A DNA stretch of 64,000 nucleotides from Natrinema hispanicum (GTDB taxonomy: Archaea > Halobacteriota > Halobacteria > Halobacteriales > Natrialbaceae). Of this stretch, positions 1 through 64,000 are shown one piece after another. The DNA is taken from NCBI RefSeq assembly GCF_004217335.1, contig NZ_SHMP01000003.1:62001-126000 (forward strand), read 5' to 3'. Under the pieces are notes generated by a model that worked only from the letters and a program-made list of their open reading frames with translations, was not told the DNA's origin and did no database searches. The translations under genes and the position numbers were made by a program. How positions within the stretch are numbered: the stretch's first letter is position 1; every line of letters begins with the position of its first letter.

Positions 1-364
1 ACGCAGTTGGGACCAGCGAAACCGCCTCGAGCACCGGTTCCGGGAACGCGTCACCGTAGCCCCACCACGGGCTCAGATAGACGTGGTTGTCCGCGCCATC
101 GAGCGCCTGTGCGATAAGCGCACCCGCGCTGTGGCCGAGTAACTGGTACGTCTCGAGGTCGCGGACGTACTCGGCGACCGGCTCGAGCCAGTCGGCTTTG
201 AAGTCGTCGATGTCCGTCGGGAGTTCGAACGCGTGGACACGATAGCCGGCATCGGTCAGCTGGCCAAGAAGCCAGCTGACGTTTTCGTGGGTCCAGCGGT
301 TGCCCCAGCCCATAACGAAGACGAGGTCCTCGTCACCGTCGTCGTTGAAGATCCGGTGTCGCAT
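1..364 (-). CDS. Alpha/beta hydrolase family protein, C-terminus beyond window
   Basis: The frame starts at the ATG at 362-364 and is open to the window edge, giving the first 121 residues only. An early beta strand (LVFVMGWGNRW) is followed by the nucleophile-elbow motif GHSAG with its serine near residue 79, as in alpha/beta hydrolases. The Trp-rich oxyanion-type segment MGWGNRW resembles small haloarchaeal esterase/lipase-like proteins. The Asp and His of the triad would lie in the missing part. No lipobox or membrane segment is visible, so it is probably cytosolic. The substrate cannot be told. The gene is divergent from the next one at 502. Confidence 0.8.
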   Translation of the reverse strand, partial: MRHRIFNDDGDEDLVFVMGWGNRWTHENVSWLLGQLTDAGYRVHAFELPTDIDDFKADWLEPVAEYVRDLETYQLLGHSAGALIAQALDGADNHVYLSPWWGYGDAFPEPVLEAVSLVPTA

Positions 365-501
365 ACGGGTCCGTACATCGGACGGCGATAAAAATCTGCA
401 TGCGTGACACGATGGCTGCCGGCGCCACTGACAGCCCGCGCTCGGGCACGATGTCGACAGACGGGAAACCGTTTTGCGACTCGAGCGCCCACCACCGCAC
501 G

Positions 502-1185
502 ATGAGTGGATTCGCACGGGACATGGCAGTCAACCGCCTCGAGCGACTGGTCAACACCGTCGAAGACGAGCGGCTGCCGGTCCCCGTTCGCGAGGTGTGG
601 GCTGTCGGCGACGTGGCGCTGGGGCTCGATCCCGTCGAGCGACTGGACGTCTACATTACGAAGGACATCCTCATGCGCGACGACAGTGACCCGGCGACCG
701 CCAGCGCTGACGACGCGGACCCGGACAGCCAGTTTCGCGACTCACATGGCATCGCGGGCGTCGGCAAGACCGTCCGGGCCGACTGGGCTCGCGAGTTCCC
801 ACAGTATCTCCGGGCCAACGCCAACGGCCACGCCGCCCCCGAGAAATGTCTCGCCGCCCACCTCCTCGAGGACGACGAACCGATCCACCTCGAGGTCTGT
901 AACGCGCCGTTCGAGGACAACGTCACCCAGCGGCTCCGTGGAGCACAACTGCGCGAGGACTACACGCAGTTGCTCGATCCCCGTGGGGTCTGTCTCTGGG
1001 CCGACGGGACCAGAAGCGACGACGCGTTCCGAAAACTCCGCGACGGCGAGTTGGCGTTGCCGACGCTGTCGCGCGCACTCGAGATGCTCGGGCTGGACGG
1101 CGACGAAGCCACCGACGCTGCACGGGAACTTCATGCCTGGCGTGATCGGCAGGACGGCGTGACGGTCCGTGGAGACGTCGTCTAA
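502..1185 (+). CDS. Conserved haloarchaeal protein of unknown function
   Basis: An acidic, soluble protein of 227 residues if started at 502 (Met-Ser-Gly-Phe), or 220 if started at the ATG at 523. The frame is open back to 400, but the upstream residues look non-conserved and low-complexity, so I prefer 502/523. The N-terminal part contains a strand-rich stretch ending VYITKDILMRDD that reads like a nucleotidyltransferase or ACT-like fold, but no catalytic motif is recognisable. The C-terminal half has an EMLGLDGDEATDAARELHAW helical segment. I do not recognise the function; it looks like one of the uncharacterised Halobacteria-only families. The TAA stop lies inside the end of a palindromic repeat. 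Confidence 0.75.
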   Translation: MSGFARDMAVNRLERLVNTVEDERLPVPVREVWAVGDVALGLDPVERLDVYITKDILMRDDSDPATASADDADPDSQFRDSHGIAGVGKTVRADWAREFPQYLRANANGHAAPEKCLAAHLLEDDEPIHLEVCNAPFEDNVTQRLRGAQLREDYTQLLDPRGVCLWADGTRSDDAFRKLRDGELALPTLSRALEMLGLDGDEATDAARELHAWRDRQDGVTVRGDVV

Positions 1186-1275
1186 GACAGACTGCGAGCA
1201 GTCAGTGCCGGTGCGACCACACCCTGCCACGGGGTGTGCCGGACACTCGGGACAGCAGACCGTCTGACGCGGTCG
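1183..1275. repeat. Palindromic intergenic element, copy 1
   Basis: The left end CTAAGACAGACTGC overlaps the stop codon TAA (1183-1185). The right end, read on the minus strand, is CAGACGGTCTGCTGTCCC, the same terminus as other copies in this window. The centre holds a 7-bp stem CACACCC/GGGTGTG with a short loop. It sits between convergent genes and so could also act as a two-way transcription stop. Confidence 0.65.
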
Positions 1276-1278
1276 GTA

Positions 1279-1647
1279 TCAGTCGGTCCTCTCCGCGAGT
1301 ATGTTTTCGATCATCGATCGCGCGTCCTCGAGCCGCGCCGCAAGCATCGCAGAATCGATATATACGCGTCCTCCTTTTCGATCGTAATCAACAGGGTCGA
1401 GGTCGTCAAGTTTTGGCAGGTGTACGTGGCACAGTTCCATCGAAACACCCTGCCGGTCGGATACCCCATCGGCGACACTCGAGTCGCGCTCGATAACGAA
1501 CTCGACGAGGTCCTCCTGTGTTACGATGTCCGCATCCGTTTGCATCATGTACCGACAGAGATATCGCCGACGCGGATGGTTCAAAACGTCGAACCACGCG
1601 TCGATCGAATTAGATCCCTGATTCCCCTCCGCGTTCCGGTTAGACAT
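1279..1647 (-). CDS. Winged-helix transcriptional regulator-like protein (haloarchaeal DUF7344 type)
   Basis: A protein of 122 residues when begun at the Met of MSNRNAEG; the frame is open 23 codons further upstream, but that stretch is AT-rich promoter-like DNA. The segment AWFDVLNHPRRRYLCRYMM is the hallmark helix of small haloarchaeal winged-helix proteins. It is followed by a middle part with MELCHVHLPKLDDLDPVDYD, in which the second half of the wing ends in a Tyr-Asp rich turn (VYIDSAML). Proteins of this type are presumed DNA-binding regulators, but I know of no defined target. It is convergent with the upstream gene and divergent from the bacterio-opsin-activator-like regulator at 1787. 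Confidence 0.75.
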   Translation of the reverse strand: MSNRNAEGNQGSNSIDAWFDVLNHPRRRYLCRYMMQTDADIVTQEDLVEFVIERDSSVADGVSDRQGVSMELCHVHLPKLDDLDPVDYDRKGGRVYIDSAMLAARLEDARSMIENILAERTD

Positions 1648-1786
1648 TGTCCGATAATGGACTAGTTTGTCGGATAGGTATATGGCGTAAGTATTCACGG
1701 CTTTTATGTAATTCATAATGATTATTGATTAGGGCCGTACCAAAACGGGCAAGGGAACAGGGTTCGTATCGGCACCAATCGTTGAT

Positions 1787-2449
1787 ATGCTGCTCACGAC
1801 ATTCCGGATTGACTATCCTATTCTACGAACGGCGCTCGCACACGCACCCGATATCGAGATCACGTGGGAACGGTCGGATCTCACTGGAGACGGGACACAG
1901 CAACTGCTCGTCTGGGCGGACGGTCCCGCGTTCGGTACGTTCGAAGCCGGGCTCGAGGCAGATCCCACCGTCAAGCCGCCGGTGCGGGTGGTCGAATTCG
2001 ACGAGCAACGGCTCTACCAACTCGAGTTAACTCCCGAGGGACGTCGCGCGAGCGTCTATCCGACGGTGGTCGAGACGGGAGCGATCTTACAGGATGCGAC
2101 AGCGACCGAGAAGGGATGGGACATTCGCGCTGCGCTCCCGGACGAAGAGACGCTCGATCAGTACCATGCGTTCTTTACGGGCCGTGACTTCGACGTCGAG
2201 CTCAAGCAGCTGTACGAGGACTGGTCCCCGAACCACAGCTCGCAGTCGCGATTCGGGCTGACGGATCGACAACACGAAATCCTCGTTGCGGCCGTCGACG
2301 AGGGGTATCTCGACATTCCGCGCTCGTGTTCGCTCGCCGAGCTCGGAACGCAGTTCGATATCTCGTCGAACGCAGCGTCGGAGCGGTTCCGCCGCGGGAG
2401 CAAAACACTCATCGAGAACACGCTGTCCCCGGACGACCAACCCACGTAA
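1787..2449 (+). CDS. Bacterio-opsin activator (HTH_10 family) type transcriptional regulator
   Basis: 220 residues. The C-terminal 55 residues (about 160-213: LTDRQHEILVAAVDEGYLDIP ... ASERFRRGSKTLIENTL) form the HTH_10/Bat helix-turn-helix, ending with the usual recognition helix and a dimer-like tail. The N-terminal 150 residues match the Bat-associated sensory region (short beta-rich domain, LYQLELTPEG) without an obvious PAS or GAF cofactor pocket. Such proteins are one-component regulators very common in Halobacteria. The target is unknown. The ATG is preceded by a long AT-rich spacer shared with the divergent DUF7344-type gene, so the two may be co-regulated. Confidence 0.85.
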   Translation: MLLTTFRIDYPILRTALAHAPDIEITWERSDLTGDGTQQLLVWADGPAFGTFEAGLEADPTVKPPVRVVEFDEQRLYQLELTPEGRRASVYPTVVETGAILQDATATEKGWDIRAALPDEETLDQYHAFFTGRDFDVELKQLYEDWSPNHSSQSRFGLTDRQHEILVAAVDEGYLDIPRSCSLAELGTQFDISSNAASERFRRGSKTLIENTLSPDDQPT

Positions 2450-2476
2450 CCGGTGGTCGGTCGCCCGAACTCAGGG

Positions 2477-2596
2477 TTACGCGATGTCGACGCGAGTGAA
2501 CCACAGCTGGGCAGCGACGAAGAGGGCGACAGTCATCGCAACGAGGATTCCCGCGTCGGCGACGTTATACGTTCCCTCGAGTTCGATCGCGGCCAT
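2477..2596 (-). CDS. Small membrane protein, 39 residues
   Basis: A short frame from the ATG at 2594-2596 to TAA at 2477-2479. It encodes an N-terminal acidic stretch (MAAIELEGTYNVADAG) and one clear membrane helix (ILVAMTVALFVAAQLWF), ending TRVDIA. Codon use is haloarchaeal (GC at third positions) and the hydrophobic pattern is unlikely by chance. It lies just upstream of the methyltransferase gene's end, and its start is 51 nt from that gene's stop. The function is unknown; single-helix mini-proteins of this kind are common in Halobacteria. Confidence 0.55.
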   Translation of the reverse strand: MAAIELEGTYNVADAGILVAMTVALFVAAQLWFTRVDIA

Positions 2597-2647
2597 ACGA
2601 GGACTTGATGAGAGAACTACAAGACAATAGTGGCGCTTCTCGCTGCG

Positions 2648-3445
2648 TTAGGGGACGCGGCCGACCGTGACGTGAAACGGCACCGATTCCGCGCGGCGAT
2701 ACTCGCGGGTCTGCATCTGCTCGATTACGTCCCGTCCCATCTCGCGCCACGCTCTTCGGAGATCGTCGTACTCGCGTTCGGTCAGCGCACCCGAGAGCAT
2801 CGTCTCCCGGTCATCAGCCAGTCCGTCGCCGGTCGCTTTCCGGCGGGCGGCCCGTAACGCGGCGTCGCTGTATGGCGGTTCGACCGTCCGCACGTGGTCG
2901 TACCGTCGGGTTGCGAGTACATCGAGACCGGCCTCGGCGAACGCTTCGCGGGCGTCGGCCCCGAGCGCCACGTCCGTACTGACACCGTCGAGATAGGCCC
3001 GCCGGGCGCGGCGCTCGAGGGCGTCTTCGACGTCGACGCTCGAGTGGACCTCGACTGCAGCGTTGTCGGGTTCGACGGCCGCGACGAGGTCCCTCGAGAC
3101 GCGGGCGAACTCAGCCAGTGCGGCCGCAGGCTCGGGCAGATTGATTAGCAAGGCCTGACAGACGACGAGATCGAACGTCTCGTCGGGAAACGGTAACTGG
3201 TAGGCGTCGCCGGCGACGACGGGGACGTACTCGGCGGCGGCTGCGAGTAGTTCTGGATCAGCGTCACACCCGATCACCTCGCCGGGCGACTCCGCGGTGA
3301 GGACGCGGCTCAACTCGCCAGTTCCACAGCCAACGTCCAGAATCCGGTCGCGAGAGTCGAGCTCCAGTGGCTCGAGTGCATCGCGAGAATCGTCCCACAT
3401 CCCCTCACGGGTCCGGCTGAGGTAGTCTTCGGAGAACTCGCGCAC
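2648..3445 (-). CDS. Class I SAM-dependent methyltransferase
   Basis: 265 residues. The SAM-binding glycine loop ILDVGCGTGELSRVL is near residues 35-49. Motif II acidic residue (GCDADPELL) and motif IV/V (FDLVVCQALLINLPEPAAAL) follow in correct order, as in UbiE/Methyltransf_11 proteins. After the core there is a haloarchaeal C-terminal region of about 100 residues ending in FHVTVGRVP. The substrate is not evident; similar proteins are annotated only as methyltransferases. It is transcribed toward the small membrane ORF and begins 48 nt downstream of endonuclease IV on the same strand, so the two may be cotranscribed. Confidence 0.85.
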   Translation of the reverse strand: MREFSEDYLSRTREGMWDDSRDALEPLELDSRDRILDVGCGTGELSRVLTAESPGEVIGCDADPELLAAAAEYVPVVAGDAYQLPFPDETFDLVVCQALLINLPEPAAALAEFARVSRDLVAAVEPDNAAVEVHSSVDVEDALERRARRAYLDGVSTDVALGADAREAFAEAGLDVLATRRYDHVRTVEPPYSDAALRAARRKATGDGLADDRETMLSGALTEREYDDLRRAWREMGRDVIEQMQTREYRRAESVPFHVTVGRVP

Positions 3446-3493
3446 GACAGCCGCTAGCGACGTCTCGAGTAAAAACGAGTCGATCCGGCCGTC

Positions 3494-4366
3494 CTACTCG
3501 TCGTCGCGCAGCTCTTTGACCTTCTGGATGTTCCACGCGAAGCCGCGACCGTCTTCGGTCGGCGTCTCGAGCGCGAAGGGGAGATCCCGCAACTCGGGAT
3601 GGTTCACGATCGCCTTCATACCGTCCTCGCCGATATAGCCCTCGCCGATGAGGGCATGTTCGTCCTTGTGAGTGCCCACGTCGTGTTTCGAGTCATTGAG
3701 GTGGATATACTCGAGGTACTCCAGGCCGACCACGTCGTCGAATCGGCCGACGGTCTCGTCGACGGCCTCGGGCGTGGTGAGGTCGTTGCCCGCGACGAGC
3801 GTGTGGGCGGTGTCGATACAGATGCCGATATCGGTCTCGGTGCGGTCGATGATTCCTGCAAGGTGGTCAAACTCGCCGCCGAGTTTCGTGCCGCTGCCCG
3901 CGTCGGATTCGATCAGGATCTGCACGTCGTCGGGCACCTCGAGATCGTCGATGACGTCGGCGGCGTTGTCCAGTCCACCTTCGACACCCGCGCCCGTGTG
4001 CGCGCCAAGGTGGACGTTGACGTACGGCACGCCGAGTTTGTCGGCGGCATCGAGTTCGGCCTGCATGCTCTCCATCGACTTGCGTCGGAGGTCCTCCTTT
4101 GGCGTACAGAGGTTGACCAGATACGAGGAGTGGATCACCCACGGTCCCTCGAGTTTCGCGTCGCTTTCCTCACGAAAGCCGTCGGCGGCCTCGTCAGAAA
4201 TATCGGGCTGGGCCCAGACTTGCGGCGACGTCGTAAAGATCTGGCCGCAGTTCCCGCCGAAGTTGACTTGCCGGCAGACAGCGTTGCGGATGTCGTCGTA
4301 CGGTGGTTTCTCGTCGTCGGAGGAAACGCGCGTTCCGGAGATCGAAACGTGTGCGCCGACCTTCAT
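3494..4366 (-). CDS. nfo: Endonuclease IV (deoxyribonuclease IV, AP endonuclease)
   Basis: This enzyme cuts the DNA backbone 5' of abasic sites and removes 3' blocking groups in base-excision repair, using three metal ions in a TIM barrel. The 290-residue protein opens with MKVGAHVSI and contains the metal-ligand segments [45 protein letters not shown] (signature with Asp/His ligands), IGEGYIG and ALETPTE in the expected order. The length equals the family norm. The start is set at the second ATG (4364-4366), because the family begins directly with the first barrel strand. An ATG two codons upstream is possible. It is in tandem with the methyltransferase gene. Confidence 0.93.
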
Positions 4367-4434
4367 CGTCATGGATTCCCGTCAGTACCGGGCCGTGATA
4401 GGTACTTCGGAGCGGGGCGAACGGCGGGTCTGTG

Positions 4435-5271
4435 TCACCCCTCGCCGGGCTCGAGCACTTCGCGATCGCGAACCCACGCGTCGCTGCCGAACTTCCGGTC
4501 GGCCAGTTCGCGAGCGGCCGCAAGCTCGTCGTCGCGCCACGTCGAGTCGGTGGCGTCAACCCAGTCACCCAGCGCTCCCGCGACCGCGTCGACCGCTGTG
4601 TCGCGGTCGATTCCCGTCTCGTCACGAATGCTCGTCACGCGATCGGTAAAGGTCGATTCCGCGAGATCGGTATCGAAGACGCCAACGTGGGCCCGGGGCT
4701 CGAGATTGTAACTGATCGACCCATGCTGGATGACGACGTCGCGCTGGCGGTACTGGGCGTTCCCGCTGATTTTCTTGGCGTCCGCGCCTGCAGCCGCCGA
4801 CGCCACGATGTCGTGTGCCGGATTGATGTCGCGCAGATAGCACGACGGCTGATAGATCGATGCCTGTTCGGCCGATGCGAAGGCCGCGTCGACGCCCATC
4901 CGGTCGAACGCCTCGAGGACCGGCTCGCAGAACAGTTCGTAGCAGTCCATCAGATCGCCCGGTACTTCGTCGGCGGGGGCGACGATCGTATACGAGATGT
5001 CGGCATAGCGGTCGTGGTAGATCCCGCCGCCGCCGGTCTGGCGGCGCGTGACATCGATCCCTTCCCGCTCGCAAAAGTCCCAGTCGACGGTATCGGCGTC
5101 CTGTCGATACCCCAGCGAAAGCGTGCTTGGCTCCCACGAGTAGACGCGGACAGTCCGCAGGTCGTCTTCGAGTGCCGTCCGCGCGGCGATCTCCTCGAGA
5201 GCCATCTGCGTCGCGCCTGCGCGGGGCTCGTCCCAGATCAGCCGCCACTCCCGATCGGCAAGCGTCGTCAT
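4435..5271 (-). CDS. Lipoate-protein ligase family protein (LplA-like)
   Basis: 278 residues of the biotin/lipoyl A/B ligase fold. Such enzymes attach lipoate or octanoate to E2 and GcvH subunits. Visible motifs are RRQTGGGGIYHD (lipoyl-AMP binding glycine loop, RRxTGGGxVxHD type) and KKISGNAQYRQRDVVIQHGSISY with the conserved Lys-Ile-Ser-Gly-Asn-Ala-Gln. The N-terminus (REWRLIWDEPRAGATQMALEE) and W-x-P-x-T-x-S-x-G-Y (SWEPSTLSLGY) are typical. The C-terminal domain is short, so it may be a transferase or an LplA needing a partner. It is the last gene before an AT-richer patch, with no partner in the immediate vicinity. Confidence 0.85.
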   Translation of the reverse strand: MTTLADREWRLIWDEPRAGATQMALEEIAARTALEDDLRTVRVYSWEPSTLSLGYRQDADTVDWDFCEREGIDVTRRQTGGGGIYHDRYADISYTIVAPADEVPGDLMDCYELFCEPVLEAFDRMGVDAAFASAEQASIYQPSCYLRDINPAHDIVASAAAGADAKKISGNAQYRQRDVVIQHGSISYNLEPRAHVGVFDTDLAESTFTDRVTSIRDETGIDRDTAVDAVAGALGDWVDATDSTWRDDELAAARELADRKFGSDAWVRDREVLEPGEG

Positions 5272-5496
5272 AGCCGACTAGACGGGGACGATGTGGAAAG
5301 CGATTCCGACCGCCGCTGCTGAAGACAGGCGCGTCAAGAATAATCGCTTGGATTCCGCGGTTCCAATCATTTAATCTACGTCAATCGGCTATCTGCTGAG
5401 TTGCTTTATGTCTGTTTACCAATACAGGCACCGTTATATCCACATTTCTGGTTCAAAGAAAAATTATAACATCCGAATACATACGTCTACTCACAG

Positions 5497-6183
5497 ATGC
5501 CCTCCCGCTATAATCGGCGTACTGCCCTGCAAATGGTAGGCTCATCCGTCGCGCTTGCACTTGCCGGCTGTGTCTCGAACCGAGGCCCTGAAAGATCAAA
5601 CAAGCCCCTCAATCAGACCTCAGCACCGATAACGACGGATGATGTTAAATTTGATATGAGAGTGGAGAAACAGTTCACAGACAATCATCCTGCGCGGGTT
5701 CACGCCGCCCTGACGAACACGACAGAGATGCCGATGACTCTCTTTACAGGCGCAACGCCGCCATTCACATCGTATTTGAGCGGTAGGGCGTCGGATAAGA
5801 ACCGGCTCATCCTTATTCCCAATGTCTCGGAAGACAAGAATCCACTAAATTGGACAGGTGAGACCGACCCGATCCCGACGACCGCCGAGAACCAGTGCTG
5901 GAACGTGACACACGATGTGGTAATCAACCTACTCGGAATGTCCAAGAAACTTGACCCGGGAGAAACCAGTAGCCAGCAGTACGCTGTGTACGGGTATCAA
6001 AACGAAACGTGTCTTCCACCCGGCACTTACAGATTCGATGAAAACACTACACTTCACCGAGGACGACCCTCGAAGGAGACTCCTACGTTCGGGTTAAAAC
6101 TCGGATTCACACTTACGCTTAATAAAGAACAATCACTCTCAGTCAAGAGACACGAATCCACCGTTAGCAGACACGAACATTAG
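5497..6183 (+). CDS. Putative Tat-exported lipoprotein of unknown function
   Basis: 228 residues. The N-terminus has a twin-Arg (YNRRTALQMVG), a hydrophobic stretch and a lipobox LAGC, so it is probably exported through Tat and lipid-anchored. The rest is a beta-sandwich-like domain with a VHAALTNTTEMPMTLFTG segment (the NTT..M pattern often seen in Ig-like intracellular-trafficking/ BsuPI-type domains) and paired Cys residues (ENQCWNV ... NETCLPPG). Base composition and codon use are clearly less GC-rich than in neighbours (many AAA, AAT, ATA codons), which suggests recent acquisition. It stands alone between long AT-rich spacers. The function is not recognised. Confidence 0.7.
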   Translation: MPSRYNRRTALQMVGSSVALALAGCVSNRGPERSNKPLNQTSAPITTDDVKFDMRVEKQFTDNHPARVHAALTNTTEMPMTLFTGATPPFTSYLSGRASDKNRLILIPNVSEDKNPLNWTGETDPIPTTAENQCWNVTHDVVINLLGMSKKLDPGETSSQQYAVYGYQNETCLPPGTYRFDENTTLHRGRPSKETPTFGLKLGFTLTLNKEQSLSVKRHESTVSRHEH

Positions 6184-6657
6184 CTAGCAAGCTTGAACAT
6201 GGTACAGACCCACATGTCACTTTATACGGTGTGTCCCGTGCTATCGAGGAGTGTCTGTCACTCAACCTACTGAGTTCTCTTTTGACCATGACAGGTATTT
6301 CACGTTCACCGTCAACGAGGTCTGGAAGTGAGATGCCCGCTGACCTCTGAGCGGCGGCGCTGTTCTGCTTTCCTTATTTTCGGCTGATTAGTGTCTGTCT
6401 CTGAATTATCGCCCTTGGTACCTCCTCACGATGTTTTCGTACGCAAGAGGTATGTCGAAAGGAATGTCGGTTCAATCGATTATTTGATTACATGCCTGCC
6501 TCCGAGCAGTTTTTGTATAGCAATATGAGGTTCAGACAGGGCAGAACAGCGCGAGTCAACTTTGACCCGACAGTAGCCTGCCGTACGCGAGTGGGTTTGC
6601 TCGCCGCGTGGAGACCGCGTCACGCCGTTTTTACGTACTGACCGGCTATCGGTCTCT
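6184..6657. other. AT-richer spacer with candidate miniature element
   Basis: 474 bp without a convincing gene. It contains a perfect 12-bp inverted repeat, GCGCTGTTCTGC at 6357-6368 and GCAGAACAGCGC at 6541-6552, enclosing 172 bp of non-coding AT-richer sequence. This resembles a small MITE or a decayed insertion, but no clear target duplication is visible. The last 100 bp are the promoter region of the RIO2 gene. Confidence 0.4.
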
Positions 6658-7566
6658 ATGGTGCGAAACGTCGCCGGATTACTTCCGGAACTCGAGGATG
6701 AAGACTTCTATCTCCTCTCGGGAGTCGAACAGGGGATGCGCTTTTCGGAGTGGGTCCAGCGCGAAAAGCTCCCGAAGTTCGCCAACTTGACCGAAGAAGA
6801 GGTCGATTACCGTCTCGAGCGCTGTCTCAAACGTGGATTGATCGAGAAGAAGACGATCCAGTACGAGGGGTATACGCTGCAGTTCGAGGGCTACGACGCC
6901 TTGGCGCTGCGGGCGCTCGTCGAACAGGACACGATCACGGAGTTTGGCTCGCCACTGGGCGTCGGCAAGGAAAGCGACGTCTACGAAGTCCGCTCGTACA
7001 AGCCGCTGGCCCTGAAATATCACCGTGAGGGCTATACGAACTTCCGGGAAGTCCACAAGGAACGTGATTACACCGCGGACAACGAGCACGTCTCCTGGAT
7101 GTACACCGCTCGAAAGGCCGCCGAACGCGAGTACGACATTCTCGAGGAACTCTACCCCGACGTCGCGGTTCCACAGCCGATCGGACAGAATCGCCACGCC
7201 ATCGTCATGGAGAAGATGGACGGCGTCGAACTCTCACGAACCCGACTCGAGGACGATCAGGTGCTCGGGGTTCTCGATCTGCTCGTCTCCGAAATCAATC
7301 GCGCGTACGCACATGGGTACGTCCATGCGGACATGAGCGAGTACAACGTCTTCGTCAACGAGGCGGGCGTGACGATCTTCGACTGGCCACAGGCGGTTCC
7401 AATGGATCACGAAAACGCCGACGAATTCCTCCGGCGTGATCTGACGAACATCGTGGGCTACTTCCGCCGCAAGTACCCCCAGCACGTGCCCGACGACCTC
7501 CCCACCGACGAGGTGGCCGACGCGATCTCCACCGAATCGTTCGAAACGGTTACCGATTTCGTGTAA
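6658..7566 (+). CDS. rio2: RIO2-type serine/threonine protein kinase/ATPase
   Basis: 302 residues with the RIO2 layout. The N-terminal winged helix (about 1-85) ends in YEGYTLQFEGYDALALRALVE. The RIO kinase core follows, with a glycine loop (SPLGVGKESDVYEV), catalytic Lys (LALKYHREGYTNFREV), hinge (IVMEKMDGVEL), catalytic loop HADMSEYNVFV and metal-binding FDWPQAV in place of the usual DFPQ. Eukaryal Rio2 acts in late 40S ribosomal subunit maturation; archaeal Rio2 binds pre-30S particles and is assumed to have the same role. It is monocistronic, with an ATG at the end of a long AT-rich upstream region. Confidence 0.93.
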   Translation: MVRNVAGLLPELEDEDFYLLSGVEQGMRFSEWVQREKLPKFANLTEEEVDYRLERCLKRGLIEKKTIQYEGYTLQFEGYDALALRALVEQDTITEFGSPLGVGKESDVYEVRSYKPLALKYHREGYTNFREVHKERDYTADNEHVSWMYTARKAAEREYDILEELYPDVAVPQPIGQNRHAIVMEKMDGVELSRTRLEDDQVLGVLDLLVSEINRAYAHGYVHADMSEYNVFVNEAGVTIFDWPQAVPMDHENADEFLRRDLTNIVGYFRRKYPQHVPDDLPTDEVADAISTESFETVTDFV

Positions 7567-7625
7567 CGACCAGCTGGGTCGTCAGTGTCATTCGAGTACA
7601 GTAGGACCGATTTGTACTCACAGTC

Positions 7626-7808
7626 TCATTCTCGCTCGAGGTGGAGACTCACGGTATCGCTGTCCAGCAGCGTGGCAACCACTGGTTTCGCCAGCAACAG
7701 CGCCGGTCCAGTTGACCGGGCTCGAGTCGAGAGCACCATCCAGTCCCGATAGAGGCTTTTCTGAGCGAATTCCACGTTAGCGGGCTCGAGACGTGTCGTG
7801 AACGTCAC
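7626..7808 (-). CDS. Small hypothetical protein, 60 residues
   Basis: A frame from ATG 7806-7808 to TGA, with no homologue that I recognise. The composition is haloarchaeal-like but less acidic than most neighbours, with no membrane helix or metal motif. It could be a real small gene, or the remnant of a longer one, since the reading frame ends in a run of charged residues (SLHLERE). It is included because it is the only plausible coding content in the 330 bp between RIO2 and the membrane protein gene, and the third-position GC is good. Confidence 0.35.
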   Translation of the reverse strand: MTFTTRLEPANVEFAQKSLYRDWMVLSTRARSTGPALLLAKPVVATLLDSDTVSLHLERE

Positions 7809-7895
7809 GTGGGAGAAGCCGACATCGTGCTTTCATATATTGCATATCGATATATAGAATCAGGACTACGACGGGAGTGTCGTTCGACGTAGAAC

Positions 7896-8627
7896 TCAGG
7901 CGGGCATCCCAGCAGAGCCCGGTCTGGCGTCGGCGTCGACGGGTGGCTCGAGGCTCCGAAGCTGGTCGTACGCACGGGCGGTGGTCGCGAGCGTGTACAC
8001 CGTGACGACCGCGGCGACGAGTTGCGTGAGCACGAGGCTGGCGACACCGCCGAGGAAAATCGCCGGAATCCCGGCGGCTCCGTTGACGACGATCCCAACG
8101 AACAGGACGGCCACCCCCAGTCCGAACAGACGAAGGCGACGGCCGCTGGTCAGCGACCAGCTGCTGCGAAAGCCCTCGAAGAAGTGCTGATCGTCGACTG
8201 CGACGAAGACGCTCCAGTAGTAGAGGCTGACGAGCACGAACAACCCCGGAATGAGCAGGAAGACGCTGCCGATGGCGACGAGTAACACGTAGACGATCGT
8301 GCCGACGAAAACGTTGAGCGTGGCAACGCCGATTCGTCGGCGGCGGAACTCGCGGGGGATCGCCTCGGTTTCCGCCGACGCGAACGTCCGGAGCGCAACG
8401 ATGACGGCCGCGATCGTCACGATTCCGATCACCAGCGAAACTAGTCCGGCGACGAGAGCGATAGCTCCGGACGCAGGCACTGTCCCAGTCGCAGGATCGA
8501 ATCCGATGGCGGTCACGAGTGCGTTCAGAAGTGCGAGGACGGCGAATACGGCGATGAAACCGAGTCCGTTTCGCTCGGTGGTGCGGGAGAAACCGTCGGA
8601 CATCACATCGATGATGCTAAAGGCCAT
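7896..8627 (-). CDS. Multi-pass membrane protein (haloarchaeal, DUF7847-like)
   Basis: 243 residues from the Met of MAFSIIDVMSDGFSRTTERNG; the open frame extends 18 codons upstream into AT-rich promoter DNA. There are about six hydrophobic helices: residues ~20-40, 55-85, a central pair around FVGTIVYVLLVAIGSVFLLIPGLF, the WSVFVAVDDQHFFEGF amphipathic turn, then two C-terminal helices. The pattern with a central Pro-Gly kink and the RSSWSLTSGRRLRLFGLG cytoplasmic loop matches the widespread glycerophosphoryl-diester-phosphodiesterase-membrane-domain-like family of Halobacteria. No enzymatic residues are visible. A pair of inverted repeats lies in its promoter. Confidence 0.75.
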   Translation of the reverse strand: MAFSIIDVMSDGFSRTTERNGLGFIAVFAVLALLNALVTAIGFDPATGTVPASGAIALVAGLVSLVIGIVTIAAVIVALRTFASAETEAIPREFRRRRIGVATLNVFVGTIVYVLLVAIGSVFLLIPGLFVLVSLYYWSVFVAVDDQHFFEGFRSSWSLTSGRRLRLFGLGVAVLFVGIVVNGAAGIPAIFLGGVASLVLTQLVAAVVTVYTLATTARAYDQLRSLEPPVDADARPGSAGMPA

Positions 8628-8649
8628 ACTGTGAAAATACGCGCTCGAG

Positions 8650-8675
8650 TTAGATATACATATACTGTTATCTAA
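8650..8675. promoter_or_regulatory. Inverted repeat in the promoter of the membrane protein gene
   Basis: TTAGATA (8650-8656) and TATCTAA (8669-8675) form a perfect 7-bp inverted repeat enclosing an AT-rich core (ATACATATAC) that could be the TATA element for the minus-strand gene starting at 8627. It is a candidate operator. Confidence 0.35.
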
Positions 8676-8929
8676 TTTCACAAACCCAAATTTCAGGGTT
8701 TCAAGATGGCCTGAAAGACAGTACTCGAGCCATCAGCATGGAATAATGATCCCTCACTTTGTCGGTCATGTCGACGGTGGTGTGGCAGGCGGCCAAGAAC
8801 CGACATTCGTCCGGCGTTCGATCAACTCGAGCGACGATCGATCACCATAGTGGAACTACTGACGTACGTCACACTCACTGACTCCGGTGGATGCTTGAAT
8901 TAATCAGCCTCGCATCCGTAGCATCACAT
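8676..8929. other. Spacer between divergent membrane protein genes
   Basis: Non-coding. It contains nested short hairpins (AAACCC/GGGTTT at about 8682-8701 and TTTCAGG/CCTGAAA just after). Otherwise nothing recognised; no RNA gene is evident. Confidence 0.4.
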
Positions 8930-9460
8930 ATGAGTGCTAGCACAACACACGAACTCGATGGCGTCGGCGTGTGGGGCGGTGGCGTTACGGGCGGACTAGT
9001 CGCCGGTATCGCCATGGGTCTGGTGCTTCACTTCGGCGGAGACCAGATCGAACTACTCGGCGGCCTCGCAGCTGAACCCGAACTCGCAGTCGGTGCTGGC
9101 TGGGCGATTCACCTGATGATCAGCATCGTGTTCGGGCTGGTGTTCGCCACCCTCGTCTCGCGGCCGGCAGTCCAGCAACTGGTGACCGATTTCAGCGATT
9201 ACATCATCGCAGGGCTCGTCTTCGGTGCCGTCATTGGCCTCTTTGCCGGAGGCGTCCTGTTCCCGTTCGCGATGGAACGTCTCGGGGTGGCTACGTTGCC
9301 AATGCCGTTTCTGCAGGTTCCGGGGCTCACAGCGGAACTGTTCGGCGCACTCCTGTTCGGATTCGGCCACCTCGTCTACGGGCTAGTGCTTGGGGCCGTC
9401 TTCGCGACGATCAACGGCATCGCGCCGAGCGGGGTCCGCGAGCGCGTGCCAGTGCGGTAG
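8930..9460 (+). CDS. Membrane protein with four to five helices
   Basis: 176 residues starting at the Met of MSASTTHEL; the frame is open 13 codons upstream. Glycine-rich helices follow in order: VWGGGVTGGLVAGIAMGLVLHFG, WAIHLMISIVFGLVFATLV, DYIIAGLVFGAVIGLFAGGVLFPFAM, then ELFGALLFGFGHLVYGLVLGAVFATI. This is the pattern of a small haloarchaeal integral membrane family (similar to proteins annotated DUF6789 or DUF1440-like). No catalytic residues are obvious. It ends 174 nt before the L15e gene on the same strand. Confidence 0.75.
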   Translation: MSASTTHELDGVGVWGGGVTGGLVAGIAMGLVLHFGGDQIELLGGLAAEPELAVGAGWAIHLMISIVFGLVFATLVSRPAVQQLVTDFSDYIIAGLVFGAVIGLFAGGVLFPFAMERLGVATLPMPFLQVPGLTAELFGALLFGFGHLVYGLVLGAVFATINGIAPSGVRERVPVR

Positions 9461-9480
9461 CGCGCTCGCGGAGTTCGAAG

Positions 9481-9634
9481 CCCTTATACTCGAGAGTTGG
9501 ATAGGTCCGGTAGACTCGCTGGTTCGCGGGCATCAGCGGGCACCTGCACGGTACCGGACCGCAGGTCGGGATGTGATCCGCGGGGCATGTGCCCCGGTCG
9601 GGATTGAACCAGGAAACGCCCGCGGGTGAATACG
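9481..9634 (+). promoter_or_regulatory. Promoter and structured leader of rpl15e
   Basis: A TATA-like CTTATAC at about 9483-9489 would place transcription start near 9512, leaving roughly 120 nt of leader. The leader can fold: ACCTGC 9542-9547 with GCAGGT 9561-9566, and CGGGGCA 9581-9587 with TGCCCCG 9590-9596. Most genes here look leaderless, so a folded leader on a ribosomal protein gene is a candidate for translational control. Confidence 0.4.
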
Positions 9635-10225
9635 ATGGCAAAAAGCTTCTATTCCCACATCAAGGACGCATGGAAAGACCCCGACGACGGCAAACTCGGG
9701 GAACTGCAGTGGCAGCGCAAACAGGAGTGGCGCAAGCAGGGCGCGATCGAGCGGATCGACCGTCCAACGCGACTCGACAAGGCACGCGAACTCGGCTACA
9801 AGGCCAAGCAGGGCATCGTCATGACCCGTGTGTCGGTCCGCAAAGGGACCGCCCGGAAGGAACGGTTCACGGCCGGTCGGCGCTCGAAGCGTCAGGGTGT
9901 CAACCGCATCGGGCGGCGCAAGAACATCCAGCGCATCGGCGAAGAGCGTGTCTCTCGAAAGTACCCCAACCTGCGCGTGCTCAACAGCTACTGGGTCGGT
10001 GAAGACGGCTCGCAGAAGTGGTTCGAAGTGATCCTCGTCGATCCGAACCACCCCGCGATCGAGAACGACGACGACCTCAACTGGATCTGCAGCGACGACC
10101 ACACCAACCGCGCGTTCCGCGGGCTCACCAACGCCGGGACGGCAAACCGTGGGCTCAACAACCGCGGCAAAGGTGCCGAGAAGGTCCGCCCGTCCAACAC
10201 CGGCGGCCAGGGCCGCGCGAAGTAA
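9635..10225 (+). CDS. rpl15e: 50S ribosomal protein L15e
   Basis: 196 residues starting MAKSFYSHIKDAWKDP; an upstream ATG three codons earlier is less likely. This archaeal/eukaryal large-subunit protein binds 23S rRNA near the tunnel and L7Ae. Family signatures are QRKQEWRKQGAIERI, the basic block RKGTARKERFTAGRRSKRQGVNRI, and the end WFEVILVDPNHPAI followed by the RAFRGLTNAG tail. It is unusually basic among acidic neighbours, as expected for an rRNA-binding protein. The leader shows secondary structure. Confidence 0.96.
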   Translation: MAKSFYSHIKDAWKDPDDGKLGELQWQRKQEWRKQGAIERIDRPTRLDKARELGYKAKQGIVMTRVSVRKGTARKERFTAGRRSKRQGVNRIGRRKNIQRIGEERVSRKYPNLRVLNSYWVGEDGSQKWFEVILVDPNHPAIENDDDLNWICSDDHTNRAFRGLTNAGTANRGLNNRGKGAEKVRPSNTGGQGRAK

Positions 10226-10348
10226 CGCGCGACAGCGAAACAGCCGCTTTCACACCGATTTTCTGTTATTCGAGCCGTCTCGGCGAGCAGTTCCCGCCGG
10301 TTCGAGTCGAGAGGTGGACTTATTCCATGGGCCGACATACCGCTGCGT

Positions 10349-10783
10349 ATGGCACGGCACGTTCTCGTGGCAGTTGACGACTCGGAACAGTCGACTGACG
10401 CACTCGAGTTCGCTTGCGAGGAGTATTCGGACGCGACGATCACCGCCCTCTACGTGCTCGATCCGGGTGACTTCTACGCAGTGAGTGGCGTCGAAGGAAC
10501 GGCGATGGCAAATTACGACGAGATACAGCGCCACCACGAGGAACGCGCCGAAGAAATCTTAGAAGCGGCTCGCGAGCAGGCCGCCGAGCACGACGTCGAA
10601 CTCGAGACGGACCACGTCGTCGGCAGCGTCTCGCGGTCGATCGTCGACTACGCCGACGACAACGATGTCGACCACATCGTCGTCGGGAGCCACGGCCGGA
10701 CCGGGGCGAGCCGGATCCTCCTCGGCAGCGTCGCCGAGACGGTGGCTCGCCGGTCGCCGGTCCCGGTGACGATCGTTCGGTGA
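10349..10783 (+). CDS. Universal stress protein (UspA family)
   Basis: 144 residues, one complete Usp domain. It starts with the beta1 strand HVLVAVDDSEQS and ends with the ATP-binding loop G-x2-G-x9-G-S (VGSHGRTGASRILLGSVAETVARRSPVPVTIV), so it should bind ATP. Such proteins are dimeric stress-response factors; the specific role is unknown. A TATA-like TATTCC sits about 25 bp upstream of the ATG. The stop codon is followed within 3 nt by a palindromic intergenic element. Confidence 0.92.
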   Translation: MARHVLVAVDDSEQSTDALEFACEEYSDATITALYVLDPGDFYAVSGVEGTAMANYDEIQRHHEERAEEILEAAREQAAEHDVELETDHVVGSVSRSIVDYADDNDVDHIVVGSHGRTGASRILLGSVAETVARRSPVPVTIVR

Positions 10784-10850
10784 CTGAGACGGGCTGCTGT
10801 ACCGATGTCCCGGTCGGACTGGCGGACGGTCGCGATTCCACTGACACCGA
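10784..10850. repeat. Palindromic intergenic element, copy 2 (degenerate)
   Basis: It begins CTGAGACGGGCTGCTGTACC straight after the Usp stop codon, has the family loop GGACGGTCG near 10824, and ends around ACTGACACCGACC. The central stem is less perfect than in other copies. Confidence 0.55.
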
Positions 10851-10952
10851 CCAATTGTAGTCGATAAAACAGTTAGTGTTAGCGATCGATCACGGTCAGC
10901 GACCGCTACTGCTGGTCGAAAAGAACGGCAAGAAGCAGCGACGTCGCGGCGA

Positions 10953-11399
10953 TCAGGCCGAGACGGTCTGGCTTTCCTGTTCGGACTCGGTCGAGCGCAT
11001 GTCCAGATCGGCCCGCAGGGCCTCGATGGCGTCTTCGGGGTCGGTCTCGGAGTTGAAGACCCGGTCGAAGCCAAGTTCGCGGAAGAACTTGCGGGTCTCC
11101 TCGAAGTCGTCCTGCCCGACGGCGAGGTTCCCACCGATATAGGTCGTCACGTCGAGATCAGCATCGGCGATCCGCTGGTGGAAGCCCTCGCAGTCCTGTT
11201 TCGCGTGGCCGTAGAGTGACGAGACGAGTACAGCCTCGGCGTCGTTGGCGGACGTGGCTTCGACGAAGTCTTCTTGGGAGGTCTGCACCCCGAGGTTGAC
11301 GACGTCGAATCCGGCTGCCTCCAGTGCCTGTTCCAGGATGGTAATCCCGACAACGTGAGCGTCCGAACCGATCACGCCGAGGATGACTGTCTTCGTCAT
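10953..11399 (-). CDS. glmS: Methylaspartate (glutamate) mutase subunit S
   Basis: 148 residues starting MTKTVILGVIGSDAHVVG. The D-x-H-x-x-G motif (DAHVVG) is the cobalamin-binding signature, followed by the SxL and GG regions (VLVSSLYGHAKQD, YIGGNLAVGQDD). The S subunit binds the lower part of coenzyme B12. With subunit E it isomerises glutamate to 3-methylaspartate, the entry reaction of the methylaspartate cycle used by many haloarchaea for acetate assimilation. In this window it stands alone: subunit E, methylaspartate ammonia-lyase and mesaconate genes are not next to it. The next genes on either side are convergent Usp and GfcR. Confidence 0.9.
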   Translation of the reverse strand: MTKTVILGVIGSDAHVVGITILEQALEAAGFDVVNLGVQTSQEDFVEATSANDAEAVLVSSLYGHAKQDCEGFHQRIADADLDVTTYIGGNLAVGQDDFEETRKFFRELGFDRVFNSETDPEDAIEALRADLDMRSTESEQESQTVSA

Positions 11400-11597
11400 G
11401 TGCGTACCACCACAAACTGCGGGCACCACCATAAACCTAATGATTAATAATGTGGCACTAGTTCACATGGTTCCCCCGCGAGAGTTACGTGCGAACAGCC
11501 GCGAACAGCCGTAGACGAGCCGCTCTTCGGGATACGCCGGTGAGTCCGATCACTCCTCGAGGGGGGATAGCGTCCGGGAGAACCAGCCGACCGGAAA

Positions 11598-12308
11598 TCA
11601 GACGGTCGTGAGCGCGCCGACCGGTGCGTCGGTGTGGTTGCGGGCACGCCGGATACCATCTTCGCCGGCTGCGATGAGTGCGAAGACGCCGGCAACGTCG
11701 GCCTCGGCGGTGTGAGCGATGTCGAGCAGGAGCTCCTGTGTCTCACCCGATCGGATTAGGTCGTCGACGACGAGTACTGACTCGCCGGGGTCGATCGCGG
11801 AAGCGGGCAAATAGTAGGTGAGTTCGATCCCCGATTGCAGGCGCTGGCGGGCCTCGATGAATTCCTCGACGGCGGTTTCCTTGCGCTTTTTCGCGTAGGC
11901 ACAACGGACGCCGTAGTAGCTCGCGAGCGCGGCCGCAAGCGTGATCCCGTCGGTCGCGGCGGTGAGCACGACGTCAGGACGCTCGAAGTTGAAGCCATTG
12001 GCCACGACCGGCGCGGCCAGATCGAGAAACGGCTGGTCGAAGACGGTCGCGGAGTTGTCGACGTACCCATCGTCGTCGACGCGAATGCGTGCATCGAGTT
12101 CCTTGGCCAACGCCTCCCGGCCGAGATCCTCGACGACCTCGCGCGCGCGATCAGTTCCGGGCAGGACGTGCCCGTTTACGTACCGGTTGAGATCGCCCGC
12201 TGGAAGCCCCGTTGTCTCGGCGAGCTCGTCATAGGTCCGCGTTTCCTTCAACATCCGCAACACGTCGACGGCCCGCAGCTGGAGGGCTGCCTTCTCGGCT
12301 CTGTTCAT
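11598..12308 (-). CDS. gfcR: GfcR-type regulator: HTH fused to a PyrE-like phosphoribosyltransferase domain
   Basis: 236 residues from MNRAEKAALQLRAVDVL; the frame is open upstream but the extra residues are unlike the family. The N-terminal helix-turn-helix is at about 12-60 (TYDELAETTGLPAGDLNRYVNGHVLPG). The C-terminal type I PRTase domain carries the PRPP loop VLVVDDLIRSGET. In Haloferax volcanii the homologous GfcR regulates glycolysis and fructose-catabolism genes, so it is a regulator rather than an orotate enzyme. The real OPRT is the separate gene at 15088. It is upstream of glmS on the same strand but 200 nt away. Confidence 0.9.
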   Translation of the reverse strand: MNRAEKAALQLRAVDVLRMLKETRTYDELAETTGLPAGDLNRYVNGHVLPGTDRAREVVEDLGREALAKELDARIRVDDDGYVDNSATVFDQPFLDLAAPVVANGFNFERPDVVLTAATDGITLAAALASYYGVRCAYAKKRKETAVEEFIEARQRLQSGIELTYYLPASAIDPGESVLVVDDLIRSGETQELLLDIAHTAEADVAGVFALIAAGEDGIRRARNHTDAPVGALTTV

Positions 12309-12466
12309 ACAGATATGCACGATTCCGCAACTATGGGTATTTCGGTCCGATTTAATCGCTGAATCTGCACATCTATGTAGTCCCTTCAAGCCGAGACCGT
12401 CGTTATCTAGTCGTCGAAACACTCGACTCGAGCGCCGTCAACCGCGAAAAACGTGTCGTCCGGTCG

Positions 12467-14413
12467 CTATTGCAGGAAGTCAGGCTCCGTCCGCTGCTCG
12501 TCGCGTTCGGCCTCGAGGTGGGCGCGGAAGTCCGCGATTTCGACGTCGTACTCCTGATCCTCGAAGCGGTCACGCACTGAGATGTTCCCGTCTTCTTCCT
12601 CGTTGTCGCCGACGATGATCTGGTAGGGCACGCGGTCGTCGTGGGCCGCGCGGATCTTGCGCTCTAAGGTCGAGTCGCGGTCGTCGACCTCGACGCGGAA
12701 GTCGTCGAACTCGTTTGCGACCTGGTAGGCGTAGCCGAGGTTCGCGTCGGAGATCGGCAGCACGCGGACCTGTTCGGGCGCGAGCCACAGCGGGAACCGA
12801 CCTTCGTAGTGCTCGATGAGCATCATGAAGAACCGCTCGTAGCTGCCATACAGCGCGCGGTGGATCATGACCGGACGGTGTTCCTCGTTGTCCTCGCCGA
12901 CGTAGTTCAGGTCGAAGCGCTCGGGCATATTGAAGTCAAGCTGGACCGTCGGGCCGTCCCACGAGCGGCCGATGGCGTCCTCGAACGCGAAGTCGATCTT
13001 CGGCCCGTAGAACGCGCCGTCGCCTTCCTCGATCTCGTACTCGTGGCCGTGGGCCTCGAGGACGCTCTCGAGTTGTTCCTCGGCGCGCTCCCAGATCTCG
13101 TCGGAGCCGACCGACTTTTCGGGACGGGTTGCCAGGGCCATCTCGTAGTCGAGGTCGAACGTCTCGAGGACGTCCGTAATCATGTCCATGATCTCCTCGA
13201 CCTCGCGTTTGATCTGGTCGGGACGAATGAACAGGTGGCCGTCGTCGATCGTGAAGGCCCAGACCCGCGAGAGGCCCGAGAGTTCGCCGCGTTGCTCCTT
13301 GCGGTAGACTTTGCCGTTCTCGGCGTAGCGGATCGGGAGGTCGCGGTAGCTCCAGGAGTGGTCCTGGAAGATGGCGGCGTGGCCGGGACAGTTCATCGGC
13401 TTCAGGCCGAACTCGTCGTCGCCGACGTCGAAGATGAACATGTCGTCCTGGTAGTTCTCGTAGTGGCCCGACCGGTGCCAGAGGTCCGTCTTGAAGACGT
13501 GGGGCGTCTCGACGTAATCGTAGCCCGCCTCCTTGTTCAGCGTCTCGACGAAGTCCTCGAGTTCCTTCAGAACCGTCTTCCCGGCGGGGTGATACAGCGG
13601 CAGGCCGGGACCGGTGACGTCCTGAATCGAGAACAGATCCATCTCGTTGCCGATCCGGCGGTGATCGCGTTTTTCGGCTTCCTGCTTGCGCTCTAAGAAG
13701 TCCTCGAGGTCGCTTTCGTCCTCGAAGGCCGTCCCGTAAATCCGGGTCTGCATCGTGTTATCCTCGTCGCCGCGCCAGTACGCGCCGGCGATCTCGAGCA
13801 GTTCGATCGCGCCGATCTCGCCCGTCGAGTCGACGTGCGGGCCAGCACAGAGGTCTTCCCACTCGCCCTGACTGTAGAACGTGACCGTCTCGTCTTCCTC
13901 GGCGAGTTCCTCGAGGAGTTCGAGCTTGTAGGGTTCGTCTGCCAGTCGGTCTTCGGCTTCGTCGATCGAAACCTCCTCGCGCTCGATGTCGTAGTCGGCT
14001 TCGATGATTTCTTCCATCTCGGCCTCGAGGTCCGCGAGGTCGTCCTCGTCGACATCGAGGTTGTCGAAGTCGTAGTAGAAGCCCTCGTCCGTCGGCGGAC
14101 CGATCGCGAGTTTGACCTCCTCGGCGTCGTACAGCCGTTCGACGGCCTGCGCGAGACAGTGGGCCGCGGAGTGGCGCATCACGCGGAGATATTCGTCGGA
14201 CTGGTCCGTGATGATCTCGAGTTCCGCGCCGTCGTAGGCCGGTTCCTCTTTGGCGACGAGGTCACCGTCGAGTTTGCCGGCAACCGTGTCGCTACCGAGG
14301 CCGGGGCCGATCTCGTAGGCACAGTCCTCGACCGTCGCATCGGCGTCGACCTCGAGTTCCGATCCGTCGGGCAGTACGACCGCTATCTGCTGCTGTGAAT
14401 CTGATTCTGACAT
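12467..14413 (-). CDS. thrS: Threonyl-tRNA synthetase, bacterial-type with full editing domain
   Basis: 648 residues from MSESDSQQQ. The order of domains is an N-terminal TGS (about 10-70), an N2 editing/SAD domain with HxxxH (HSAAHC) and the Cys-x3-His pair (LCAGPH), the class II core with zinc-binding Cys in [10 protein letters not shown] and motifs 2 and 3 (FRKEQRGE-like [28 protein letters not shown]), and a C-terminal HGTP anticodon-binding domain ending QRTEPDFLQ. It charges tRNA-Thr and hydrolyses Ser-tRNA-Thr. Possession of the bacterial editing domain instead of the archaeal DTD-like domain is a known feature of haloarchaea. The start codon follows a spacer without a strong Shine-Dalgarno. 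Confidence 0.96.
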
Positions 14414-14640
14414 GGCTGTGGATGTGGTGAAAATCCCGGTGGCGTGTCCGCGCCGTCTCCCGCACACTGGTCGACCGGAGCCGACACAATACACGGTAGG
14501 TGGGAGTTAAAAACGGGCAAACGCCCCTGTAAAGCGGACACCTACCATCGTGGCTACGCGTAGTCTCGAGCGGGATAAAAGCATTGTGATGGGGCGTCAC
14601 CGGCCGAACGGTTTTCGCTCCGGGTCGGCTACGTCACGTC

Positions 14641-14997
14641 GTGGGCTTCGATCCACCGGCCGACGACGATCCGCTCGAGGACCCGTTCGCGGATGATCCA
14701 CTCGAAGATCCGTTCGGGAGTGATCCGCTCGAGGACCCGATCGGAGACGAGAGCGGTGGCGACGAAGATCTCGAGCGGACGTTCAGCGAGATTTCACGAT
14801 CGACGCTGCTCGCGTTCGTCGTCGTCGCGGTGCTCGTTCATGCCGGCCTCTTCGGCGCGAGCCTCGGCATGATGCTGATCGGGTTCCGGAGCCAGTGGGT
14901 CGGCGGCAGCGCGCTCGCGATCAGCGGTGGGCTCGCGCTAGTCGTCGCTGTCGTGGTGTACCGTCGGTACAACCCCGCACGTGACACGACGCGGTGA
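14641..14997 (+). CDS. Membrane protein with DPLEDPF repeats
   Basis: 118 residues; the initiator is a GTG at 14641. An acidic N-terminal arm contains three near-identical repeats (DPLEDPFAD, DPLEDPFGS, DPLEDPIGD). Two membrane helices follow (LLAFVVVAVLVHAGLFGASLGMML and GGSALAISGGLALVVAVVVYRR), with a short basic tail. At DNA level the repeats are 24-27 bp units with silent changes, so they duplicated a while ago. Similar Asp-Pro-rich two-helix proteins occur across Halobacteria without a known role. It is immediately followed by a palindromic element and then convergent pyrE. Confidence 0.75.
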   Translation: MGFDPPADDDPLEDPFADDPLEDPFGSDPLEDPIGDESGGDEDLERTFSEISRSTLLAFVVVAVLVHAGLFGASLGMMLIGFRSQWVGGSALAISGGLALVVAVVVYRRYNPARDTTR

Positions 14998-15004
14998 GTC
15001 GTAC

Positions 15005-15087
15005 TGTCTACTGTAAGTCACTGCCGGTGCAACCGCAGGGCGGTCGCGGTTGCACCGGTAAATCGTTACAGCAAGCCGTATCAGCCG
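15005..15087. repeat. Palindromic intergenic element, copy 3
   Basis: A perfect 13-bp stem CCGGTGCAACCGC (15024-15036) / GCGGTTGCACCGG (15046-15058) encloses the loop AGGGCGGTC, the family's conserved loop. The right end, read on the minus strand, is CTGATACGGCTTGCTGTAACG, beginning a few bases from the pyrE stop codon. It sits between convergent genes. Confidence 0.75.
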
Positions 15088-15615
15088 TCAGTCCCGATCG
15101 GCCAGCAGCTCCTCGGCGGTGACGAGCGCCTCCATCTCGACATCCGCGTCCTCGACGTTCTCGCGGCCGCCCTCCTGTCGATCGACGACGACAAGCGCTC
15201 GCTCGACGGTCGCGCCGGCGTCACGGAGCGCCTCGATCGCGTCGACGAGACTCGTCCCCGTTGTCACGATATCCTCGAGGACGATGACTTCTTCGCCCTC
15301 CTCGAGACGGCCCTCGACCAAGTTCGCGGTGCCGTAGTCCTTGCGCTGCTTGCGCGCGATGACGTAGGGAACGTCGGCTTCGACGCTCGTCGCGGCAGCA
15401 AGCGGGACGCCGCCCAGCGCGACGCCGCCGAGTTTGTCGTCATCGGCGAGTCGCTCGGCGAAGGCCTCGGCGATCAACTCGAGACAGCCCGGATCGGTCT
15501 CGAAGAGGTACTTGTCGACGTAGTACTCGCTGGTGCCGCCGTGGGAGAGTTCGAATTCGCCGAACTGAACGGCGTCGGCCGCACGCAAGGCGTCGATGAG
15601 CGCTTGGTTCGTCAT
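15088..15615 (-). CDS. pyrE: Orotate phosphoribosyltransferase
   Basis: 175 residues. The PRPP-binding motif [13 protein letters not shown] is present, with the flexible loop Lys ([15 protein letters not shown]). The N-terminus ([37 protein letters not shown]) is typical of archaeal OPRTs. It makes OMP from orotate and PRPP, step five of UMP synthesis. It is upstream of no other pyrimidine gene here. It shares a strand with carS, 129 nt away, with a short palindromic element in between. Confidence 0.95.
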
Positions 15616-15651
15616 TACTCGAGAAGGCGGCCCGGACTAAAATAAGCGGTG

Positions 15652-15704
15652 TGATACGGGCTCCTGTCACTGGATTCCGGCACCGACTGACAGAACCGCA
15701 TCTG
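15652..15704. repeat. Short palindromic intergenic element, copy 4
   Basis: The ends GATACGGGCTCCTGTCACTGG and CTGACAGAACCGCATC are inverted copies of the family terminus, with only about 15 bp in between and no long central stem. It appears to be a deleted or minimal version of the element. It lies between pyrE and carS. Confidence 0.55.
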
Positions 15705-15744
15705 AACCGGGACGTGGCTCGCGTCCTGACGGGTGCCGTCGAAG

Positions 15745-16290
15745 CTACCAGGGTTCGTTCTTCAGTCCGAGCTTGTACGCGATGACGTTCGTCGTCACGT
15801 GGAGAATCGGCGTCAGGACGACGACGACGAGGATGACCTCGAGCGTAAACCACGTTTGGAACCACTCGGTCGCCAGCAGCGCAGTCAGCGGCAGGGAGAC
15901 GACGACGAAATCTAGCTGGTCAAGGCCGGGAAACATCGCGCCACGTTGGCGGCCGCTCCGGCGCTTGAGAAACGAGGCGAGGATGTCCCCGAGCATTGCA
16001 CCGCCGGCGAGGCCGAGCGCCGCGAGGGGCTCGAAACTCGGGACGGCGAAGCCGAGGGCGTCGCTGACGGTCGGCTCGATGACGGTCAGGACGGCCGCGA
16101 GTGCAACGCCTGCGAGGGTTCCCATCGCCGTCCCGCGCCACGTCTTTCCGTCGCCGAGCACGCGCCTGTCGCCCCACGTTCGACCGCCATCGATGGGCCG
16201 ACCGCCGCCGGCCAACACCGCGGCGTTGTTGGGGACGTAGGCGGGCAACATCGCCCAGAACGCGATTACGACTGTCTCGAGTATTGCCAT
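15745..16290 (-). CDS. carS: CDP-archaeol synthase (CDP-2,3-bis-(O-geranylgeranyl)-sn-glycerol synthase)
   Basis: 181 residues from [21 protein letters not shown]; the open frame upstream is not conserved. There are five membrane helices. The signature stretch [18 protein letters not shown] (nucleotide/Mg binding) and GLDQLDFV, followed by a C-terminal helix [16 protein letters not shown], are typical of CarS. It activates the unsaturated archaeal ether lipid precursor with CTP, the step before polar head-group attachment, at the cytoplasmic membrane. Confidence 0.94.
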
Positions 16291-16487
16291 ATCCGGCGGG
16301 ACGAACCGACGTGTCTTAACCGCCGGTGGTTCGGCGGGACGAGAGCCGGGTCGGGAAATCAAACGACGTGACTGCTGCGTGCCCGTTTCCGACGGACGTC
16401 GTGAGTCTGTAAACAGTATCTGTCCCTAACATACACGGAAAGCTTTTAACAATTCTGGTAGACTCCTTTTGGAGAGGGCTTGTTAGC

Positions 16488-17669
16488 ATGCCACGAGAGC
16501 ATATTTTCGACGAGGCCGAGTACGAGCGTCGGGTCGCTCGGACCAAAGACCGGCTGCGCGAGGCGGACCTCGACGCGATCGTCGTCGCCGATCCGGCGAA
16601 CATGAACTATCTGACGGGCTATGACGGCTGGTCGTTTTACGTCCACCAGGCCGTCGTGGTCACGCTCGAGCGCGATGAACCCGTCTGGATCGGCCGTGGG
16701 ATGGATGGAAACGGCGCACGCGCGACGACACACCTTTCGGAGGCGAGCATTCGGACCTACAGCGACGACCACGTTCACTCGCCGTCCGATCTCCATCCGA
16801 TGGACTACGTCGCGGGCGTTCTCGAGGACCTCGCGGTCGCCGACGGGCGGATCGGCCTCGAGATGGACGCTTCCTACTTCACCGCGAAGTCCTACACCCG
16901 ACTGCAAACGAACCTCCCCGACGCCGAGTTCGAGGACGCGACGCTGCTGGTCGGCTGGGTCCGAATCACAAAGTCAGAACAGGAACTCGCGTACATGCGC
17001 GAGGCCGCCCGTATCTCCGAGCACGCGATGCAGGCAGGGCTCGACGCCATCGAGGAGGGCGTCCCGGAGTACGAGGCCGCGGCCGCGATCTACGATGCCC
17101 TCATTACGGGGACCGAAGCGTACGGCGGCGACTACCCGTCGATCGTCCCGCTGATGCCATCCGGCGAGCACACCGGCACACCACATCTGACGTGGACCGA
17201 CCGGCCCTTCGAGGACGGCGATCCCGTCATCATCGAACTCTCGGGCTGTCGTCACCGGTATCACTCGCCGCTGGCTCGCACGACGTTCGTCGGCGACCCA
17301 CCTGACGAACTCGAGGAGACCGCCGAGATCGTCGTCGAGGGACTCGAGGCAGCGCTCGACGCCGCCGAACCCGGCGTTACCTGTGAGGCCGTCGAGAAGG
17401 CGTGGCGCGAGACGATCGCCCAGTACGGCCTCGAGAAGGAGGATCGCATCGGCTACTCGATGGGGCTTGGCTACCCGCCGGACTGGGGCGAACACACTGC
17501 GAGTCTGCGTCCGGGCGACGACACGGTGCTCGAGGAGAACATGACGTTTCACATGATTCCGGGCATCTGGACCGACGAGGTCGGCGTCGAGATCAGCGAG
17601 ACGTTCCACGTGACGAGCGACGGTGCCGAAACGCTCGCCGAATTTCCGCGACAGTTGTTTACGACCTAA
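16488..17669 (+). CDS. doeA: Ectoine hydrolase-like M24-family enzyme (DoeA/EutD)
   Basis: 393 residues with a creatinase-like N-domain (1-165) and a pita-bread C-domain. The family marker [19 protein letters not shown] (about 212-230) is typical of DoeA/EutD rather than Xaa-Pro peptidase. The metal-binding residues of true M24 peptidases are replaced: the Asp pair of DxG...SDxTRT reads E250-L-S-G and P261-L-A-R-T, and the metal His motif is [15 protein letters not shown]. DoeA/EutD is known to open the ectoine ring without metal, using a Glu, giving N-acetyl-diaminobutyrate. A purine-rich GGAGAGG lies about 10 nt upstream of the ATG. It is followed at once by gdh, and the transaminase and deacylase genes are nearby. 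Confidence 0.83.
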
Positions 17670-17689
17670 CGCCGTCAGTTATCACGCCC

Positions 17690-18997
17690 ATGAGCACGAC
17701 CCCATCTACGGACGAGATGGCATCGGACGACGAGCTCGATTCGGCGCTGATCACCGCTCGCCGACAGCTCGAGCGTGCGGCGACGCACGTCGATGTTGAT
17801 CCCGGCGTCGTCGAGCGCCTGAAACACCCGACGCGCGTCCAGCAGGTGTCGGTACCCTTAGAGCGCGACGACGGCTCCGTCGAGGTGTTTACCGGCTATC
17901 GGGCCCAACACGACGACGTTCGCGGGCCCTACAAGGGCGGGCTTCGGTACCATCCGGAGGTGACCGCCGAGGAGTGTATCGGCCTCTCGATGTGGATGAC
18001 CTGGAAGTGTGCCGTGTTGGACCTGCCCTTCGGCGGCGGGAAAGGCGGTATCGCTGTCGATCCCAAGTCGTTGAGCGACGACGAGACCGAACGGCTCACC
18101 CGCCGGTTCGCCGAGGAACTGCGCAATATGGTCGGGCCGACCAAAGACGTTCCTGCACCGGATATGGGCACCGACGCCCAGACGATGGCCTGGTTTATGG
18201 ACGCCTACTCGATGCAACAGGGCGAGACCATCCCCGGCGTCGTCACCGGCAAGCCACCGGTCATCGGCGGCTCCTACGGTCGCGAGGAAGCCCCCGGTCG
18301 GTCGACCGCGATCATCGCCCGTGAAGCCGTCGACCACTACGATCGTGACCTCTCGAACACCACCGTCGCCGTCCAGGGCTTCGGCAGCGTCGGGGCCAAC
18401 GCAGCCCGCCTGCTCGAGGACTGGGGCGCGACCGTCGTCGCTGTCAGCGACGTCAACGGCGCGATTTACGACCCCGGCGGAATCGATGTCGACGCGATCC
18501 CGTCCCACGACGAGGAGCCGGAAGCCGTCACGAGCTACGCGACCGAGCTCGCCGACGGCGACAGCGCGCGCCGGCTCTCGAACGCGGACCTGCTCGAGCT
18601 CGACGTCGACGTGTTGATCCCGGCGGCCGTCGGCAACGTCATCACCGCCGACAACGCCGACGCTATCGCGGCCGACATCGTCGTCGAGGGCGCGAACGGC
18701 CCAACGACGTTCGCTGCCGACGCCATCTTAGAGGAGCGCGACATCCCAGTCGTGCCGGATATCCTCGCGAACGCGGGCGGCGTGACGGTGAGCTACTTCG
18801 AGTGGCTTCAGGACATCAACCGCCGCCAGTGGACGCTCGAGCGCGTCAACAGGGAACTCGAAGAACACATGCTCGATGCCTGGACCGACGTCCGTGCGGA
18901 GGTCGAGGACGGCGGGCTGACGTGGCGCGATGCCGCGTACGTGGTGGCGCTGTCCCGGGTGGCCGAGGCAAAGGAGACCCGCGGACTCTGGCCGTAG
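17690..18997 (+). CDS. gdhA: Glutamate dehydrogenase (NAD(P)-dependent, hexameric type)
   Basis: 435 residues from [10 protein letters not shown], with a 20-nt gap after doeA. The substrate-binding loop [10 protein letters not shown], the catalytic Lys motif [34 protein letters not shown] and the nucleotide-binding GFGSVG are all present. It interconverts glutamate and 2-oxoglutarate plus ammonia. Its position behind doeA makes sense because the downstream transaminases produce glutamate. Halobacteria usually carry several GDH genes, so this copy may be the catabolic one; the cofactor cannot be decided safely (the helix end after GFGSVG lacks a clear Glu). Confidence 0.93.
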
Positions 18998-19084
18998 CCG
19001 ACCGCGACACTCGCCCGCGCAGGTCCCTGTCACGACCTGTTGGAAAGGAAAGGGCTCATGTCCCATCGGGGATATGATCCGATA

Positions 19085-19738
19085 ATGGCGTCGTGGAAGC
19101 GAGTATTCGCGAGCGGGCTGATTCTCATTGGGCCGATATTCGTTACGCTGTACGTCGTGTATCGGGCCTACGCGATCGTGGCGGGGATCACGCCGACGGC
19201 CGTGGTCGATGCACAGGCCTTGCAGGGCGTCATCGACAACGAGCCAACTCGGTTGGCTATCGCCCACGTCCTTCGGCTTGCGATCTCGCTGACCGTCTTC
19301 GTGCTGGTGACGATCGTAATCGGCACCCTGACCCGGACGACGGTCGGTGATCTCTTCGCCCGCAGCGTCGACAGCGTCGCGAACCGCCTCCCGGGGCTCC
19401 GGGTCGTCTACAACGCGTCGAAGATCGCCGCCGAAACCACGATCGGCGAGGAACAGGCCCTTCAGGAACCCGTCAGAGTCAAGAGTTGGGATGGGAAGGA
19501 GCTACCAGCGTTCAAGACCGGACACACGACCAGCGACGGCCGAACGGTGCTTTTCATTCCGACGGCACCGAACATCTCCTCCGGATTCGTCGTCGAAGCC
19601 GAGGACGACCGCATTACTGAAACGGACGAGCGCGTCGACGAAGTGCTCGCGCGGGTCCTGAGCGGCGGGTTCGGTGAGTCGACCCATCCACAACTGGCCA
19701 CCCAGTCGGACCGATCCGAGACGCCTGACGAGGAGTGA
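19085..19738 (+). CDS. DUF502 family membrane protein
   Basis: 217 residues from MASWKRVFASGLILIGPIFVTLYVVY. Two N-terminal helices (about 10-35 and 60-85) are followed by a conserved soluble domain with RVVYNASKIAAETT, TGHTTSDGRTVLFIPTAPNISSGFVVEAEDD. This is the DUF502 pattern found in many bacteria and haloarchaea; the function is unknown and has been linked loosely to membrane homeostasis. The C-terminal tail is Ser/Thr-rich and acidic. It is convergent with the dehydrogenase at 19754. Confidence 0.88.
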   Translation: MASWKRVFASGLILIGPIFVTLYVVYRAYAIVAGITPTAVVDAQALQGVIDNEPTRLAIAHVLRLAISLTVFVLVTIVIGTLTRTTVGDLFARSVDSVANRLPGLRVVYNASKIAAETTIGEEQALQEPVRVKSWDGKELPAFKTGHTTSDGRTVLFIPTAPNISSGFVVEAEDDRITETDERVDEVLARVLSGGFGESTHPQLATQSDRSETPDEE

Positions 19739-19753
19739 TCGGTTGCACCGGTC

Positions 19754-20725
19754 TCAGGTCGAGTCGGGCCGGACCACCGCGTTCTCGAGGTCACCGCCGG
19801 TCTCGAGCGCCTCGACGTTTTCGGCGACGATGTCGGCCAGCCGATCCCAGTGCTTTGGCGTGTGACCGCCGGTGTGTGGGGTGATCAGACAGTTCTCGAG
19901 GTCCCACAGTGGGTGGTCAGCCGGCAGCGGTTCGGGGTCGGTCACGTCGAGGGCAGCCCCGCGAATGCTCTCGACCTGGAGCGCCGAGACGAGCGCGTCG
20001 GTGTCGACGATCCCGCCGCGGGCCGCGTTAATGACGACAGCATTCGGGGGCAGCGTCGCTAGTTCTTCTTCGCCGACGAGCCCGCGGGTCAGGCCGTTCA
20101 GTGGACAGGCGAGGACGACGTAGTCGCTGCGTGAAAACGCCTCGTGGATGTCGGCCTCGTCGAAGCCGAGCACCTCGTCGGTCGGGCCACCCTTGGACGG
20201 CGTATACCGAATGCCGATCGTCTCGACCTCGAACCCCTCGAGACGCTTGGTGATTTCCTGCCCGATCGAGCCGAGGCCGACGATCGTGACAGTACTGTCA
20301 GTAAACTCGAACGATTGGAAGTGTCGCCACTCGCCGTTTCGCTTGCGCCGCCACCCCTCGTGGAGCCGGCGTGCGAACACGAGCATGTTGCCAATCGCCT
20401 GCTCGGCGATGCCGGGCGCGTGGATACCGCCGGCGTTCGTGACGGCGACGCCGTGGTCGGCCAGTGCATCCACCGGCACGTGGTCCGTGCCGGCGAAGGT
20501 ACACGCAAAGAGTTCGAGCCGGTCGGCACGCTCGAGGAGGTTCGTCTCAATCGTGATGCCAGTCACGACCCGGGCCTGTGGGACGAGTTCGCGTTCCGTT
20601 TTGGGCGTCCGTGCAAGCGCGACGGTGTGGTCGGGAAGCCGCTCGCGCAGCGTATCGGCGTACGATTCCATCGACAGTCCTTCCGTCCCCTCTCGCAGAA
20701 CAACGATGTCTGGATTCGTGTGCAT
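19754..20725 (-). CDS. D-2-hydroxyacid dehydrogenase
   Basis: 323 residues from MHTNPDIVVLREG; the frame is open 66 codons upstream over the neighbouring promoter, which I reject. It has the Rossmann motif GLGSIG, the catalytic Arg in INAARGGIVD, the Glu in DPEPLP and the His in ITPHTGGHTP, the triad of NAD-dependent 2-hydroxyacid dehydrogenases. It oxidises or reduces a 2-hydroxy/2-oxo acid, substrate unknown. It is divergent from the M20 hydrolase gene (20854), with only 128 nt between starts, so they may share a control region with the TTGTGTAC motif. A 2-oxo acid from the adjacent ammonia-lyase would be a plausible substrate (inference). Confidence 0.88.
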   Translation of the reverse strand: MHTNPDIVVLREGTEGLSMESYADTLRERLPDHTVALARTPKTERELVPQARVVTGITIETNLLERADRLELFACTFAGTDHVPVDALADHGVAVTNAGGIHAPGIAEQAIGNMLVFARRLHEGWRRKRNGEWRHFQSFEFTDSTVTIVGLGSIGQEITKRLEGFEVETIGIRYTPSKGGPTDEVLGFDEADIHEAFSRSDYVVLACPLNGLTRGLVGEEELATLPPNAVVINAARGGIVDTDALVSALQVESIRGAALDVTDPEPLPADHPLWDLENCLITPHTGGHTPKHWDRLADIVAENVEALETGGDLENAVVRPDST

Positions 20726-20785
20726 GTGGATCGTGGTCACGTCATCGCGACGCGTTGTCCGACGATTGTCAGCAGCCGACTTATC

Positions 20786-20799
20786 CTTTTTGTGTACCC
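20786..20799 (+). promoter_or_regulatory. TTGTGTACC motif upstream of the M20 hydrolase gene
   Basis: TTTTTGTGTACCCA matches the half-site TTGTGTAY found in the promoters of the class III transaminase (25305-25321) and the BCCT carrier (27224-27240). It is a putative binding site for a common regulator. Confidence 0.35.
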
Positions 20800-20853
20800 A
20801 TCGTAAACGACAACTGTGTATAGTTAAGATAGTGGGGCACGTCATCAGCCCAC

Positions 20854-22152
20854 ATGAGCGAGCCAGTGCGCAATCGCCTCGTTTCCGTTCGACGGCGTCT
20901 CCACCGCCACCCCGAACCCGCATGGCGCGAGTTTACCACCACTGCCCGGCTCGTCGACGAGATCCGTTCGATCGGCGTCGACGAACTCGCTGTCGGCTCG
21001 GCGGCCTACGACCCCGCCGACCGGATGGCTGTTCCCGACGCCGACCTCGAGCCGTGGCGCGAACGCGCCCGCGAGCGAGGTGTCGACGAGGATCTGCTCG
21101 AGCAGCTGTCCGGCGGCACCACTGGCGCGGTCGCCGTCGTAGAGCGCGGTGAGGGACCGGCGATCGGCCTGCGCGTCGACATCGACGGCCTATTCATCGA
21201 GGAATCGACCGACGGAGAACACGTCCCCGCTGCCGAGGGCTTTCGCTCGGAGATCGACGGCACGATGCACGCCTGCGGCCACGACGCCCACATGACCTGG
21301 GGGCTGGCCGCGCTCGAGGCGATCGCCGAGAGCGACTTTTCGGGACGCTTGGTCGTCTTCTTCCAACCAGCCGAGGAGACCGGCGGCGGGGGCTGTCCGA
21401 TGGCAAAAAGCGAGTACGCCGACGGACTGGACTACCTGCTCGCGGTCCACGTCGGCCTCGACCACCCGACCGGCGAGGTCGTCGCAGGCATCGAAAAGCC
21501 GCTGGCGATGTGCCACGTCGACGCGACGATCGAAGGAACGTCCGCCCACGCGGGCAAAGCACCCAACAAGGGGGCAAACGCCATGCACGCCATGGGAACG
21601 GCGATCGAGAACGCCTACGGCATCCCCCGGCACAGCGACGGCATGACCCGCGTGAACATCGGGAAGGCTGAGGCCGGCACCGCGAGCAACGTCATCGCCG
21701 AGCGCGCCCACATGGAAGCCGAAGCCCGTGGCGAGACGACTGAACTGATGGCATACACGAAACGGCGGCTCGAGCGCACGATCCGATCGGCGGCGGAGCT
21801 ACACGGCTGCCGAGCCGAGGTCGACGTGGTCAGCGAGTCGCCCCGCGCCGATAGCGATCCCGAGCTGCAGCAGATCGTCAGCGACGTCGCCGGCGGCGTC
21901 GCAGGAATCGAACGCGTGCTACCGGCTGCCGACTTCGGTGCGAGCGAGGACGCGACCTTCCTGATGGAGCGCGTCCAAGACGATGGCGGCCTCGCCTCAT
22001 ATCTGATCGTTGGCACCGACCACCCGACGAGTCATCACACGCCCACCTTCGACGTCGACGAGCGCAGCCTCACACACGGTGTCGACGTGCTCGTCGAGAC
22101 GATCCGCGAACTCGAGCGTCGGCATCCAGTTCCACGAGAGGACAACGAATGA
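20854..22152 (+). CDS. M20 family metallo-deacylase (amidohydrolase), first copy
   Basis: 432 residues. The M20D motifs RRLHRHPEPAWRE, ACGHDAHM (metal ligand Cys/His), FQPAEETGGGG (Glu-Glu), DHPTGEVVAG and the last His GTDHPTSHHTPTF are in order. A segment of about 45 residues (ADRMAVPDADLEPWRERARERG) is inserted between the first helix and the metal site and is also present in the paralogue at 28313. Relatives cleave N-acyl amino acids. DoeB2-type deacetylases acting on N-acetyl-diaminobutyrate are in this family, so deacetylation of the DoeA product is a reasonable role. The stop overlaps the next gene's ATG by 4 nt. Confidence 0.85.
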   Translation: MSEPVRNRLVSVRRRLHRHPEPAWREFTTTARLVDEIRSIGVDELAVGSAAYDPADRMAVPDADLEPWRERARERGVDEDLLEQLSGGTTGAVAVVERGEGPAIGLRVDIDGLFIEESTDGEHVPAAEGFRSEIDGTMHACGHDAHMTWGLAALEAIAESDFSGRLVVFFQPAEETGGGGCPMAKSEYADGLDYLLAVHVGLDHPTGEVVAGIEKPLAMCHVDATIEGTSAHAGKAPNKGANAMHAMGTAIENAYGIPRHSDGMTRVNIGKAEAGTASNVIAERAHMEAEARGETTELMAYTKRRLERTIRSAAELHGCRAEVDVVSESPRADSDPELQQIVSDVAGGVAGIERVLPAADFGASEDATFLMERVQDDGGLASYLIVGTDHPTSHHTPTFDVDERSLTHGVDVLVETIRELERRHPVPREDNE

Positions 22153-23390
22153 CCGAGGGCAGCGACCCCCGCGTTACCCTCGCAGACGTCGAAGCCGCTC
22201 GAGAGCGCATCGCGGACGTGGTCCACCGGACGCCACTCGATACTTCGCGGACGTTTGCCGAGTTGAGCAATGCGGCCTCGGTCGGGCTCAAACTCGAGAA
22301 CGTCCAGCGGACAGGATCCTTCAAGATCCGCGGAGCGTACAACAAGATGGCCCAGCTTTCGGACGCAGAGCGCGAGGCAGGGGTTATCGCCTCGAGCGCG
22401 GGCAATCACGCCCAAGGTGTTGCGCTGGCCGGCGACCTGCTCGATATCGAGACGACGATCGTCGTCCCCGAGGTCACTCCCGCAGCGAAGATCGAGGCCA
22501 CCCGCAGCTATGGGGCTGCGGTGGTTGTGGAGGGAGACATCTACGAACGCTCCTACGAATTCGCGCTCGAGCGCGCTGCAGAGACTGGCGAGACGTTCGT
22601 CCACCCCTTCGATGACGCGGCCATCGTCGCCGGCCAGGGAACGATCGGCCTCGAGTTGCTCGAGCAATACCCCGACCTCGATACCGTGCTGGTCGCTATC
22701 GGCGGCGGCGGGCTCATCTCGGGCATCGGAACGGTCCTGAAGGCTGCCGAGCACGACGTTCGGGTGATCGGGGTCCAGCCAGCGGGAGCCACCCACGCGA
22801 AGCCGTCGCTCGAGTGCGGCGAGATCCGCGAGCTCCAGAGCGTCGATACCGTCGCGGAGGGGATCGCGGATACGCGCATGCTCGAGACGACCTTCGAAAT
22901 CGCTCGCGAGGTCGTCGACGACGTAGTGAGCGTGAGCGACCGAGAGATCGCCGCCGCGGTGACCCTGTTGGCTGAACGCGCGAAGACCGTCGCCGAAAGC
23001 GCCGGGGCTGCCCCGCTGGCTGCCGCGCTCTCGGACGAGTTAGCGCTGGAAGGTGCGCACGTCGGCGTCGTGATCTCGGGCGGAAACGTAAATCTCACCG
23101 AGCACGCCGAACTCACGCGGACGGGATTGTGCGAACTCGAGCGCTATACCGAGGCCCGACTCGCACTCGAGGGGTGGCCGACCACGGTTGGCGACGTGGT
23201 CGAGGTGGTCGAAGCCGAGGGAGCCGAACTGGATATTCTCGAGCGCGCGCGTCGAACGGGTGACGACCACCCCAACCGGACGCCGGTCACGATCGGACTC
23301 GAGGGAAGTGGCCTGGAGCATCTCAACGGCGTGCTCGAGGCACTAGCGGGACTCGAGGGCGTGTCGGTCGTCGAGCGGTCGCTCGAGTGA
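22149..23390 (+). CDS. Threonine ammonia-lyase / EutB-like PLP enzyme
   Basis: 413 residues with a fold-type II PLP domain. The Lys sits in TGSFKIRGAYNKM, the substrate loop is SAGNHAQGVAL and the phosphate loop is GGGGLISGI. A C-terminal domain after residue ~320 (NRTPVTIGLEGSGLEHLNGVLEALAGLEGVSVVE) looks like a degenerate ACT domain. Threonine ammonia-lyases give 2-oxobutyrate. EutB proteins of the same fold act on a hydroxyectoine-derived hydroxy amino acid. It is translationally coupled to the M20 gene (ATGA), which favours a catabolic role over isoleucine synthesis. A second, more standard copy with RidA is at 59135. Confidence 0.85.
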   Translation: MTEGSDPRVTLADVEAARERIADVVHRTPLDTSRTFAELSNAASVGLKLENVQRTGSFKIRGAYNKMAQLSDAEREAGVIASSAGNHAQGVALAGDLLDIETTIVVPEVTPAAKIEATRSYGAAVVVEGDIYERSYEFALERAAETGETFVHPFDDAAIVAGQGTIGLELLEQYPDLDTVLVAIGGGGLISGIGTVLKAAEHDVRVIGVQPAGATHAKPSLECGEIRELQSVDTVAEGIADTRMLETTFEIAREVVDDVVSVSDREIAAAVTLLAERAKTVAESAGAAPLAAALSDELALEGAHVGVVISGGNVNLTEHAELTRTGLCELERYTEARLALEGWPTTVGDVVEVVEAEGAELDILERARRTGDDHPNRTPVTIGLEGSGLEHLNGVLEALAGLEGVSVVERSLE

Positions 23391-23478
23391 TTGCTGGCCG
23401 TGTCCGGCGATCGATGATCGATTACCGCAGCGGAGATGTCACCAAAATAATTTAAATACCCATCCAACAAATCAGTGT

Positions 23479-23769
23479 GTGAATCGATCCCTCCTCTATC
23501 ACGTCTCGCAGATGGTCGTCGGTGGCGGCCTCGTGATGATCGCCGTCTCGAATTTTTTGTCGGGAAATCCCGACGGTGTCAGGTTGTCCATTAGTTCGGT
23601 ACTGATGATCGTTGGCGGTGTCGGGGTTCTGATCGGAAACGGCTACCACGTCCTGACTGGGAACGTCGATCGCGTCGAGCTCGGTCCTGTGTCCATCTGG
23701 CTCTCTGTGGTGGCTGCGATTCTCATCCTCCTCGCGGGAGTACTGCAACTTCTGCTACTGCTGGGGTAA
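23479..23769 (+). CDS. Small membrane protein with three helices
   Basis: 96 residues with a GTG start (GTGAATCGATCC). Hydrophobic helices are at about residues 10-28, 36-60 and 70-95, separated by Gly- and Asp-containing turns (GNPDGVR, LTGNVDRVEL). The composition fits a small haloarchaeal membrane protein; no family is recognised. A good TATA-like ATTTAAATA lies about 28 bp upstream, supporting a leaderless start. It separates the ammonia-lyase from the convergent transaminase gene. Confidence 0.65.
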   Translation: MNRSLLYHVSQMVVGGGLVMIAVSNFLSGNPDGVRLSISSVLMIVGGVGVLIGNGYHVLTGNVDRVELGPVSIWLSVVAAILILLAGVLQLLLLLG

Positions 23770-23943
23770 GCGACTGCTGCTCTCGCCGCTGGAGCGTTTA
23801 TTGCATGTCGCGTCCACCTCACTCGAGGCAACGAAGTAGCGCGGTGCAGTGAATCAATATCTGTGTATCGCACCGGCGAGCGAACGTCACCGACCGCCAC
23901 CGAACCGCGTGTAGAAACGAAAATCGATCGTCGAGCGAGAGCC

Positions 23944-25305
23944 TTACGCGACCGTCGCGCTCGGGCTGACGGCCGCGATCGCCTCGAGAAAGATCCCCGT
24001 TCCCAACTCGATCTCGCGCTCGGTCGCGTCAAGCGGTGGGAGCAGCCGAATCGTTTTCTCCCCACAGCCGAGCGTCAACAGCCCGCGTTCGAGGGCAGCT
24101 TCGACCACGGCGTCCCGACGGTCTGCTGTATCGAACTCGACGGCGAGCATCAGCCCCTTACCGCGGACGTCCACGACGGAGTCGGGTGCGTCGTCGCGAA
24201 TGCGTTCTTTTGCTTGCTTGCCGCGCCGAGTCGCGTTGTCGAGGAGGTCGTACTCGTCGATGGCCTCGAGGGTAAAGGCCCCCATCATCGAGCCGAGCAG
24301 GTCGCCGCCGCCGAACGTCGACCCCAAGCGGTTCTTCTCGTCGGGGAACACGTCGGAACGGGCGATGGTCGCGCCGACGCGCAAGGCCTTCGCGCTGGCG
24401 ATGACGTCCGGCTCGATCGGGTAGTGATCGGAAGCCCAGATCTCGCCGGTACGGCCGATCCCGGCCTGGATTTCGTCGACAACCAGTGGGATGTCGTATT
24501 CGTCGGTGACGGCCGCAATCTCCTGCATGAACGCCTCGCTGGGGAAGCGGTAGCCGCCGACGCCCTGAATCGGCTCGAGCGCGAGGAACGCGATCTCGTC
24601 GGGGTCGACGTGGCCGCCTTCGGGTGCGAGCATGCCCCGGAGTTGCGAACCGCCGCCTGCGAAGAAGCCACAGTCACAGCTGTCGGCATCACAGCCACGA
24701 TCAGCACAGAACGGCACCGTCTCGATCCCGTCGATCTGGGGATAGTTGCGGGTGTAGACCGATTTGGACTTGGTGATCGACAACGTGCCGAGGGTGCGGC
24801 CGTGGAAACTGCCCGAAAAGGCGATGCCGTACTTCGCGGGCGCGCGGTAGTCGTTCGTGATCTTCATCGCGTTCTCCATGGCCTCCGCGCCGGAGTTCGA
24901 GAGGAAGACGGTGTCCATCCCGTACTGACTCGAGACATCGGTAAGTTTCTCCATGAGGTGGCTCGAGCCCGGCACCGTCGATTCCTTGGGGGAGGGGCCG
25001 GAGCCGAAGTACATGTCCTGCCCGGCGATCTTCAGCGGCTCGACGAGGTCGAACTCACGGACCTTTGTGAGGACCTTCTCGTTGTTGTAGCCGAGTGGGG
25101 CCGCACCGATGTGGCAGGTGAAATCGAGCAGGACGTTCCCGTCGACGTCGGTGACGAACGGGCCGTCGGCCGCCTGGGTTATGTCCCAGACGAACTCGTG
25201 AGAATACTCGCTGGGCGCGGAGTACTCCTGATGGAAGTTCACCCACTGCTTGGCGTTCGGACCCGGAAGCGCGTCCGCGTCGGGTTCCGCCGTGTCCCTA
25301 TCCAT
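23944..25305 (-). CDS. Class III aminotransferase with a four-cysteine cluster
   Basis: 453 residues from MDRDTAEPDADAL. Fold-type I PLP motifs are SNSGAEAMENAMK, GSFHGRTLGTLSIT, the Asp in LVVDEIQAGIGRTG and the Schiff-base Lys at 306 (ASAKALR). Residues 200-212 hold four cysteines spaced C-x4-C-x4-C-x-C, unusual for GabT/ArgD-like enzymes but seen in some archaeal broad-range aminotransferases. The substrate is unknown; omega-amino acids or diaminobutyrate are plausible. The start is preceded by a TATA-like TTTTAATG 27 nt upstream (leaderless), and a TACACA/TGTGTA palindrome overlaps the start. It is downstream of the BCCT carrier. Confidence 0.85.
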   Translation of the reverse strand: MDRDTAEPDADALPGPNAKQWVNFHQEYSAPSEYSHEFVWDITQAADGPFVTDVDGNVLLDFTCHIGAAPLGYNNEKVLTKVREFDLVEPLKIAGQDMYFGSGPSPKESTVPGSSHLMEKLTDVSSQYGMDTVFLSNSGAEAMENAMKITNDYRAPAKYGIAFSGSFHGRTLGTLSITKSKSVYTRNYPQIDGIETVPFCADRGCDADSCDCGFFAGGGSQLRGMLAPEGGHVDPDEIAFLALEPIQGVGGYRFPSEAFMQEIAAVTDEYDIPLVVDEIQAGIGRTGEIWASDHYPIEPDVIASAKALRVGATIARSDVFPDEKNRLGSTFGGGDLLGSMMGAFTLEAIDEYDLLDNATRRGKQAKERIRDDAPDSVVDVRGKGLMLAVEFDTADRRDAVVEAALERGLLTLGCGEKTIRLLPPLDATEREIELGTGIFLEAIAAVSPSATVA

Positions 25306-25321
25306 ACACAATTTATGTGTA
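25305..25321. promoter_or_regulatory. Palindrome at the transaminase transcription start
   Basis: TACACA and TGTGTA, perfect 6-bp half-sites separated by 5 nt, lie between the TATA-like element (about 25331-25338) and the start codon, as expected for an operator of a repressor. A related sequence is upstream of the BCCT gene. Confidence 0.5.
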
Positions 25322-25458
25322 CCACATACATTAAAACTTGTTATGGGTTAGCGAAGGGAGCGGAGCATCACGGTCGACTCCCCAACCACGTCAAAAAGGA
25401 GAGCAGCATGACAGCCGACACGAATCGTCAGCCCGTGTGATAGCGGGAGACGGCCGGC

Positions 25459-27123
25459 TCAATCGTCGTCCGACTCGACGGGGCCGCCGGGACCGGACGG
25501 TGACTCCGATTCGGCCGGCCGGCTCGAGCCGACGAGCACGGTTTCGTCTTGCAGCAGCACGCGGCCGTACTCTGAACCGAAGTCCTTGATCAACGCGAGC
25601 ATCGAGAGGAAGCAGACGAACGCGAAGGGCGTCCCGGTAATGATCGCCGCCTGCTGGAGCGTGTTCGCGCTGCCGGTGCCGCCGAGGATCATCAAGATTG
25701 CGGCGGTCATCCCGAGGACGACGCCCCAGAAGATCCGGTTGATCGTCGACGGGCGGGCCTTGCCGCCGGTCGTCATCATCGAGACGGCAAGCGTCGAGGA
25801 GTCCGCCGACGTGACGAAGAACGTCGTCACGAGGATCATGAAGGCCAGCATGAAGATCGATCCCATGGGGAACGTCTCGAACAGGATGAACCCGGAGACC
25901 TCCGCGCCCTGTTCGCCGGCGATCACCGCGCTGAAGTCGGCGATCCCGTTGTGGTGGGCCCAGACGGAGGTGCCGCCGACGAACGTGAACCACGGAATGG
26001 TGGCTGCCGAGGTGGCGACGATTCCGGTAAACGCGACTTCCCGGACGGTCCGTCCCTTGGAGATACGAGCGATGAACAGGCCCGCGAAGGGCGACCACGA
26101 GAGCGCCCACGCCCAGTAGAAGACGGTCCAGGCGTTCATCCAACTCGTCGCCTCCGGATTCCCCGCACCCATTGGACCGGCACCGGTAAAGAGGCTCATC
26201 GAGACGAAATCGGAGATCATCCCGCCGAAGGCCTGCGTGCCGAGCAGGATCAAGAACAGCGTCGGGCCGACGATGAACGTCGCAAACATGAGGAGGACGA
26301 ACAGCACCATGTTGAAGTTCGAGAGCCGGCGAATCCCCTTGTTGACTCCGAGCACCATCGAGGTGGTAAACAGTAAAGTCATAAATGTCACCACGAGAAG
26401 GATCCCGATGTTCCCCATGCTGATTCCCCATTGGTACTCGAGCCCGGTGACGAACTGACTCCCGATGAAGCCAAGCGACGTGGCCACGCCGCCGATCGTC
26501 GCGAAGACGGCGAGGATGTCGACGACTTTCGCGAACGGCCCGTCGAGATTCTCAGCGCCGATGATCGGTGTCAGCGCCGATGATACCCGTAGCGGGACGT
26601 TATCGTAATTGTACGCGAAGTAGCCGATCGCGATTCCCATGATGGTGAACACTGCGAGTTGGGGCAGCGCCCAGTGGAACAGCGTCTGCTGGATGGCGAT
26701 GGTCATCGCTTCGGCCGATCCACCTTCCACGCCGCCGAACAGCGGTGAGGGACTGTCGTAGTAGAACAGCGCCTCGGTCGGGCCCCAGAAGACGACACCC
26801 GCCGCGAACCCTGCGGAATACAGCATCGCGAAAAACGACAGGAAGCTGTATTCCGGCGACTCGTCACCCAGTCTGATCGACCCCCACGGACCAATGATCA
26901 GGAACAACAGGAAGACGACGATCAGGAACACGATCAACAGCAGTGCCCAGTTGAACGCGCCGAGCAGCTGATCGTTCAGCGTCGAAATCCCGCTCTCGAC
27001 AGTGCTCGGGCTAATGAAGAACGCCGCGATCACCCCGACGGTCAACAACGCGCCGAACAGGAAGACCGTCGTATCGATCTCCTCGCGGAACTCATCAACC
27101 ATCCCCTTCTCAGCGCCACTCAT
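25459..27123 (-). CDS. BCCT family transporter (betaine/carnitine/choline-type carrier)
   Basis: 554 residues with about 12 helices and long charged termini. The BCCT signature is present (NAWTVFYWAWALSWSPFAG, then ISKGRTVREV). In betaine carriers such as BetP the motif has a Trp-Trp pair. Here the second Trp is replaced by Ala (W339-A340), and the glycine stretch is G-F-A-A-G (105-109) instead of GMGIG. This points to a substrate other than glycine betaine, possibly ectoine, another zwitterion or an amino acid. The C-terminal tail is acidic. It is followed by the class III transaminase on the same strand, with 150 nt between. Confidence 0.92.
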   Translation of the reverse strand: MSGAEKGMVDEFREEIDTTVFLFGALLTVGVIAAFFISPSTVESGISTLNDQLLGAFNWALLLIVFLIVVFLLFLIIGPWGSIRLGDESPEYSFLSFFAMLYSAGFAAGVVFWGPTEALFYYDSPSPLFGGVEGGSAEAMTIAIQQTLFHWALPQLAVFTIMGIAIGYFAYNYDNVPLRVSSALTPIIGAENLDGPFAKVVDILAVFATIGGVATSLGFIGSQFVTGLEYQWGISMGNIGILLVVTFMTLLFTTSMVLGVNKGIRRLSNFNMVLFVLLMFATFIVGPTLFLILLGTQAFGGMISDFVSMSLFTGAGPMGAGNPEATSWMNAWTVFYWAWALSWSPFAGLFIARISKGRTVREVAFTGIVATSAATIPWFTFVGGTSVWAHHNGIADFSAVIAGEQGAEVSGFILFETFPMGSIFMLAFMILVTTFFVTSADSSTLAVSMMTTGGKARPSTINRIFWGVVLGMTAAILMILGGTGSANTLQQAAIITGTPFAFVCFLSMLALIKDFGSEYGRVLLQDETVLVGSSRPAESESPSGPGGPVESDDD

Positions 27124-27582
27124 CTCGTCTCACCTCCGAACTCGGACGACAGCGTGATGGTTGGATGCGAGTCAGCCGCCCGCCCGCCATGCTGTGTGAC
27201 GCCATACCGTGGCCATCAACAGCGTACACAATAAGTGTTTCTCAGACTGCGATTTTATCTACAGATTGCGTTTACTCTGTTGCTACTCGAAGAGACAAGA
27301 ACACAGTGGCTGCATATGCCCGGTCGACCGCCGCTGTCGAAACACAGCAGCCGATTCACCGCGTGCCGCCGGACTCCGCGCATCGAGACGAGTTCGTTCC
27401 GGCAGGTCGTCTCGCCAGTCGACTGTTGTGCGGGTGGCAGTGTCGCGAGACTCGGACAGCAGCCACCGCGACGGCGATACCGACAGTGTGTCGAGCCGAT
27501 CGCAGGAGAAGAATCTGTGGCGTCGAGTTGGGTCGGGCCGGACTCGAGCACACGACCCAGAGTTTCGGCGACAGCGGGCGTG
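27124..27582. other. 459-bp spacer upstream of the BCCT gene
   Basis: Non-coding in my reading; the open frames across it on the plus strand lack haloarchaeal acidity and run into the antisense of the next gene. It contains TACACAATAAGTGTTT (27225-27240), a partial palindrome related to the one at the transaminase promoter, about 100 bp upstream of the BCCT start. Confidence 0.45.
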
Positions 27583-28230
27583 TCAGTTCGTCAGTTCCTC
27601 GAGCGATCGCTCGCGAGCCGCGGCGCTTTCGGCCACTCGTTCGGCGAACTCGTCGACGCTGTCTTTGATCTCCTCGCGGGTGTCCGCCGGCGAGAAGGCG
27701 TCGGACATCGTCAGCAGGCGCACGAACGCACGCAGTTCCTCATCGGAGAGCTGGGCGAACTCCTCGTGCTCGAGTTTGTCGACGACCTCGTCGACGTCGA
27801 TCTGGCCGACCGGTTCAACGTTGAACTCGACGTTGACCATCCGGTAGTTCGAGCCGGCGAGTTGTTGTTCGGCCTTGCCGACGCCCTCAGAGAGCATGTC
27901 TTTGAACGGGGTGTGATAGCCCATTGTCCCGAGATGGAGAAAGGCGAGCATATCGGTGATCCCCTGGGTATAGGCGTCGCGGTCCTCGTCGTCGGGGTCG
28001 AAGACCGTCTCTCGGTCGCGTTCTTCCATGTACTCGAAGAGGATGCTGAAGTCGAGGATCGCGTTGCGAACCCGGCGACGGATCCGGTTTCGCTTCTGTT
28101 TCTTCGAGTGGTCGGTGTAGTCGGTCTTCCGGCCGAGCAGGAAATCGCGGTCGGAGGGGGTCAAAATTCCGCGCGGGCGGTCCGAATCCGCTGCCGCCTG
28201 TAACGACTCCGGCACGTCGTCCTGGCTCAT
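27583..28230 (-). CDS. Conserved haloarchaeal protein of unknown function
   Basis: 215 residues from MSQDDVPESLQ. The N-terminal part contains RGILTPSDRDFLLGRKTDYTDHSKKQKRNRIRRRVRNAILDF, a basic helix-rich stretch. It is followed by an acidic domain (DEDRDAYTQGITDMLAFLHLGTMGY) and a C-terminal coiled-coil-like helix (ADTREEIKDSVDEFAERVAESAAARERSLEELTN). The basic segment with a conserved LTPxDRDFL opening is shared among many Halobacteria proteins whose role is unknown. It is soluble, with no metal or nucleotide motif. The gene is upstream-adjacent to the BCCT region and downstream of the second M20 gene. Confidence 0.75.
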   Translation of the reverse strand: MSQDDVPESLQAAADSDRPRGILTPSDRDFLLGRKTDYTDHSKKQKRNRIRRRVRNAILDFSILFEYMEERDRETVFDPDDEDRDAYTQGITDMLAFLHLGTMGYHTPFKDMLSEGVGKAEQQLAGSNYRMVNVEFNVEPVGQIDVDEVVDKLEHEEFAQLSDEELRAFVRLLTMSDAFSPADTREEIKDSVDEFAERVAESAAARERSLEELTN

Positions 28231-28312
28231 ACGGGATACACAGAGGGCGCGCGGATTAACGTTTCCCATCCACCGACTGCGTTGCGAACACAGACCAGTA
28301 CGCTCGGCCGCG

Positions 28313-29593
28313 CTACGGCCGTCGTCTCGAGAGTTCGAGGGCCGTCTCGGACAGCAGCGCGACCCCGATCTCGAGGCTCTCCTCGTCGATATCGAACGTC
28401 GGCGTGTGATGGCTCGTCGGGTGGTCGGTCCCGATAAGGACGTATGATGCGAGGCCGCCGCTGTCCTGGACGTGCTGCATGAGGTAGGTCACGTCTTCGC
28501 TGACGCCGAACTCCTCGGTCGGAATCACGCGCTCGACGCCGTCGACTTCCCACGCGACGTTGCCGACGAGATCTCGCAACGCGGGGTGGCTGTCGACGCG
28601 TGGCGACTCGCTGATCACCCGCGGCGTGACGTCACAGTCGTGCATTTCGGCGGCGGCATAGAGGACCCGCTCGAGTTCCGTACGCGTATACTCCATCAAT
28701 GCAGTCGTCTCGCCGCGGACCTCGGCCTCGATCGTGACCTCCTCGGCGATGACGTTGCTCGCGGTGCCGCCCTCGATACGGCCGACGTTGACCCGGGTCA
28801 TCCCGTCGGCATGGCGGGGGATGCCGTAGGCATTCTGGATCGCTGTCGCGGCTGCTTGCATGGCGTTTGCCCCCTCGTTGGGCGCTTTGCCCGCATGGGC
28901 GCTTGCCCCCTCGAACGTCGCAGTCAAGTGGGCCATCGCCAGCGGCTTTTCGATGCCTGCGACGATCTCGCCGGTCGGGTGATCGAGGCCGATATGCAAC
29001 GCGAGCAGATAGTCGACATCGTCGAGATAGCCGCTTTCGGCCATCGCCTTCCCGCCGCCGGAGATCTCCTCTGCGGGCTGGAAAAACGCCTTCAGCGTGC
29101 CATCGAAGTCGCTTTTTTTGACTGCCTCGAGCGTCCCCAGTGCCATCGCGAGATGCGCATCGTGGCCACAGGCGTGCATGTAGCCGTCGTGTTCGGACCG
29201 AAAGCCCTCCGCGGCCGGTCGGTGGTCGCGCTCGTCGGATTCGCGCATCGAGATCGCGTCGAGATCGACGCGCAACCCGATACAGGGCCCCTCACCCTGT
29301 TCGACGGTCGCAATCACGCCCGTATGGCCGTCGGCAGTACGCTCTAAGACATCCGAGCGAACTCCTGCCTCGCGGGCGCGCTCGCGCCACGGCTCGAGAT
29401 CCGACTCGGTGGGGACGGCCATGCGCTGGTCGGTCGCCAGCGCCTCGCGGCCGACGGCAATCTCGTCGACGCCGATTCGCTCGAGTTCATCGACGACCCT
29501 GGCGGTCGTCTGGAACTCACGCCAGCCCGGTTCGGGATGGCGGTGGAACTCTCGCCGGAGTTCGCGCAGTCTGTTTCGTTCCTTGTGTGCCAT
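28313..29593 (-). CDS. M20 family metallo-deacylase (amidohydrolase), second copy
   Basis: 426 residues, clearly a paralogue of the enzyme at 20854, sharing all motifs and about three residues in five over the whole length. HACGHDAHLA, FQPAEEISGGG, DHPTGEIVAGIEKPLAM and GTDHPTSHHTPTF are present, and it has the same ~45-residue insertion (DQRMAVPTESDLEPWRERAR). It should be a zinc-type N-acyl amino acid deacylase. Two such enzymes in one island suggest different acyl substrates, for example the two N-acetyl-diaminobutyrate isomers from ectoine (inference). It is divergent from nothing; a palindromic element sits between its start side and the transaminase end. Confidence 0.85.
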   Translation of the reverse strand: MAHKERNRLRELRREFHRHPEPGWREFQTTARVVDELERIGVDEIAVGREALATDQRMAVPTESDLEPWRERAREAGVRSDVLERTADGHTGVIATVEQGEGPCIGLRVDLDAISMRESDERDHRPAAEGFRSEHDGYMHACGHDAHLAMALGTLEAVKKSDFDGTLKAFFQPAEEISGGGKAMAESGYLDDVDYLLALHIGLDHPTGEIVAGIEKPLAMAHLTATFEGASAHAGKAPNEGANAMQAAATAIQNAYGIPRHADGMTRVNVGRIEGGTASNVIAEEVTIEAEVRGETTALMEYTRTELERVLYAAAEMHDCDVTPRVISESPRVDSHPALRDLVGNVAWEVDGVERVIPTEEFGVSEDVTYLMQHVQDSGGLASYVLIGTDHPTSHHTPTFDIDEESLEIGVALLSETALELSRRRP

Positions 29594-29787
29594 TCGTTCC
29601 CAGGAGGTTGGGTGAAGAACTACTTAATGGTGACCGACATGAGCAAAGCGACGGCCCGTTACCGACGGGGCTGCCGATCAACTCGAGCGCTGGTCAACAC
29701 GGGCGAACGGCACGTATTCTCTGCGGCAGCCCAGCCAGCGATCAGCCGATGACTGCGATCGCGTCGGTGTCGAACACAGCGTATGAG

Positions 29788-29875
29788 CTTCAGACGGTCT
29801 GCTATCAGTCAGTACCGGTGCACCCGAAGGACGGTCGCGGGTGCACCGAAACCCAGTGACAGGAAACCGTATCAG
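29788..29875. repeat. Palindromic intergenic element, copy 5
   Basis: The outer ends are TTCAGACGGTCTGCTATCAG and, on the minus strand, CTGATACGGTTTCCTGTCACTGG. The stem CGGTGCACCCG (29816-29826) / CGGGTGCACCG (29838-29848) is perfect, and the loop AAGGACGGTCG contains the family core GGACGGTC. The minus-strand end CTGATACGG supplies the TGA stop of the transaminase gene. Confidence 0.8.
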
Positions 29876-31254
29876 GCGGCCTGTGTCGCTTCGGCGGTCA
29901 GGTCTTCGATCGCCGCGATGACGACGTCGAGTGCCGTCTCGGCCAACTCGTGGGTGAGCACCAGCGGCGGCAACAGTCGGAGCACGTTGCCGTGGCGGCC
30001 GGCCGTCCAGACGAGGACGCCACGCTCGAAGCAGTACTGCTGGATGGCGTCGACGAGGTCGCCGTCGGGGTGGCCGTCAGTATCGACGAACTCGGCACCG
30101 ATGAACAGTCCTTTGCCGCGAACGTCGGCGAGTCGGTCGGTCTCTGCAGCTGCCTCGCGGAGCCGCCCCCGGACGTACTCGCCGAGGTCGCGAGCGTGGG
30201 CGAGCAGGTCGTGCGCCTGGATGTACTCGATCGCGCGGATACCGGCACGCATCCCGACGACGTGACCGCGGTAGGTGCCCGCATGGTCGCCCGAGCCCCA
30301 CGTGTCGAGGTCTTCGTGATACATCGTCGCCGAGAGCGGGAAGCCCACACCACCGAGGGCTTTCGCGGAGGTCATCGCGTCGGGAGCGACGCCCTCCCAG
30401 TCGCTGGCCCACCACTGGCCGGTGCGGCCGAGACCGCTCTGAATCTCGTCGAAGACGAGCACCACGTCGTTGTCGTCGGCGATGTCGCGCAGCCCCTGTA
30501 AGAATCCTTCTGGTGGGGTCACGATCCCGCCCTCACCCTGGATCGGCTCGACGATGATCCCCGCCGGGTTCGCCAGCCCGCCGTAGGGGTCCTCGACGAT
30601 CGCCTGGACCTCCTCGAGCGCGTGGTCGACGGCTTCCTCGGGCGTCTTGTCCTGCCGGAACGGATCCGGATACGGCGCGTGGACGACATCGGAGAGCAGC
30701 GGCGTGTAGTGGCCCTTGAACTTCTTGTTCGACGTGACGCTCATCGCGCCGGTCGTCGCGCCGTGGTAGGCCCCGCGAAAGGCGATGAGGCCGTCGCCGC
30801 CGGTGTTGTACTTGGCGAGTTTGATCGAGGCCTCGATCGCGTCGCTACCGGTCGGGCCCCCGAAAACGACCTTGTTCTGTCCCTGGAGGCCGTCGGGGGC
30901 GATCTCGTCTAACTTCTCGATCAGCTCGAGCCGGGCCTCGGTCGGGAAATCGACCGTGTGGACGAACTTGTCGGCCTGCTCGTGGACGGCCTCGAGGACG
31001 TAGGGATTCGCATGGCCGACGTTCAACACGCCGATCCCCGCGAAGAGGTCGATATAGGTGTTGCCGTCGGCGTCCCGAACCGTCGCCCCCTTGCCGTCCT
31101 CGAAGGCGATCGGGATGTCTTCCGGATAGGCGACCGCGCTACTGTCGATCTCCCGCTGTTTCTCGAGCAACGCCTGCGTCTGTGGACCCGGAACGGAGGC
31201 GACGGACGGGGCGTCCGCGAAGTGGAGTTCGTCGATCGGTGGTCCTGCCGTCAT
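29872..31254 (-). CDS. Diaminobutyrate/aspartate-type class III aminotransferase (DoeD-like)
   Basis: 460 residues from [12 protein letters not shown]; the upstream open frame is rejected because a TATA-like ATTTATCA lies about 27 nt before this ATG. The stretch [18 protein letters not shown] (about 131-148) matches the diaminobutyrate-2-oxoglutarate transaminase signature. The PLP Asp is in [14 protein letters not shown] and Lys is at 298 (TSAKALGG). DoeD converts diaminobutyrate to aspartate semialdehyde with glutamate formation, so it is the best DoeD candidate here. It is adjacent to the Lrp-type regulator, as doeD and doeX are close in Halomonas. The TGA lies inside the palindromic element. 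Confidence 0.82.
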
Positions 31255-31296
31255 AGGTGTGGGAAGGTGGAACAATGATAAATACCTTGTCCACAG

Positions 31297-31310
31297 AATC
31301 CATATGGATT
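31297..31310. promoter_or_regulatory. Perfect 14-bp palindrome upstream of the DoeD-like gene
   Basis: AATCCATATGGATT lies about 15-30 bp upstream of the TATA-like element of the transaminase gene. It resembles the CCATAATTATGG palindrome between the Lrp regulator and APC permease genes (32309-32320), so both may be bound by the neighbouring Lrp-type protein. Confidence 0.45.
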
Positions 31311-31320
31311 GTATACAGTT

Positions 31321-31400
31321 ATTGAGTACAGGTGCCGGCGCACCTGTATGCCGTGTCGCGAGTGTGCCGGAACCGACCGACAGGAGCCCGTATGAGTGGT
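31321..31400. repeat. Palindromic intergenic element, copy 6
   Basis: An 8-bp stem ACAGGTGC (31328-31335) / GCACCTGT (31340-31347) is followed by degenerate sequence and a right end that reads, on the minus strand, CTCATACGGGCTCCTGTCGGTC, the family terminus. It lies between the transaminase promoter and the regulator gene end. Confidence 0.55.
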
Positions 31401-31459
31401 GACCAGCGAGAAACGAGCGCAGACGGAACATCGACCGTCGTCCAACTCGAGGCGGCGGC

Positions 31460-32212
31460 CTATACGCGCTCGGCGTCGCGAAACGCCTCGAGCATCGCAT
31501 CGTCGATGCCGTCGCGCGAGAAGACGGTGACGATGTCGTCGGCCCGGATTTCGGTGTCACCGTGTGGCGTCAGAACGACGTCGTCGCGTTCGATCGCGAT
31601 CACGAGCGCATCGTCGTCGAGGACCTCCCGCCCGACAGCGCGTTGGAGGGTCGTCCCGGCGATCGGTGCGCCGGGATCGACGGTTACCTCGGCGACTTCC
31701 GCATCACCCGAGAGACTGACGAAATCGGTAATCGACTCACACTGGGCGTTCTCGTCGGAGCCGTACGGGGCGTATGGCTGCCAGATTTCGTTTTGGACGA
31801 GGACTTCGTCTTCGATCTCGACGCCAAGATCCGACAGGGCCCGGGAGATCCGGCGGAGATCAGCCGTGTCCTCGCCGACGGCCAGCACGTGGAGGTTCCG
31901 GCGGCCAGTCATCAGTTCGCGGACGTTGATCACCCCAGAAATGCTCTGTGTCCGGCGGGCGATCAGTTCCCGCTCGGAAACCGGCGCGTTACACATAAAC
32001 AGGTTCGTCAGGCGACCGTCCGCTCGCTCGAAGTCGACGGTCGCGTGGTAGCCAGTCAGCACACCGTAGTCTTCCAGTCGTGCAATCCGGTTCCGAATCG
32101 TTCCCGGCGACACGTTCGTTTCCTCGGCGATCGTTGGTGCCGAGACGTTCCGTGCATCGTCCATCAGCGCGTTAATGATCCGCCGATCGATCTCGTCGAG
32201 CCGATGCTCCAT
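31460..32212 (-). CDS. Lrp/AsnC-family regulator with C-terminal RCK_C (TrkA-C) domain
   Basis: 250 residues. The N-terminal winged helix ([52 protein letters not shown]) is typical of Lrp/AsnC, followed by a short effector domain with [22 protein letters not shown]. The last 80 residues ([15 protein letters not shown] ... [14 protein letters not shown]) are an RCK_C domain. RCK_C modules bind ligands such as nucleotides. A fused Lrp-RCK_C protein is common in haloarchaea next to amino acid or cation transporters. In Halomonas the ectoine catabolism regulator DoeX is also Lrp/AsnC-type. It is divergent from the APC-Usp permease. Confidence 0.88.
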
Positions 32213-32308
32213 GTCTCATGGTCTCGAACCCCCCATCATACAGTGTTCCGATCTCACTCGAGTAACCAATCATTTATTTTATGTTTTTCACGGAACGCCA
32301 ATATACAT

Positions 32309-32320
32309 CCATAATTATGG
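32309..32320. promoter_or_regulatory. 12-bp palindrome between the regulator and permease genes
   Basis: CCATAATTATGG, within ATCCATAATTATGGGGAT, sits in the 271-bp divergent spacer between the Lrp-type regulator (start 32212) and the APC permease (start 32484). It shares the ATCCATA...TATGG core with 31297-31310. Confidence 0.4.
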
Positions 32321-32483
32321 GGATTCAACAATATAATCACGGGGTTTATCATCGGTTCCGCTACAATCCCGACTCAATGAACGCTCGACATCGGATACGT
32401 GGACCACCACCCCGATCGGACGCGAACGCGACCCGTCTGCTACGGTCGCCAACCGAGTGGATATGTCGACGGGGTGATGCCAC

Positions 32484-34784
32484 ATGAGCGCCGACGAGGA
32501 GCTCGCAAAGGACCTGGGACTCCTCTCGGCGATCACGATCGGGATCGGGACGATGATCGGCGCGGGGATCTTCGTGCTCCCGGGGACGGCCGTGGCGCGA
32601 GCGGGGCCGCTCGCTGCCGCGACCTTCGTGATTGGCGGCGTGACCGCGCTGTTTACGGCCTTGTCGGCCTCTGAGTTGGGGACAGCGATGCCAAAGTCGG
32701 GCGGCGCGTACTTCTACGTCAATCGCGCACTCGGTCCCCTGTTCGGCTCGATCAGCGGCTGGGCCAACTGGCTCGGGCTGGCGTTTGCCTCCGCGTTCTA
32801 CATGTACGGGTTCGGCGAGTACGTCAACGATTTCGTCGGCGCGTCGGCACTCGCGCTCGGCCCAGTCACGATCTCAGCGGCGCAGATGATCGGCCTCGTC
32901 GGCGCGGCGCTGTTTATCGGCATCAACTACGTCGGTGCCAAGGAGACCGGCGGACTCCAGATCGCGATCGTGTTAACGCTGCTCGGTATTCTCTCCCTGT
33001 TTACCGTTGTTGGCCTGTTCAACGCCGACCTCGAGTCGCTGCGACCGATCGCGCCCGAGGGAACGCCGGGTGAGGTGCTTCCGGTGACGGCCATCGTCTT
33101 CGTCTCCTATCTCGGCTTCGTCCAGATCACGTCCGTCGCCGAGGAGATCAAAGATCCCGGCCGGAACCTCCCGCTTGCGGTCATCGGCTCGGTCCTCATC
33201 GTCACGGTCGTCTACGCGCTGTTCCTCGTCGTCTTGCTGGCAGCAGTGCCGAACGAACTGGTGGCGAACAACGAAACTGCCGTTGTCGACGCCGCCGAGT
33301 TGCTGTTCAGTCAGTACAGCGTCTTCGGCATCGGGCTGGGCTGGCTCGGCTGGGGGCTGTTGTTGCTCGGGGGCCTGCTGGCGACGGCCTCGAGTGCGAA
33401 CGCGTCGATCCTCTCGTCATCGCGGATCAACTTCGCGATGGGTCGTGAGAAGATCCTCTCGCCGTCGGTCAACGACATCCACGAACGCTTTGGCACGCCG
33501 TTTAAATCGATTCTGATCACGGGCGGACTCATCATCGCCTTCCTGTTGTTTGGCAACCTCCAGTTGCTGTCGACGGCTGGCTCGGTGTTGCACCTGATCG
33601 TCTACGGGCTGTTGAACATCGCGCTCATCGTCATGCGCGAGGCCGAACCCGCCGAGTACGATCCCGACTTCGAGGTGCCGCTGTATCCGCTCGTCCCGAT
33701 CATCGGAGCGATTTCGTCGTTCGCGCTGATCGCGTACATCGAGCCGTTCGTCATCCTGCTATCGGCAGCGCTCGTCGTCTTCGCTGGTGTCTGGTACCTG
33801 CTCTATGCCCGCCAGCGCGTCGAAAGCGCCGGCGTGTTCGTCAACTGGGTCCTCGAGCGCTCCGAGGAAATGCCCGACGCTGCGGTGGCCGCGGCCGACT
33901 CGGTTCGACCCGAGGCCGCCAGAGCCGCCACGGGCACGGATGGCGGTGATTTCCGCGTGATGGTGCCGCTTGCGAACCCGCGTACCGAGAGCGAGCTCAT
34001 CACGCTCGCCGGTGCCATCGCCAAACAACGAGAGGGAACGGTTCACGCGGTCCACATCGTACAGGTGCCCGACCAGACACCGCTCGAGCGAGGTGCCCAA
34101 CAAACCGAGCGAATCGATGCCGAGTCTCGGAAGCTCCTCGAGCAGGCGCGAGAGGACGCCGAAACGTTCGGCGCTGCCGTCGAGACCCACACAGTGCTCT
34201 CACACCGCTCGTTCGAGGAGATCTTCGACGCCGCGCGCACCTTCGAGGCTGATCAGGTCGTCATGGGCTGGGGGCCAACCTCGCATGGCCGTGCCGAGTC
34301 GCGTCTCGACGAACTGACTCACGATCTCCCCTGTGACTTCCTGGTGCTCAAAGATCGTGGGTTCGATCCCGACCATATTCTGCTGCCGACCGCCGGCGGC
34401 CCCGATTCGGTCCTCGGCGCAGAGACCGTCCGCTTGCTCCGCACGGAGTTCGGCTCCCGTGTGACGCTGTTACACGCCGTCGACGAGGACGAGTCCCGCG
34501 AGGAGGGCGAACAGTTCCTCGAGGAGTGGGCCGCCGAGAACGGCCTAGCTGACGCCGACCTGCTCATCGACGACCGCGACGTCGAGACCGCGATCGCCGA
34601 TGCGGCCACGGACGCGACGCTGCTGGTGATCGGCGCGACCGAGCGAGGGTTGCTCTCGCGGCTCGTCACCGGCTCGCTGGTGCTCGACGTCCTCGATGAC
34701 GTCGAATGTTCGGTGTTGCTCGCCGAACGGGCCCGCAAACGGACACTGCGCGAGCGTCTGCTGGGGCTCAAAAAGGACGAGTAG
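32484..34784 (+). CDS. APC-type amino acid permease fused to universal stress domains
   Basis: 766 residues. The first ~440 form an APC superfamily transporter with 12 helices and the substrate-binding GIGTMIGAGIFVLPG (helix 1 break) and KSGGAYFYV motifs. Two Usp-like domains follow at ~485-620 and ~625-755, the second ending VIGATERGLLSRLVTGSLVLDVLD. Such fusions are frequent in haloarchaea and presumably allow regulation by adenine nucleotides at the membrane. It imports an amino acid or related compound. It is divergent from the Lrp-type regulator, which may control it, and is followed by proline dehydrogenase. Confidence 0.92.
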   Translation: MSADEELAKDLGLLSAITIGIGTMIGAGIFVLPGTAVARAGPLAAATFVIGGVTALFTALSASELGTAMPKSGGAYFYVNRALGPLFGSISGWANWLGLAFASAFYMYGFGEYVNDFVGASALALGPVTISAAQMIGLVGAALFIGINYVGAKETGGLQIAIVLTLLGILSLFTVVGLFNADLESLRPIAPEGTPGEVLPVTAIVFVSYLGFVQITSVAEEIKDPGRNLPLAVIGSVLIVTVVYALFLVVLLAAVPNELVANNETAVVDAAELLFSQYSVFGIGLGWLGWGLLLLGGLLATASSANASILSSSRINFAMGREKILSPSVNDIHERFGTPFKSILITGGLIIAFLLFGNLQLLSTAGSVLHLIVYGLLNIALIVMREAEPAEYDPDFEVPLYPLVPIIGAISSFALIAYIEPFVILLSAALVVFAGVWYLLYARQRVESAGVFVNWVLERSEEMPDAAVAAADSVRPEAARAATGTDGGDFRVMVPLANPRTESELITLAGAIAKQREGTVHAVHIVQVPDQTPLERGAQQTERIDAESRKLLEQAREDAETFGAAVETHTVLSHRSFEEIFDAARTFEADQVVMGWGPTSHGRAESRLDELTHDLPCDFLVLKDRGFDPDHILLPTAGGPDSVLGAETVRLLRTEFGSRVTLLHAVDEDESREEGEQFLEEWAAENGLADADLLIDDRDVETAIADAATDATLLVIGATERGLLSRLVTGSLVLDVLDDVECSVLLAERARKRTLRERLLGLKKDE

Positions 34785-34868
34785 TCCCGTTCGCTCGGCT
34801 CACCGTCTATGACTACCTGTGCGAGAAACTGAGGAACAGCCTTACGCGTGGCGACCGCTGTACGTGAT

Positions 34869-35705
34869 ATGATCCCGCCGATCGCCGACCGGTTCGTCGC
34901 GGGAGAGTCTCCTGCAACGGCGCTCGAGCACGTCCGTCGACTGAACGAGCAGAACGTGAAGGCGATCGTCAACCTACTGGGCGAACATTACGACGACCGC
35001 GACGCGGTCGCTTCCGACGCCGCAGAGTACCGCCACCTCGTCACCGACATCGCTGGCTCGGAACTCGCGGCCTGCATCTCCGTCAAACCCTCACAGCTAG
35101 GGCTGGATCTCGGTGAGGACGTCTTCCGGTCGGAGCTGTCGGATATCGTCGACACAGCAGCCGAACACGGCGTTTTCGTCTGGGTCGACATGGAAGACCA
35201 CACGACGACAGACGCGACGCTCGAGGTCTTCGAGACCGTCGCTCGCGAGCACGACGGTGGCGTCGGGGTCTGCGTGCAAGCGAACCTTCGCCGGACGCGC
35301 GCAGACGTGCGGCGGCTCGCGGACGTTCCCGGAAAGGTCCGCTTGGTCAAGGGTGCCTACGATCCGCCGGCAGACATCGCGTACACGGACAGCACACGGG
35401 TCGATCAGGAGTATCGAACCCTGCTCGAGGACGCGTTCGAACGCTACGACGGCGGTATCGCGGTCGGCAGTCACGATCCGGCGATGCTCGAGCACGCGAT
35501 GGCCCTCCACGATCGGTACGGTACCGATTTCGAGATCCAGATGCTCATGGGCGTCCGCGAAGACGCCCAGTACGATCTGGCCGACGAGTACGAGGTCTGG
35601 CAGTACGTTCCCTACGGCGAGCGGTGGAAATCCTACTTCTACCGCCGGGTCACCGAACGGACGGACAACCTCCGGTTTGCGCTGCGGGCCGTGCTACATA
35701 GCTGA
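34869..35705 (+). CDS. Proline dehydrogenase
   Basis: 278 residues from MIPPIADRFVAGE; the frame is open 7 codons upstream. The FAD-binding TIM-barrel motifs are VNLLGEHYDDRD, ISVKPSQLGLDL, VDMEDHTTTDATL, VRLVKGAYDPP and the C-terminal substrate/FAD motif YRRVTERTDNLRF (PRODH Y-x-x-R-R-x-x-E). It oxidises proline to pyrroline-5-carboxylate, which feeds the glutamate pool. It is separate from any P5C dehydrogenase here. It is 85 nt downstream of the APC-Usp permease, so proline may be one substrate of that carrier. Confidence 0.93.
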   Translation: MIPPIADRFVAGESPATALEHVRRLNEQNVKAIVNLLGEHYDDRDAVASDAAEYRHLVTDIAGSELAACISVKPSQLGLDLGEDVFRSELSDIVDTAAEHGVFVWVDMEDHTTTDATLEVFETVAREHDGGVGVCVQANLRRTRADVRRLADVPGKVRLVKGAYDPPADIAYTDSTRVDQEYRTLLEDAFERYDGGIAVGSHDPAMLEHAMALHDRYGTDFEIQMLMGVREDAQYDLADEYEVWQYVPYGERWKSYFYRRVTERTDNLRFALRAVLHS

Positions 35706-35822
35706 AATTAGGCCAGCAGACACATCACTGTGGAGGCCTCCGACAAGTCCGCAACGCCGGACAGTATCGCAATCGGGCGGTTAGGGTATGAGGCTATACT
35801 CCCCTCACGTATACGCTAGGTA

Positions 35823-36572
35823 ATGTCTACCGAACAGTTCACCAACACACAGAAACGTCTCGCGGAGTTTTTTGGCTCCGCGACGCTCGTCTTCGTCATC
35901 GTCTCATCGGGGCTGCTCGCCGACGGGATGCTCGAGGCGTCACCGAGTATCGGCGTCTTGTTCATCGGCCTGGCGACGGCCGGCTGGCTGTTCGTCCTCG
36001 TCCAGATGCTCGGGCCAATCAGTGGGGCCCACCTCAACCCGGCGGTCACCGTTGCACTGCTCGTGACCGGGGATACGGACATGAAGACCGCACGGCAGTA
36101 CGTGCCGGTCCAGTTCCTCGGCGGGCTCGTCGGCGTCGGCTTGGCAGGACTCACCTTCGTGAGCACGATCGGGTGGGAGGTGTTCGCGATCTCCGCCGTC
36201 GAGCGCCCCGCATCCACCTGGCTGGCCGAGTTCCTCGGGACGATGTTGCTCGCATCGGCGATCATCTCGCTGATCCGTCAGGACAGCGAGTGGATCGGCC
36301 TCGCGGTGGGCTTTACCGTCGGTATGGGGATCATCGGAACGGCCTCGACGGCGTTTTTCAACCCACAGGTCGCTCTCGCTCGCGTCTTCACGTCAGGGAT
36401 CGCCGGAATCCAACCGTTCGATGCCGTCATGTTCATGGTCGCGTCGACGTTCGGCGGCGTCGCTGCGGGTCTCATGTGGCGATACCTGTGGCCCAGACCG
36501 AGCCTGATCGGCAAGCAGGAGCCAAAGCCCGATGACGAGTCCGTTCTCGAGGAGTTGGCGACGGAGACGTAA
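35823..36572 (+). CDS. MIP/aquaporin-family channel with altered second NPA motif
   Basis: 249 residues, six membrane helices plus two half-helices. The first NPA motif is intact (GAHLNPAVTVALL, residues 72-74). The second reads N180-P-Q followed by V183-A-L-A, so it is NPQ and lacks the Arg that normally follows in the selectivity filter. That would widen or change the pore, fitting a solute rather than strict water channel. The C-terminal tail ends with a charged stretch (PKPDDESVLEELATET). It lies between proline dehydrogenase and the AstE/DoeB-like gene, all on the same strand, with more than 100 nt each side. Confidence 0.88.
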   Translation: MSTEQFTNTQKRLAEFFGSATLVFVIVSSGLLADGMLEASPSIGVLFIGLATAGWLFVLVQMLGPISGAHLNPAVTVALLVTGDTDMKTARQYVPVQFLGGLVGVGLAGLTFVSTIGWEVFAISAVERPASTWLAEFLGTMLLASAIISLIRQDSEWIGLAVGFTVGMGIIGTASTAFFNPQVALARVFTSGIAGIQPFDAVMFMVASTFGGVAAGLMWRYLWPRPSLIGKQEPKPDDESVLEELATET

Positions 36573-36779
36573 TCTGCTGTTCGAGACGGCCGGGGAGACG
36601 ATCGACTTTGTTCGCGTCTTCGACACGCAGTTAGAGCCTGATTCGGACAGATAGCGGATCGGCGTGTCTCCGCTGTGTCCCGTCGTGTTACTCGGCGCTC
36701 AGTTCACTCCGTGCCCCTATATAGAATCGTGGAGAACAACAGATAGTATAAAGGCCAACGGGTTCATCGTCTGGGACAT

Positions 36780-37739
36780 ATGACGACGACGCTCGGAACG
36801 GCGAGCGCGAGGCCCGGCGAGATGGACACGGGCCGTCTCGAGGTCGGCGAGACCAGAGACGGGGGTTCGGTTGGACTGCCCGTTGCAGTGGTAAACGGTG
36901 CCTCCTCTGGGAAGACACTCTACATGCAGGCGGCCAGCGACGGCGACGAACTCAACGGCGTCGGCGTCATCCAGCGCGTCGTGCCGCGACTGGATCCCGC
37001 CGAGCTTTCGGGGACGATCCTGATCGTCGGGATCGTCAACTACCACGCGTTTCAGGTCGCCGAACACCGCAACCCGATCGACGATACGAAGATGAACCGC
37101 GCCTACCCGGGCAACGAAAACGGCACCTCGAGCGAGCGGATCGCAGCCGCGACGTTCGATGCCGCCACCCGGGCCGATCTGATCCTCGACCTCCATCAGG
37201 GGTCGACCAGCCAGATGCTAGACGAGGTTCGCGTCCGCTGTGGGAAACGCCATCGCCTCCACGACCAGTGTCTCGAGCTGGCGAAGGCCTTCGGCTGTGG
37301 CTACGTCTTGGACCAGAAGGGGCCGGACGGTCAACTCGCCCGGACAGGCCCCGACGAGGGCATCCCGACCGTCGACCCCGAACTCGGTGGGGCCGTCGGC
37401 TGGGACGAAGAGAGCATTCGGAAGGGCGTCGAGGGCGTCTTCAACGTCCTCCGGTACTACGGCTTCCTCGAGGGGAACCAGCCCCTCGAGACCCAGACCC
37501 GTGCCAGTGGCTTCGAACAGTACGGCGCGCCCGCAGGCGGACTGGTCACGCTCGAAAAGGATCTGGGCGACCGGGTGAGTCCCGGCGAGACGATCTTTAC
37601 CGTGACGACTCCCTTCGGCGAGCCGAAAGCCGAGGTGACGGCCGACAGCGGCGGGATCTTCTGGCGTGCACGACGCCTCCCGCAGGTCGCGACCGGCGAG
37701 TACGTCTGCTCGGTCGGCACCGATATCGGCCAGTACTGA
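36780..37739 (+). CDS. Succinylglutamate desuccinylase/aspartoacylase family deacetylase (DoeB/EutE-like)
   Basis: 319 residues of the AstE/AspA (M14-like) fold. The zinc site motif normally H-G-x-E reads AASDGDELNG, i.e. D54-G-D-E57, so the first His is Asp. The later His (LILDLHQGST, H139) and the substrate Arg motif MNRAYPGNENG are kept. A C-terminal beta domain ends in biotinyl-like AGGLVTLEKDLGDRVSPGETIF. DoeB/EutE deacetylates N-alpha-acetyl-diaminobutyrate and is of this family, so it is a third deacetylase candidate. There is a 1-nt gap to the threonine synthase-like gene, hence one operon. A TATA-like AGTATAAAGG lies about 27 nt upstream (leaderless). Confidence 0.82.
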   Translation: MTTTLGTASARPGEMDTGRLEVGETRDGGSVGLPVAVVNGASSGKTLYMQAASDGDELNGVGVIQRVVPRLDPAELSGTILIVGIVNYHAFQVAEHRNPIDDTKMNRAYPGNENGTSSERIAAATFDAATRADLILDLHQGSTSQMLDEVRVRCGKRHRLHDQCLELAKAFGCGYVLDQKGPDGQLARTGPDEGIPTVDPELGGAVGWDEESIRKGVEGVFNVLRYYGFLEGNQPLETQTRASGFEQYGAPAGGLVTLEKDLGDRVSPGETIFTVTTPFGEPKAEVTADSGGIFWRARRLPQVATGEYVCSVGTDIGQY

Positions 37740-37740
37740 G

Positions 37741-38892
37741 ATGGCCGCTGATCTCACCTGTCCCGACTGTGGGGCCGTCTACGCGGCCGGGCCGGACGAG
37801 CCGTGGCGCTGTGGCTGTGGCCACGCGCTTGAGTTTACCGAACGACCCCATCCGCAAGGCGACCCGCTGCCGTTGCACAACCTCGACACCAGCGAAGGAC
37901 TGTGGACGTTCTTCGAGTTCCTCCCGATGGAACAGCACGTCACCTTCTACGAGGGGTTTACGCCGCTGGTCGACGCCCCCGACTGGGACGCGGAATTTAA
38001 ACTCGAGTACGTGTTCCCGACGGGCTCGTTCAAAGACCGCGGTGCGACGACGACGCTCTCACGGGCCGTCGAACTCGGCGTCGAGAAAGTCATCGAGGAC
38101 TCCTCGGGCAACGCCGGCGCGTCGATCGCGACCTACGCGGCCCGGGCCGGGCTCGCGGCGGACATCTACGTTCCGGCCGACATCAACCAGTCGAAACTGA
38201 TGGCGATCCAGCGGGCCGACGCCCGGCCAGTTCGCATCGAGGGGACCAGAGAAGACGTGACGGCGGCCTGTCTCGAGGCCGTCGAAGGCGACGCGAGCGA
38301 CACCGAGGCCGACGAGCGCGACGCTCCCTACCAGACCGGTGCGGGCTGGTACGCCAGTCACGCCTGGAATCCCGCGTTCTACGCCGGGACGATGACCTTC
38401 GCATTCGAGGTGGCCGCCCAGCAGGGCTGGACCGTCCCCGACGCCGTCGTTCTTCCGATCGGCCACGGGACGCTCCTTCTGGGTGCCTACCGTGGCTTTT
38501 CGCTGCTCAACGAGGCCGGCATCGTCGACGGAATGCCCCGCCTACTTGGCGCACAGGCCGCCGGCTACGCACCGATCGTCGCCGCACTCGGTGGCGAGCC
38601 GACCGACGATGACGGCACCCGGGCGACCATCGCGGATGGCATCCAGATCACCGAACCCGCACGCGGCACCCAGCTCCTCGAGGCGATCGAGGCGACCGAC
38701 GGCGATGCGATCGCACTCGGCGACGATCCGATCGAATCCACGCTGGATCGTCTCCACCGCAGCGGATTCTACGTCGAGCCGACCTGTGCGGTCGCGCCGG
38801 CAGCCCTCGAACAGTACCGCGAGCGTGGCGTCATCGACGACGCCGACGACGTCGTCGTCCCGCTGACCGGCAGCGGATTGAAAACCCTATGA
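37741..38892 (+). CDS. Threonine synthase-like PLP enzyme with N-terminal zinc ribbon
   Basis: 383 residues from MAADLTCPDCGAVY. The N-terminal CPDC ... CGCG zinc-ribbon-like pair is followed by fold-type II PLP motifs: the Lys in TGSFKDRGATTT, SSGNAGASIATYAARAG, and HGTLLLGAYRG. Enzymes of this type replace the phosphate of homoserine phosphate with water to give threonine, or act as threonine ammonia-lyase-like lyases. It is immediately behind the AstE/DoeB-like gene with only 1 nt between, so co-expressed. The exact substrate remains open; threonine synthase is the family label. Confidence 0.85.
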   Translation: MAADLTCPDCGAVYAAGPDEPWRCGCGHALEFTERPHPQGDPLPLHNLDTSEGLWTFFEFLPMEQHVTFYEGFTPLVDAPDWDAEFKLEYVFPTGSFKDRGATTTLSRAVELGVEKVIEDSSGNAGASIATYAARAGLAADIYVPADINQSKLMAIQRADARPVRIEGTREDVTAACLEAVEGDASDTEADERDAPYQTGAGWYASHAWNPAFYAGTMTFAFEVAAQQGWTVPDAVVLPIGHGTLLLGAYRGFSLLNEAGIVDGMPRLLGAQAAGYAPIVAALGGEPTDDDGTRATIADGIQITEPARGTQLLEAIEATDGDAIALGDDPIESTLDRLHRSGFYVEPTCAVAPAALEQYRERGVIDDADDVVVPLTGSGLKTL

Positions 38893-38917
38893 TCCGTCAG
38901 TGCTGACGAGTTCATAG

Positions 38918-39454
38918 ATGGTCAGCCGACCGCCGACGTTTTGTCCCGACTGTGGGAGCCGCCTCGAGTCGACAGTAGCCGACGACCGCGAGCGCATGCA
39001 CTGTCCGCGTTGTGAGGCGATCGTCTGGCACAATCCCGTGCCGTGTGCCGGCGTCGCGGTCGTCGACCGCGACCGGCCCGACCCGGCCGTGCTCTGTGTC
39101 GAACGCGGGATTCCGCCGGGTGTCGGCGAGTGGACGATCCCCGGTGGTCACATCGAAACCGGCGAAGAACCGCCCGAAGCGGCCGCCCGCGAACTCGAGG
39201 AAGAGACTGGCGTCGCCGTCGATCCAAGAGAGGTCGAGATCCTGGCCGCGTCGGCGATGCCACCGCGGGCGGGCAAACACGTGGTGACGGTCCACTACGT
39301 GGCCGACTGGGCAGACGCCGACGGCGAGCCGGTCGCGGGCAGCGACGCCACGGATGCCCGGTTCTGGACGCCGGCTGACTTCGACGCCTCCGGCGAGACC
39401 TTTCGACCAGTCCACTACGAGCGGTTTCGGGAGGCCGCGGCGTTGCTCGAGTGA
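38918..39454 (+). CDS. NUDIX hydrolase with N-terminal zinc ribbon
   Basis: 178 residues. The zinc ribbon FCPDCGSRL ... HCPRCEAIVWHNP is followed by a NUDIX domain with the box GGHIETGEEPPEAAARELEEETG, giving the G-x5-E-x7-RE-x2-EE-x-G pattern. This layout is shared with NADH pyrophosphatase NudC, which removes NAD caps. It hydrolyses a nucleoside diphosphate linked to X; the substrate is not decided. It is 25 nt after the threonine synthase-like gene and probably transcribed with it. Confidence 0.9.
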   Translation: MVSRPPTFCPDCGSRLESTVADDRERMHCPRCEAIVWHNPVPCAGVAVVDRDRPDPAVLCVERGIPPGVGEWTIPGGHIETGEEPPEAAARELEEETGVAVDPREVEILAASAMPPRAGKHVVTVHYVADWADADGEPVAGSDATDARFWTPADFDASGETFRPVHYERFREAAALLE

Positions 39455-39524
39455 CGTCGGCGACGGTTCTTCCTTCGGCTGGAGTCGGAGACAGACGAGG
39501 ACAGAAATCGACGGAGAGACTGTC

Positions 39525-40148
39525 CTATTCTGAATCCCGCGTATTGATCTCCTCGGAGACCCGTTCGCCAGGGCGGCGGAGGGCGTCGCTTTCGACTTCG
39601 TAGACGTAGCCGTGGACGGTGACCTCGTCGGGAACGAGCGGGTGGGCCTCGAGATAGTCGAGTTGGGCCTGACACGCCTCGTCGATGTCGTCGGTCATAG
39701 CAACCCACTCGGCGATCGAGGCGTCGCCGATCTCTAAACTGGGGAGTGCGGGATTGAGATCGACATCGTCGAGGCTCCCGCCAGCGACGTCCTCGAGCCC
39801 GTCGACGATGGCCTCGTCTGGTGCGCTCATCATCCCACAATCCGTGTGATTGACGACGATTATTTCCGTCGTGTCGAAGAAGTTCGTACTCAACGCGGCA
39901 CTCCGGATGACGTCGTCGGTTACCTTACCGCCGGCGTTTCGAAAGATGTGGGCGTCACCCAGGGAAATGTCGAGTGCGTCTTCGACGGGAATCCGTTCGT
40001 CCATACACGCGATGACGAGGAGCTGCTTGTCGGTTGGGATGTCTTTCTGGCGGCGGCGCGCCCAGTCATCTCGCTGCTCGACGTGTTCGTCGACCTGCTC
40101 GAACACTCGTCCGGCTTCTGATTCGGATTGGTCAGTTGGTCCCGCCAT
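39525..40148 (-). CDS. Beta-class carbonic anhydrase
   Basis: 207 residues. The zinc ligands are visible as VIACMDERI (Cys, with Asp-x-Arg) and NHTDCGMM (His-x2-Cys), with AGGKVTDDVIRS between them, the usual beta-CA order. It interconverts CO2 and bicarbonate. It is convergent with the NUDIX gene and preceded by a 22-bp near-perfect palindrome directly upstream of the start codon (40151-40172), pointing to specific regulation. Confidence 0.92.
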   Translation of the reverse strand: MAGPTDQSESEAGRVFEQVDEHVEQRDDWARRRQKDIPTDKQLLVIACMDERIPVEDALDISLGDAHIFRNAGGKVTDDVIRSAALSTNFFDTTEIIVVNHTDCGMMSAPDEAIVDGLEDVAGGSLDDVDLNPALPSLEIGDASIAEWVAMTDDIDEACQAQLDYLEAHPLVPDEVTVHGYVYEVESDALRRPGERVSEEINTRDSE

Positions 40149-40150
40149 AT

Positions 40151-40172
40151 GTGGTGTGGTATACTACATCAC
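40151..40172. promoter_or_regulatory. 22-bp palindrome just upstream of the carbonic anhydrase gene
   Basis: GTGGTGTGGTA and TACTACATCAC, inverted with two mismatches in eleven, begin 3 nt from the ATG. With leaderless transcription this would sit between TATA and start and act as an operator. Confidence 0.45.
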
Positions 40173-40344
40173 AGATCATGATTGGCGTTACGGCAACCAC
40201 CGCCAGCATCTATGACGGTCGAATCTGCTAGAGGTCACGAAAAGAACGGGCAGGATCATCCGACCCGTCCCCGGAGCTATCCCGCCTCCCGTCCTCGAGA
40301 CGAAACCCGACATTCCTTTACTCGAGCCCTGAATACGGGCGGGT

Positions 40345-42123
40345 ATGTTCCTCTCCCTACGCGCGGAGGTCGAGGACGCCCTCGAGGGGGCGCTTTCCGC
40401 ACTCGACTTCCCGACGGACGATCTGGGCCTCGAAGAACCGCCGGACGACGTTGCGAGCGTCCTCGCCTCGAGCGTGGCGTTCCGACTCGCTGGCGAGGCT
40501 GGCGCAGCGCCGCCGCAGGTCGCCGGACAGATCGCAGACGAGATCGATGCCGATGAATTGACCTACGTCTCCGAGATCCAGACGCAGGGGCCGTATCTCA
40601 ACTTTCTGCCGAGTGACGCGTATCTCGCTGATACCCTCGCCGACGCGACCGACGACGACTACGGCACTCTGCCGGATCGCGAGGAATCCGTCGTCGTCGA
40701 GCACACGAGCGCGAACCCGACGGGGCCGGTCCACGTCGGCCGCGCACGGAACCCGATCATCGGCGACGCGGTCTGCAATCTCCTTGATTTCGCCGGTTAC
40801 GACGTCGATCGTCACTACTACGTCAACGACGCCGGTCGGCAGATGGCCGTCTTCACCTGGGCCTACGAGACCTTCGACGAGGAGGACTTAGAGAGCGAGC
40901 CCGAACGCGACCGCATCGAGTACGACCTCGTCCGGTACTACCGCAAGGGCAACGCCTACCTCGAGAACGCTGCCGAGAGCGAGGTCGAGCAGGCTGAAGC
41001 CGAAATCGAGTCGATCATGCAGGGCCTCGAGGCCGGCGACGACGAGGCCTACGAGCGCGTCAGCGAGGTCGTCGATCAGGTGCTCGGCGGCATGACGGAG
41101 TGTCTCGCGCGCCTGCCCGCTGAGTTCGACGAGTTCGTCAAGGAAACTCGGTTCATGCGCAACGGTGACACCGACGACCTCGTCGCCCGCCTGAAAGAAC
41201 TCGACGAGTCCGTTTACGAGGAAGACGCCTGGCAGCTCGAGCTCGACGACCACGGGATCGACAAGAACCTCGTCTTCCTGCGCTCGGACGGCACCTCGCT
41301 GTATGCCACCCGCGACCTGGCCCACCACGAGTGGAAGTTCGACAACTACGACCACGCGGTGACGGTGCTCGGCGAGGACCACAAACTGCAAGCCAAGCAG
41401 CTTCGCACCACGCTCGAGTTGCTCGGCAACGAGACCGACGACCTCCAGCAGGTGCTGTACTCCTATGTTAACCTCCCAGAAGGGAAGATGAGCACGCGCC
41501 GCGGCACTGGCGTCGATCTCGACGACCTGCTCGATGAGGCGATCGACCGCGCCAGACAGGAAGTCGAAGACCGGCTCGACGACCGCATCCGTGACGACGA
41601 CTTAGACGAGGACGACATCGAGCGCATCGCCCATCAGGTCGGGATCGGCGCGGTCCGTTACGACATCGTCTCCAAGCAGCCGACAAAGGCGATCACCTTC
41701 GAGTGGGATCGCGCGCTCGATTTCGAGGCCCAGTCTGCGCCGTACGTTCAGTACGTCCACGCGCGCTGCTGTGGGATTCTGGAGGAAGCGGGAATCGACC
41801 CCGAAACCGGCATGGACGACGTCGAGACTGCCGTCGACGCCGACCTCCTCGAGACTGAGGCCGAGCGGGACCTCCTCGAGACGATCGCACGCTTCCCGGC
41901 GGTCGTCGACGAGGCAGCCGACGACTTAGAGCCCCACGGGATCGCGACCTACACCCGAGAGTTCGCCGACCGGTTCAACGGCTTCTACCGGGAGTGTCCG
42001 GTACTCGCCGACGACGTCGACCCCGACGTCCGCGAGGCGCGGCTGGCACTGGTTGCGGCCTCGAAACACGTGGTCGCGAACGCCCTGTCGATTCTGGGCG
42101 TGGCCGCACCGCGGTCGATGTAA
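40345..42123 (+). CDS. argS: Arginyl-tRNA synthetase
   Basis: 592 residues. The Add-1 N-terminal domain (about 1-110, [10 protein letters not shown]) precedes the class I HIGH motif as [17 protein letters not shown]. The KMSKS equivalent is [10 protein letters not shown]. The anticodon-binding helical bundle ends with [13 protein letters not shown], the typical C-terminus PxxM. It charges tRNA-Arg. No regulatory site is seen apart from the spacer upstream. It is convergent with the lipoprotein at 42158. Confidence 0.96.
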
Positions 42124-42157
42124 CCGCGGCGGGATCGCGCTGGGTTCAACGCCGTTG

Positions 42158-42745
42158 CTACGGCTGCTCGACGGTCTCGAGGACGCGATCGGTAAACGCC
42201 TCGCGGCTCATCGCCCCGGTGCTGTATTTGCGCACCCACTGCGTGTCGACGTAGAACGACAGTATCGTCGTGCCGTCGTGTTTGAGCACCCAGGAGACCC
42301 TGTCGATAGCGTCCGCAAACGCCTCGGGATCGGTGACCGCATCGGACATGTCGCTGGCGATCGACTCGAGTTTGTCCCGCAGCGCGTCGGAATTGGTCGT
42401 CGTCGTTGTCGCGACGACGGTGAGTTCGTCGCCGTCCCGGCTGATGTCCGTGACCGAGATCATCCAACTGTCGATCGTCAGCTCGTCGTCGAGCCCCGGA
42501 ACGTCGCCGTTGCTGTCGTCAGTCTTGTCTTTGTCGTCGTGCGTGCCGTCGGTCTTGTCCTTGTCTTTCTTGGTGCCGTCAGTGCCGGTAGCACCGTCAC
42601 CGGTGTCGGCAGTGTCATCGTCAGCGGGTGGCTGGCCGTCGGTCCCGTCCGAGTTCGAGTCGTTGTCGGTCTCGTCGCTCGAACAACCGGCGAGGACGGT
42701 CGCGAGTGCAGTGCCACTGCCGAGGAGTATCTGTCGTCGCTCCAT
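42158..42745 (-). CDS. Putative Tat lipoprotein with acidic linker
   Basis: 195 residues from MERRQILLGSG; an ATG four codons upstream is an alternative. The twin-Arg and hydrophobic stretch end in the lipobox LAGC, so it is probably exported and lipid-anchored. A linker of about 75 Asp/Thr/Gly/Lys residues (EDTDNDSNSDG and so on) separates it from a C-terminal domain (DSWMISVTDISRDGDELTVVATT ... VLKHDGTTILSFYVDTQWV) of about 115 residues. Such lipoproteins are frequent in Halobacteria, with no function assigned. Confidence 0.75.
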   Translation of the reverse strand: MERRQILLGSGTALATVLAGCSSDETDNDSNSDGTDGQPPADDDTADTGDGATGTDGTKKDKDKTDGTHDDKDKTDDSNGDVPGLDDELTIDSWMISVTDISRDGDELTVVATTTTTNSDALRDKLESIASDMSDAVTDPEAFADAIDRVSWVLKHDGTTILSFYVDTQWVRKYSTGAMSREAFTDRVLETVEQP

Positions 42746-43048
42746 ACGCGAGGGCATCGATACCCGACATGATTAGTAATCAGCACGTGAACGACATCGG
42801 TCCCGATCAGTCAGCTGGTAATCAGGTCGACTCGAGAGGACGCAATCACCGGTGAGACTCGAGTCAAGACTGACACGGAATAATCAAGGGGACGGTTGTC
42901 ACGGGCCGTGACGAGGGGTTAGGCGTCACCTACTGGCAGCGGTTCGCTCTGCTGGCAGCTTTCACACGATCGATCGATACCGTGGCCGACACACCCGAAT
43001 CGTCGTCTGTCCGTGTCGAGCGAGACAGCGCTGTCACAGCACTCTCGG
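42746..43048. other. Spacer between the lipoprotein gene and the palindromic element
   Basis: Roughly 300 bp with no supported gene; short frames are not acidic or conserved-looking. Nothing else recognised. Confidence 0.4.
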
Positions 43049-43131
43049 ACGGTCTGCTGTACCGATGTCCCGGCGTCTCCGCAGGACGGGTCGCGGAGAC
43101 GCCGGAACTGACTGACAGGAGTCCGTCTCAG
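43047..43131. repeat. Palindromic intergenic element, copy 7
   Basis: The best preserved copy. The left end is GGACGGTCTGCTGTACCGATG, the stem CCGGCGTCTCCGC (43070-43082) pairs perfectly with GCGGAGACGCCGG (43093-43105), the loop is AGGACGGGTC, and the right end on the minus strand is CTGAGACGGACTCCTGTCAGTC. That end contains the TGA stop of the MinD-like gene. Confidence 0.85.
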
Positions 43132-44012
43132 CTGTCCGATTCGGCTTCCGTGATCGCGCTCGAGACCTCGTCGTGGGCTGCCTCCCGTCCGTCATCACTG
43201 TCGTTCGACTCCGTGTCGCTCGAGACGGTCTCGACAACGGCCTGTGTGGCAGGGTCGTCGCCGGCCGGTTCGCCATCGTCGCTGGTGTCCGGGCCCAGAA
43301 TCTCGACGCCGGTCAGCTCCGCCGCGAGCCGGCGGTAGGCGACCGACGCTGGGCCGTCGGGGTTGAAAACGACCAGCGGCGTGCCGGCATAGACGCTCTC
43401 GCGGGCCGCGGGGTCTTCGGGGATCGTCCCGAGAAGCGGGACCTCGAGGCGGTCGGCGAGGTCGTCGTGGGAGATGTCGCTCCCCGAACGGGTACGAGTC
43501 AGAACCAGGCCAGCGACGTTACCGCCGGAGCGCTCGGTCAGTTCGATCGTCTTTTTCGTGTCGTTGACGGCAGCGGGTTCGGGCGTCGAGACGAGGACGA
43601 CGGCATCGGCCAGACCCAGTGGCAAGACGGTCTCGTGACTGATGCCCGCTCCGACGTCGAGAAAGACGTAGTCAAACCGGTCTCGGAGGTCGTCGACGAC
43701 CTCGCGCAGCCCCTCGGGCGACGTTTCGGCGTACTCGTCGAGGCTCGTGCCACTCGGGATGGCGACGATGTTATCCGCCAGTCGGTAGGTGGCGTCGTCG
43801 GTCGATGCAGCTCCGGCTAACACGTCATGAAGGGTGGTCGAGTCGGGAGCGAGGCTGACGAACCCGGCGAGATTCGCCATGCCGAGATCGGTGTCGACGA
43901 TGGCGACGCGCTCGCCGGCCTCCGCGAGGGCCGTCCCGAGGTTCACCGTCGTCGTCGTTTTCCCGACGCCGCCCTTTCCGCTCGCGATGGCGTAGACCGT
44001 CTCATCAGACAT
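43128..44012 (-). CDS. MinD/ParA-family ATPase
   Basis: 294 residues. It has a deviant Walker A KGGVGKTTT near the N-terminus (YAIASGKGGVGKTTTTVNLG), DTDLGMANL and switch regions (FLDVGAGISHETVLP). The C-terminal 60 residues after residue 235 form an acidic tail (EPAGDDPATQAVVETVSSDTE). Haloarchaeal MinD-type proteins include ones involved in placing motility and chemosensory complexes, and others of unknown role; no partner MinE is known in archaea. No partner gene is present here. The stop codon is provided by the palindromic element. Confidence 0.9.
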   Translation of the reverse strand: MSDETVYAIASGKGGVGKTTTTVNLGTALAEAGERVAIVDTDLGMANLAGFVSLAPDSTTLHDVLAGAASTDDATYRLADNIVAIPSGTSLDEYAETSPEGLREVVDDLRDRFDYVFLDVGAGISHETVLPLGLADAVVLVSTPEPAAVNDTKKTIELTERSGGNVAGLVLTRTRSGSDISHDDLADRLEVPLLGTIPEDPAARESVYAGTPLVVFNPDGPASVAYRRLAAELTGVEILGPDTSDDGEPAGDDPATQAVVETVSSDTESNDSDDGREAAHDEVSSAITEAESDS

Positions 44013-44181
44013 ACTCGGTTACTGTTCGGTTCCTAGAACGGCACCACCTTAAATCGTGACCACACTTCCCCCGTCGGGTTATGCAGTCGACATATCGAGA
44101 GCGATGACAGCGAACGGCACTCCGTGTCAGTCGGCAGGTGTGTCAAAGGATTCTTACCCACAGCACTGTTTTATACGGCTA

Positions 44182-45441
44182 ATGAGCCAGGAGGGCGAGC
44201 AGGAGCAATCCGACCGGAAGAAATACGAGTTCCGGAAGGTTCTCGAGGATCTCAAGGATTACGACGGCTCCGGAACGCAGCTCGTGACGATCTACGTTCC
44301 AGAGGACAGACAGATCAGTGACGTCGTCCAGCACGTCACGCAGGAACACAGCGAAGCGGCCAACATCAAGTCAAAACAGACGCGAACGGCCGTCCAGGAC
44401 GCGCTGACGAGCATCAAAGACCGGCTTCGGTACTACGACACCTATCCGCCGGAAAACGGGATGGTGCTGTTTTCGGGTGCCGTCGACTCGGGTGGCGGCC
44501 GCACCGACATGGTCACGAAGGTCTTGGAGAGTCCGCCCCAGCCTGTCGAGTCCTTCCGGTATCACTGCGACTCGGCGTTTCTCACCGAGCCACTCGAGGA
44601 GATGCTCGCCGACAAGGGCCTGTACGGCCTCATCGTCCTCGACCGCCGCGAGGCCAACGTCGGCTGGCTGAAAGGCAAACGCATCGAACCAGTCAAGTCT
44701 GCCTCCTCGCTCGTCCCCGGCAAGCAGCGCAAAGGTGGCCAGTCCGCCCAGCGATTCGCCCGCCTGCGCCTCGAGGCCATCGACAACTTCTATCAGGAGG
44801 TCGCGGGGATGGCAAACGACCTGTTCGTCCCCAAGCGCCACGAACTCGACGGTATTCTCGTCGGTGGTCCCTCGCCGACCAAAGACGAGTTCCTGGATGG
44901 CGATTACCTCCACCACGAGATCCAAGACAACGTCATCGGGAAGTTCGACGTCGCCTATACCGACGAGTCCGGCCTGAAAGACCTCGTCGACAACGCCGAG
45001 GACGCCTTGGCCGACGCCGAGGTGATGAAGGACAAACAGCAGATGGAGGAGTTCTTCGAGGAACTCAACGCCGGCGACCTGGCGACCTACGGCTTCGAGC
45101 AGACCCGCCGAAACCTGATGATGGGTGCCGTCGACCGACTGCTGATCAGCGAGGATCTCCGCAAGGACGTCGTCACCTACGAGTGTCCAGAGTGTGGCAA
45201 CACCGACCGCGAGGTGCTCGATCGGCGCAAGTCGACGCCCGATCACACCTGTAGCGAGTGTGGTGCCGAGGTCGAGGCGACCGACGAGGACCGCGAGGAC
45301 GCCATCGATCACCTCATCGAGATCGCCGAACAGCGCGGCACCGAGACGAAGTTCATCTCGACGGACTTCGAGAAGGGCGAACAGCTCTACAACGCCTTCG
45401 GCGGCTTCGCCGGCATTCTGCGGTACTCGACCGGCGTGTAA
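44182..45441 (+). CDS. prf1: Peptide chain release factor aRF1
   Basis: 419 residues from MSQEGEQEQSDRKKYEF; the frame is open 42 codons upstream but the archaeal/eukaryal N-domain begins near here. The codon-recognition NIKS motif is present (ANIKSKQTR), the GGQ hydrolysis motif is QRKGGQSAQRF, and the C-domain contains a zinc-like pair of CxxC motifs (YECPECGN and HTCSECGA). It recognises all three stop codons and releases the nascent peptide. It is monocistronic. Confidence 0.97.
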   Translation: MSQEGEQEQSDRKKYEFRKVLEDLKDYDGSGTQLVTIYVPEDRQISDVVQHVTQEHSEAANIKSKQTRTAVQDALTSIKDRLRYYDTYPPENGMVLFSGAVDSGGGRTDMVTKVLESPPQPVESFRYHCDSAFLTEPLEEMLADKGLYGLIVLDRREANVGWLKGKRIEPVKSASSLVPGKQRKGGQSAQRFARLRLEAIDNFYQEVAGMANDLFVPKRHELDGILVGGPSPTKDEFLDGDYLHHEIQDNVIGKFDVAYTDESGLKDLVDNAEDALADAEVMKDKQQMEEFFEELNAGDLATYGFEQTRRNLMMGAVDRLLISEDLRKDVVTYECPECGNTDREVLDRRKSTPDHTCSECGAEVEATDEDREDAIDHLIEIAEQRGTETKFISTDFEKGEQLYNAFGGFAGILRYSTGV

Positions 45442-45537
45442 ACGGCTCCTGCGTCCTCCGCTCTTTGTCAGTTGCGAGCGCCATCTTCGCGCCGAGAAAC
45501 CCAACAGGATTAACATCCCGTCTGCAAACCATCGACC

Positions 45538-46467
45538 ATGTCTCTCTCGAGCCGACGCGTCCTCGTCACGGGCGGTGCCGGATTCATCGGGTCGCACCTG
45601 ACCAAGCGCTTGCTCGCCGACGGCGCGGCCGTGACCGTCGTCGACGACCTCTCGAACGGCGACCGCGATCGTATCCCCGACGGAGCCGACTTTTTCGAGG
45701 CCGATCTCACCGATCCCGATGTCCTCGAAGGGCACCTCGAGGATATCGACCTCGTCTTCCACCTCGCGGCGTCGAAACACGTCGACACCGACCGGCCACA
45801 CGGCCAGTTCGACGACAACACGCGGATGACCCGGAACATTTTGGAGGCAATGGCCGACGCCGGCGTGACCGAAATCGCCTACACCTCCTCCTCGACGGTC
45901 TACGGCGAAGCGCCGCGGCCGACACCCGAGGATTATGCGCCACTCGAGCCGATCAGTGCCTACGGCGCGAGCAAGCTAGCTGACGAGGGACTGCTCTCGG
46001 CGCGGGCCCACAGCCACGACCTGACGGTCTGGAACTTCCGCTTTGCGAACGTCGTCGGCCCGCGACTGCGCGGCGCGGTGATTCCCGATTTCATTGAGAA
46101 ACTGCTAGACGACCCTGAACAGCTGACGATTCTGGGCGACGGCCGTCAGGAGAAGTCGTACCTGCACATCGAGGACTGTCTGGATGCGATGTGCCACGTC
46201 GTCGAACACGCCGACGACGCGATGAACACCTACAACCTCGGCACGCGGACGACGACCTCGGTCGATCGAATTGCAACCATCGTCGCCGACGAACTCGGCG
46301 TCGATCCCGAACGAGAGTACACCGGCGGCGAACGCGGCTGGACCGGCGACGTCCCGAAGATGCGCCTCTCGATCGAGAAGCTCGCGGCGCTTGGCTGGGA
46401 ACCGCAACTCTCGAGCGACGAAGCGGTTCGCCAGTCGACGCGTGAACTCATTGACGAGCTTCGCTGA
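45538..46467 (+). CDS. NAD-dependent sugar epimerase/dehydratase
   Basis: 309 residues of the extended SDR family. It has the N-terminal GGAGFIGSHL, DVVFHLAASKH-type LVFHLAASKHV, the catalytic Thr/Ser (YTSSSTVYGE) and Tyr-Lys in SAYGASKLADE. It is of the UDP-glucose 4-epimerase or dTDP-glucose dehydratase group; the precise nucleotide sugar cannot be read. It could feed sugar donors to the glycosylation genes starting 275 nt downstream but has no iron-box-like site of its own. Its TGA is contained in the left end of a palindromic element. Confidence 0.88.
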   Translation: MSLSSRRVLVTGGAGFIGSHLTKRLLADGAAVTVVDDLSNGDRDRIPDGADFFEADLTDPDVLEGHLEDIDLVFHLAASKHVDTDRPHGQFDDNTRMTRNILEAMADAGVTEIAYTSSSTVYGEAPRPTPEDYAPLEPISAYGASKLADEGLLSARAHSHDLTVWNFRFANVVGPRLRGAVIPDFIEKLLDDPEQLTILGDGRQEKSYLHIEDCLDAMCHVVEHADDAMNTYNLGTRTTTSVDRIATIVADELGVDPEREYTGGERGWTGDVPKMRLSIEKLAALGWEPQLSSDEAVRQSTRELIDELR

Positions 46468-46512
46468 GACCGGCTGCTGTCACTGTGTCTCGCCGCACGA
46501 CACGGCAGGTCA
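46464..46512. repeat. Palindromic intergenic element, copy 8 (degenerate)
   Basis: It begins CTGAGACCGGCTGCTGTCAC, overlapping the epimerase stop, with the weaker inner inverted repeat GTGTC/GACAC (46485-46505). The right end is not clear, and a second, different hairpin element follows at 46521. Confidence 0.5.
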
Positions 46513-46520
46513 TGGGGACA

Positions 46521-46606
46521 CTATAGTAGCCACTGAAAGTCAATGCACACCCGATCGCACGACGGCTGTGCGATCGGTGTGTAAATCGTTTCAGTTGTTA
46601 CTATAG
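46521..46606. repeat. 86-bp cruciform element
   Basis: CTATAGTAGCCACTGAAA (46521-46538) is inverted as TTTCAGTTGTTACTATAG (46589-46606) with three mismatches. An inner stem CACACCCGATCGCAC (46546-46560) / GTGCGATCGGTGTG (46568-46581) has one bulge and loop GACGGCT. It is a different family from the CTGAKACGG elements, with nested arms and an internal spacer. Confidence 0.7.
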
Positions 46607-46702
46607 CACTACCTGACCGGTGTTCGGATAAGCGCAGAAACCAGAACTGATTCGTTCGCAGAAACGCCCTCGAGAGCGGGGTTCGACCCCGTCCACGCGA
46701 GT

Positions 46703-46718
46703 TTTAGGTGGGCTTAAA
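46703..46718. promoter_or_regulatory. Iron-box-like operator A
   Basis: TTTAGGTGGGCTTAAA lies just where the TATA box (CTTAAATA) of the flippase-like gene is expected, about 27 nt from the ATG at 46743. It has one mismatch from the palindrome TTTAGG-N4-CCTAAA found before four other units. Binding would block TBP, so it fits a DtxR/IdeR-type repressor. Confidence 0.6.
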
Positions 46719-46742
46719 TATGCGGAGTCATGAGAGGGGTGT

Positions 46743-47873
46743 ATGACCGACGGTGACGAGCAGTCCGATTCTAACAGCCGGGTCGCGTCAGCGCTGACCC
46801 GCCGCCGGCTGACGATCGCCGGGACGATACTCGTCGTAGCCGGGCTGGCCGTCGCCGTCCGTGAAATCGAGCTCCGGACCGTCGTCGCCGAGATTGCGAG
46901 TGCCGATCCAGTCGTCCTCGGGGCTGCAGTCGCCGTCTACGTCGCCTCGTGGCCGCTTCGTGGGCGACGATACAGTGACGTGCTTGCAGCGATGGAGCAC
47001 CGCAGTGACACCGCCGTTGCGACGGTCGCCGTCTTTGTCAGCCAGACGGCCAACCTCGCGATTCCGGCCCGTGCAGGTGACGCGGTGCGTGCGTACGTGA
47101 TGAACCGCCAGCGGGAGGTGCCCTACGCCGCCGGGTTCGCCTCGCTGACCGTCGAGCGACTGTTCGACCTGGCGACGATCGCGACGCTTGCGGTGCTCGC
47201 GATGGCGTGGCTCGCGGTCGGCGGCGAAACGGGCCCGCTCGAGCTCGTCACCGAGGCCAGCGGCGCACGGACCGCCCTGCTGGCCGCGGCGGCCGTGAGT
47301 ACGGCGACCGTCGGCGTTGGTGCCGTCGTCGTCACATCCGCGCGGGCAGACCACGGGCTCGGCGCGTGGCTCCGCGCGCAGGGGCAGGATCGGCCATGGC
47401 TCGAGGGCGTCCTCGAGGCCGCAGTCCAGTTCGCAGGCGACGTGCAAGTTGTCGCCCGCCAGCCACGGGCACTGGCTACGATTGGGACCGGGAGCCTGCT
47501 GGTGTGGTCACTGGACGTGCTCACGGCGGTGCTCGTCCTCGCGGCGCTCGACAGCGGACTCTCGATCGGGGCGTTGCTTTCGGTCGGGACGCTGGCGGTC
47601 AGCGTCGGCAATCTCGCGAAGGTGTTGCCACTCTCGCAGGGCGGCGTCGGACTCTACGAGGCGGCGTTTACGGCGCTCGTGGTCGGGTTGACGCCCGTCG
47701 GCGCGAGCGTCGCCTTGGCCGCCGCGATTGTCGATCACGCGCTGAAAAACGGCGTGACGCTGCTCGGCGGTGTGGGCGCGGGGGCCTGGCTCGGACTGTC
47801 GCTGTCGGATGCAACGACACAGCCGGAGGCGACACGAAAAACCGGTAGTGTTTTAGGCGGGCCTAAAAAATAG
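46743..47873 (+). CDS. Flippase-like membrane protein (LPG synthase TM/AglD C-terminal family)
   Basis: 376 residues with about eight helices. It carries the family signature ANLAIPARAGDAVRAYVMNR...VPYAAGFASLTVERLFDL (loop between helices 2 and 4) and the later PLSQGGVGLYEAAFTALVVG. Homologues (DUF/PF03706) carry or flip lipid-linked substrates; in haloarchaea the C-terminal part of AglD is of this type. The last codons (VLGGPKK) are the iron-box-like sequence of the next gene, i.e. the operator of one gene lies inside the coding end of this one. Its own operator overlaps its TATA box. Confidence 0.88.
   Translation: MTDGDEQSDSNSRVASALTRRRLTIAGTILVVAGLAVAVREIELRTVVAEIASADPVVLGAAVAVYVASWPLRGRRYSDVLAAMEHRSDTAVATVAVFVSQTANLAIPARAGDAVRAYVMNRQREVPYAAGFASLTVERLFDLATIATLAVLAMAWLAVGGETGPLELVTEASGARTALLAAAAVSTATVGVGAVVVTSARADHGLGAWLRAQGQDRPWLEGVLEAAVQFAGDVQVVARQPRALATIGTGSLLVWSLDVLTAVLVLAALDSGLSIGALLSVGTLAVSVGNLAKVLPLSQGGVGLYEAAFTALVVGLTPVGASVALAAAIVDHALKNGVTLLGGVGAGAWLGLSLSDATTQPEATRKTGSVLGGPKK
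47852..47869. promoter_or_regulatory. Iron-box-like operator B
   Basis: TTTTAGGCGGGCCTAAAA is a perfect palindrome with four-base centre, located at 12-29 nt before the ATG at 47881, covering the expected TATA position. It lies inside the 3' end of the preceding gene. Confidence 0.75.
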
Positions 47874-47880
47874 GTGAGCA

Positions 47881-49062
47881 ATGAGTCAGGACATCTGTGT
47901 TATCGTCCCGACGATTCGGGAATACGAGTGCATGCGCTCGTACTTTGAAAACGCCCGCGAGCACGGCTTCGACCTCTCGCGGCTCCACGTCGTCCTCGTC
48001 ACCGAGGACTTCTGTGAGACCGACGCCATGGAAGCGATGCTCGAGGAGGAAGGCGTCTCCGGCGAGGTCTTCGACGGGTCCCGCCGCGAGGAGTGGTACG
48101 AGGACCACGGCGTCGCCGAGTACAGCCACGTCGTGCCGGCGGCGAGTCACGCCGAGACGAGTTTCGGGCTGCTCTACATGTGGGTCCACGACGAGTTCGA
48201 CTACGGCTTCTTTATCGACGACGACACCCTGCCCCACGATGACGAGGACTTCTTCGGCACGCATATGGAGAACCTCGCCTTTGCGGGCGAACTCGAGGAA
48301 GTCTCCTCCGACGAACAGTGGGTCAACGTCCTCTACCAGAACGCCGACGAGCACGGCCTCTACCCGCGTGGCTACCCCTACTCGGCGATGGACGAGACCG
48401 TCGAAACCGGCACGACCGAGATCGACGGCGGCTCGGTCGTCGCCTCGCAGGGCCTGTGGACCAACGTCCCCGACCTGGATGCCGTTCGCATCCTGATGGA
48501 CGGCGATCTCGAGGGTCAGGCACAGACACGCACCACGGCCGAGGACTTCGGCGATGATTTCGTCGCCGCACGGGACAACTACCTCACCGTCTGCTCGATG
48601 AACCTCGCCTTCCGGCGCGAAGTGATCCCTGCGTTCTACCAGCTTCCGATGGACGACAACGAGTGGGACGTCGGCCGGTTCGACGACATCTGGTCGGGCG
48701 TCTTCCTCAAGCGCGCCTGTGACGTCCTCGGGACCCGGATCTACAACGGCGCACCGCTGTGTGAGCACAACAAGGCCCCGCGCAGCACCTTCGACGACCT
48801 CAATAACGAAGTGCCGGGACTCGAACTGAACGAGCACCTCTGGCGAGTCATCGACGAGGCGGGCGCAGACGCCGACACTTACGCCGACGTCTTCGAAGCC
48901 ATGGCCCACGAACTCGCCGACGGCGACTGGTCGTCGTACAACAACGGTGCGTTCTTCAACTACGTCGGCGAATACATGCTCGAGTGGCTCGAGTGCCTGT
49001 CAGCGCTCCGGCCGGCGGCCGGGATCGAGACCGACCGCACACACGTTGTCGCCGACGATTGA
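47881..49062 (+). CDS. GT75-like reversibly glycosylated / alpha-1,4-glucan-protein synthase family protein
   Basis: 393 residues. An N-terminal nucleotide-sugar-binding half (ICVIVPTIREYECM) is followed by the DxD-like YGFFIDDDTLPHDDEDF. RGYPYSAMDE, VASQGLWTNVPDLDAVR and NLAFRREVIPAFYQLPM are typical of the RGP/UDP-arabinopyranose mutase family (GT75). Relatives interconvert UDP-sugar ring forms or self-glycosylate, so it may make furanose donors for surface glycans. It begins right behind operator B and is thus probably its own transcription unit under iron-type control. Confidence 0.85.
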   Translation: MSQDICVIVPTIREYECMRSYFENAREHGFDLSRLHVVLVTEDFCETDAMEAMLEEEGVSGEVFDGSRREEWYEDHGVAEYSHVVPAASHAETSFGLLYMWVHDEFDYGFFIDDDTLPHDDEDFFGTHMENLAFAGELEEVSSDEQWVNVLYQNADEHGLYPRGYPYSAMDETVETGTTEIDGGSVVASQGLWTNVPDLDAVRILMDGDLEGQAQTRTTAEDFGDDFVAARDNYLTVCSMNLAFRREVIPAFYQLPMDDNEWDVGRFDDIWSGVFLKRACDVLGTRIYNGAPLCEHNKAPRSTFDDLNNEVPGLELNEHLWRVIDEAGADADTYADVFEAMAHELADGDWSSYNNGAFFNYVGEYMLEWLECLSALRPAAGIETDRTHVVADD

Positions 49063-49070
49063 ACCGTCAG

Positions 49071-49077
49071 CTATAAG
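49071..49077 (+). promoter_or_regulatory. TATA box of the ferric-binding protein gene
   Basis: CTATAAG, about 27 nt before the ATG at 49102, with the iron-box-like operator C immediately downstream. This is consistent with leaderless transcription. Confidence 0.6.
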
Positions 49078-49078
49078 G

Positions 49079-49096
49079 ATTTAGGTCGGCCTAAAT
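49079..49096. promoter_or_regulatory. Iron-box-like operator C
   Basis: ATTTAGGTCGGCCTAAAT, a perfect 18-bp palindrome, sits between TATA and ATG of the ferric-binding protein gene. Confidence 0.8.
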
Positions 49097-49101
49097 TCAC
49101 C

Positions 49102-50271
49102 ATGATGGACAATAGAGACGATAGTGGAAAACGCGTGGTTTCGCGCCGAAACGCGCTGCGAGCAGGATCTGTATTCGGTGTCGCCTCGCTTGCAGGCTGT
49201 TTGGGGATGTTCGACAACGAACAGAACGCCGAGATACCATCGCTGTCGGAGTTCCGGGGCTCGGGTACATTGGTCGAAGGGCGTCCCGCACCGGGTGGGA
49301 CGTCCATCGAGGAGCTTCCGGATCTCTCCGGAGACCTCGCCCTCTATATCGGCGGTGGCGAGGGTGGCATCTACTACGACTTCGTGGAGATGCTCCAGAA
49401 CATCTATCCCGATTTCACCGTCCACTCAAGCTCCAACTCGTCGTCGTCGCTGGCCCAGACGATCGTCGAAGAGGTCGATGCCGGTGCGACCGAGGCAGAC
49501 GTGTTCTGGTCGATCGACGCCAGCTCGCTTGGATTCGTCGCGGACAACGACGCCTACGAACCGCTCTCCGATACAGCGACCGAGCCGGTGGGCAACAGCC
49601 AGTTCGTCGGCGACGACAACGCGTGGGCCGGCGTCGCTGGGCGTGCACGCGCCGTCCCGTACAACACGAACGAGTTGAGCGCGTCGGACATTCCGTCGAC
49701 CGTCCAGGAGTTCCCCGAGACCAGTGCCCTGCAGGGAACGATGGGCTGGGCACCGACCTACGGCGCGTTCAAATCGTTCGTGACGGCCATGCGGCTAATC
49801 GAGGGCGAAGATGCGACCCGCCAGTGGCTCGTCGACATGCGGGAGGCCGGCACCGAGCGCTACGGGAACGAATTCGATGTCTCACAATCGGTTGCCGACG
49901 AGGAGCTGACGGCCGGGTTCGCGAACCACTACTACGCGATGCGTGTGAAAAACGGACGACCGGACGCGCCAATCGATCTGGCCTTTACCGAAAGCGACGC
50001 GGGCGCGGTGATCAACGTCGCCGGTGCGATGAAGGTCAAGGGAACCCCGCGGGGAGAACTGGCCGACAACTTCGTCCGTCACCTGCTCTCCGCGGAGGCA
50101 CAGGAGTTCTTCGCGACGGTCAGCTTTGCCTACCCGATGATCAGCGGCGTCAGTCCAGTCGGCGGGCTACCGACGATCGACGAACTGAGTCCACCGGACA
50201 TCGATCTCGCGGAGCTCTCGAACCTGGAACCGACGCTTGACCTGATGGACGACGCTGGCGTCTCAGGATGA
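49102..50271 (+). CDS. Iron(III) ABC transporter, substrate-binding lipoprotein (FbpA-like)
   Basis: 389 residues. Twin-Arg R15-R16 and lipobox Cys33 (SLAGC) make it a Tat-exported lipoprotein. The periplasmic-binding fold shows LALYIGGGEGGIYYDFVEMLQ at the start and the iron-ligand pair Tyr277-Tyr278 (ANHYYAMR), as in FbpA/FutA. It captures ferric iron on the outer face of the cell membrane. It overlaps the permease start by 4 nt (ATGA). The operator lies directly in its promoter, supporting an iron-uptake role. Confidence 0.87.
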   Translation: MMDNRDDSGKRVVSRRNALRAGSVFGVASLAGCLGMFDNEQNAEIPSLSEFRGSGTLVEGRPAPGGTSIEELPDLSGDLALYIGGGEGGIYYDFVEMLQNIYPDFTVHSSSNSSSSLAQTIVEEVDAGATEADVFWSIDASSLGFVADNDAYEPLSDTATEPVGNSQFVGDDNAWAGVAGRARAVPYNTNELSASDIPSTVQEFPETSALQGTMGWAPTYGAFKSFVTAMRLIEGEDATRQWLVDMREAGTERYGNEFDVSQSVADEELTAGFANHYYAMRVKNGRPDAPIDLAFTESDAGAVINVAGAMKVKGTPRGELADNFVRHLLSAEAQEFFATVSFAYPMISGVSPVGGLPTIDELSPPDIDLAELSNLEPTLDLMDDAGVSG

Positions 50272-51881
50272 CGATCCGCGGCCTGGTTGCACGGACTGTC
50301 GGGCGCGCAACCGGCGACGACAGCGGGGCAACCGACGTCGGACTCACCCTGCTTGCTGCGGCCATCGCAGCCGTGCTGGTACTGCCGCTGTTCTGGCTGG
50401 CCGTCGACGCCGTCGGACTCGGCGATCAAGCACTCGAGCTCGCCGTTGCCCCCCAGACGCTCGAGGTACTGGTGAGAAGCGTCGCGCTCGTCGCGATCGT
50501 CACCGGCGCGAGCGTCCTCGTCGGCGTGCCGCTTGCGGTGATAACGGTTCAGGGATCGATTCCGTTCCCCCGGTTTTGGACCGTCCTCGCGGCGCTGCCG
50601 CTTGCAGTGCCGAGCTATCTCGGTGCGTTCGCGTTCGTGTCGGCGTTTAGGCCGCAGGGCGAATTCGCCGATCTCCTCGCGCCGCTTGGCATCGAGTCGA
50701 TCCCGTCAGTGTACGGGTTCGCTGGTGCGGCGTTCGTCCTGACGCTGTATACGTATCCGTACGTGTTTCTGACGACGCGCGCGTCGCTGCTGTCACTCGA
50801 TGGCTCACTCGTAGAGGCGGCACGGACGCTCAACACCGGCCGCTGGACGGCGTTTCGCCGAGTCACCCTCCCGCAGATCCTTCCAGGGATCACTGCCGGT
50901 GCATTACTCGTGGCACTGTACGCCTTTGCGGACTTCGGCACGCCCAACATCATGCGCGTCGAGGTGTTTACGCAGTTCATCTATGCCCGGTACAACGCCT
51001 TCGCCCGTGACTACGCGGCGTTGCTGTCGCTGCAGTTACTGACGGTGACAGCGATCGTCCTCGCACTCGAGTCACGGATCGGCGTCGACGAGTCGGGAGC
51101 GTACGAAAGCAGTGGCCATCGTGGGAGCGCCGACCTCGAGCTCGGGCGCTGGCGATACGTGGTGTTGCTGTTGCCGACCGTCATCGCGTTGCTGGCGATC
51201 GTCCTCCCGATCGCGCTCTTCGCGACGTGGCTGATGGGCGGTGGGCCGGGCTATCAGGGCGGTGGACTGACGTTCAGCTGGGAGTATGGCTTCAATTCGG
51301 CGTACGTCGCCGTGCTTGCTGCTGGCGTCTCGATCCTCGTGGCGCTGCCGATCGCGCTCACATCGGCAACGTCGGATTCGCGGCTGGCGGAACTGGCCGA
51401 CCGCGCGCCCTATATTGGCTATGCGACGCCCGGGATCGTCCTGGCGATCGCGTTGCTCAGCTTTAGCCTCGATGTTCTGCCGGCGGTCTACAAGACGGTG
51501 CCGTTGCTGATCTTTGCGTACGTCGTTCGCTTCATGCCCCAGGCGATCGGGTCGATCAAGACCTCGACGTTGCAGGTCGATCAAGAACTCGTCGAAGCGT
51601 CCCGGACGTTGGGGCGGTCGCGGCTGGGGACGTTCAGAAAGGTGACGCTGCCGCTAATCCTGCCGGGTGTGGCGGCAGGGGCCGCGCTCGTCTTTCTCAC
51701 GACGATGAAGGAACTGCCCGCGACGCTGATGCTGCGCCCGCTTGGCTTCGAGACGCTCGTGACCTACATCTGGGAGATCGAGGAGGCTGGCCTGTACGGA
51801 CGGGCAGCGGTTCCAGCGCTCGTCTTGGTCGCCATCTCTGGCCTGTCGATGGCCGTCATGCTCGCACAGGATGGCCGGTGA
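50268..51881 (+). CDS. Iron(III) ABC transporter permease (FbpB-like, fused two-domain)
   Basis: 537 residues with about 12 helices, two BPD_transp_1 modules in tandem. Each carries an EAA loop: VEAARTLNTGRWTAFRRVTLPQILPGI and VEASRTLGRSRLGTFRKVTLPLILPGV. This is the usual FbpB layout for ferric and thiamine transporters. It works with the FbpA-like protein. An ATPase partner (FbpC) is not found in this window, so it must come from elsewhere. It is translationally coupled to the binding protein and 21 nt upstream of the GT39-like gene. Confidence 0.9.
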   Translation: MTIRGLVARTVGRATGDDSGATDVGLTLLAAAIAAVLVLPLFWLAVDAVGLGDQALELAVAPQTLEVLVRSVALVAIVTGASVLVGVPLAVITVQGSIPFPRFWTVLAALPLAVPSYLGAFAFVSAFRPQGEFADLLAPLGIESIPSVYGFAGAAFVLTLYTYPYVFLTTRASLLSLDGSLVEAARTLNTGRWTAFRRVTLPQILPGITAGALLVALYAFADFGTPNIMRVEVFTQFIYARYNAFARDYAALLSLQLLTVTAIVLALESRIGVDESGAYESSGHRGSADLELGRWRYVVLLLPTVIALLAIVLPIALFATWLMGGGPGYQGGGLTFSWEYGFNSAYVAVLAAGVSILVALPIALTSATSDSRLAELADRAPYIGYATPGIVLAIALLSFSLDVLPAVYKTVPLLIFAYVVRFMPQAIGSIKTSTLQVDQELVEASRTLGRSRLGTFRKVTLPLILPGVAAGAALVFLTTMKELPATLMLRPLGFETLVTYIWEIEEAGLYGRAAVPALVLVAISGLSMAVMLAQDGR

Positions 51882-51902
51882 TCTGACTGTGACGAGTGAC
51901 CC

Positions 51903-53912
51903 ATGAGACGACGAACGTGGCGGGCGGCGGTCGTCGCCATTGCACTTGCCGGTGCCCTCGCGGTCTGGCTGCTCGCGACGCGAACGTTTCCGTATCACTC
52001 GCTCAACCACGACGAGGGTGTCTATCTCCAGCAGGCAGCGATGCTGCTCGAGGGGCAACTGTTCATCCGGCCGCCCGTCGAGGAGAGTTTCCGCCCGTGG
52101 TTCTTCGTCGACGACGGCGACCGTCTCTATCCGAAGTATGCGCCCGTCCCTGCGGCCATCTTCGCACTCGGGAACCTCGCAGGCGGCTACCGACTCGCGC
52201 TCGCTGGCGTCGCTGCCGCGACGCTCGCGCTCGTCGCCCTGATCGTCCGCGAGGTGTTCGACCGGCGAACCGCCATTGCGGCCGCCGTGATCATGCTCTG
52301 TTCGCCGCTATTCCTGATCGAATCGGCCGTCTTCCTGCCGTATGCGCCGACGACAATGCTCAACCTGACGTTTGCCTACGGCTACCTCCGCGCCGATCGG
52401 ACCGGCGACTGGCGCGTTGCCGGGGCGGCTGGCGCAGCGATCGGCCTGGCCTTTTTCGCGCGGCCGTATACGGCGGTGCTGTTCGCGACGCCGTTTATCG
52501 CCCACGCGTGCTGGACACTCGTTCAGGAGCCACGAGTCGCTCTCCCCAGACAACTCACAACGGCGGTGTTCGGACTGACAGGCGTCGGACTTGCATTGGC
52601 CTACAACGCGACCGTAACCGGATCACCGCTGGTGTTTCCCTACGAGGCGTTCGCACCGCTGGACGGGCTCGGCTTCGGGCAGCGCCGGATCCTCAACCAC
52701 GAGATCGACTATACGATCGAGCTGGCGCTGCGCGCGAACGCACGAGTGCTCGCGCAGTTCGTCACCGACTGGATCGCGGGCGGTATTCTCGGCGCAGCAG
52801 TGGCCGCCGTCGGGGTCGGCGTCACCATCCGACGCGGACTTTCGCCTCGCGAGGCTATCCTCGCCGGGCTGCTCGTCACCGTCCCCGTCGGCAACGTCTA
52901 CTTCTGGGGCAACTTCAACATCCTCGGAGACCTCGAGCGCGCCGGTGACGGGCTGATCGCCACCCACGGCCCGTACTACCACTTCGATCTGCTGGTGCCG
53001 GTCGCGGTCTTTGGTGCCGTCGGCGCGCTGGCGCTGGCAGCCGGGGCTCGCCGGCTGGCCGACCAGCGGCTGGCACCGCAGCCCGCACGCGCAGCGTTCG
53101 TCGCGGCGCTGCTCGTAAGCGCGCTCGCGGTTGGCGGCGTCACGGCGACGACCGTCGACGAGAAACTCGATCGGAACGCGGCCGTGACCGACACCTACGA
53201 GGAGGTCTACGCGCCGCTCGAGGACGGTCCATCCGAGCGAGCGCTCGTCTTCCTCCCGACGCCGTACGGTGACTGGCTCGCCCATCCGTTCCAAGCGCTT
53301 CGCAACGATCCGGACATCGACGGTCAACGGGTGTACGCACTCGACGAACGGCCGTTCGCCGTCGTCGACGCGTATCCCGACCGGTCGCTATACAGGCTTG
53401 CCTACCGCGGTGCCTGGGCACCGCATGCCAGCTCGCCACAGGCGGCCCGGCTCCAGCGGGTCGACCACGTCGCCGGCTCCGCGGTCGCGTTGAACACCAC
53501 AGTCGGCGTCCCGTCGACAGCCGAGGGAGTCACGATGACCGTCACGACTGACGACGACAGTGCCACCGCCGTTGCCGCGAACGTCTCAGAAGAGACGCCC
53601 GTTCGACTGACCGTCACCGACGAGAGCGTGCGTATACACGGGGCTTCCTGGGACAGTACCGAGCCGCTCCCAATCGACGACCGAGACGACATCGTCGTGA
53701 ACGTATTCGTCGATCAAGGGCCTGGCAGCAGTTTCAGCTACCGACTCGAGCTGCCGGTTCGCACTGAGGGAGACACCGTCCGGGCACTAACACCCAGCGT
53801 CGAACGGTGCAGTTCAATCCGGGATTGTGGCGGCGAAGCGGCGTACATTCCCGATCAGTCCCCGGATGGCCTGTTCGTCCGGACTGAACTTTCCGTTTCG
53901 GACGCGAACTGA
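51903..53912 (+). CDS. GT39/ArnT-like membrane glycosyltransferase
   Basis: 669 residues. The first ~390 hold about 11 helices with the luminal acidic motif LNHDEGVYLQQ (H36-D37-E38), typical of PMT/ArnT-type GT-C enzymes that take sugar from a polyprenyl phosphate donor. The remaining ~270 residues form an exported beta-rich domain (VTMTVTTDDDSATAV, CSSIRDCG). It is expected to transfer a sugar from a dolichyl-phosphate carrier to a protein or lipid on the outer face. It follows the ferric transporter with a 21-nt gap and shares its operator C, so iron control is likely. Confidence 0.8.
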   Translation: MRRRTWRAAVVAIALAGALAVWLLATRTFPYHSLNHDEGVYLQQAAMLLEGQLFIRPPVEESFRPWFFVDDGDRLYPKYAPVPAAIFALGNLAGGYRLALAGVAAATLALVALIVREVFDRRTAIAAAVIMLCSPLFLIESAVFLPYAPTTMLNLTFAYGYLRADRTGDWRVAGAAGAAIGLAFFARPYTAVLFATPFIAHACWTLVQEPRVALPRQLTTAVFGLTGVGLALAYNATVTGSPLVFPYEAFAPLDGLGFGQRRILNHEIDYTIELALRANARVLAQFVTDWIAGGILGAAVAAVGVGVTIRRGLSPREAILAGLLVTVPVGNVYFWGNFNILGDLERAGDGLIATHGPYYHFDLLVPVAVFGAVGALALAAGARRLADQRLAPQPARAAFVAALLVSALAVGGVTATTVDEKLDRNAAVTDTYEEVYAPLEDGPSERALVFLPTPYGDWLAHPFQALRNDPDIDGQRVYALDERPFAVVDAYPDRSLYRLAYRGAWAPHASSPQAARLQRVDHVAGSAVALNTTVGVPSTAEGVTMTVTTDDDSATAVAANVSEETPVRLTVTDESVRIHGASWDSTEPLPIDDRDDIVVNVFVDQGPGSSFSYRLELPVRTEGDTVRALTPSVERCSSIRDCGGEAAYIPDQSPDGLFVRTELSVSDAN

Positions 53913-53989
53913 GAGGGTTCGATCGCCGGCTCAGCGAGGACACGGTGAGCTGTCCGCATCGCTCAAAAACGAAAGACGATCGTCGAGTG

Positions 53990-54745
53990 CTACTGTGTCG
54001 GCTCGTGAGGGAGCTCTCGGAGTCGTTCCTCGAGCGAGACTTTGATGATCGATCGGGCGATCTCGGCACCGCCTTTCAGCGGGTCCAGTTTCGTCTCGCC
54101 AGCACGCTCGCGGTATGCAATGGGGTGTTCGCGGATATTGTAACCTCGCATCAGCGGTCGGATCAGCAGTTCGGCCGAAAGCCCGGTGTTTTCCGTCCAC
54201 TCGATCGACTCGATGACGTCGCGTCGATAGGCGCGCATTCCGGTCGTCGTGTCGTGGACGCGAGTCCCCATCAGGAGGCTCGCGATCGCGGCGAAGGCAT
54301 GGTTGCCAAATCGGTTGAACGCCGGCATCGCCTCGGCACCGTGGTAGAGACGGTCGCCGCTGACCACGTCGTAGCCCTGATTGATCAACTCGAGGAACTC
54401 CGGTAACTGCTCCATCGGATAAGTATCGTCGCAGTCGGTCGTGACGACGATCGGTCGGTCCGGTTCCGTGATGGCCGCATGGACAGCGACGCCGTATCCC
54501 TGCGGTTGTTGCTCGATGACCGTCGCGCCGTGCTCGCGGGCGATTTCGGGCGTCCGATCGGACGAGCCGTCGACGCAGACGACCTCGGCCTTGCCGTCGG
54601 TGACGTCCTCGATGTCGGCGAGTACTGTGCCGATCGCTTCCTCCTCGTTGTAGGTTCCCATGACGACGCTGACGTCCTCGAAGGTGTATCGGTCGTCGGC
54701 GTCGCCGGTTCTATCCGTCATCTTGGGCTGCTCCCCGCTACTCAT
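53990..54745 (-). CDS. GT2 dolichyl-phosphate hexosyltransferase-like (AglJ/DPM1 type)
   Basis: 251 residues. The GT-A DPM1 fold shows VVMGTYNEEEAIGTVLADI, VVCVDGSSDRTPEIA, DxD-type TTDCDDTYPMEQLPEF, and VSGDRLYHGAEAMPAFNRFGN. Enzymes of this type move hexose from a nucleotide sugar to dolichyl phosphate (AglJ starts the N-glycan of Haloferax). The TATA-like ACTTATA element on the minus strand at 54770-54776 is exactly 27 nt upstream of the first Met, and operator D abuts it. It probably makes the donor for the GT39-like enzyme. Confidence 0.87.
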   Translation of the reverse strand: MSSGEQPKMTDRTGDADDRYTFEDVSVVMGTYNEEEAIGTVLADIEDVTDGKAEVVCVDGSSDRTPEIAREHGATVIEQQPQGYGVAVHAAITEPDRPIVVTTDCDDTYPMEQLPEFLELINQGYDVVSGDRLYHGAEAMPAFNRFGNHAFAAIASLLMGTRVHDTTTGMRAYRRDVIESIEWTENTGLSAELLIRPLMRGYNIREHPIAYRERAGETKLDPLKGGAEIARSIIKVSLEERLRELPHEPTQ

Positions 54746-54776
54746 TGGCGGTACTCACCGCCGGCCACATTTATAC

Positions 54777-54794
54777 TTTTAGGTTTGCCTAAAA
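54777..54794. promoter_or_regulatory. Iron-box-like operator D
   Basis: TTTTAGGTTTGCCTAAAA, perfect 7-bp arms with a 4-base centre, abuts the TATA box of the minus-strand GT2 gene on the BRE side. Only one gene start faces it; the GMC gene ends at 54810. Confidence 0.78.
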
Positions 54795-54809
54795 CACAAG
54801 AGTCGGTAG

Positions 54810-56447
54810 TTACAGGTCCTCGAGTATGTGATCTGCGGCTTTCAGCGCCAGCGCCGCGATCGTCAGCGTCGGATTCATCGCGCCGCCGGTGGGGAAGACG
54901 CTACTCGAGGCGATCCAGCAGTTTGCGAGATCGTGGGTACGGAGGTCGGATCCGACGACGCTCTCCGTTGGGTCGTCACCCATCCGAGTCGTCCCCATGT
55001 GGTGATATGCCGGCCCCGTGTTCTCCGGGCCGACCTGCCAGGTGATCTCTGTGCCGAGCTCGTCGAGAATCCGTTCCTGAATCTCGTTGACGCGCTCGAT
55101 GGTTCGCAGCGCTCGATCGTCGACGTTCCAGTGGACGTCCGGAACCGGATTGCCGTGGTCGTCGGTCGTCGACGTGTCGAGCCCGACGTAGCTGTCCTCG
55201 CGGGGGAGTTGTTCGACGAGGCCACCCATCCCGATGTGAGTGCCGTACTCCGACCGGAGCCGCGCGAGTAAATCGTCACCCCAGTCGTCGCCGGTCAGCG
55301 CCATCCCCACCGGGGACGGGCCAGCGTAGTTGAAAAACTCGAGTTTGAACGGGGCGTACTCCGCATCGGCCTCGTCGTAGAACTGGTGGGACTCGCTCGT
55401 GAGAAAGCCGACGTGGTTCTGCCGAGTGGGCTCGTCGAGGACGCCGCCCGTGCCGGCAAACAGATGGTCCATGAAGAAGTTACCGACGAGACCGCTCGAG
55501 TTGGCCAGCCCGTCTGGATACTGACTTGACTCGGAAAGCAAGAGCAGGCGTGGCGTCTCCACGCCGCCGCAGGCGATCACGAAGGTGTCGGCTTCCTGTC
55601 GGTGCTCCTCGCCGTCAGGCGTCGCGTAGACGGCTGCCTCGATCGTATCGGGACCGTGCTCGAGGCGCTGGACCGGCGCGCGGTCGATCACTGTTGCACC
55701 CTTTCGCTCAGCGCGCTTGACGTGGACAGTCGCGTCGTACTTCGCGCCCGAAGGACAGACCGGCTGGCAGGTGCCGTAGCCGACGCAAGCGTTGCGGCCG
55801 TCGTAAGCCTCCGAGTTGCGGGCGTTGGGCACCGAGTGCATCGCGATCTCGAGGTCGTCGCAGGCCTCGGCGAACAGCGAGTCGCTGTAGGACGGCCGAA
55901 AGGCCGGCATCGGATGGGGCTCCTCGCGGGGCGGCGCGAACGGGTTGTCGTCGGCACCCGCCACACCGAGTTCGCGCTCCGCGTCGGCGTAGTACGGCCG
56001 CAGGTCCTGATAGTCGATCGGCCAGTCGGTCCCGACGCCCCGAACGCTGGCCGAATTGAAGTCAGCCTCGTGGAGCCGCATCACCATCCCCTGCCAGTGG
56101 AGCGTCGAGCCGCCGACGCCTCTCGCGCGAGCGTGGTTCAGCGGGTAGAACCGCTCCCCCGAGGACTCGTAGGCGTCGCGCTCCGGGTCGCCGTCCCAGA
56201 CATCCGGCCGGTCGTAAGCAGGGCGGATCGCCCGCTCCTGTCTGGCGAGCCTGTCCGCCGAGTCGAATCGCGGTCCAGCCTCGAGAATCACGACCTCGTG
56301 GCCGGCCTCAGCGAGGCGATCGGCGACGATCCCGCCGGCTGGTCCCGCGCCGATCACGCAAACGTCGGCGTCCCCGACGGGAGTGCGGTCAGCGTCCGTC
56401 TCGGTCGCCGGCACCGCCGACTCGGCGGGTGGTCGATCCCAACTCAC
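54810..56447 (-). CDS. GMC-family oxidoreductase (gluconate/alcohol dehydrogenase flavin subunit type)
   Basis: 545 residues. The FAD-binding GAGPAG (33-38), the GVGGSTLHWQG motif and the C-terminal His-Asn active-site region (YHHMGTTRMG ... GAMNPTLTIAALALKAADHILEDL) are typical. A cluster NACVGYGTCQPVCPSGAKYD with three cysteines is characteristic of the gluconate/sorbitol dehydrogenase large subunits. It oxidises a sugar acid, polyol or aldose. It overlaps the small subunit gene by 4 nt, and the pair is controlled from operator E. Confidence 0.88.
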   Translation of the reverse strand: MSWDRPPAESAVPATETDADRTPVGDADVCVIGAGPAGGIVADRLAEAGHEVVILEAGPRFDSADRLARQERAIRPAYDRPDVWDGDPERDAYESSGERFYPLNHARARGVGGSTLHWQGMVMRLHEADFNSASVRGVGTDWPIDYQDLRPYYADAERELGVAGADDNPFAPPREEPHPMPAFRPSYSDSLFAEACDDLEIAMHSVPNARNSEAYDGRNACVGYGTCQPVCPSGAKYDATVHVKRAERKGATVIDRAPVQRLEHGPDTIEAAVYATPDGEEHRQEADTFVIACGGVETPRLLLLSESSQYPDGLANSSGLVGNFFMDHLFAGTGGVLDEPTRQNHVGFLTSESHQFYDEADAEYAPFKLEFFNYAGPSPVGMALTGDDWGDDLLARLRSEYGTHIGMGGLVEQLPREDSYVGLDTSTTDDHGNPVPDVHWNVDDRALRTIERVNEIQERILDELGTEITWQVGPENTGPAYHHMGTTRMGDDPTESVVGSDLRTHDLANCWIASSSVFPTGGAMNPTLTIAALALKAADHILEDL

Positions 56448-56962
56448 GCGCTCGGCCCCCGCTGATAGCTCGCGAGCCCGCCGGGGTGTCCCTGCGGATT
56501 CTCGATGCCGACCAGTTCCCCACCCGTCGGCGAGGCATACAGCGCCAGCAAGAGATCGTTGACGACGTAGTAGCGGACTCGTTCGCTCGTCGTTCCGGTT
56601 GGATCCTCGTCGGCGGTATCCACATCGATATTCCGAAGCACCTGCTCGCGATCCGTCACCGACAGCGCCGCAAACCGCTCGTCGTACCAGAACGTCGCGT
56701 TGTCATCCAGTTCCGTGACCGCCTCATCTAGACCGGCGACGTGTGTCGGGTCCTCGAGTCGGCCCTCGAGGAACGTCTCGACGAACGTCGCCGTGCCAGA
56801 GACCTCGCTCGGGTAGACGACGTCGGCGGCCGCGACCAGCGTCTCACGGAGCCGATCGACGTCGATCGGCTCGGATCCGGGCGGGGCCACACAGCCCGAC
56901 AGCGTCCCACCGACGCCGAGTGCAGCCAGCGCGGCAACCGCGTCTCGCCTGGTCAGCTTCAT
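56444..56962 (-). CDS. Gluconate 2-dehydrogenase subunit 3-like protein, Tat lipoprotein
   Basis: 172 residues. Twin-Arg (LTRRDAVAALAALG) and lipobox SGC (Cys24) are followed by the subunit 3 domain with VVYPSEVSGTATFVETFLEGRLEDP and ELVGIENPQGHPGG. Subunit 3 of flavin-dependent gluconate dehydrogenase assists export and assembly of the large flavoprotein, so the enzyme probably works at the outer face of the membrane. It is translationally coupled to the GMC gene. The TATA-like element on the minus strand at 56988-56994 is 27 nt upstream. Confidence 0.87.
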   Translation of the reverse strand: MKLTRRDAVAALAALGVGGTLSGCVAPPGSEPIDVDRLRETLVAAADVVYPSEVSGTATFVETFLEGRLEDPTHVAGLDEAVTELDDNATFWYDERFAALSVTDREQVLRNIDVDTADEDPTGTTSERVRYYVVNDLLLALYASPTGGELVGIENPQGHPGGLASYQRGPSA

Positions 56963-56970
56963 TGGCGAGG

Positions 56971-56986
56971 ATTAGGTAAGCCTAAA
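56971..56986. promoter_or_regulatory. Iron-box-like operator E
   Basis: ATTAGGTAAGCCTAAA, whose core TTAGGTAAGCCTAA equals the first 14 positions of the IdeR/DtxR iron-box consensus TTAGGTWAGSCTWACCTWA as I remember it. It lies between the TATA box and the ATG of the gluconate dehydrogenase subunit gene. Confidence 0.72.
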
Positions 56987-57057
56987 CCATATATTCGTTG
57001 GAACGGAACGGTCGTCGCCGACGGAACGCGTCCCGTCGCGAACCGCGACGGCGTCGG

Positions 57058-57771
57058 TCAGCCTGTCTCGACTGGCTCGATCAGCGACGGCTCGTCGGTC
57101 GACGGATCGTTGACTGCGGTCGAAACCGGCTCGGCACACATCCCGTCGGCCGGACACGGCTCGAGTACGTCGTGGCCGGCCTCGCCCGTCAGCCACCGCT
57201 GCTCGGTATCGGGCTCAAGAATCACCGCCATCCGATGATGAAGGTCCGCGACGAGATCGTTCGGTTCCGTGGTGATGATGGTAAACGTCTCGAGGGGGCC
57301 GGACTCGGTCCCGTCGGCGACGCCGCCGCCGAACGCATCGAGGCCAGTCTGGGTCGTCTCCGGCTCCCAGCGCTCCCAGAGGCCGGCCATCGCGAACACC
57401 CGGCCGTCGTCGAAGCTGACTCGATAGGGCTGTTTCCCCTCCGCAGTGTCGACCCATTCGTAAAAGCCGTCCGCGGGAACGAGACACCGCCGTTGCTCGT
57501 AGGCACCCCGGAAACTCGGCTTCTCGGCGACTGACTCGGCCCGCGCGTTGATCAGCCCGCCGCTGTCGTCGTCGGCCCACGACGGCACCAGCCCCCACTC
57601 GAGGCGTCGAATCGTCTCCGGCTGCTCGTTCGTGATCACCGGTAGCTGCTGTCCGGGTGCCATGTTATATCGCGGGCTGAAACTCGACTCGGCCCCGTCC
57701 TCGCGGACCCGGGCGTCGAACCGCGCCTCGAGTTCGTCTTGCGCGACGACAAGCGTATAGCGACCACACAT
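57058..57771 (-). CDS. SOS response-associated peptidase family protein (SRAP/HMCES/YedK)
   Basis: 237 residues starting MCGRYTLV, where Cys2 becomes the catalytic residue after Met removal. Other conserved residues are NMAPGQQLPVI (Asn), RRLEWGLVPSW, NARAESVAEKPSFR (Asn/Arg/Glu) and CLVPADGFYEW. The C-terminal HHRMAVIL contains the His. SRAP proteins crosslink to abasic sites in single-stranded DNA and protect them. The start is fixed by the need for Cys at position 2. The product works alone. It is convergent with nothing. Confidence 0.95.
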   Translation of the reverse strand: MCGRYTLVVAQDELEARFDARVREDGAESSFSPRYNMAPGQQLPVITNEQPETIRRLEWGLVPSWADDDSGGLINARAESVAEKPSFRGAYEQRRCLVPADGFYEWVDTAEGKQPYRVSFDDGRVFAMAGLWERWEPETTQTGLDAFGGGVADGTESGPLETFTIITTEPNDLVADLHHRMAVILEPDTEQRWLTGEAGHDVLEPCPADGMCAEPVSTAVNDPSTDEPSLIEPVETG

Positions 57772-57943
57772 ATCCGTCCACTTGGGCCGTGAGGGCAAAG
57801 GTCGTCCGCTCGCGCCGACTCGAGACCGGCCGGGCCGACATCGGCCGGTATGCGGTCAGTATGCAGTCCTTACCGGCAGGTACGGGGATGGTACGGACCT
57901 CGTTACGATATCCTATCACAGTAGAGTTGTCGTCGGGGTCATC

Positions 57944-58057
57944 ATGGACGACCGATACGAAATGGTGGTGTGTCAAAGCGGTACTCTGAAACTCAGAGAT
58001 CCGGATGACCCCCACTGCTGGATCGCGACCGATTCCCCCGTGGAACTCGAGCAGTAA
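57944..58057 (+). CDS. Small acidic protein, 37 residues
   Basis: Starts at an ATG (MDDRYEMVVCQSGTL) and ends with DPHCWIATDSPVELEQ. The Trp-Ile-x-Ser/Thr-Asp-x-Pro-Val-x-Leu ending resembles mini-proteins of Halobacteria such as DUF7331-type. A weak TATA-like sequence lies upstream. The function is unknown, and an upstream in-frame extension is not acidic, so I choose this start. Confidence 0.5.
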   Translation: MDDRYEMVVCQSGTLKLRDPDDPHCWIATDSPVELEQ

Positions 58058-58186
58058 TCCAGCGCCTCCTTCGCGTACCCCTACCCGTTTGTCTCACACG
58101 GCACACTATCGGCGTCAACACTGCGTCGCACTAATGCCGAATTGTGACTCCAGCGACGCGCTGCTCGCGAGTGTTGGATTCGAAAA

Positions 58187-58334
58187 ACGCCAGGACTAGG
58201 ATTTGAACCACGGTCGGACGTGGTCGCTCGCGTCACTCGCTGTGCGCGACCTCCCTGATTCAAATCCAGTCGTTAGGTATCTGTCGCTCACGAAGTTGTT
58301 CGCGACAGAAACGCCAGGACTGGGATTTGAACCC
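58187..58334. repeat. Duplicated tRNA-Ser 3' end flanking a 124-bp insertion (att-like)
   Basis: ACGCCAGGACTAGGATTTGAACCA (58187-58210) repeats the 3' end of tRNA-Ser (58311-58334) with 22 of 24 bases equal. Between them is an inverted copy ACTGGATTTGAATCA on the minus strand (about 58256-58270). Duplicated tRNA 3' ends are typical marks of integrase attachment. Confidence 0.6.
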
Positions 58335-58392
58335 AGAATCCCAAAGGGAACACGCTTTCCAGGCGTGCGCCTTACCGTTCGGCCATCCTGGC
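58312..58392 (-). tRNA. tRNA-Ser (anticodon GGA)
   Basis: Read on the minus strand, an acceptor GCCAGGA pairs with TCCTGGC near the 3' end, followed by discriminator G. The anticodon stem CACGC/GCGTG encloses the loop CTGGAAA with anticodon GGA. A long variable arm and the T-arm with GGGTTCAAATCC are typical of class II serine tRNA. 81 nt; no CCA is encoded. Confidence 0.92.
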
Positions 58393-58439
58393 TCAGGTTA
58401 TCCTAACCACGTCCGTGGTTTAACCCTTACGAGATGCGG

Positions 58440-58685
58440 TCACTCCGTCGTGCGGTTGGCCGCCCACGCAGCAAGCCGTGGCTCGAGCACATAGGCCCCA
58501 CCAGCAACGACAAATCCGACCAGCAACGCGAGCACCAGCGCCTGCGTGATCGTCACGAGCGGGGCGGCAAGCAGCGTATACCCCTGGACGCCGACCAGCA
58601 CCGACAGGCAGCCGACAATGCCCCACAGCAGAGCCGACGTGGCGCGTGCCTCGAGTCCGAACAGCGCTGAAAGCGAACCGGTCAC
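58440..58685 (-). CDS. Small membrane protein
   Basis: 81 residues with two helices (about 18-40, IVGCLSVLVGVQGYTLLAAPLV, and 45-70, ALVLALLVGFVVAGGAYVLEPRL). Haloarchaeal-like composition; no family name that I can give with certainty. It is 15 nt downstream of the RidA gene on the same strand and therefore likely in one transcript with RidA and the ammonia-lyase. Confidence 0.65.
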   Translation of the reverse strand: MTGSLSALFGLEARATSALLWGIVGCLSVLVGVQGYTLLAAPLVTITQALVLALLVGFVVAGGAYVLEPRLAAWAANRTTE

Positions 58686-58700
58686 GGACCAGTCACCGCC

Positions 58701-59081
58701 TCACTCGAGGCTCGCGATTGCTTCGATCTCGACGCCGACGCCCTTCGGGAGCGCGCCGACTTCGACGGCGCTTCTGGCCGGCGGCTCGTCGTCGAAGTAG
58801 TTGGCGTAGGCCTCGTTCATCGCCTCGAAGTCGTCGATGTCGGCGAGGAAGACGGAGACTTTGAGGATGTCGTCGGACGACGCACCGGCTTCGTCGAGAA
58901 TGGCGTCGAGGTTGTAAAGCGCCTGTTCGGTCTGGGCCGCGATCGGTTCGTCGTCGAGCAGTTCGCCGTCGGCCGTCAGGGGAATCTGGCCGGCGGTAAA
59001 GAGCAGCGAGCCGTTACTGGTCGCCTGGCTGTACGCACCGACCGCAGCAGGGGCGTCGTCGGTGTCGATGATACGTTTCAT
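58701..59081 (-). CDS. ridA: RidA family enamine/imine deaminase
   Basis: 126 residues from MKRIIDTDDAPAAVGAYSQA. The family motifs GAYSQA, LLFTAGQIPLTADGEL, QTEQALYNLDAIL, ILKVSVFLADIDDFEAMNEAYANYF and ARSAVEVGALPKGVGVEIEAIA are complete (Arg of the active site present). RidA removes reactive enamine/imine intermediates released by threonine/serine dehydratases. It sits directly downstream of the ammonia-lyase gene (54-nt gap), so the two work together. Confidence 0.95.
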   Translation of the reverse strand: MKRIIDTDDAPAAVGAYSQATSNGSLLFTAGQIPLTADGELLDDEPIAAQTEQALYNLDAILDEAGASSDDILKVSVFLADIDDFEAMNEAYANYFDDEPPARSAVEVGALPKGVGVEIEAIASLE

Positions 59082-59134
59082 ATCCCACGTCTCGGCCGGC
59101 GTCGGCTTAAAACGGGGTGGAACGAGGACCGCAC

Positions 59135-60346
59135 TCAGGCCAGCACGTCGACTTCGTAGCCCGCGTCCCGCAGGTCGGCGAGGAAGGCGTCGACGTGGTC
59201 GGGGCCGCGCATCTCGAGTTCGATCTCGACTTCGGTGTCGCTCATCTCGACCTCGCGGGAGGTCCGATCGTGGTGGATCGCGTAGATGTTTGCCCGGTGG
59301 GCAGTGAAGATATCGAGCAGGTCCTCGAGCGCTCCTGGGCGATCCTTCAGAACCGTCCTGATCTTCAGATACCGGCCGGTCTCGACCAGCCCGCGGACGA
59401 TGACGTTGGTGAGGGTATTGAGGTCGATGTTCCCACCGCACAGTGCGGGGACGATGACCTCGTCCTCGTCGTAATCGAACTTTTCGAAGAGGACGGCCGC
59501 AAGCGGAACCGCGCCTGCACCCTCGACGAGGGTTTTCGAGCGCTCGAGCAGGTAGACAAGGGCGACAGAGATTTCGGAGTCAGTGACGGTAACGATCTCA
59601 TCGACGTACTCCTGAATGTGGGGAAAGGTCTGTTCGCCGATGCTGCGGGTCGCGATCCCGTCGGCGATCGTATCGACCTCGTCGATCGAGACGCGTTCGC
59701 CCTTTTCGAGTGAGGGCGCTGCACTCGAGGCCCCTTCGGCCTGTACCCCGATGACACGTGTGTCCGGTTTCTGTTCTTTGATCGCGGTTGCGATACCGCT
59801 GATTAGCCCGCCACCGCCGATGGGGACGACGACCGTCTCGACGTCGGGGCAGTCCTCGACGATCTCGAGGCCGATCGTTCCCTGTCCGGCCATCACGTAC
59901 TCGTCGTCGAAGGCGTGGACGTAGGTTCGGCCTTCCTCGCGTTCGATTTCGTGGGCGCGCTCAGCAGCCTCGTTGTAGTCCCGGCCCGCGAGCACGACCT
60001 CGGCACCGTAGCTTTTGGTCGCTTTGACCTTCGAGATCGGCGCGTATTCGGGCATGACGATCTTCGAGTCAACGCCCGATCGCGTGGCCGCAAGCGCGAC
60101 TCCCTGTGCGTGGTTGCCAGCGCTCGCGGTGACGACACCGGCGTCCTTTTGCTCTTCGGAAAGTGTCGCGATCCGGTTGGTCGCCCCACGGATCTTGAAC
60201 GCCCCCGTTCGCTGGAAGTTCTCCAGTTTGAGATATATCTCGGCTCCGGTCATCGCCGAATAGGTGTGTGAATGCTCGAGGGGCGTCTGCCGGGAGGTCT
60301 CCCGGACCCGCTCGCGCGCCTCGAGAATATCCGCGAGTTCGAGCAT
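59135..60346 (-). CDS. ilvA: Threonine ammonia-lyase with C-terminal ACT domain
   Basis: 403 residues from MLELADILEARERV. The PLP Lys is in TGAFKIRGATNRI, the loop SAGNHAQGVAL and the phosphate loop GGGGLISGIAT. A C-terminal ACT domain from about residue 325 (LKIRTVLKDRPGALEDLLDIFTAHRANIYAIHHDRTSR) is well conserved. It makes 2-oxobutyrate from threonine for isoleucine synthesis or catabolism. The neighbouring RidA gene removes the 2-aminocrotonate intermediate. Compared with the copy at 22149, this one has the more regular ACT domain. Confidence 0.93.
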   Translation of the reverse strand: MLELADILEARERVRETSRQTPLEHSHTYSAMTGAEIYLKLENFQRTGAFKIRGATNRIATLSEEQKDAGVVTASAGNHAQGVALAATRSGVDSKIVMPEYAPISKVKATKSYGAEVVLAGRDYNEAAERAHEIEREEGRTYVHAFDDEYVMAGQGTIGLEIVEDCPDVETVVVPIGGGGLISGIATAIKEQKPDTRVIGVQAEGASSAAPSLEKGERVSIDEVDTIADGIATRSIGEQTFPHIQEYVDEIVTVTDSEISVALVYLLERSKTLVEGAGAVPLAAVLFEKFDYDEDEVIVPALCGGNIDLNTLTNVIVRGLVETGRYLKIRTVLKDRPGALEDLLDIFTAHRANIYAIHHDRTSREVEMSDTEVEIELEMRGPDHVDAFLADLRDAGYEVDVLA

Positions 60347-60605
60347 ACACCTGTCTACTCGGCGTGGGGTGTAAGGATTACTGTCGGAGAGCGGGGAGCC
60401 GTTCCGGGCCCACCGTCGCCCCAACAGGGATGTGCTACAGGACGTAGCACGACAGGGAATACAGGGAATGCACGGCGTGTGACGTGCGAATGGAGAAGGG
60501 GACCCAGAGTATATAAATCTCATGCACCCGCGGCGAAAGTGAAACCGCAAGCAAGCGGCGGGTTAGAGCAGACGTCAGACGCGGGACAGACACGCGTCAT
60601 TCGCT

Positions 60606-61010
60606 CTATCGGACCACGTCGGCCCGCCGCGAAACGACTCGTCGGGCGCGGTCGCGAAACGGGCCATCCCCCGGCCACGTCACGTCGACGTCGAGTCTCT
60701 CGGGGTCGCCGACGTACACCCAGCAGCGATCGTCCACGTCTTCCACACCGCTTCCGGCTGGCACCGCGACGCGCACGTAGAGTCCGCTGTCGACGCCCTC
60801 GTATCGGTCGAGACGCTCGAGGCCCGCGTCGTCGACCGCGAGCAGCCGTCCGCCGACGCTGCCCCCGGGTGCGAGCGTCGGATATCGGCCGTCGACCCGA
60901 TGACACCCCTCGAGGGTCGCGCGGCCGGCGAACTCGTACTGGGGGCTGTCGCCGAGGACGGTCGCGACTTGCTCGGGATCGGTCAGCGTTCCGTAGACGA
61001 AGACGAACAC
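60606..61010 (-). CDS. Gamma-glutamylcyclotransferase-like (AIG2/GGCT fold) protein
   Basis: 134 residues when begun at the GTG coding VFVFVYGTLTDPEQ; an ATG at 61065-61067 would add 19 residues. The glycine loop YGTLTD and the segments GGSVGGRLLAVDD, LERLDRYEGVDSGLYVRVAV and CWVYVGD are typical of the GGCT-like fold. Members release 5-oxoproline from gamma-glutamyl peptides or act on related amines. The catalytic Glu is the one in RYEGV. It is divergent from the PGF-CTERM gene. Confidence 0.8.
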   Translation of the reverse strand: MFVFVYGTLTDPEQVATVLGDSPQYEFAGRATLEGCHRVDGRYPTLAPGGSVGGRLLAVDDAGLERLDRYEGVDSGLYVRVAVPAGSGVEDVDDRCWVYVGDPERLDVDVTWPGDGPFRDRARRVVSRRADVVR

Positions 61011-61125
61011 GGTGGCCCGTTTTAGCGCCAGCGCCTTGCTCGTACCGCCCCACGTCTCATCACGCAAGCATTCATTCTATCGTGACTACACAAAGCACTT
61101 ATACAACTGCTATGAGCAAGATGAT

Positions 61126-62199
61126 ATGAATCGCGAGTCCCTCCTGGTCATTGCGACACTCGTGGTCGTGACCGGGGCGGTCACGACCCTCGCGCTCACT
61201 GGAGCGGTGTCCGATCCCAGCGAGCCCGAGACGGCCGCCGACGTCGAGCACACCGGCCACGTGTCGCTGGCCGAAATCACGATCAGCGCCGACGAGGTTA
61301 CCGGCGGCACCGCCACCCTGGCCGTCGATACGTACCTCGAGCACCGTGGCGACCCCGTCACGAACGTCACCGTCGTCCATCGCGCGACCGACACGAAGAC
61401 CGGTCTCGTCGAGGACACCACCGAACGGGACGTCGAGACGCTGACCGACGGCGACGAAGTCGTCGTCACGGATACGGTGTCGGTCCCCCGCAAGAGCAGC
61501 TACGAGATCGAGACGTTCGTCTATCGAAACGGCACCCGTACCGAGTCGACCAGCCATACTGTCGACGGCGTCGACGCGCTGACGCCCGCGTACGCTGCCA
61601 CCGATGTCGAGTTCCACCGCTTCGGCGGCGACGCCGGTGGGAGCCCCGCGGACATCCCTGCGATCGGCTACTCGATCGACTCGACGACTACCGACACGGC
61701 TACCCTAGAGGTCAGTAGCTACCTCACGAACACTGGCGACAACGCCGAACGTGACCTCAAGCTCGAAGTGAACGCCCGCCAGGCAGCGTCAAACGTCATC
61801 GCAGACTCCGCGACCGTCGAACTGTCGACGATCAAGCCCGGGAAAACCGCGTCGCCAACCGTCGGGCTCGAGGTCCCGCAGGGGTACGACTACTACCTCG
61901 ATGCGATCCTCTGGCGGGACGGCACGATCGTCCGGACGAACCGCGCGGCTGCCAACCTCGGCCCCGGGTCGCTGTCCGTCAACGAAACTGCCAGTGAAAC
62001 CGGGCTCGAAGTAAGCGACTTTGCCAGCAGTTCCGACGCCTACGACGAGGCAGCCGACAGCAGCACCGAAACTGACAGCGATGCCGCACGTGAGGACGCG
62101 AGTGCTGAATCGAGTGGGGACGGAACACCTGGGTTCGGGATCGCCGTCACCGCTGTTGCAGTCCTCGCCACGATCGCGCTTGCACGGAGGTTCCAATGA
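61126..62199 (+). CDS. Surface protein with PGF-CTERM sorting signal
   Basis: 357 residues from MNRESLLVIATL. An N-terminal helix of about 22 residues acts as signal or anchor. The body is beta-rich (two modules around EHTGHVSLAEITISADE and VEFHRFGGDAGGSP, with repeats of AxxLxVxxYLxNxGD). The C-terminus has an acidic Ser/Thr-rich spacer followed by TPGFG and a last membrane helix with basic residues (ALARRFQ), the archaeosortase A (PGF-CTERM) recognition signal. It is expected to be cleaved and lipid-attached on the cell surface. It overlaps the next gene by 4 nt. Confidence 0.82.
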   Translation: MNRESLLVIATLVVVTGAVTTLALTGAVSDPSEPETAADVEHTGHVSLAEITISADEVTGGTATLAVDTYLEHRGDPVTNVTVVHRATDTKTGLVEDTTERDVETLTDGDEVVVTDTVSVPRKSSYEIETFVYRNGTRTESTSHTVDGVDALTPAYAATDVEFHRFGGDAGGSPADIPAIGYSIDSTTTDTATLEVSSYLTNTGDNAERDLKLEVNARQAASNVIADSATVELSTIKPGKTASPTVGLEVPQGYDYYLDAILWRDGTIVRTNRAAANLGPGSLSVNETASETGLEVSDFASSSDAYDEAADSSTETDSDAAREDASAESSGDGTPGFGIAVTAVAVLATIALARRFQ

Positions 62200-62534
62200 C
62201 TGATACATCGACACAGCCGACGACCGACACTGACCAGACGACCGATCAACAGCCACACCAACGCGATGGCGCTCAGACGACAGCCAAATCGAACGCCATC
62301 AGCGGATTCGATCCACGCTCCAACGAGATCCATCGCTATCTCGCCTGGGGCGCGCTCGCCGTCTGCTCGCTGGTGGCCGTGTTCGCCCTGTTTCAGTTTT
62401 ACGGGAGCGTTACCAGCACCATTGAGCTCTGGGTCGATCCCAAGTTCCAGCCGCCGATCCGCGCCGCATTCAACCTCGCCGTCCTCCTGACGTCACTGAT
62501 CGGCATCTCGCTGCTCGTTCGCGAGCTGAAGTGA
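62196..62534 (+). CDS. Two-helix membrane protein
   Basis: 112 residues, an N-terminal hydrophilic, Thr/Gln/Asp-rich arm of ~50 residues, then two membrane helices (LAWGALAVCSLVAVFALFQFY and ALAVLLTSLIGISLL-like). It begins inside the last codon of the surface protein (ATGA overlap), so the two are co-translated. The partner role is a guess; no family is recognised. Confidence 0.7.
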   Translation: MTDTSTQPTTDTDQTTDQQPHQRDGAQTTAKSNAISGFDPRSNEIHRYLAWGALAVCSLVAVFALFQFYGSVTSTIELWVDPKFQPPIRAAFNLAVLLTSLIGISLLVRELK

Positions 62535-62649
62535 CCGGCTGCGAGCGGGAATCAAACCGTTTTGTCGTTCGTGTCGTTTGCAACGAGCGGCGGCGCTTAC
62601 AGTCTGAGATGGTCGGAAACTGAAGACAAAAAACGCGACGGAAACGGCG

Positions 62650-63798
62650 TTACCGTTCCTCGATCGGAACGAACTCCTGGTCCTCCGGGCCGGTGTAGCG
62701 GGCGCGCGGACGGATGAGGCGGTTGTCCTCCTGGTACTCGAGGACGTGGGCGATCCAGCCACCGGCGCGGCTCATCGCGAAGATGGGCGTGTACATGTCG
62801 ATCGGGATGCCGAGCTGGTAGTAGACCGAGCCCGAGTAGAAGTCGACGTTGGGGGCGATGCCCTTCTCGGTGAGGCCCTTCTCCTCGGAGAGGTACTGTT
62901 CGATGGTGGTGGTGTACTTGTACCACTTGTCCTCGCCGTTGTTCGCGAGTTCCTCGCTGCGTTCCTGGAGGATCTTCGCGCGCGGGTCTTTAACGTTGTA
63001 GACGCGGTGGCCGAAGCCGGGGATGCGTCGTCCTTCGTCAGTGGCTTGCTCGACCCACTCGCGGTGGTCTAAGTCGCTTTCGTCGATCTCGATGAGGACT
63101 TCCATGACATCCTGGTTTGCACCGCCGTGGAGCGGCCCCGAAAGGGCGCTGATGCCGCCGGTGACGGCGCTGTAGATGTCGGCCATCGTCGAGCCGATGA
63201 CCATCGAGGTAAACGTCGAGGCGTTCAGGCCGTGGTCGGCGTGCAGAATGAGCGCCTGATCGAACGTCTCGGCGGCGATATCGTCGGGCACCTCGCCGGT
63301 CAGCATGTAGAGGAAGTTCGCCGCGAGCCCGAGGTCGGGGTGGGGATCGACCGGCCCCTCGCCGAGTCGGTAGCGCTCGAAGGCCGCGAGCGCGGTCGGG
63401 ATCTTGGCCGTGATCCGACGACCCTTCCGGAGCGTCGCCTCGAGGTCGTCTGGGTCGGCATCCGTTTCGGGTTCAGTGGCCGAGAACATCGAGACTGCAG
63501 TTCGCAGCGCCGCCATCGGCTCTTCGTCGGCCGCGGCGAGCCGTTCCATCGTCGCGAGGACGTCCTCACTGACCTCGCGTTCTTCCATGAGCGCGTCCGC
63601 GAACGGCTCGAGTTCGTCTTCGGTCGGGAGGTGACCGTTCCAGAGCAGGTACAGAACTTCCTCGTAGCTCGCGCCGCGCGCGAGGTCCTCGATCGTGTAG
63701 CCGCGATAGATCAGCCGGCCCGCATCGCCGTCGATCGAGCTGAGTCCCGATTCAGCGACTAACACACCCTCGAGCCCTTTCTTGAGGTCGTCAGACAT
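62650..63798 (-). CDS. citZ: Citrate synthase
   Basis: 382 residues. The catalytic residues are visible: His in LHADHGLNAST, His in GPLHGGANQDV and Asp in NVDFYSGSVYYQLG. The short N-terminus (MSDDLKKGLEGVLVAESGLSSIDG) is of the archaeal/Gram-positive type II-like size. It joins oxaloacetate and acetyl-CoA in the first step of the TCA cycle. Alternatively it could be a 2-methylcitrate synthase, but the residues and Halobacteria distribution favour citrate synthase. It is convergent with the membrane protein gene. Confidence 0.95.
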   Translation of the reverse strand: MSDDLKKGLEGVLVAESGLSSIDGDAGRLIYRGYTIEDLARGASYEEVLYLLWNGHLPTEDELEPFADALMEEREVSEDVLATMERLAAADEEPMAALRTAVSMFSATEPETDADPDDLEATLRKGRRITAKIPTALAAFERYRLGEGPVDPHPDLGLAANFLYMLTGEVPDDIAAETFDQALILHADHGLNASTFTSMVIGSTMADIYSAVTGGISALSGPLHGGANQDVMEVLIEIDESDLDHREWVEQATDEGRRIPGFGHRVYNVKDPRAKILQERSEELANNGEDKWYKYTTTIEQYLSEEKGLTEKGIAPNVDFYSGSVYYQLGIPIDMYTPIFAMSRAGGWIAHVLEYQEDNRLIRPRARYTGPEDQEFVPIEER

Positions 63799-64000
63799 AC
63801 TCAGGGATTTCGGACCCTAATGGAAAAGTATTATCGTTTGGTCGGTGTCGGATGATAGCACGCCAAATCGCTGGCTGGCATCACCTTTTCACTCGAGAGT
63901 AAAGTACGTTTCCGAATTGTAGTGGACAAACAGTCAGTTATGCGACGCTGTTGACCGGCACTGATAGACAATCGGTCACATCCTGTGAGATTCACCCAGC
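63799..64000. other. Upstream region of citZ
   Basis: Non-coding in the visible part; a TATA-like AAGTATTA lies about 27 nt before the citrate synthase ATG. Nothing else is recognised. Confidence 0.4.

What the first reader, a model, noticed from the sequence alone, without database searches (positions are those of the whole stretch)
58187..58392. tRNA-Ser with duplicated 3' end separated by 124 bp and containing an inverted third copy
Direct repeats of the last 22-24 bases of tRNA-Ser flank a 124-bp piece that itself has an inverted version of the T-arm sequence. This looks like an attachment site left by an integrated element or a site where elements often enter. No integrase gene is seen in the window.
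Basis: partly seen in the sequence, partly recalled or inferred. Interest (0 to 1): 0.5.

Follow-up and report, generated by a model that had tools for sequence, protein, structure and literature searches.

The report
tRNA-tail hairpin cassettes in haloarchaea
The odd 124-base repeat behind this tRNA gene belongs to a widespread, apparently undescribed family of two-hairpin DNA units in salt-loving archaea, nearly always sitting directly behind a tRNA gene and carrying a copy of that same tRNA's last 20 bases.

Summary
In this Natrinema-like genome 21 of 52 tRNA genes carry a second copy of their own 3' end (T54 to N73, 20 nt) within 400 bp downstream, none upstream; 0 of 30 tRNAs from three non-haloarchaeal genomes do. 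A unit (median 130 nt) reads: tRNA, hairpin A, degenerate inverted tail copy, hairpin B, direct tail copy. Hairpin B covaries. A covariance model matches 142 of 145 genomes of the order and 0 of 50 genomes of other orders. All 23 own-genome places at E<0.001 lie behind tRNAs. Tails match the host tRNA, yet hairpin B interiors show no tRNA-type signal. Units form arrays, with tails freshest beside the tRNA, and two are precisely missing in a close relative. Islands do enter unit-bearing tRNAs, including tRNA-Ser(GGA), but the units look separate from them. Best reading: a tRNA-anchored cassette family maintained by recombination at the T-loop-to-discriminator segment; a structured trailer RNA is the main rival. 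Enzyme and transcription are untested. Ten searches of open papers gave no description.

The parts
58312..58392 (-). tRNA-Ser(GGA) gene
   Evidence: ARAGORN; Rfam RF00005, 61.9 bits
58312..58331 (-). tRNA tail T54-N73, the segment that is duplicated
   Evidence: boundary profile over 192 pairs
58280..58311 (-). hairpin A (family A1, CTGTCGC..GCGACAG with tandem G.A internal loop)
   Evidence: fold; the same hairpin family at tRNA-Gly(TCC) and tRNA-Ser(TGA) in the same genome (C3:335485 and C3:435820)
58259..58278 (-). inverted, degenerate copy of the tail (ACTGG-ATTTGAA core 58259-58270)
   Evidence: I1; host-match permutation test on 104 units
58208..58258 (-). hairpin B interior (family B1, TCAGGGAGGTCGCGC...CGTCCGACCGTGG)
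   Evidence: R1 match G000:C1:120188-120278, E 1.6e-9; covariation in relatives of it
58188..58207 (-). direct copy of the tRNA tail (1 mismatch in 20)
58144..58187 (-). truncated hairpin A of an older unit (family A4), intact in G071 and G074
   Evidence: comparison by eye; in G057 a similar remnant follows the tRNA directly

Best explanation
The piece is one member of a haloarchaea-wide family of non-coding, tRNA-anchored cassettes. A cassette is hairpin A, an inverted partial copy of the tRNA tail, hairpin B and a direct copy of the tail, placed directly behind the mature 3' end of a tRNA gene. SHOWN: T54-N73 duplication, host-matching of direct and inverted copies, covarying hairpin B, tandem arrays, precise presence/absence between relatives, different A or B modules at the same tRNA in close relatives, tRNA-proximal freshness. 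INFERRED: cassettes enter by recombination at the T-loop end of the tRNA, so that the tail is duplicated and the tRNA restored (as with a tRNA-targeting tyrosine recombinase, but with a folded, attC-like or cruciform site). Older cassettes are pushed outwards and decay, cassettes are lost by tail-to-tail recombination, and B interiors move between tRNA types through the common heptamers ATTTGAA/TTCAAAT that flank them. No dedicated enzyme has been identified.
For: Own genome: 21 of 52 tRNAs with own-tail copy downstream, 0 upstream. All 23 R1 places at E<0.001 are 3' of a tRNA (assignment by hand). Named loci: 111 of 126 pattern hits have a tRNA ending <600 bp upstream on the same strand; of the other 15, four show a tRNA or its end in the sequence and two lie behind integrase-like genes. 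65 of 104 copies are identical in the 13 tRNA-specific bases, 89 have at least 11, 15 have 10 or fewer. Inverted arm host-match 4.26 versus permuted 2.59 +- 0.11, highest of 10,000 3.02. Boundaries at T54 and N73. Hairpin B: 109 both-side-change cells versus 48.7 +- 5.7, 0 of 500 shuffles, 44 sequences. B interior no tRNA-type signal (z 0.5), linker strong (z 11.9), A moderate (z 5.0). 50 arrays: first-tail mismatches 0.14, last 1.10; 26 versus 5, sign test 2e-4. Phe unit in own and G071 but exactly missing in G057; Ser(GGA) unit missing in G057; A differs at Arg-TCT and Pro-CGG with B kept; B differs at Leu-TAA and Ser-TGA with A kept.
Against: No recombinase, circle or de novo insertion was seen. 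The differences between close relatives can also come from ordinary recombination in arrays plus gene conversion. Near-universal presence (142 of 145 genomes) fits a resident feature better than a mobile one. Cassettes were not found in viral contigs (6 pattern hits, none matched by R1 at E<=0.001) nor in phage records. Linkers resemble each other per tRNA type across genera, which argues for long residence. One R1-positive unit (L173) has no tRNA in its 8-kb locus. In the island cases seen (G046, G056 and, by inference, L159 and L165) the island is at the tRNA itself; none is at a cassette tail.
Confidence: 0.5

Rival explanations
1. A structured trailer RNA: the unit is transcribed with the tRNA, released by tRNA 3' processing, and works as a small RNA, as proposed for rtT of E. 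coli tyrT (recalled). The tail copy ends at N73 because RNase Z cuts there.
For: Right boundary at N73; downstream and on the same strand; covarying hairpin B; G.A mismatches outnumber T.C on the tRNA strand (hairpin A 84 v 32, hairpin B 148 v 13); hairpin A has more G.T than A.C mismatches (52 v 26); near-universal retention.
Against: In hairpin B the tRNA strand shows no excess of G.U over A.C (18 v 25 in all pairs of A1, 4 v 4 in the inner stem, 18 v 22 in 190 B stems, 13 v 46 in the first three tail pairs), which an RNA helix would usually show. Hairpins A and B are replaced wholesale at some tRNAs between close relatives. The acceptor half of the tail stays close to the tRNA though it matches the inverted arm only weakly. 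No expression data.
Confidence: 0.3
2. Remnants of ordinary integrative elements: each unit is what is left between attL and attR after deletion of an island.
For: Tail duplication is att-like; islands occur at unit-bearing tRNAs (G056; L234, L159, L165).
Against: Independent deletions would not leave the same two-hairpin layout at 31 anticodon types; the G056 insert lacks hairpins A and B at its own ends; the covarying hairpin B shows a maintained structure.
Confidence: 0.08
3. Passive tandem repeat: an ancient tail duplication that grows and shrinks by unequal crossing-over and is homogenised by gene conversion with the tRNA, without a dedicated enzyme or function.
For: Seven near-identical hairpin B copies in tandem behind tRNA-Gly in G555; tail-to-tail losses; distal tails more decayed.
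Against: Does not explain covariation in hairpin B, nor movement of B interiors among tRNA types whose shared flanks are only about 7-12 bp, nor colonisation of 31 anticodon types.
Confidence: 0.12

Closest known systems
rtT / tyrT tandem repeats of Escherichia coli (Rfam RF00391)
   Same: Tandem units behind a tRNA gene, each carrying a copy of that tRNA's 3' end (recalled)
   Different: One locus in enterobacteria, about 178-bp units (recalled); here many tRNA types per genome across an archaeal order, with inverted tail and two hairpins. RF00391 has 0 matches at E<=10 in the own genome; among 14 control genomes one is over the cut-off and E. coli is listed first of the four with any match
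tRNA attachment-site duplications of integrative elements
   Same: Direct copy of the tRNA 3' end from the T-loop to the gene end; the same tRNA is used by an island in a relative
   Different: No genes in the unit, recurring two-hairpin non-coding content, arrays, inverted tail copy
Integron gene cassettes / attC sites
   Same: Polar arrays, folded imperfect-palindrome site with variable loop and unpaired bases (analogy from recall only)
   Different: No integron integrase or attI looked for, no cassette genes, palindrome built from tRNA tail sequence
REP / MITE-like hairpin repeats
   Same: Short non-coding hairpins, many per genome
   Different: tRNA-anchored, host-specific ends

Membership tests
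Remnant of an integrative element | tRNA 3' end duplicated at the far end | tested here: met
Remnant of an integrative element | Content derived from an element (integrase or its remains, element-type ends) | tested here: not met
   two hairpins in 124 bp; the one island whose ends were read (G056) has different ends
rtT RNA family (RF00391) | Match to the covariance model | tested here: not met
   own genome, E<=10; window 57900-58700, E<=1
rtT-like trailer RNA | Transcribed and released from the tRNA precursor | not testable with these tools
   no RNA data held
Integron cassette array | IntI-type integrase and attI nearby | not tested
   no integrase search was made around the arrays of the own genome
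Integron cassette array | Folded recombination site conserved by structure rather than sequence | tested here: inconclusive
   structure conserved, but recombination at it not shown
MITE | Terminal inverted repeats plus a fixed target-site duplication at dispersed sites | tested here: not met
   not dispersed: 23 of 23 own-genome places at E<0.001 are behind tRNAs

The most novel reading that the evidence does not exclude
Haloarchaea carry a dedicated recombination system that treats the T-arm of almost any tRNA gene as an integron-like platform: folded non-coding cassettes are added next to the tRNA, copying its T54-N73 tail in direct and inverted orientation, and hairpin cargo is exchanged among tRNA loci through the T-loop heptamer.
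Probability: 0.25. Interest if true: 0.92.

Novelty: new variant of a known kind. Interest (0 to 1): 0.74.

Why it matters
It would be an order-wide, tRNA-linked repeat family present in nearly every haloarchaeal genome sampled, often in 10-30 copies (where no more than 31 candidates per genome were scored). It gives a natural experiment on how sequence can be copied from a host gene into both arms of a neighbouring palindrome, on how tRNA loci become recombination hotspots, and possibly on a new class of tRNA-linked small RNA. It also warns that short tail duplications near haloarchaeal tRNAs should not be called island scars.

Tried and rejected
Viral origin: the pattern gave 6 viral contigs, none matching R1 at E<=0.001, and no phage record matched the locus. 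One plasmid record matched, the 827-kb Natronorubrum bangense plasmid; a locus-tag gap there suggests an unlisted tRNA, not verified. Pattern hits L109, L118, L145 (bacterial titles), L176 and L202 do not match R1 at E<=0.001. Rfam offered nothing but the tRNA above a gathering score for the unit. Decoy attB idea (cassettes shield the tRNA from islands): the island cases seen have the island at the tRNA itself, so not supported. Strand test by wobble pairs was mixed. Deletion scar, chance palindrome and decayed tandem tRNA were rejected because the layout with host-matched tails recurs at 31 anticodon types.

Limits of the counts. Units were collected with at most 4 mismatches to the host tail, so tail identities inside that set are biased upward; one search used a 12-nt inner core to reduce this. 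Alignment A1 held 38 of the 44 sequences that one search listed (every second of 87 of suitable length); I had left out six divergent-looking ones before counting. With the six put back (A3) the result stands: 86.4% paired against 88.0%, covariation score 0.304 against 0.323, 109 both-side-change cells against 48.7 shuffled; the excess of further pair types weakens (35 of 500 shuffles reach it, against 3 of 500). The structure was read off A1, so the slid controls favour it, and the outer pairs covary in part because the tail is host-specific. Four of the 38 A1 sequences are from the own genome and match R1 by construction. One search scored 150 of 2913 candidates. In one search genus labels for unclassified genomes are placeholders, and the own genome was labelled Natrinema. 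Arrays come partly from related species; four loci with repeated tRNA types on one locus were excluded. The 30 tRNA-Ser(GGA) loci are the best-matching ones.

Papers. Ten searches that ran: listings seen, no description of these units found; two searches returned none. Only passages were read, in PMC8371274 and PMC3119063 (it describes repeat-mediated deletion in Haloquadratum, including two partial tRNA duplications tied to prophage integration). Statements about rtT, attC and RNase Z are recalled.

Full report
OBSERVATION. The window is haloarchaeal. tRNA-Ser(GGA) lies at 58312-58392 minus. A 25-nt direct pair 124 bp apart and an inverted T-arm piece between the copies are real. Read on the tRNA strand the order is: tRNA, hairpin A (CTGTCGC...GCGACAG), inverted tail copy (ACTGG-ATTTGAA), hairpin B, direct tail copy, then a truncated older hairpin A.

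NOT UNIQUE. A search of the own genome with the locus found partial relatives behind other tRNA genes. Scanning each tRNA for a copy of its own last 20 bases gave copies, most of them about 75-180 bp downstream, behind about 20 tRNA genes. With a uniform rule (at most 4 mismatches, 400 bp, outside other tRNAs) it is 21 of 52 ARAGORN tRNA calls and 0 upstream, and 0 of 30 tRNAs from three non-haloarchaeal genomes of the phylum. tRNA-Trp (intron, copy with 4 mismatches) and the more decayed units of Arg-CCG and Thr-CGT are outside that count. The tail downstream of a tRNA is that tRNA's own: unit-bearing tRNAs score 16-20 of 20 with their own tail against a median of 11-14 with other tails.

ANATOMY. 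Of the 24 units folded, nearly all show a hairpin A and a long hairpin B whose outer stem pairs the inverted with the direct tail copy (read by eye; one is a 54-nt partial unit and hairpin A is weak in some). Over 192 pairs the duplicated segment starts at T54 and ends at N73: identity 0.89 at N73, then 0.50, near the level of a permutation. The inverted copy is host-matched: mean score 4.26 against 2.59 +- 0.11 for permuted hosts, highest of 10,000 permutations 3.02, n = 104. The match is clear in the T-stem half (3.37 of 5 against 2.91, highest permuted 3.09) and weak in the acceptor half (3.47 of 7 against 3.25, highest permuted 3.47). In an alignment of 44 hairpin B sequences an 18-pair structure has 86.4% cells paired, 109 cells with both sides changed against 48.7 +- 5.7 in shuffles, and a covariation score of 0.304 against 0.120 (0 of 500; slid versions at most 0.101); five of the six inner pairs have changes on both sides. 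The first count, on 38 of these, gave 97 cells against 41.9 and 0.323 against 0.119. So the fold is maintained.

DISTRIBUTION. The covariance model R1 has matches at E<=0.01 in 142 of 145 genomes of the order (48 of 49 genera; G499, G221 and G241 had none; some of the 142, such as G544 with one match at 0.0012, are weak). At E<=1e-4 it matches 10 of 10 genomes of the order and 0 of 50 of other orders in the same call. In the own genome 23 places score E<0.001, and all 23 lie 3' of a tRNA by my assignment, including tRNA-Trp and tRNA-Pro(CGG), which the Rfam tRNA search had not listed. R1 misses some units: those of tRNA-Phe, tRNA-Leu(TAA) and tRNA-Asn are not in its list. Among 126 pattern hits in genome-contig loci, 111 have a tRNA end within 600 bp upstream. 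Of the other 15: L102, L108 and L147 show a tRNA that ARAGORN missed and L099 what looks like the end of one; L159 and L165 lie just behind an integrase-like gene and a decayed tail, so islands appear to have displaced them from the tRNA (the L165 catalytic domain scores 25.6 bits, under the 27.1 cut-off, its N-terminal domain is over); L135 and L204 are at contig ends; L100 is the reverse reading of a tRNA-Ser unit; L109, L118, L145, L176 and L202 do not match R1; and L173 matches R1 (E 4.8e-11) with no tRNA in its locus, a true orphan.

DYNAMICS. At tRNA-Ser(GGA), 24 of the 30 loci read (window included) have a second tail with at most 5 mismatches in 450 nt; three more (L013, L017, L035) show a unit or part of one by eye. 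The window carries modules A1+B1 followed by a truncated A4; G058 has A1+B3, as if B1 to A4 had been deleted between GGATTTGAA repeats; G057 has only the A4 remnant; G071 and G074 have A4+B3 (by eye). Against G057 and G071 at other tRNAs, by eye: the Phe unit is present in own and G071 and exactly absent in G057; A differs at Arg-TCT and Pro-CGG with B kept; B differs at Leu-TAA and Ser-TGA with A kept; unit order appears permuted at Met and Pro-CGG; His, Lys-CTT, Asp and Trp units are conserved. Arrays of 3-4 units occur in G433, G396 and G182, and seven near-identical hairpin B copies, with five full tails, lie in tandem behind tRNA-Gly in G555. In 50 arrays the tail nearest the tRNA has 0.14 mismatches on average and the last 1.10; first fresher in 26, last fresher in 5, equal in 19. 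Among 107 units from named genera and the own genome, compared only between genera, tRNA-type labels explain the linker (z 11.9) and hairpin A (z 5.0) but not the B interior (z 0.5). Of 10,450 pairs of first units at different tRNA types, 38 share B interiors (over 30 nt) at similarity above 0.9. The linker signal is partly the inverted tail itself.

ISLANDS. In G056 a 14.2-kb insert with a Prim-Pol gene lies between tRNA-Ser(GGA) and a displaced tail, and hairpin A follows the displaced tail. In G046 a 3-kb insert with a Phage_integrase gene is flanked by two copies of the tRNA 3' part plus unit, 178 nt at 97.8% identity. So islands use these tRNAs and can carry units along, but the units look separate: the G056 insert's ends have no A or B hairpin.

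MECHANISM. The duplicated piece begins at the T-loop and ends at the mature tRNA end. That is what site-specific entry at the T-loop with restoration of the gene would give; it is also where RNase Z cuts (recalled). Freshest tails beside the tRNA and decayed tails outside suggest addition at the tRNA side, although conversion by the tRNA gene could do the same. B interiors flanked by the common ATTTGAA and TTCAAAT are shared among tRNA types, while tails and linkers stay. I therefore favour a recombination-driven cassette cycle (0.5) over a trailer RNA (0.3). A wobble test is mixed: hairpin B shows no G.U excess over A.C, hairpin A shows 52 against 26, and G.A mismatches favour the tRNA strand in both. 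The enzyme, circles, de novo insertions and transcription are not shown.

NOVELTY. rtT of E. coli tyrT is the nearest kind in plan (recalled), but its family does not match here. Ten paper searches (listed under Tried and rejected) gave no description; subscription journals and preprints are not held, so earlier description cannot be excluded.

Noticed in passing
L083 tRNA-Ser(TGA) second unit; L258 (G057 tRNA-Val); L260 (G057 tRNA-Gly): A separate two-stem insert of about 63 bp (TCGTTCGAAAGACGC...CTCTCGAACCACGA) sits inside some hairpin B loops; at tRNA-Val(CAC) it is present in G057 and absent in the own genome, so it looks like an independent small mobile hairpin.
   Followed up: partly
L245 (G555), 747-1560: Seven near-identical hairpin B copies in tandem (about 111-bp period) behind tRNA-Gly(TCC), apparently a recent amplification.
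   Followed up: partly
L234 (G046), 503-3718: 3-kb integrative element whose flanking repeats contain the tRNA 3' part and the whole unit, a possible vehicle for moving units between genomes.
   Followed up: partly
L219 (G056), 601-14799: 14.2-kb element at tRNA-Ser(GGA) with a Prim-Pol gene; none of five ORFs scanned gave an integrase match in Pfam.
   Followed up: partly
L173, 691-789 minus: A hairpin B that matches R1 (E 4.8e-11) with no tRNA found in its 8-kb locus, the one clear orphan unit.
   Followed up: partly
units in many loci: Hairpins A and B repeatedly contain C-GA-G/C-GA-G tandem G.A loops and GCGAAGC-like turns, a motif recalled as exceptionally stable in single-stranded DNA.
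   Followed up: no
window 9543-9615 +: eL15-Euryarchaeota ribosomal protein leader above its gathering score.
   Followed up: no
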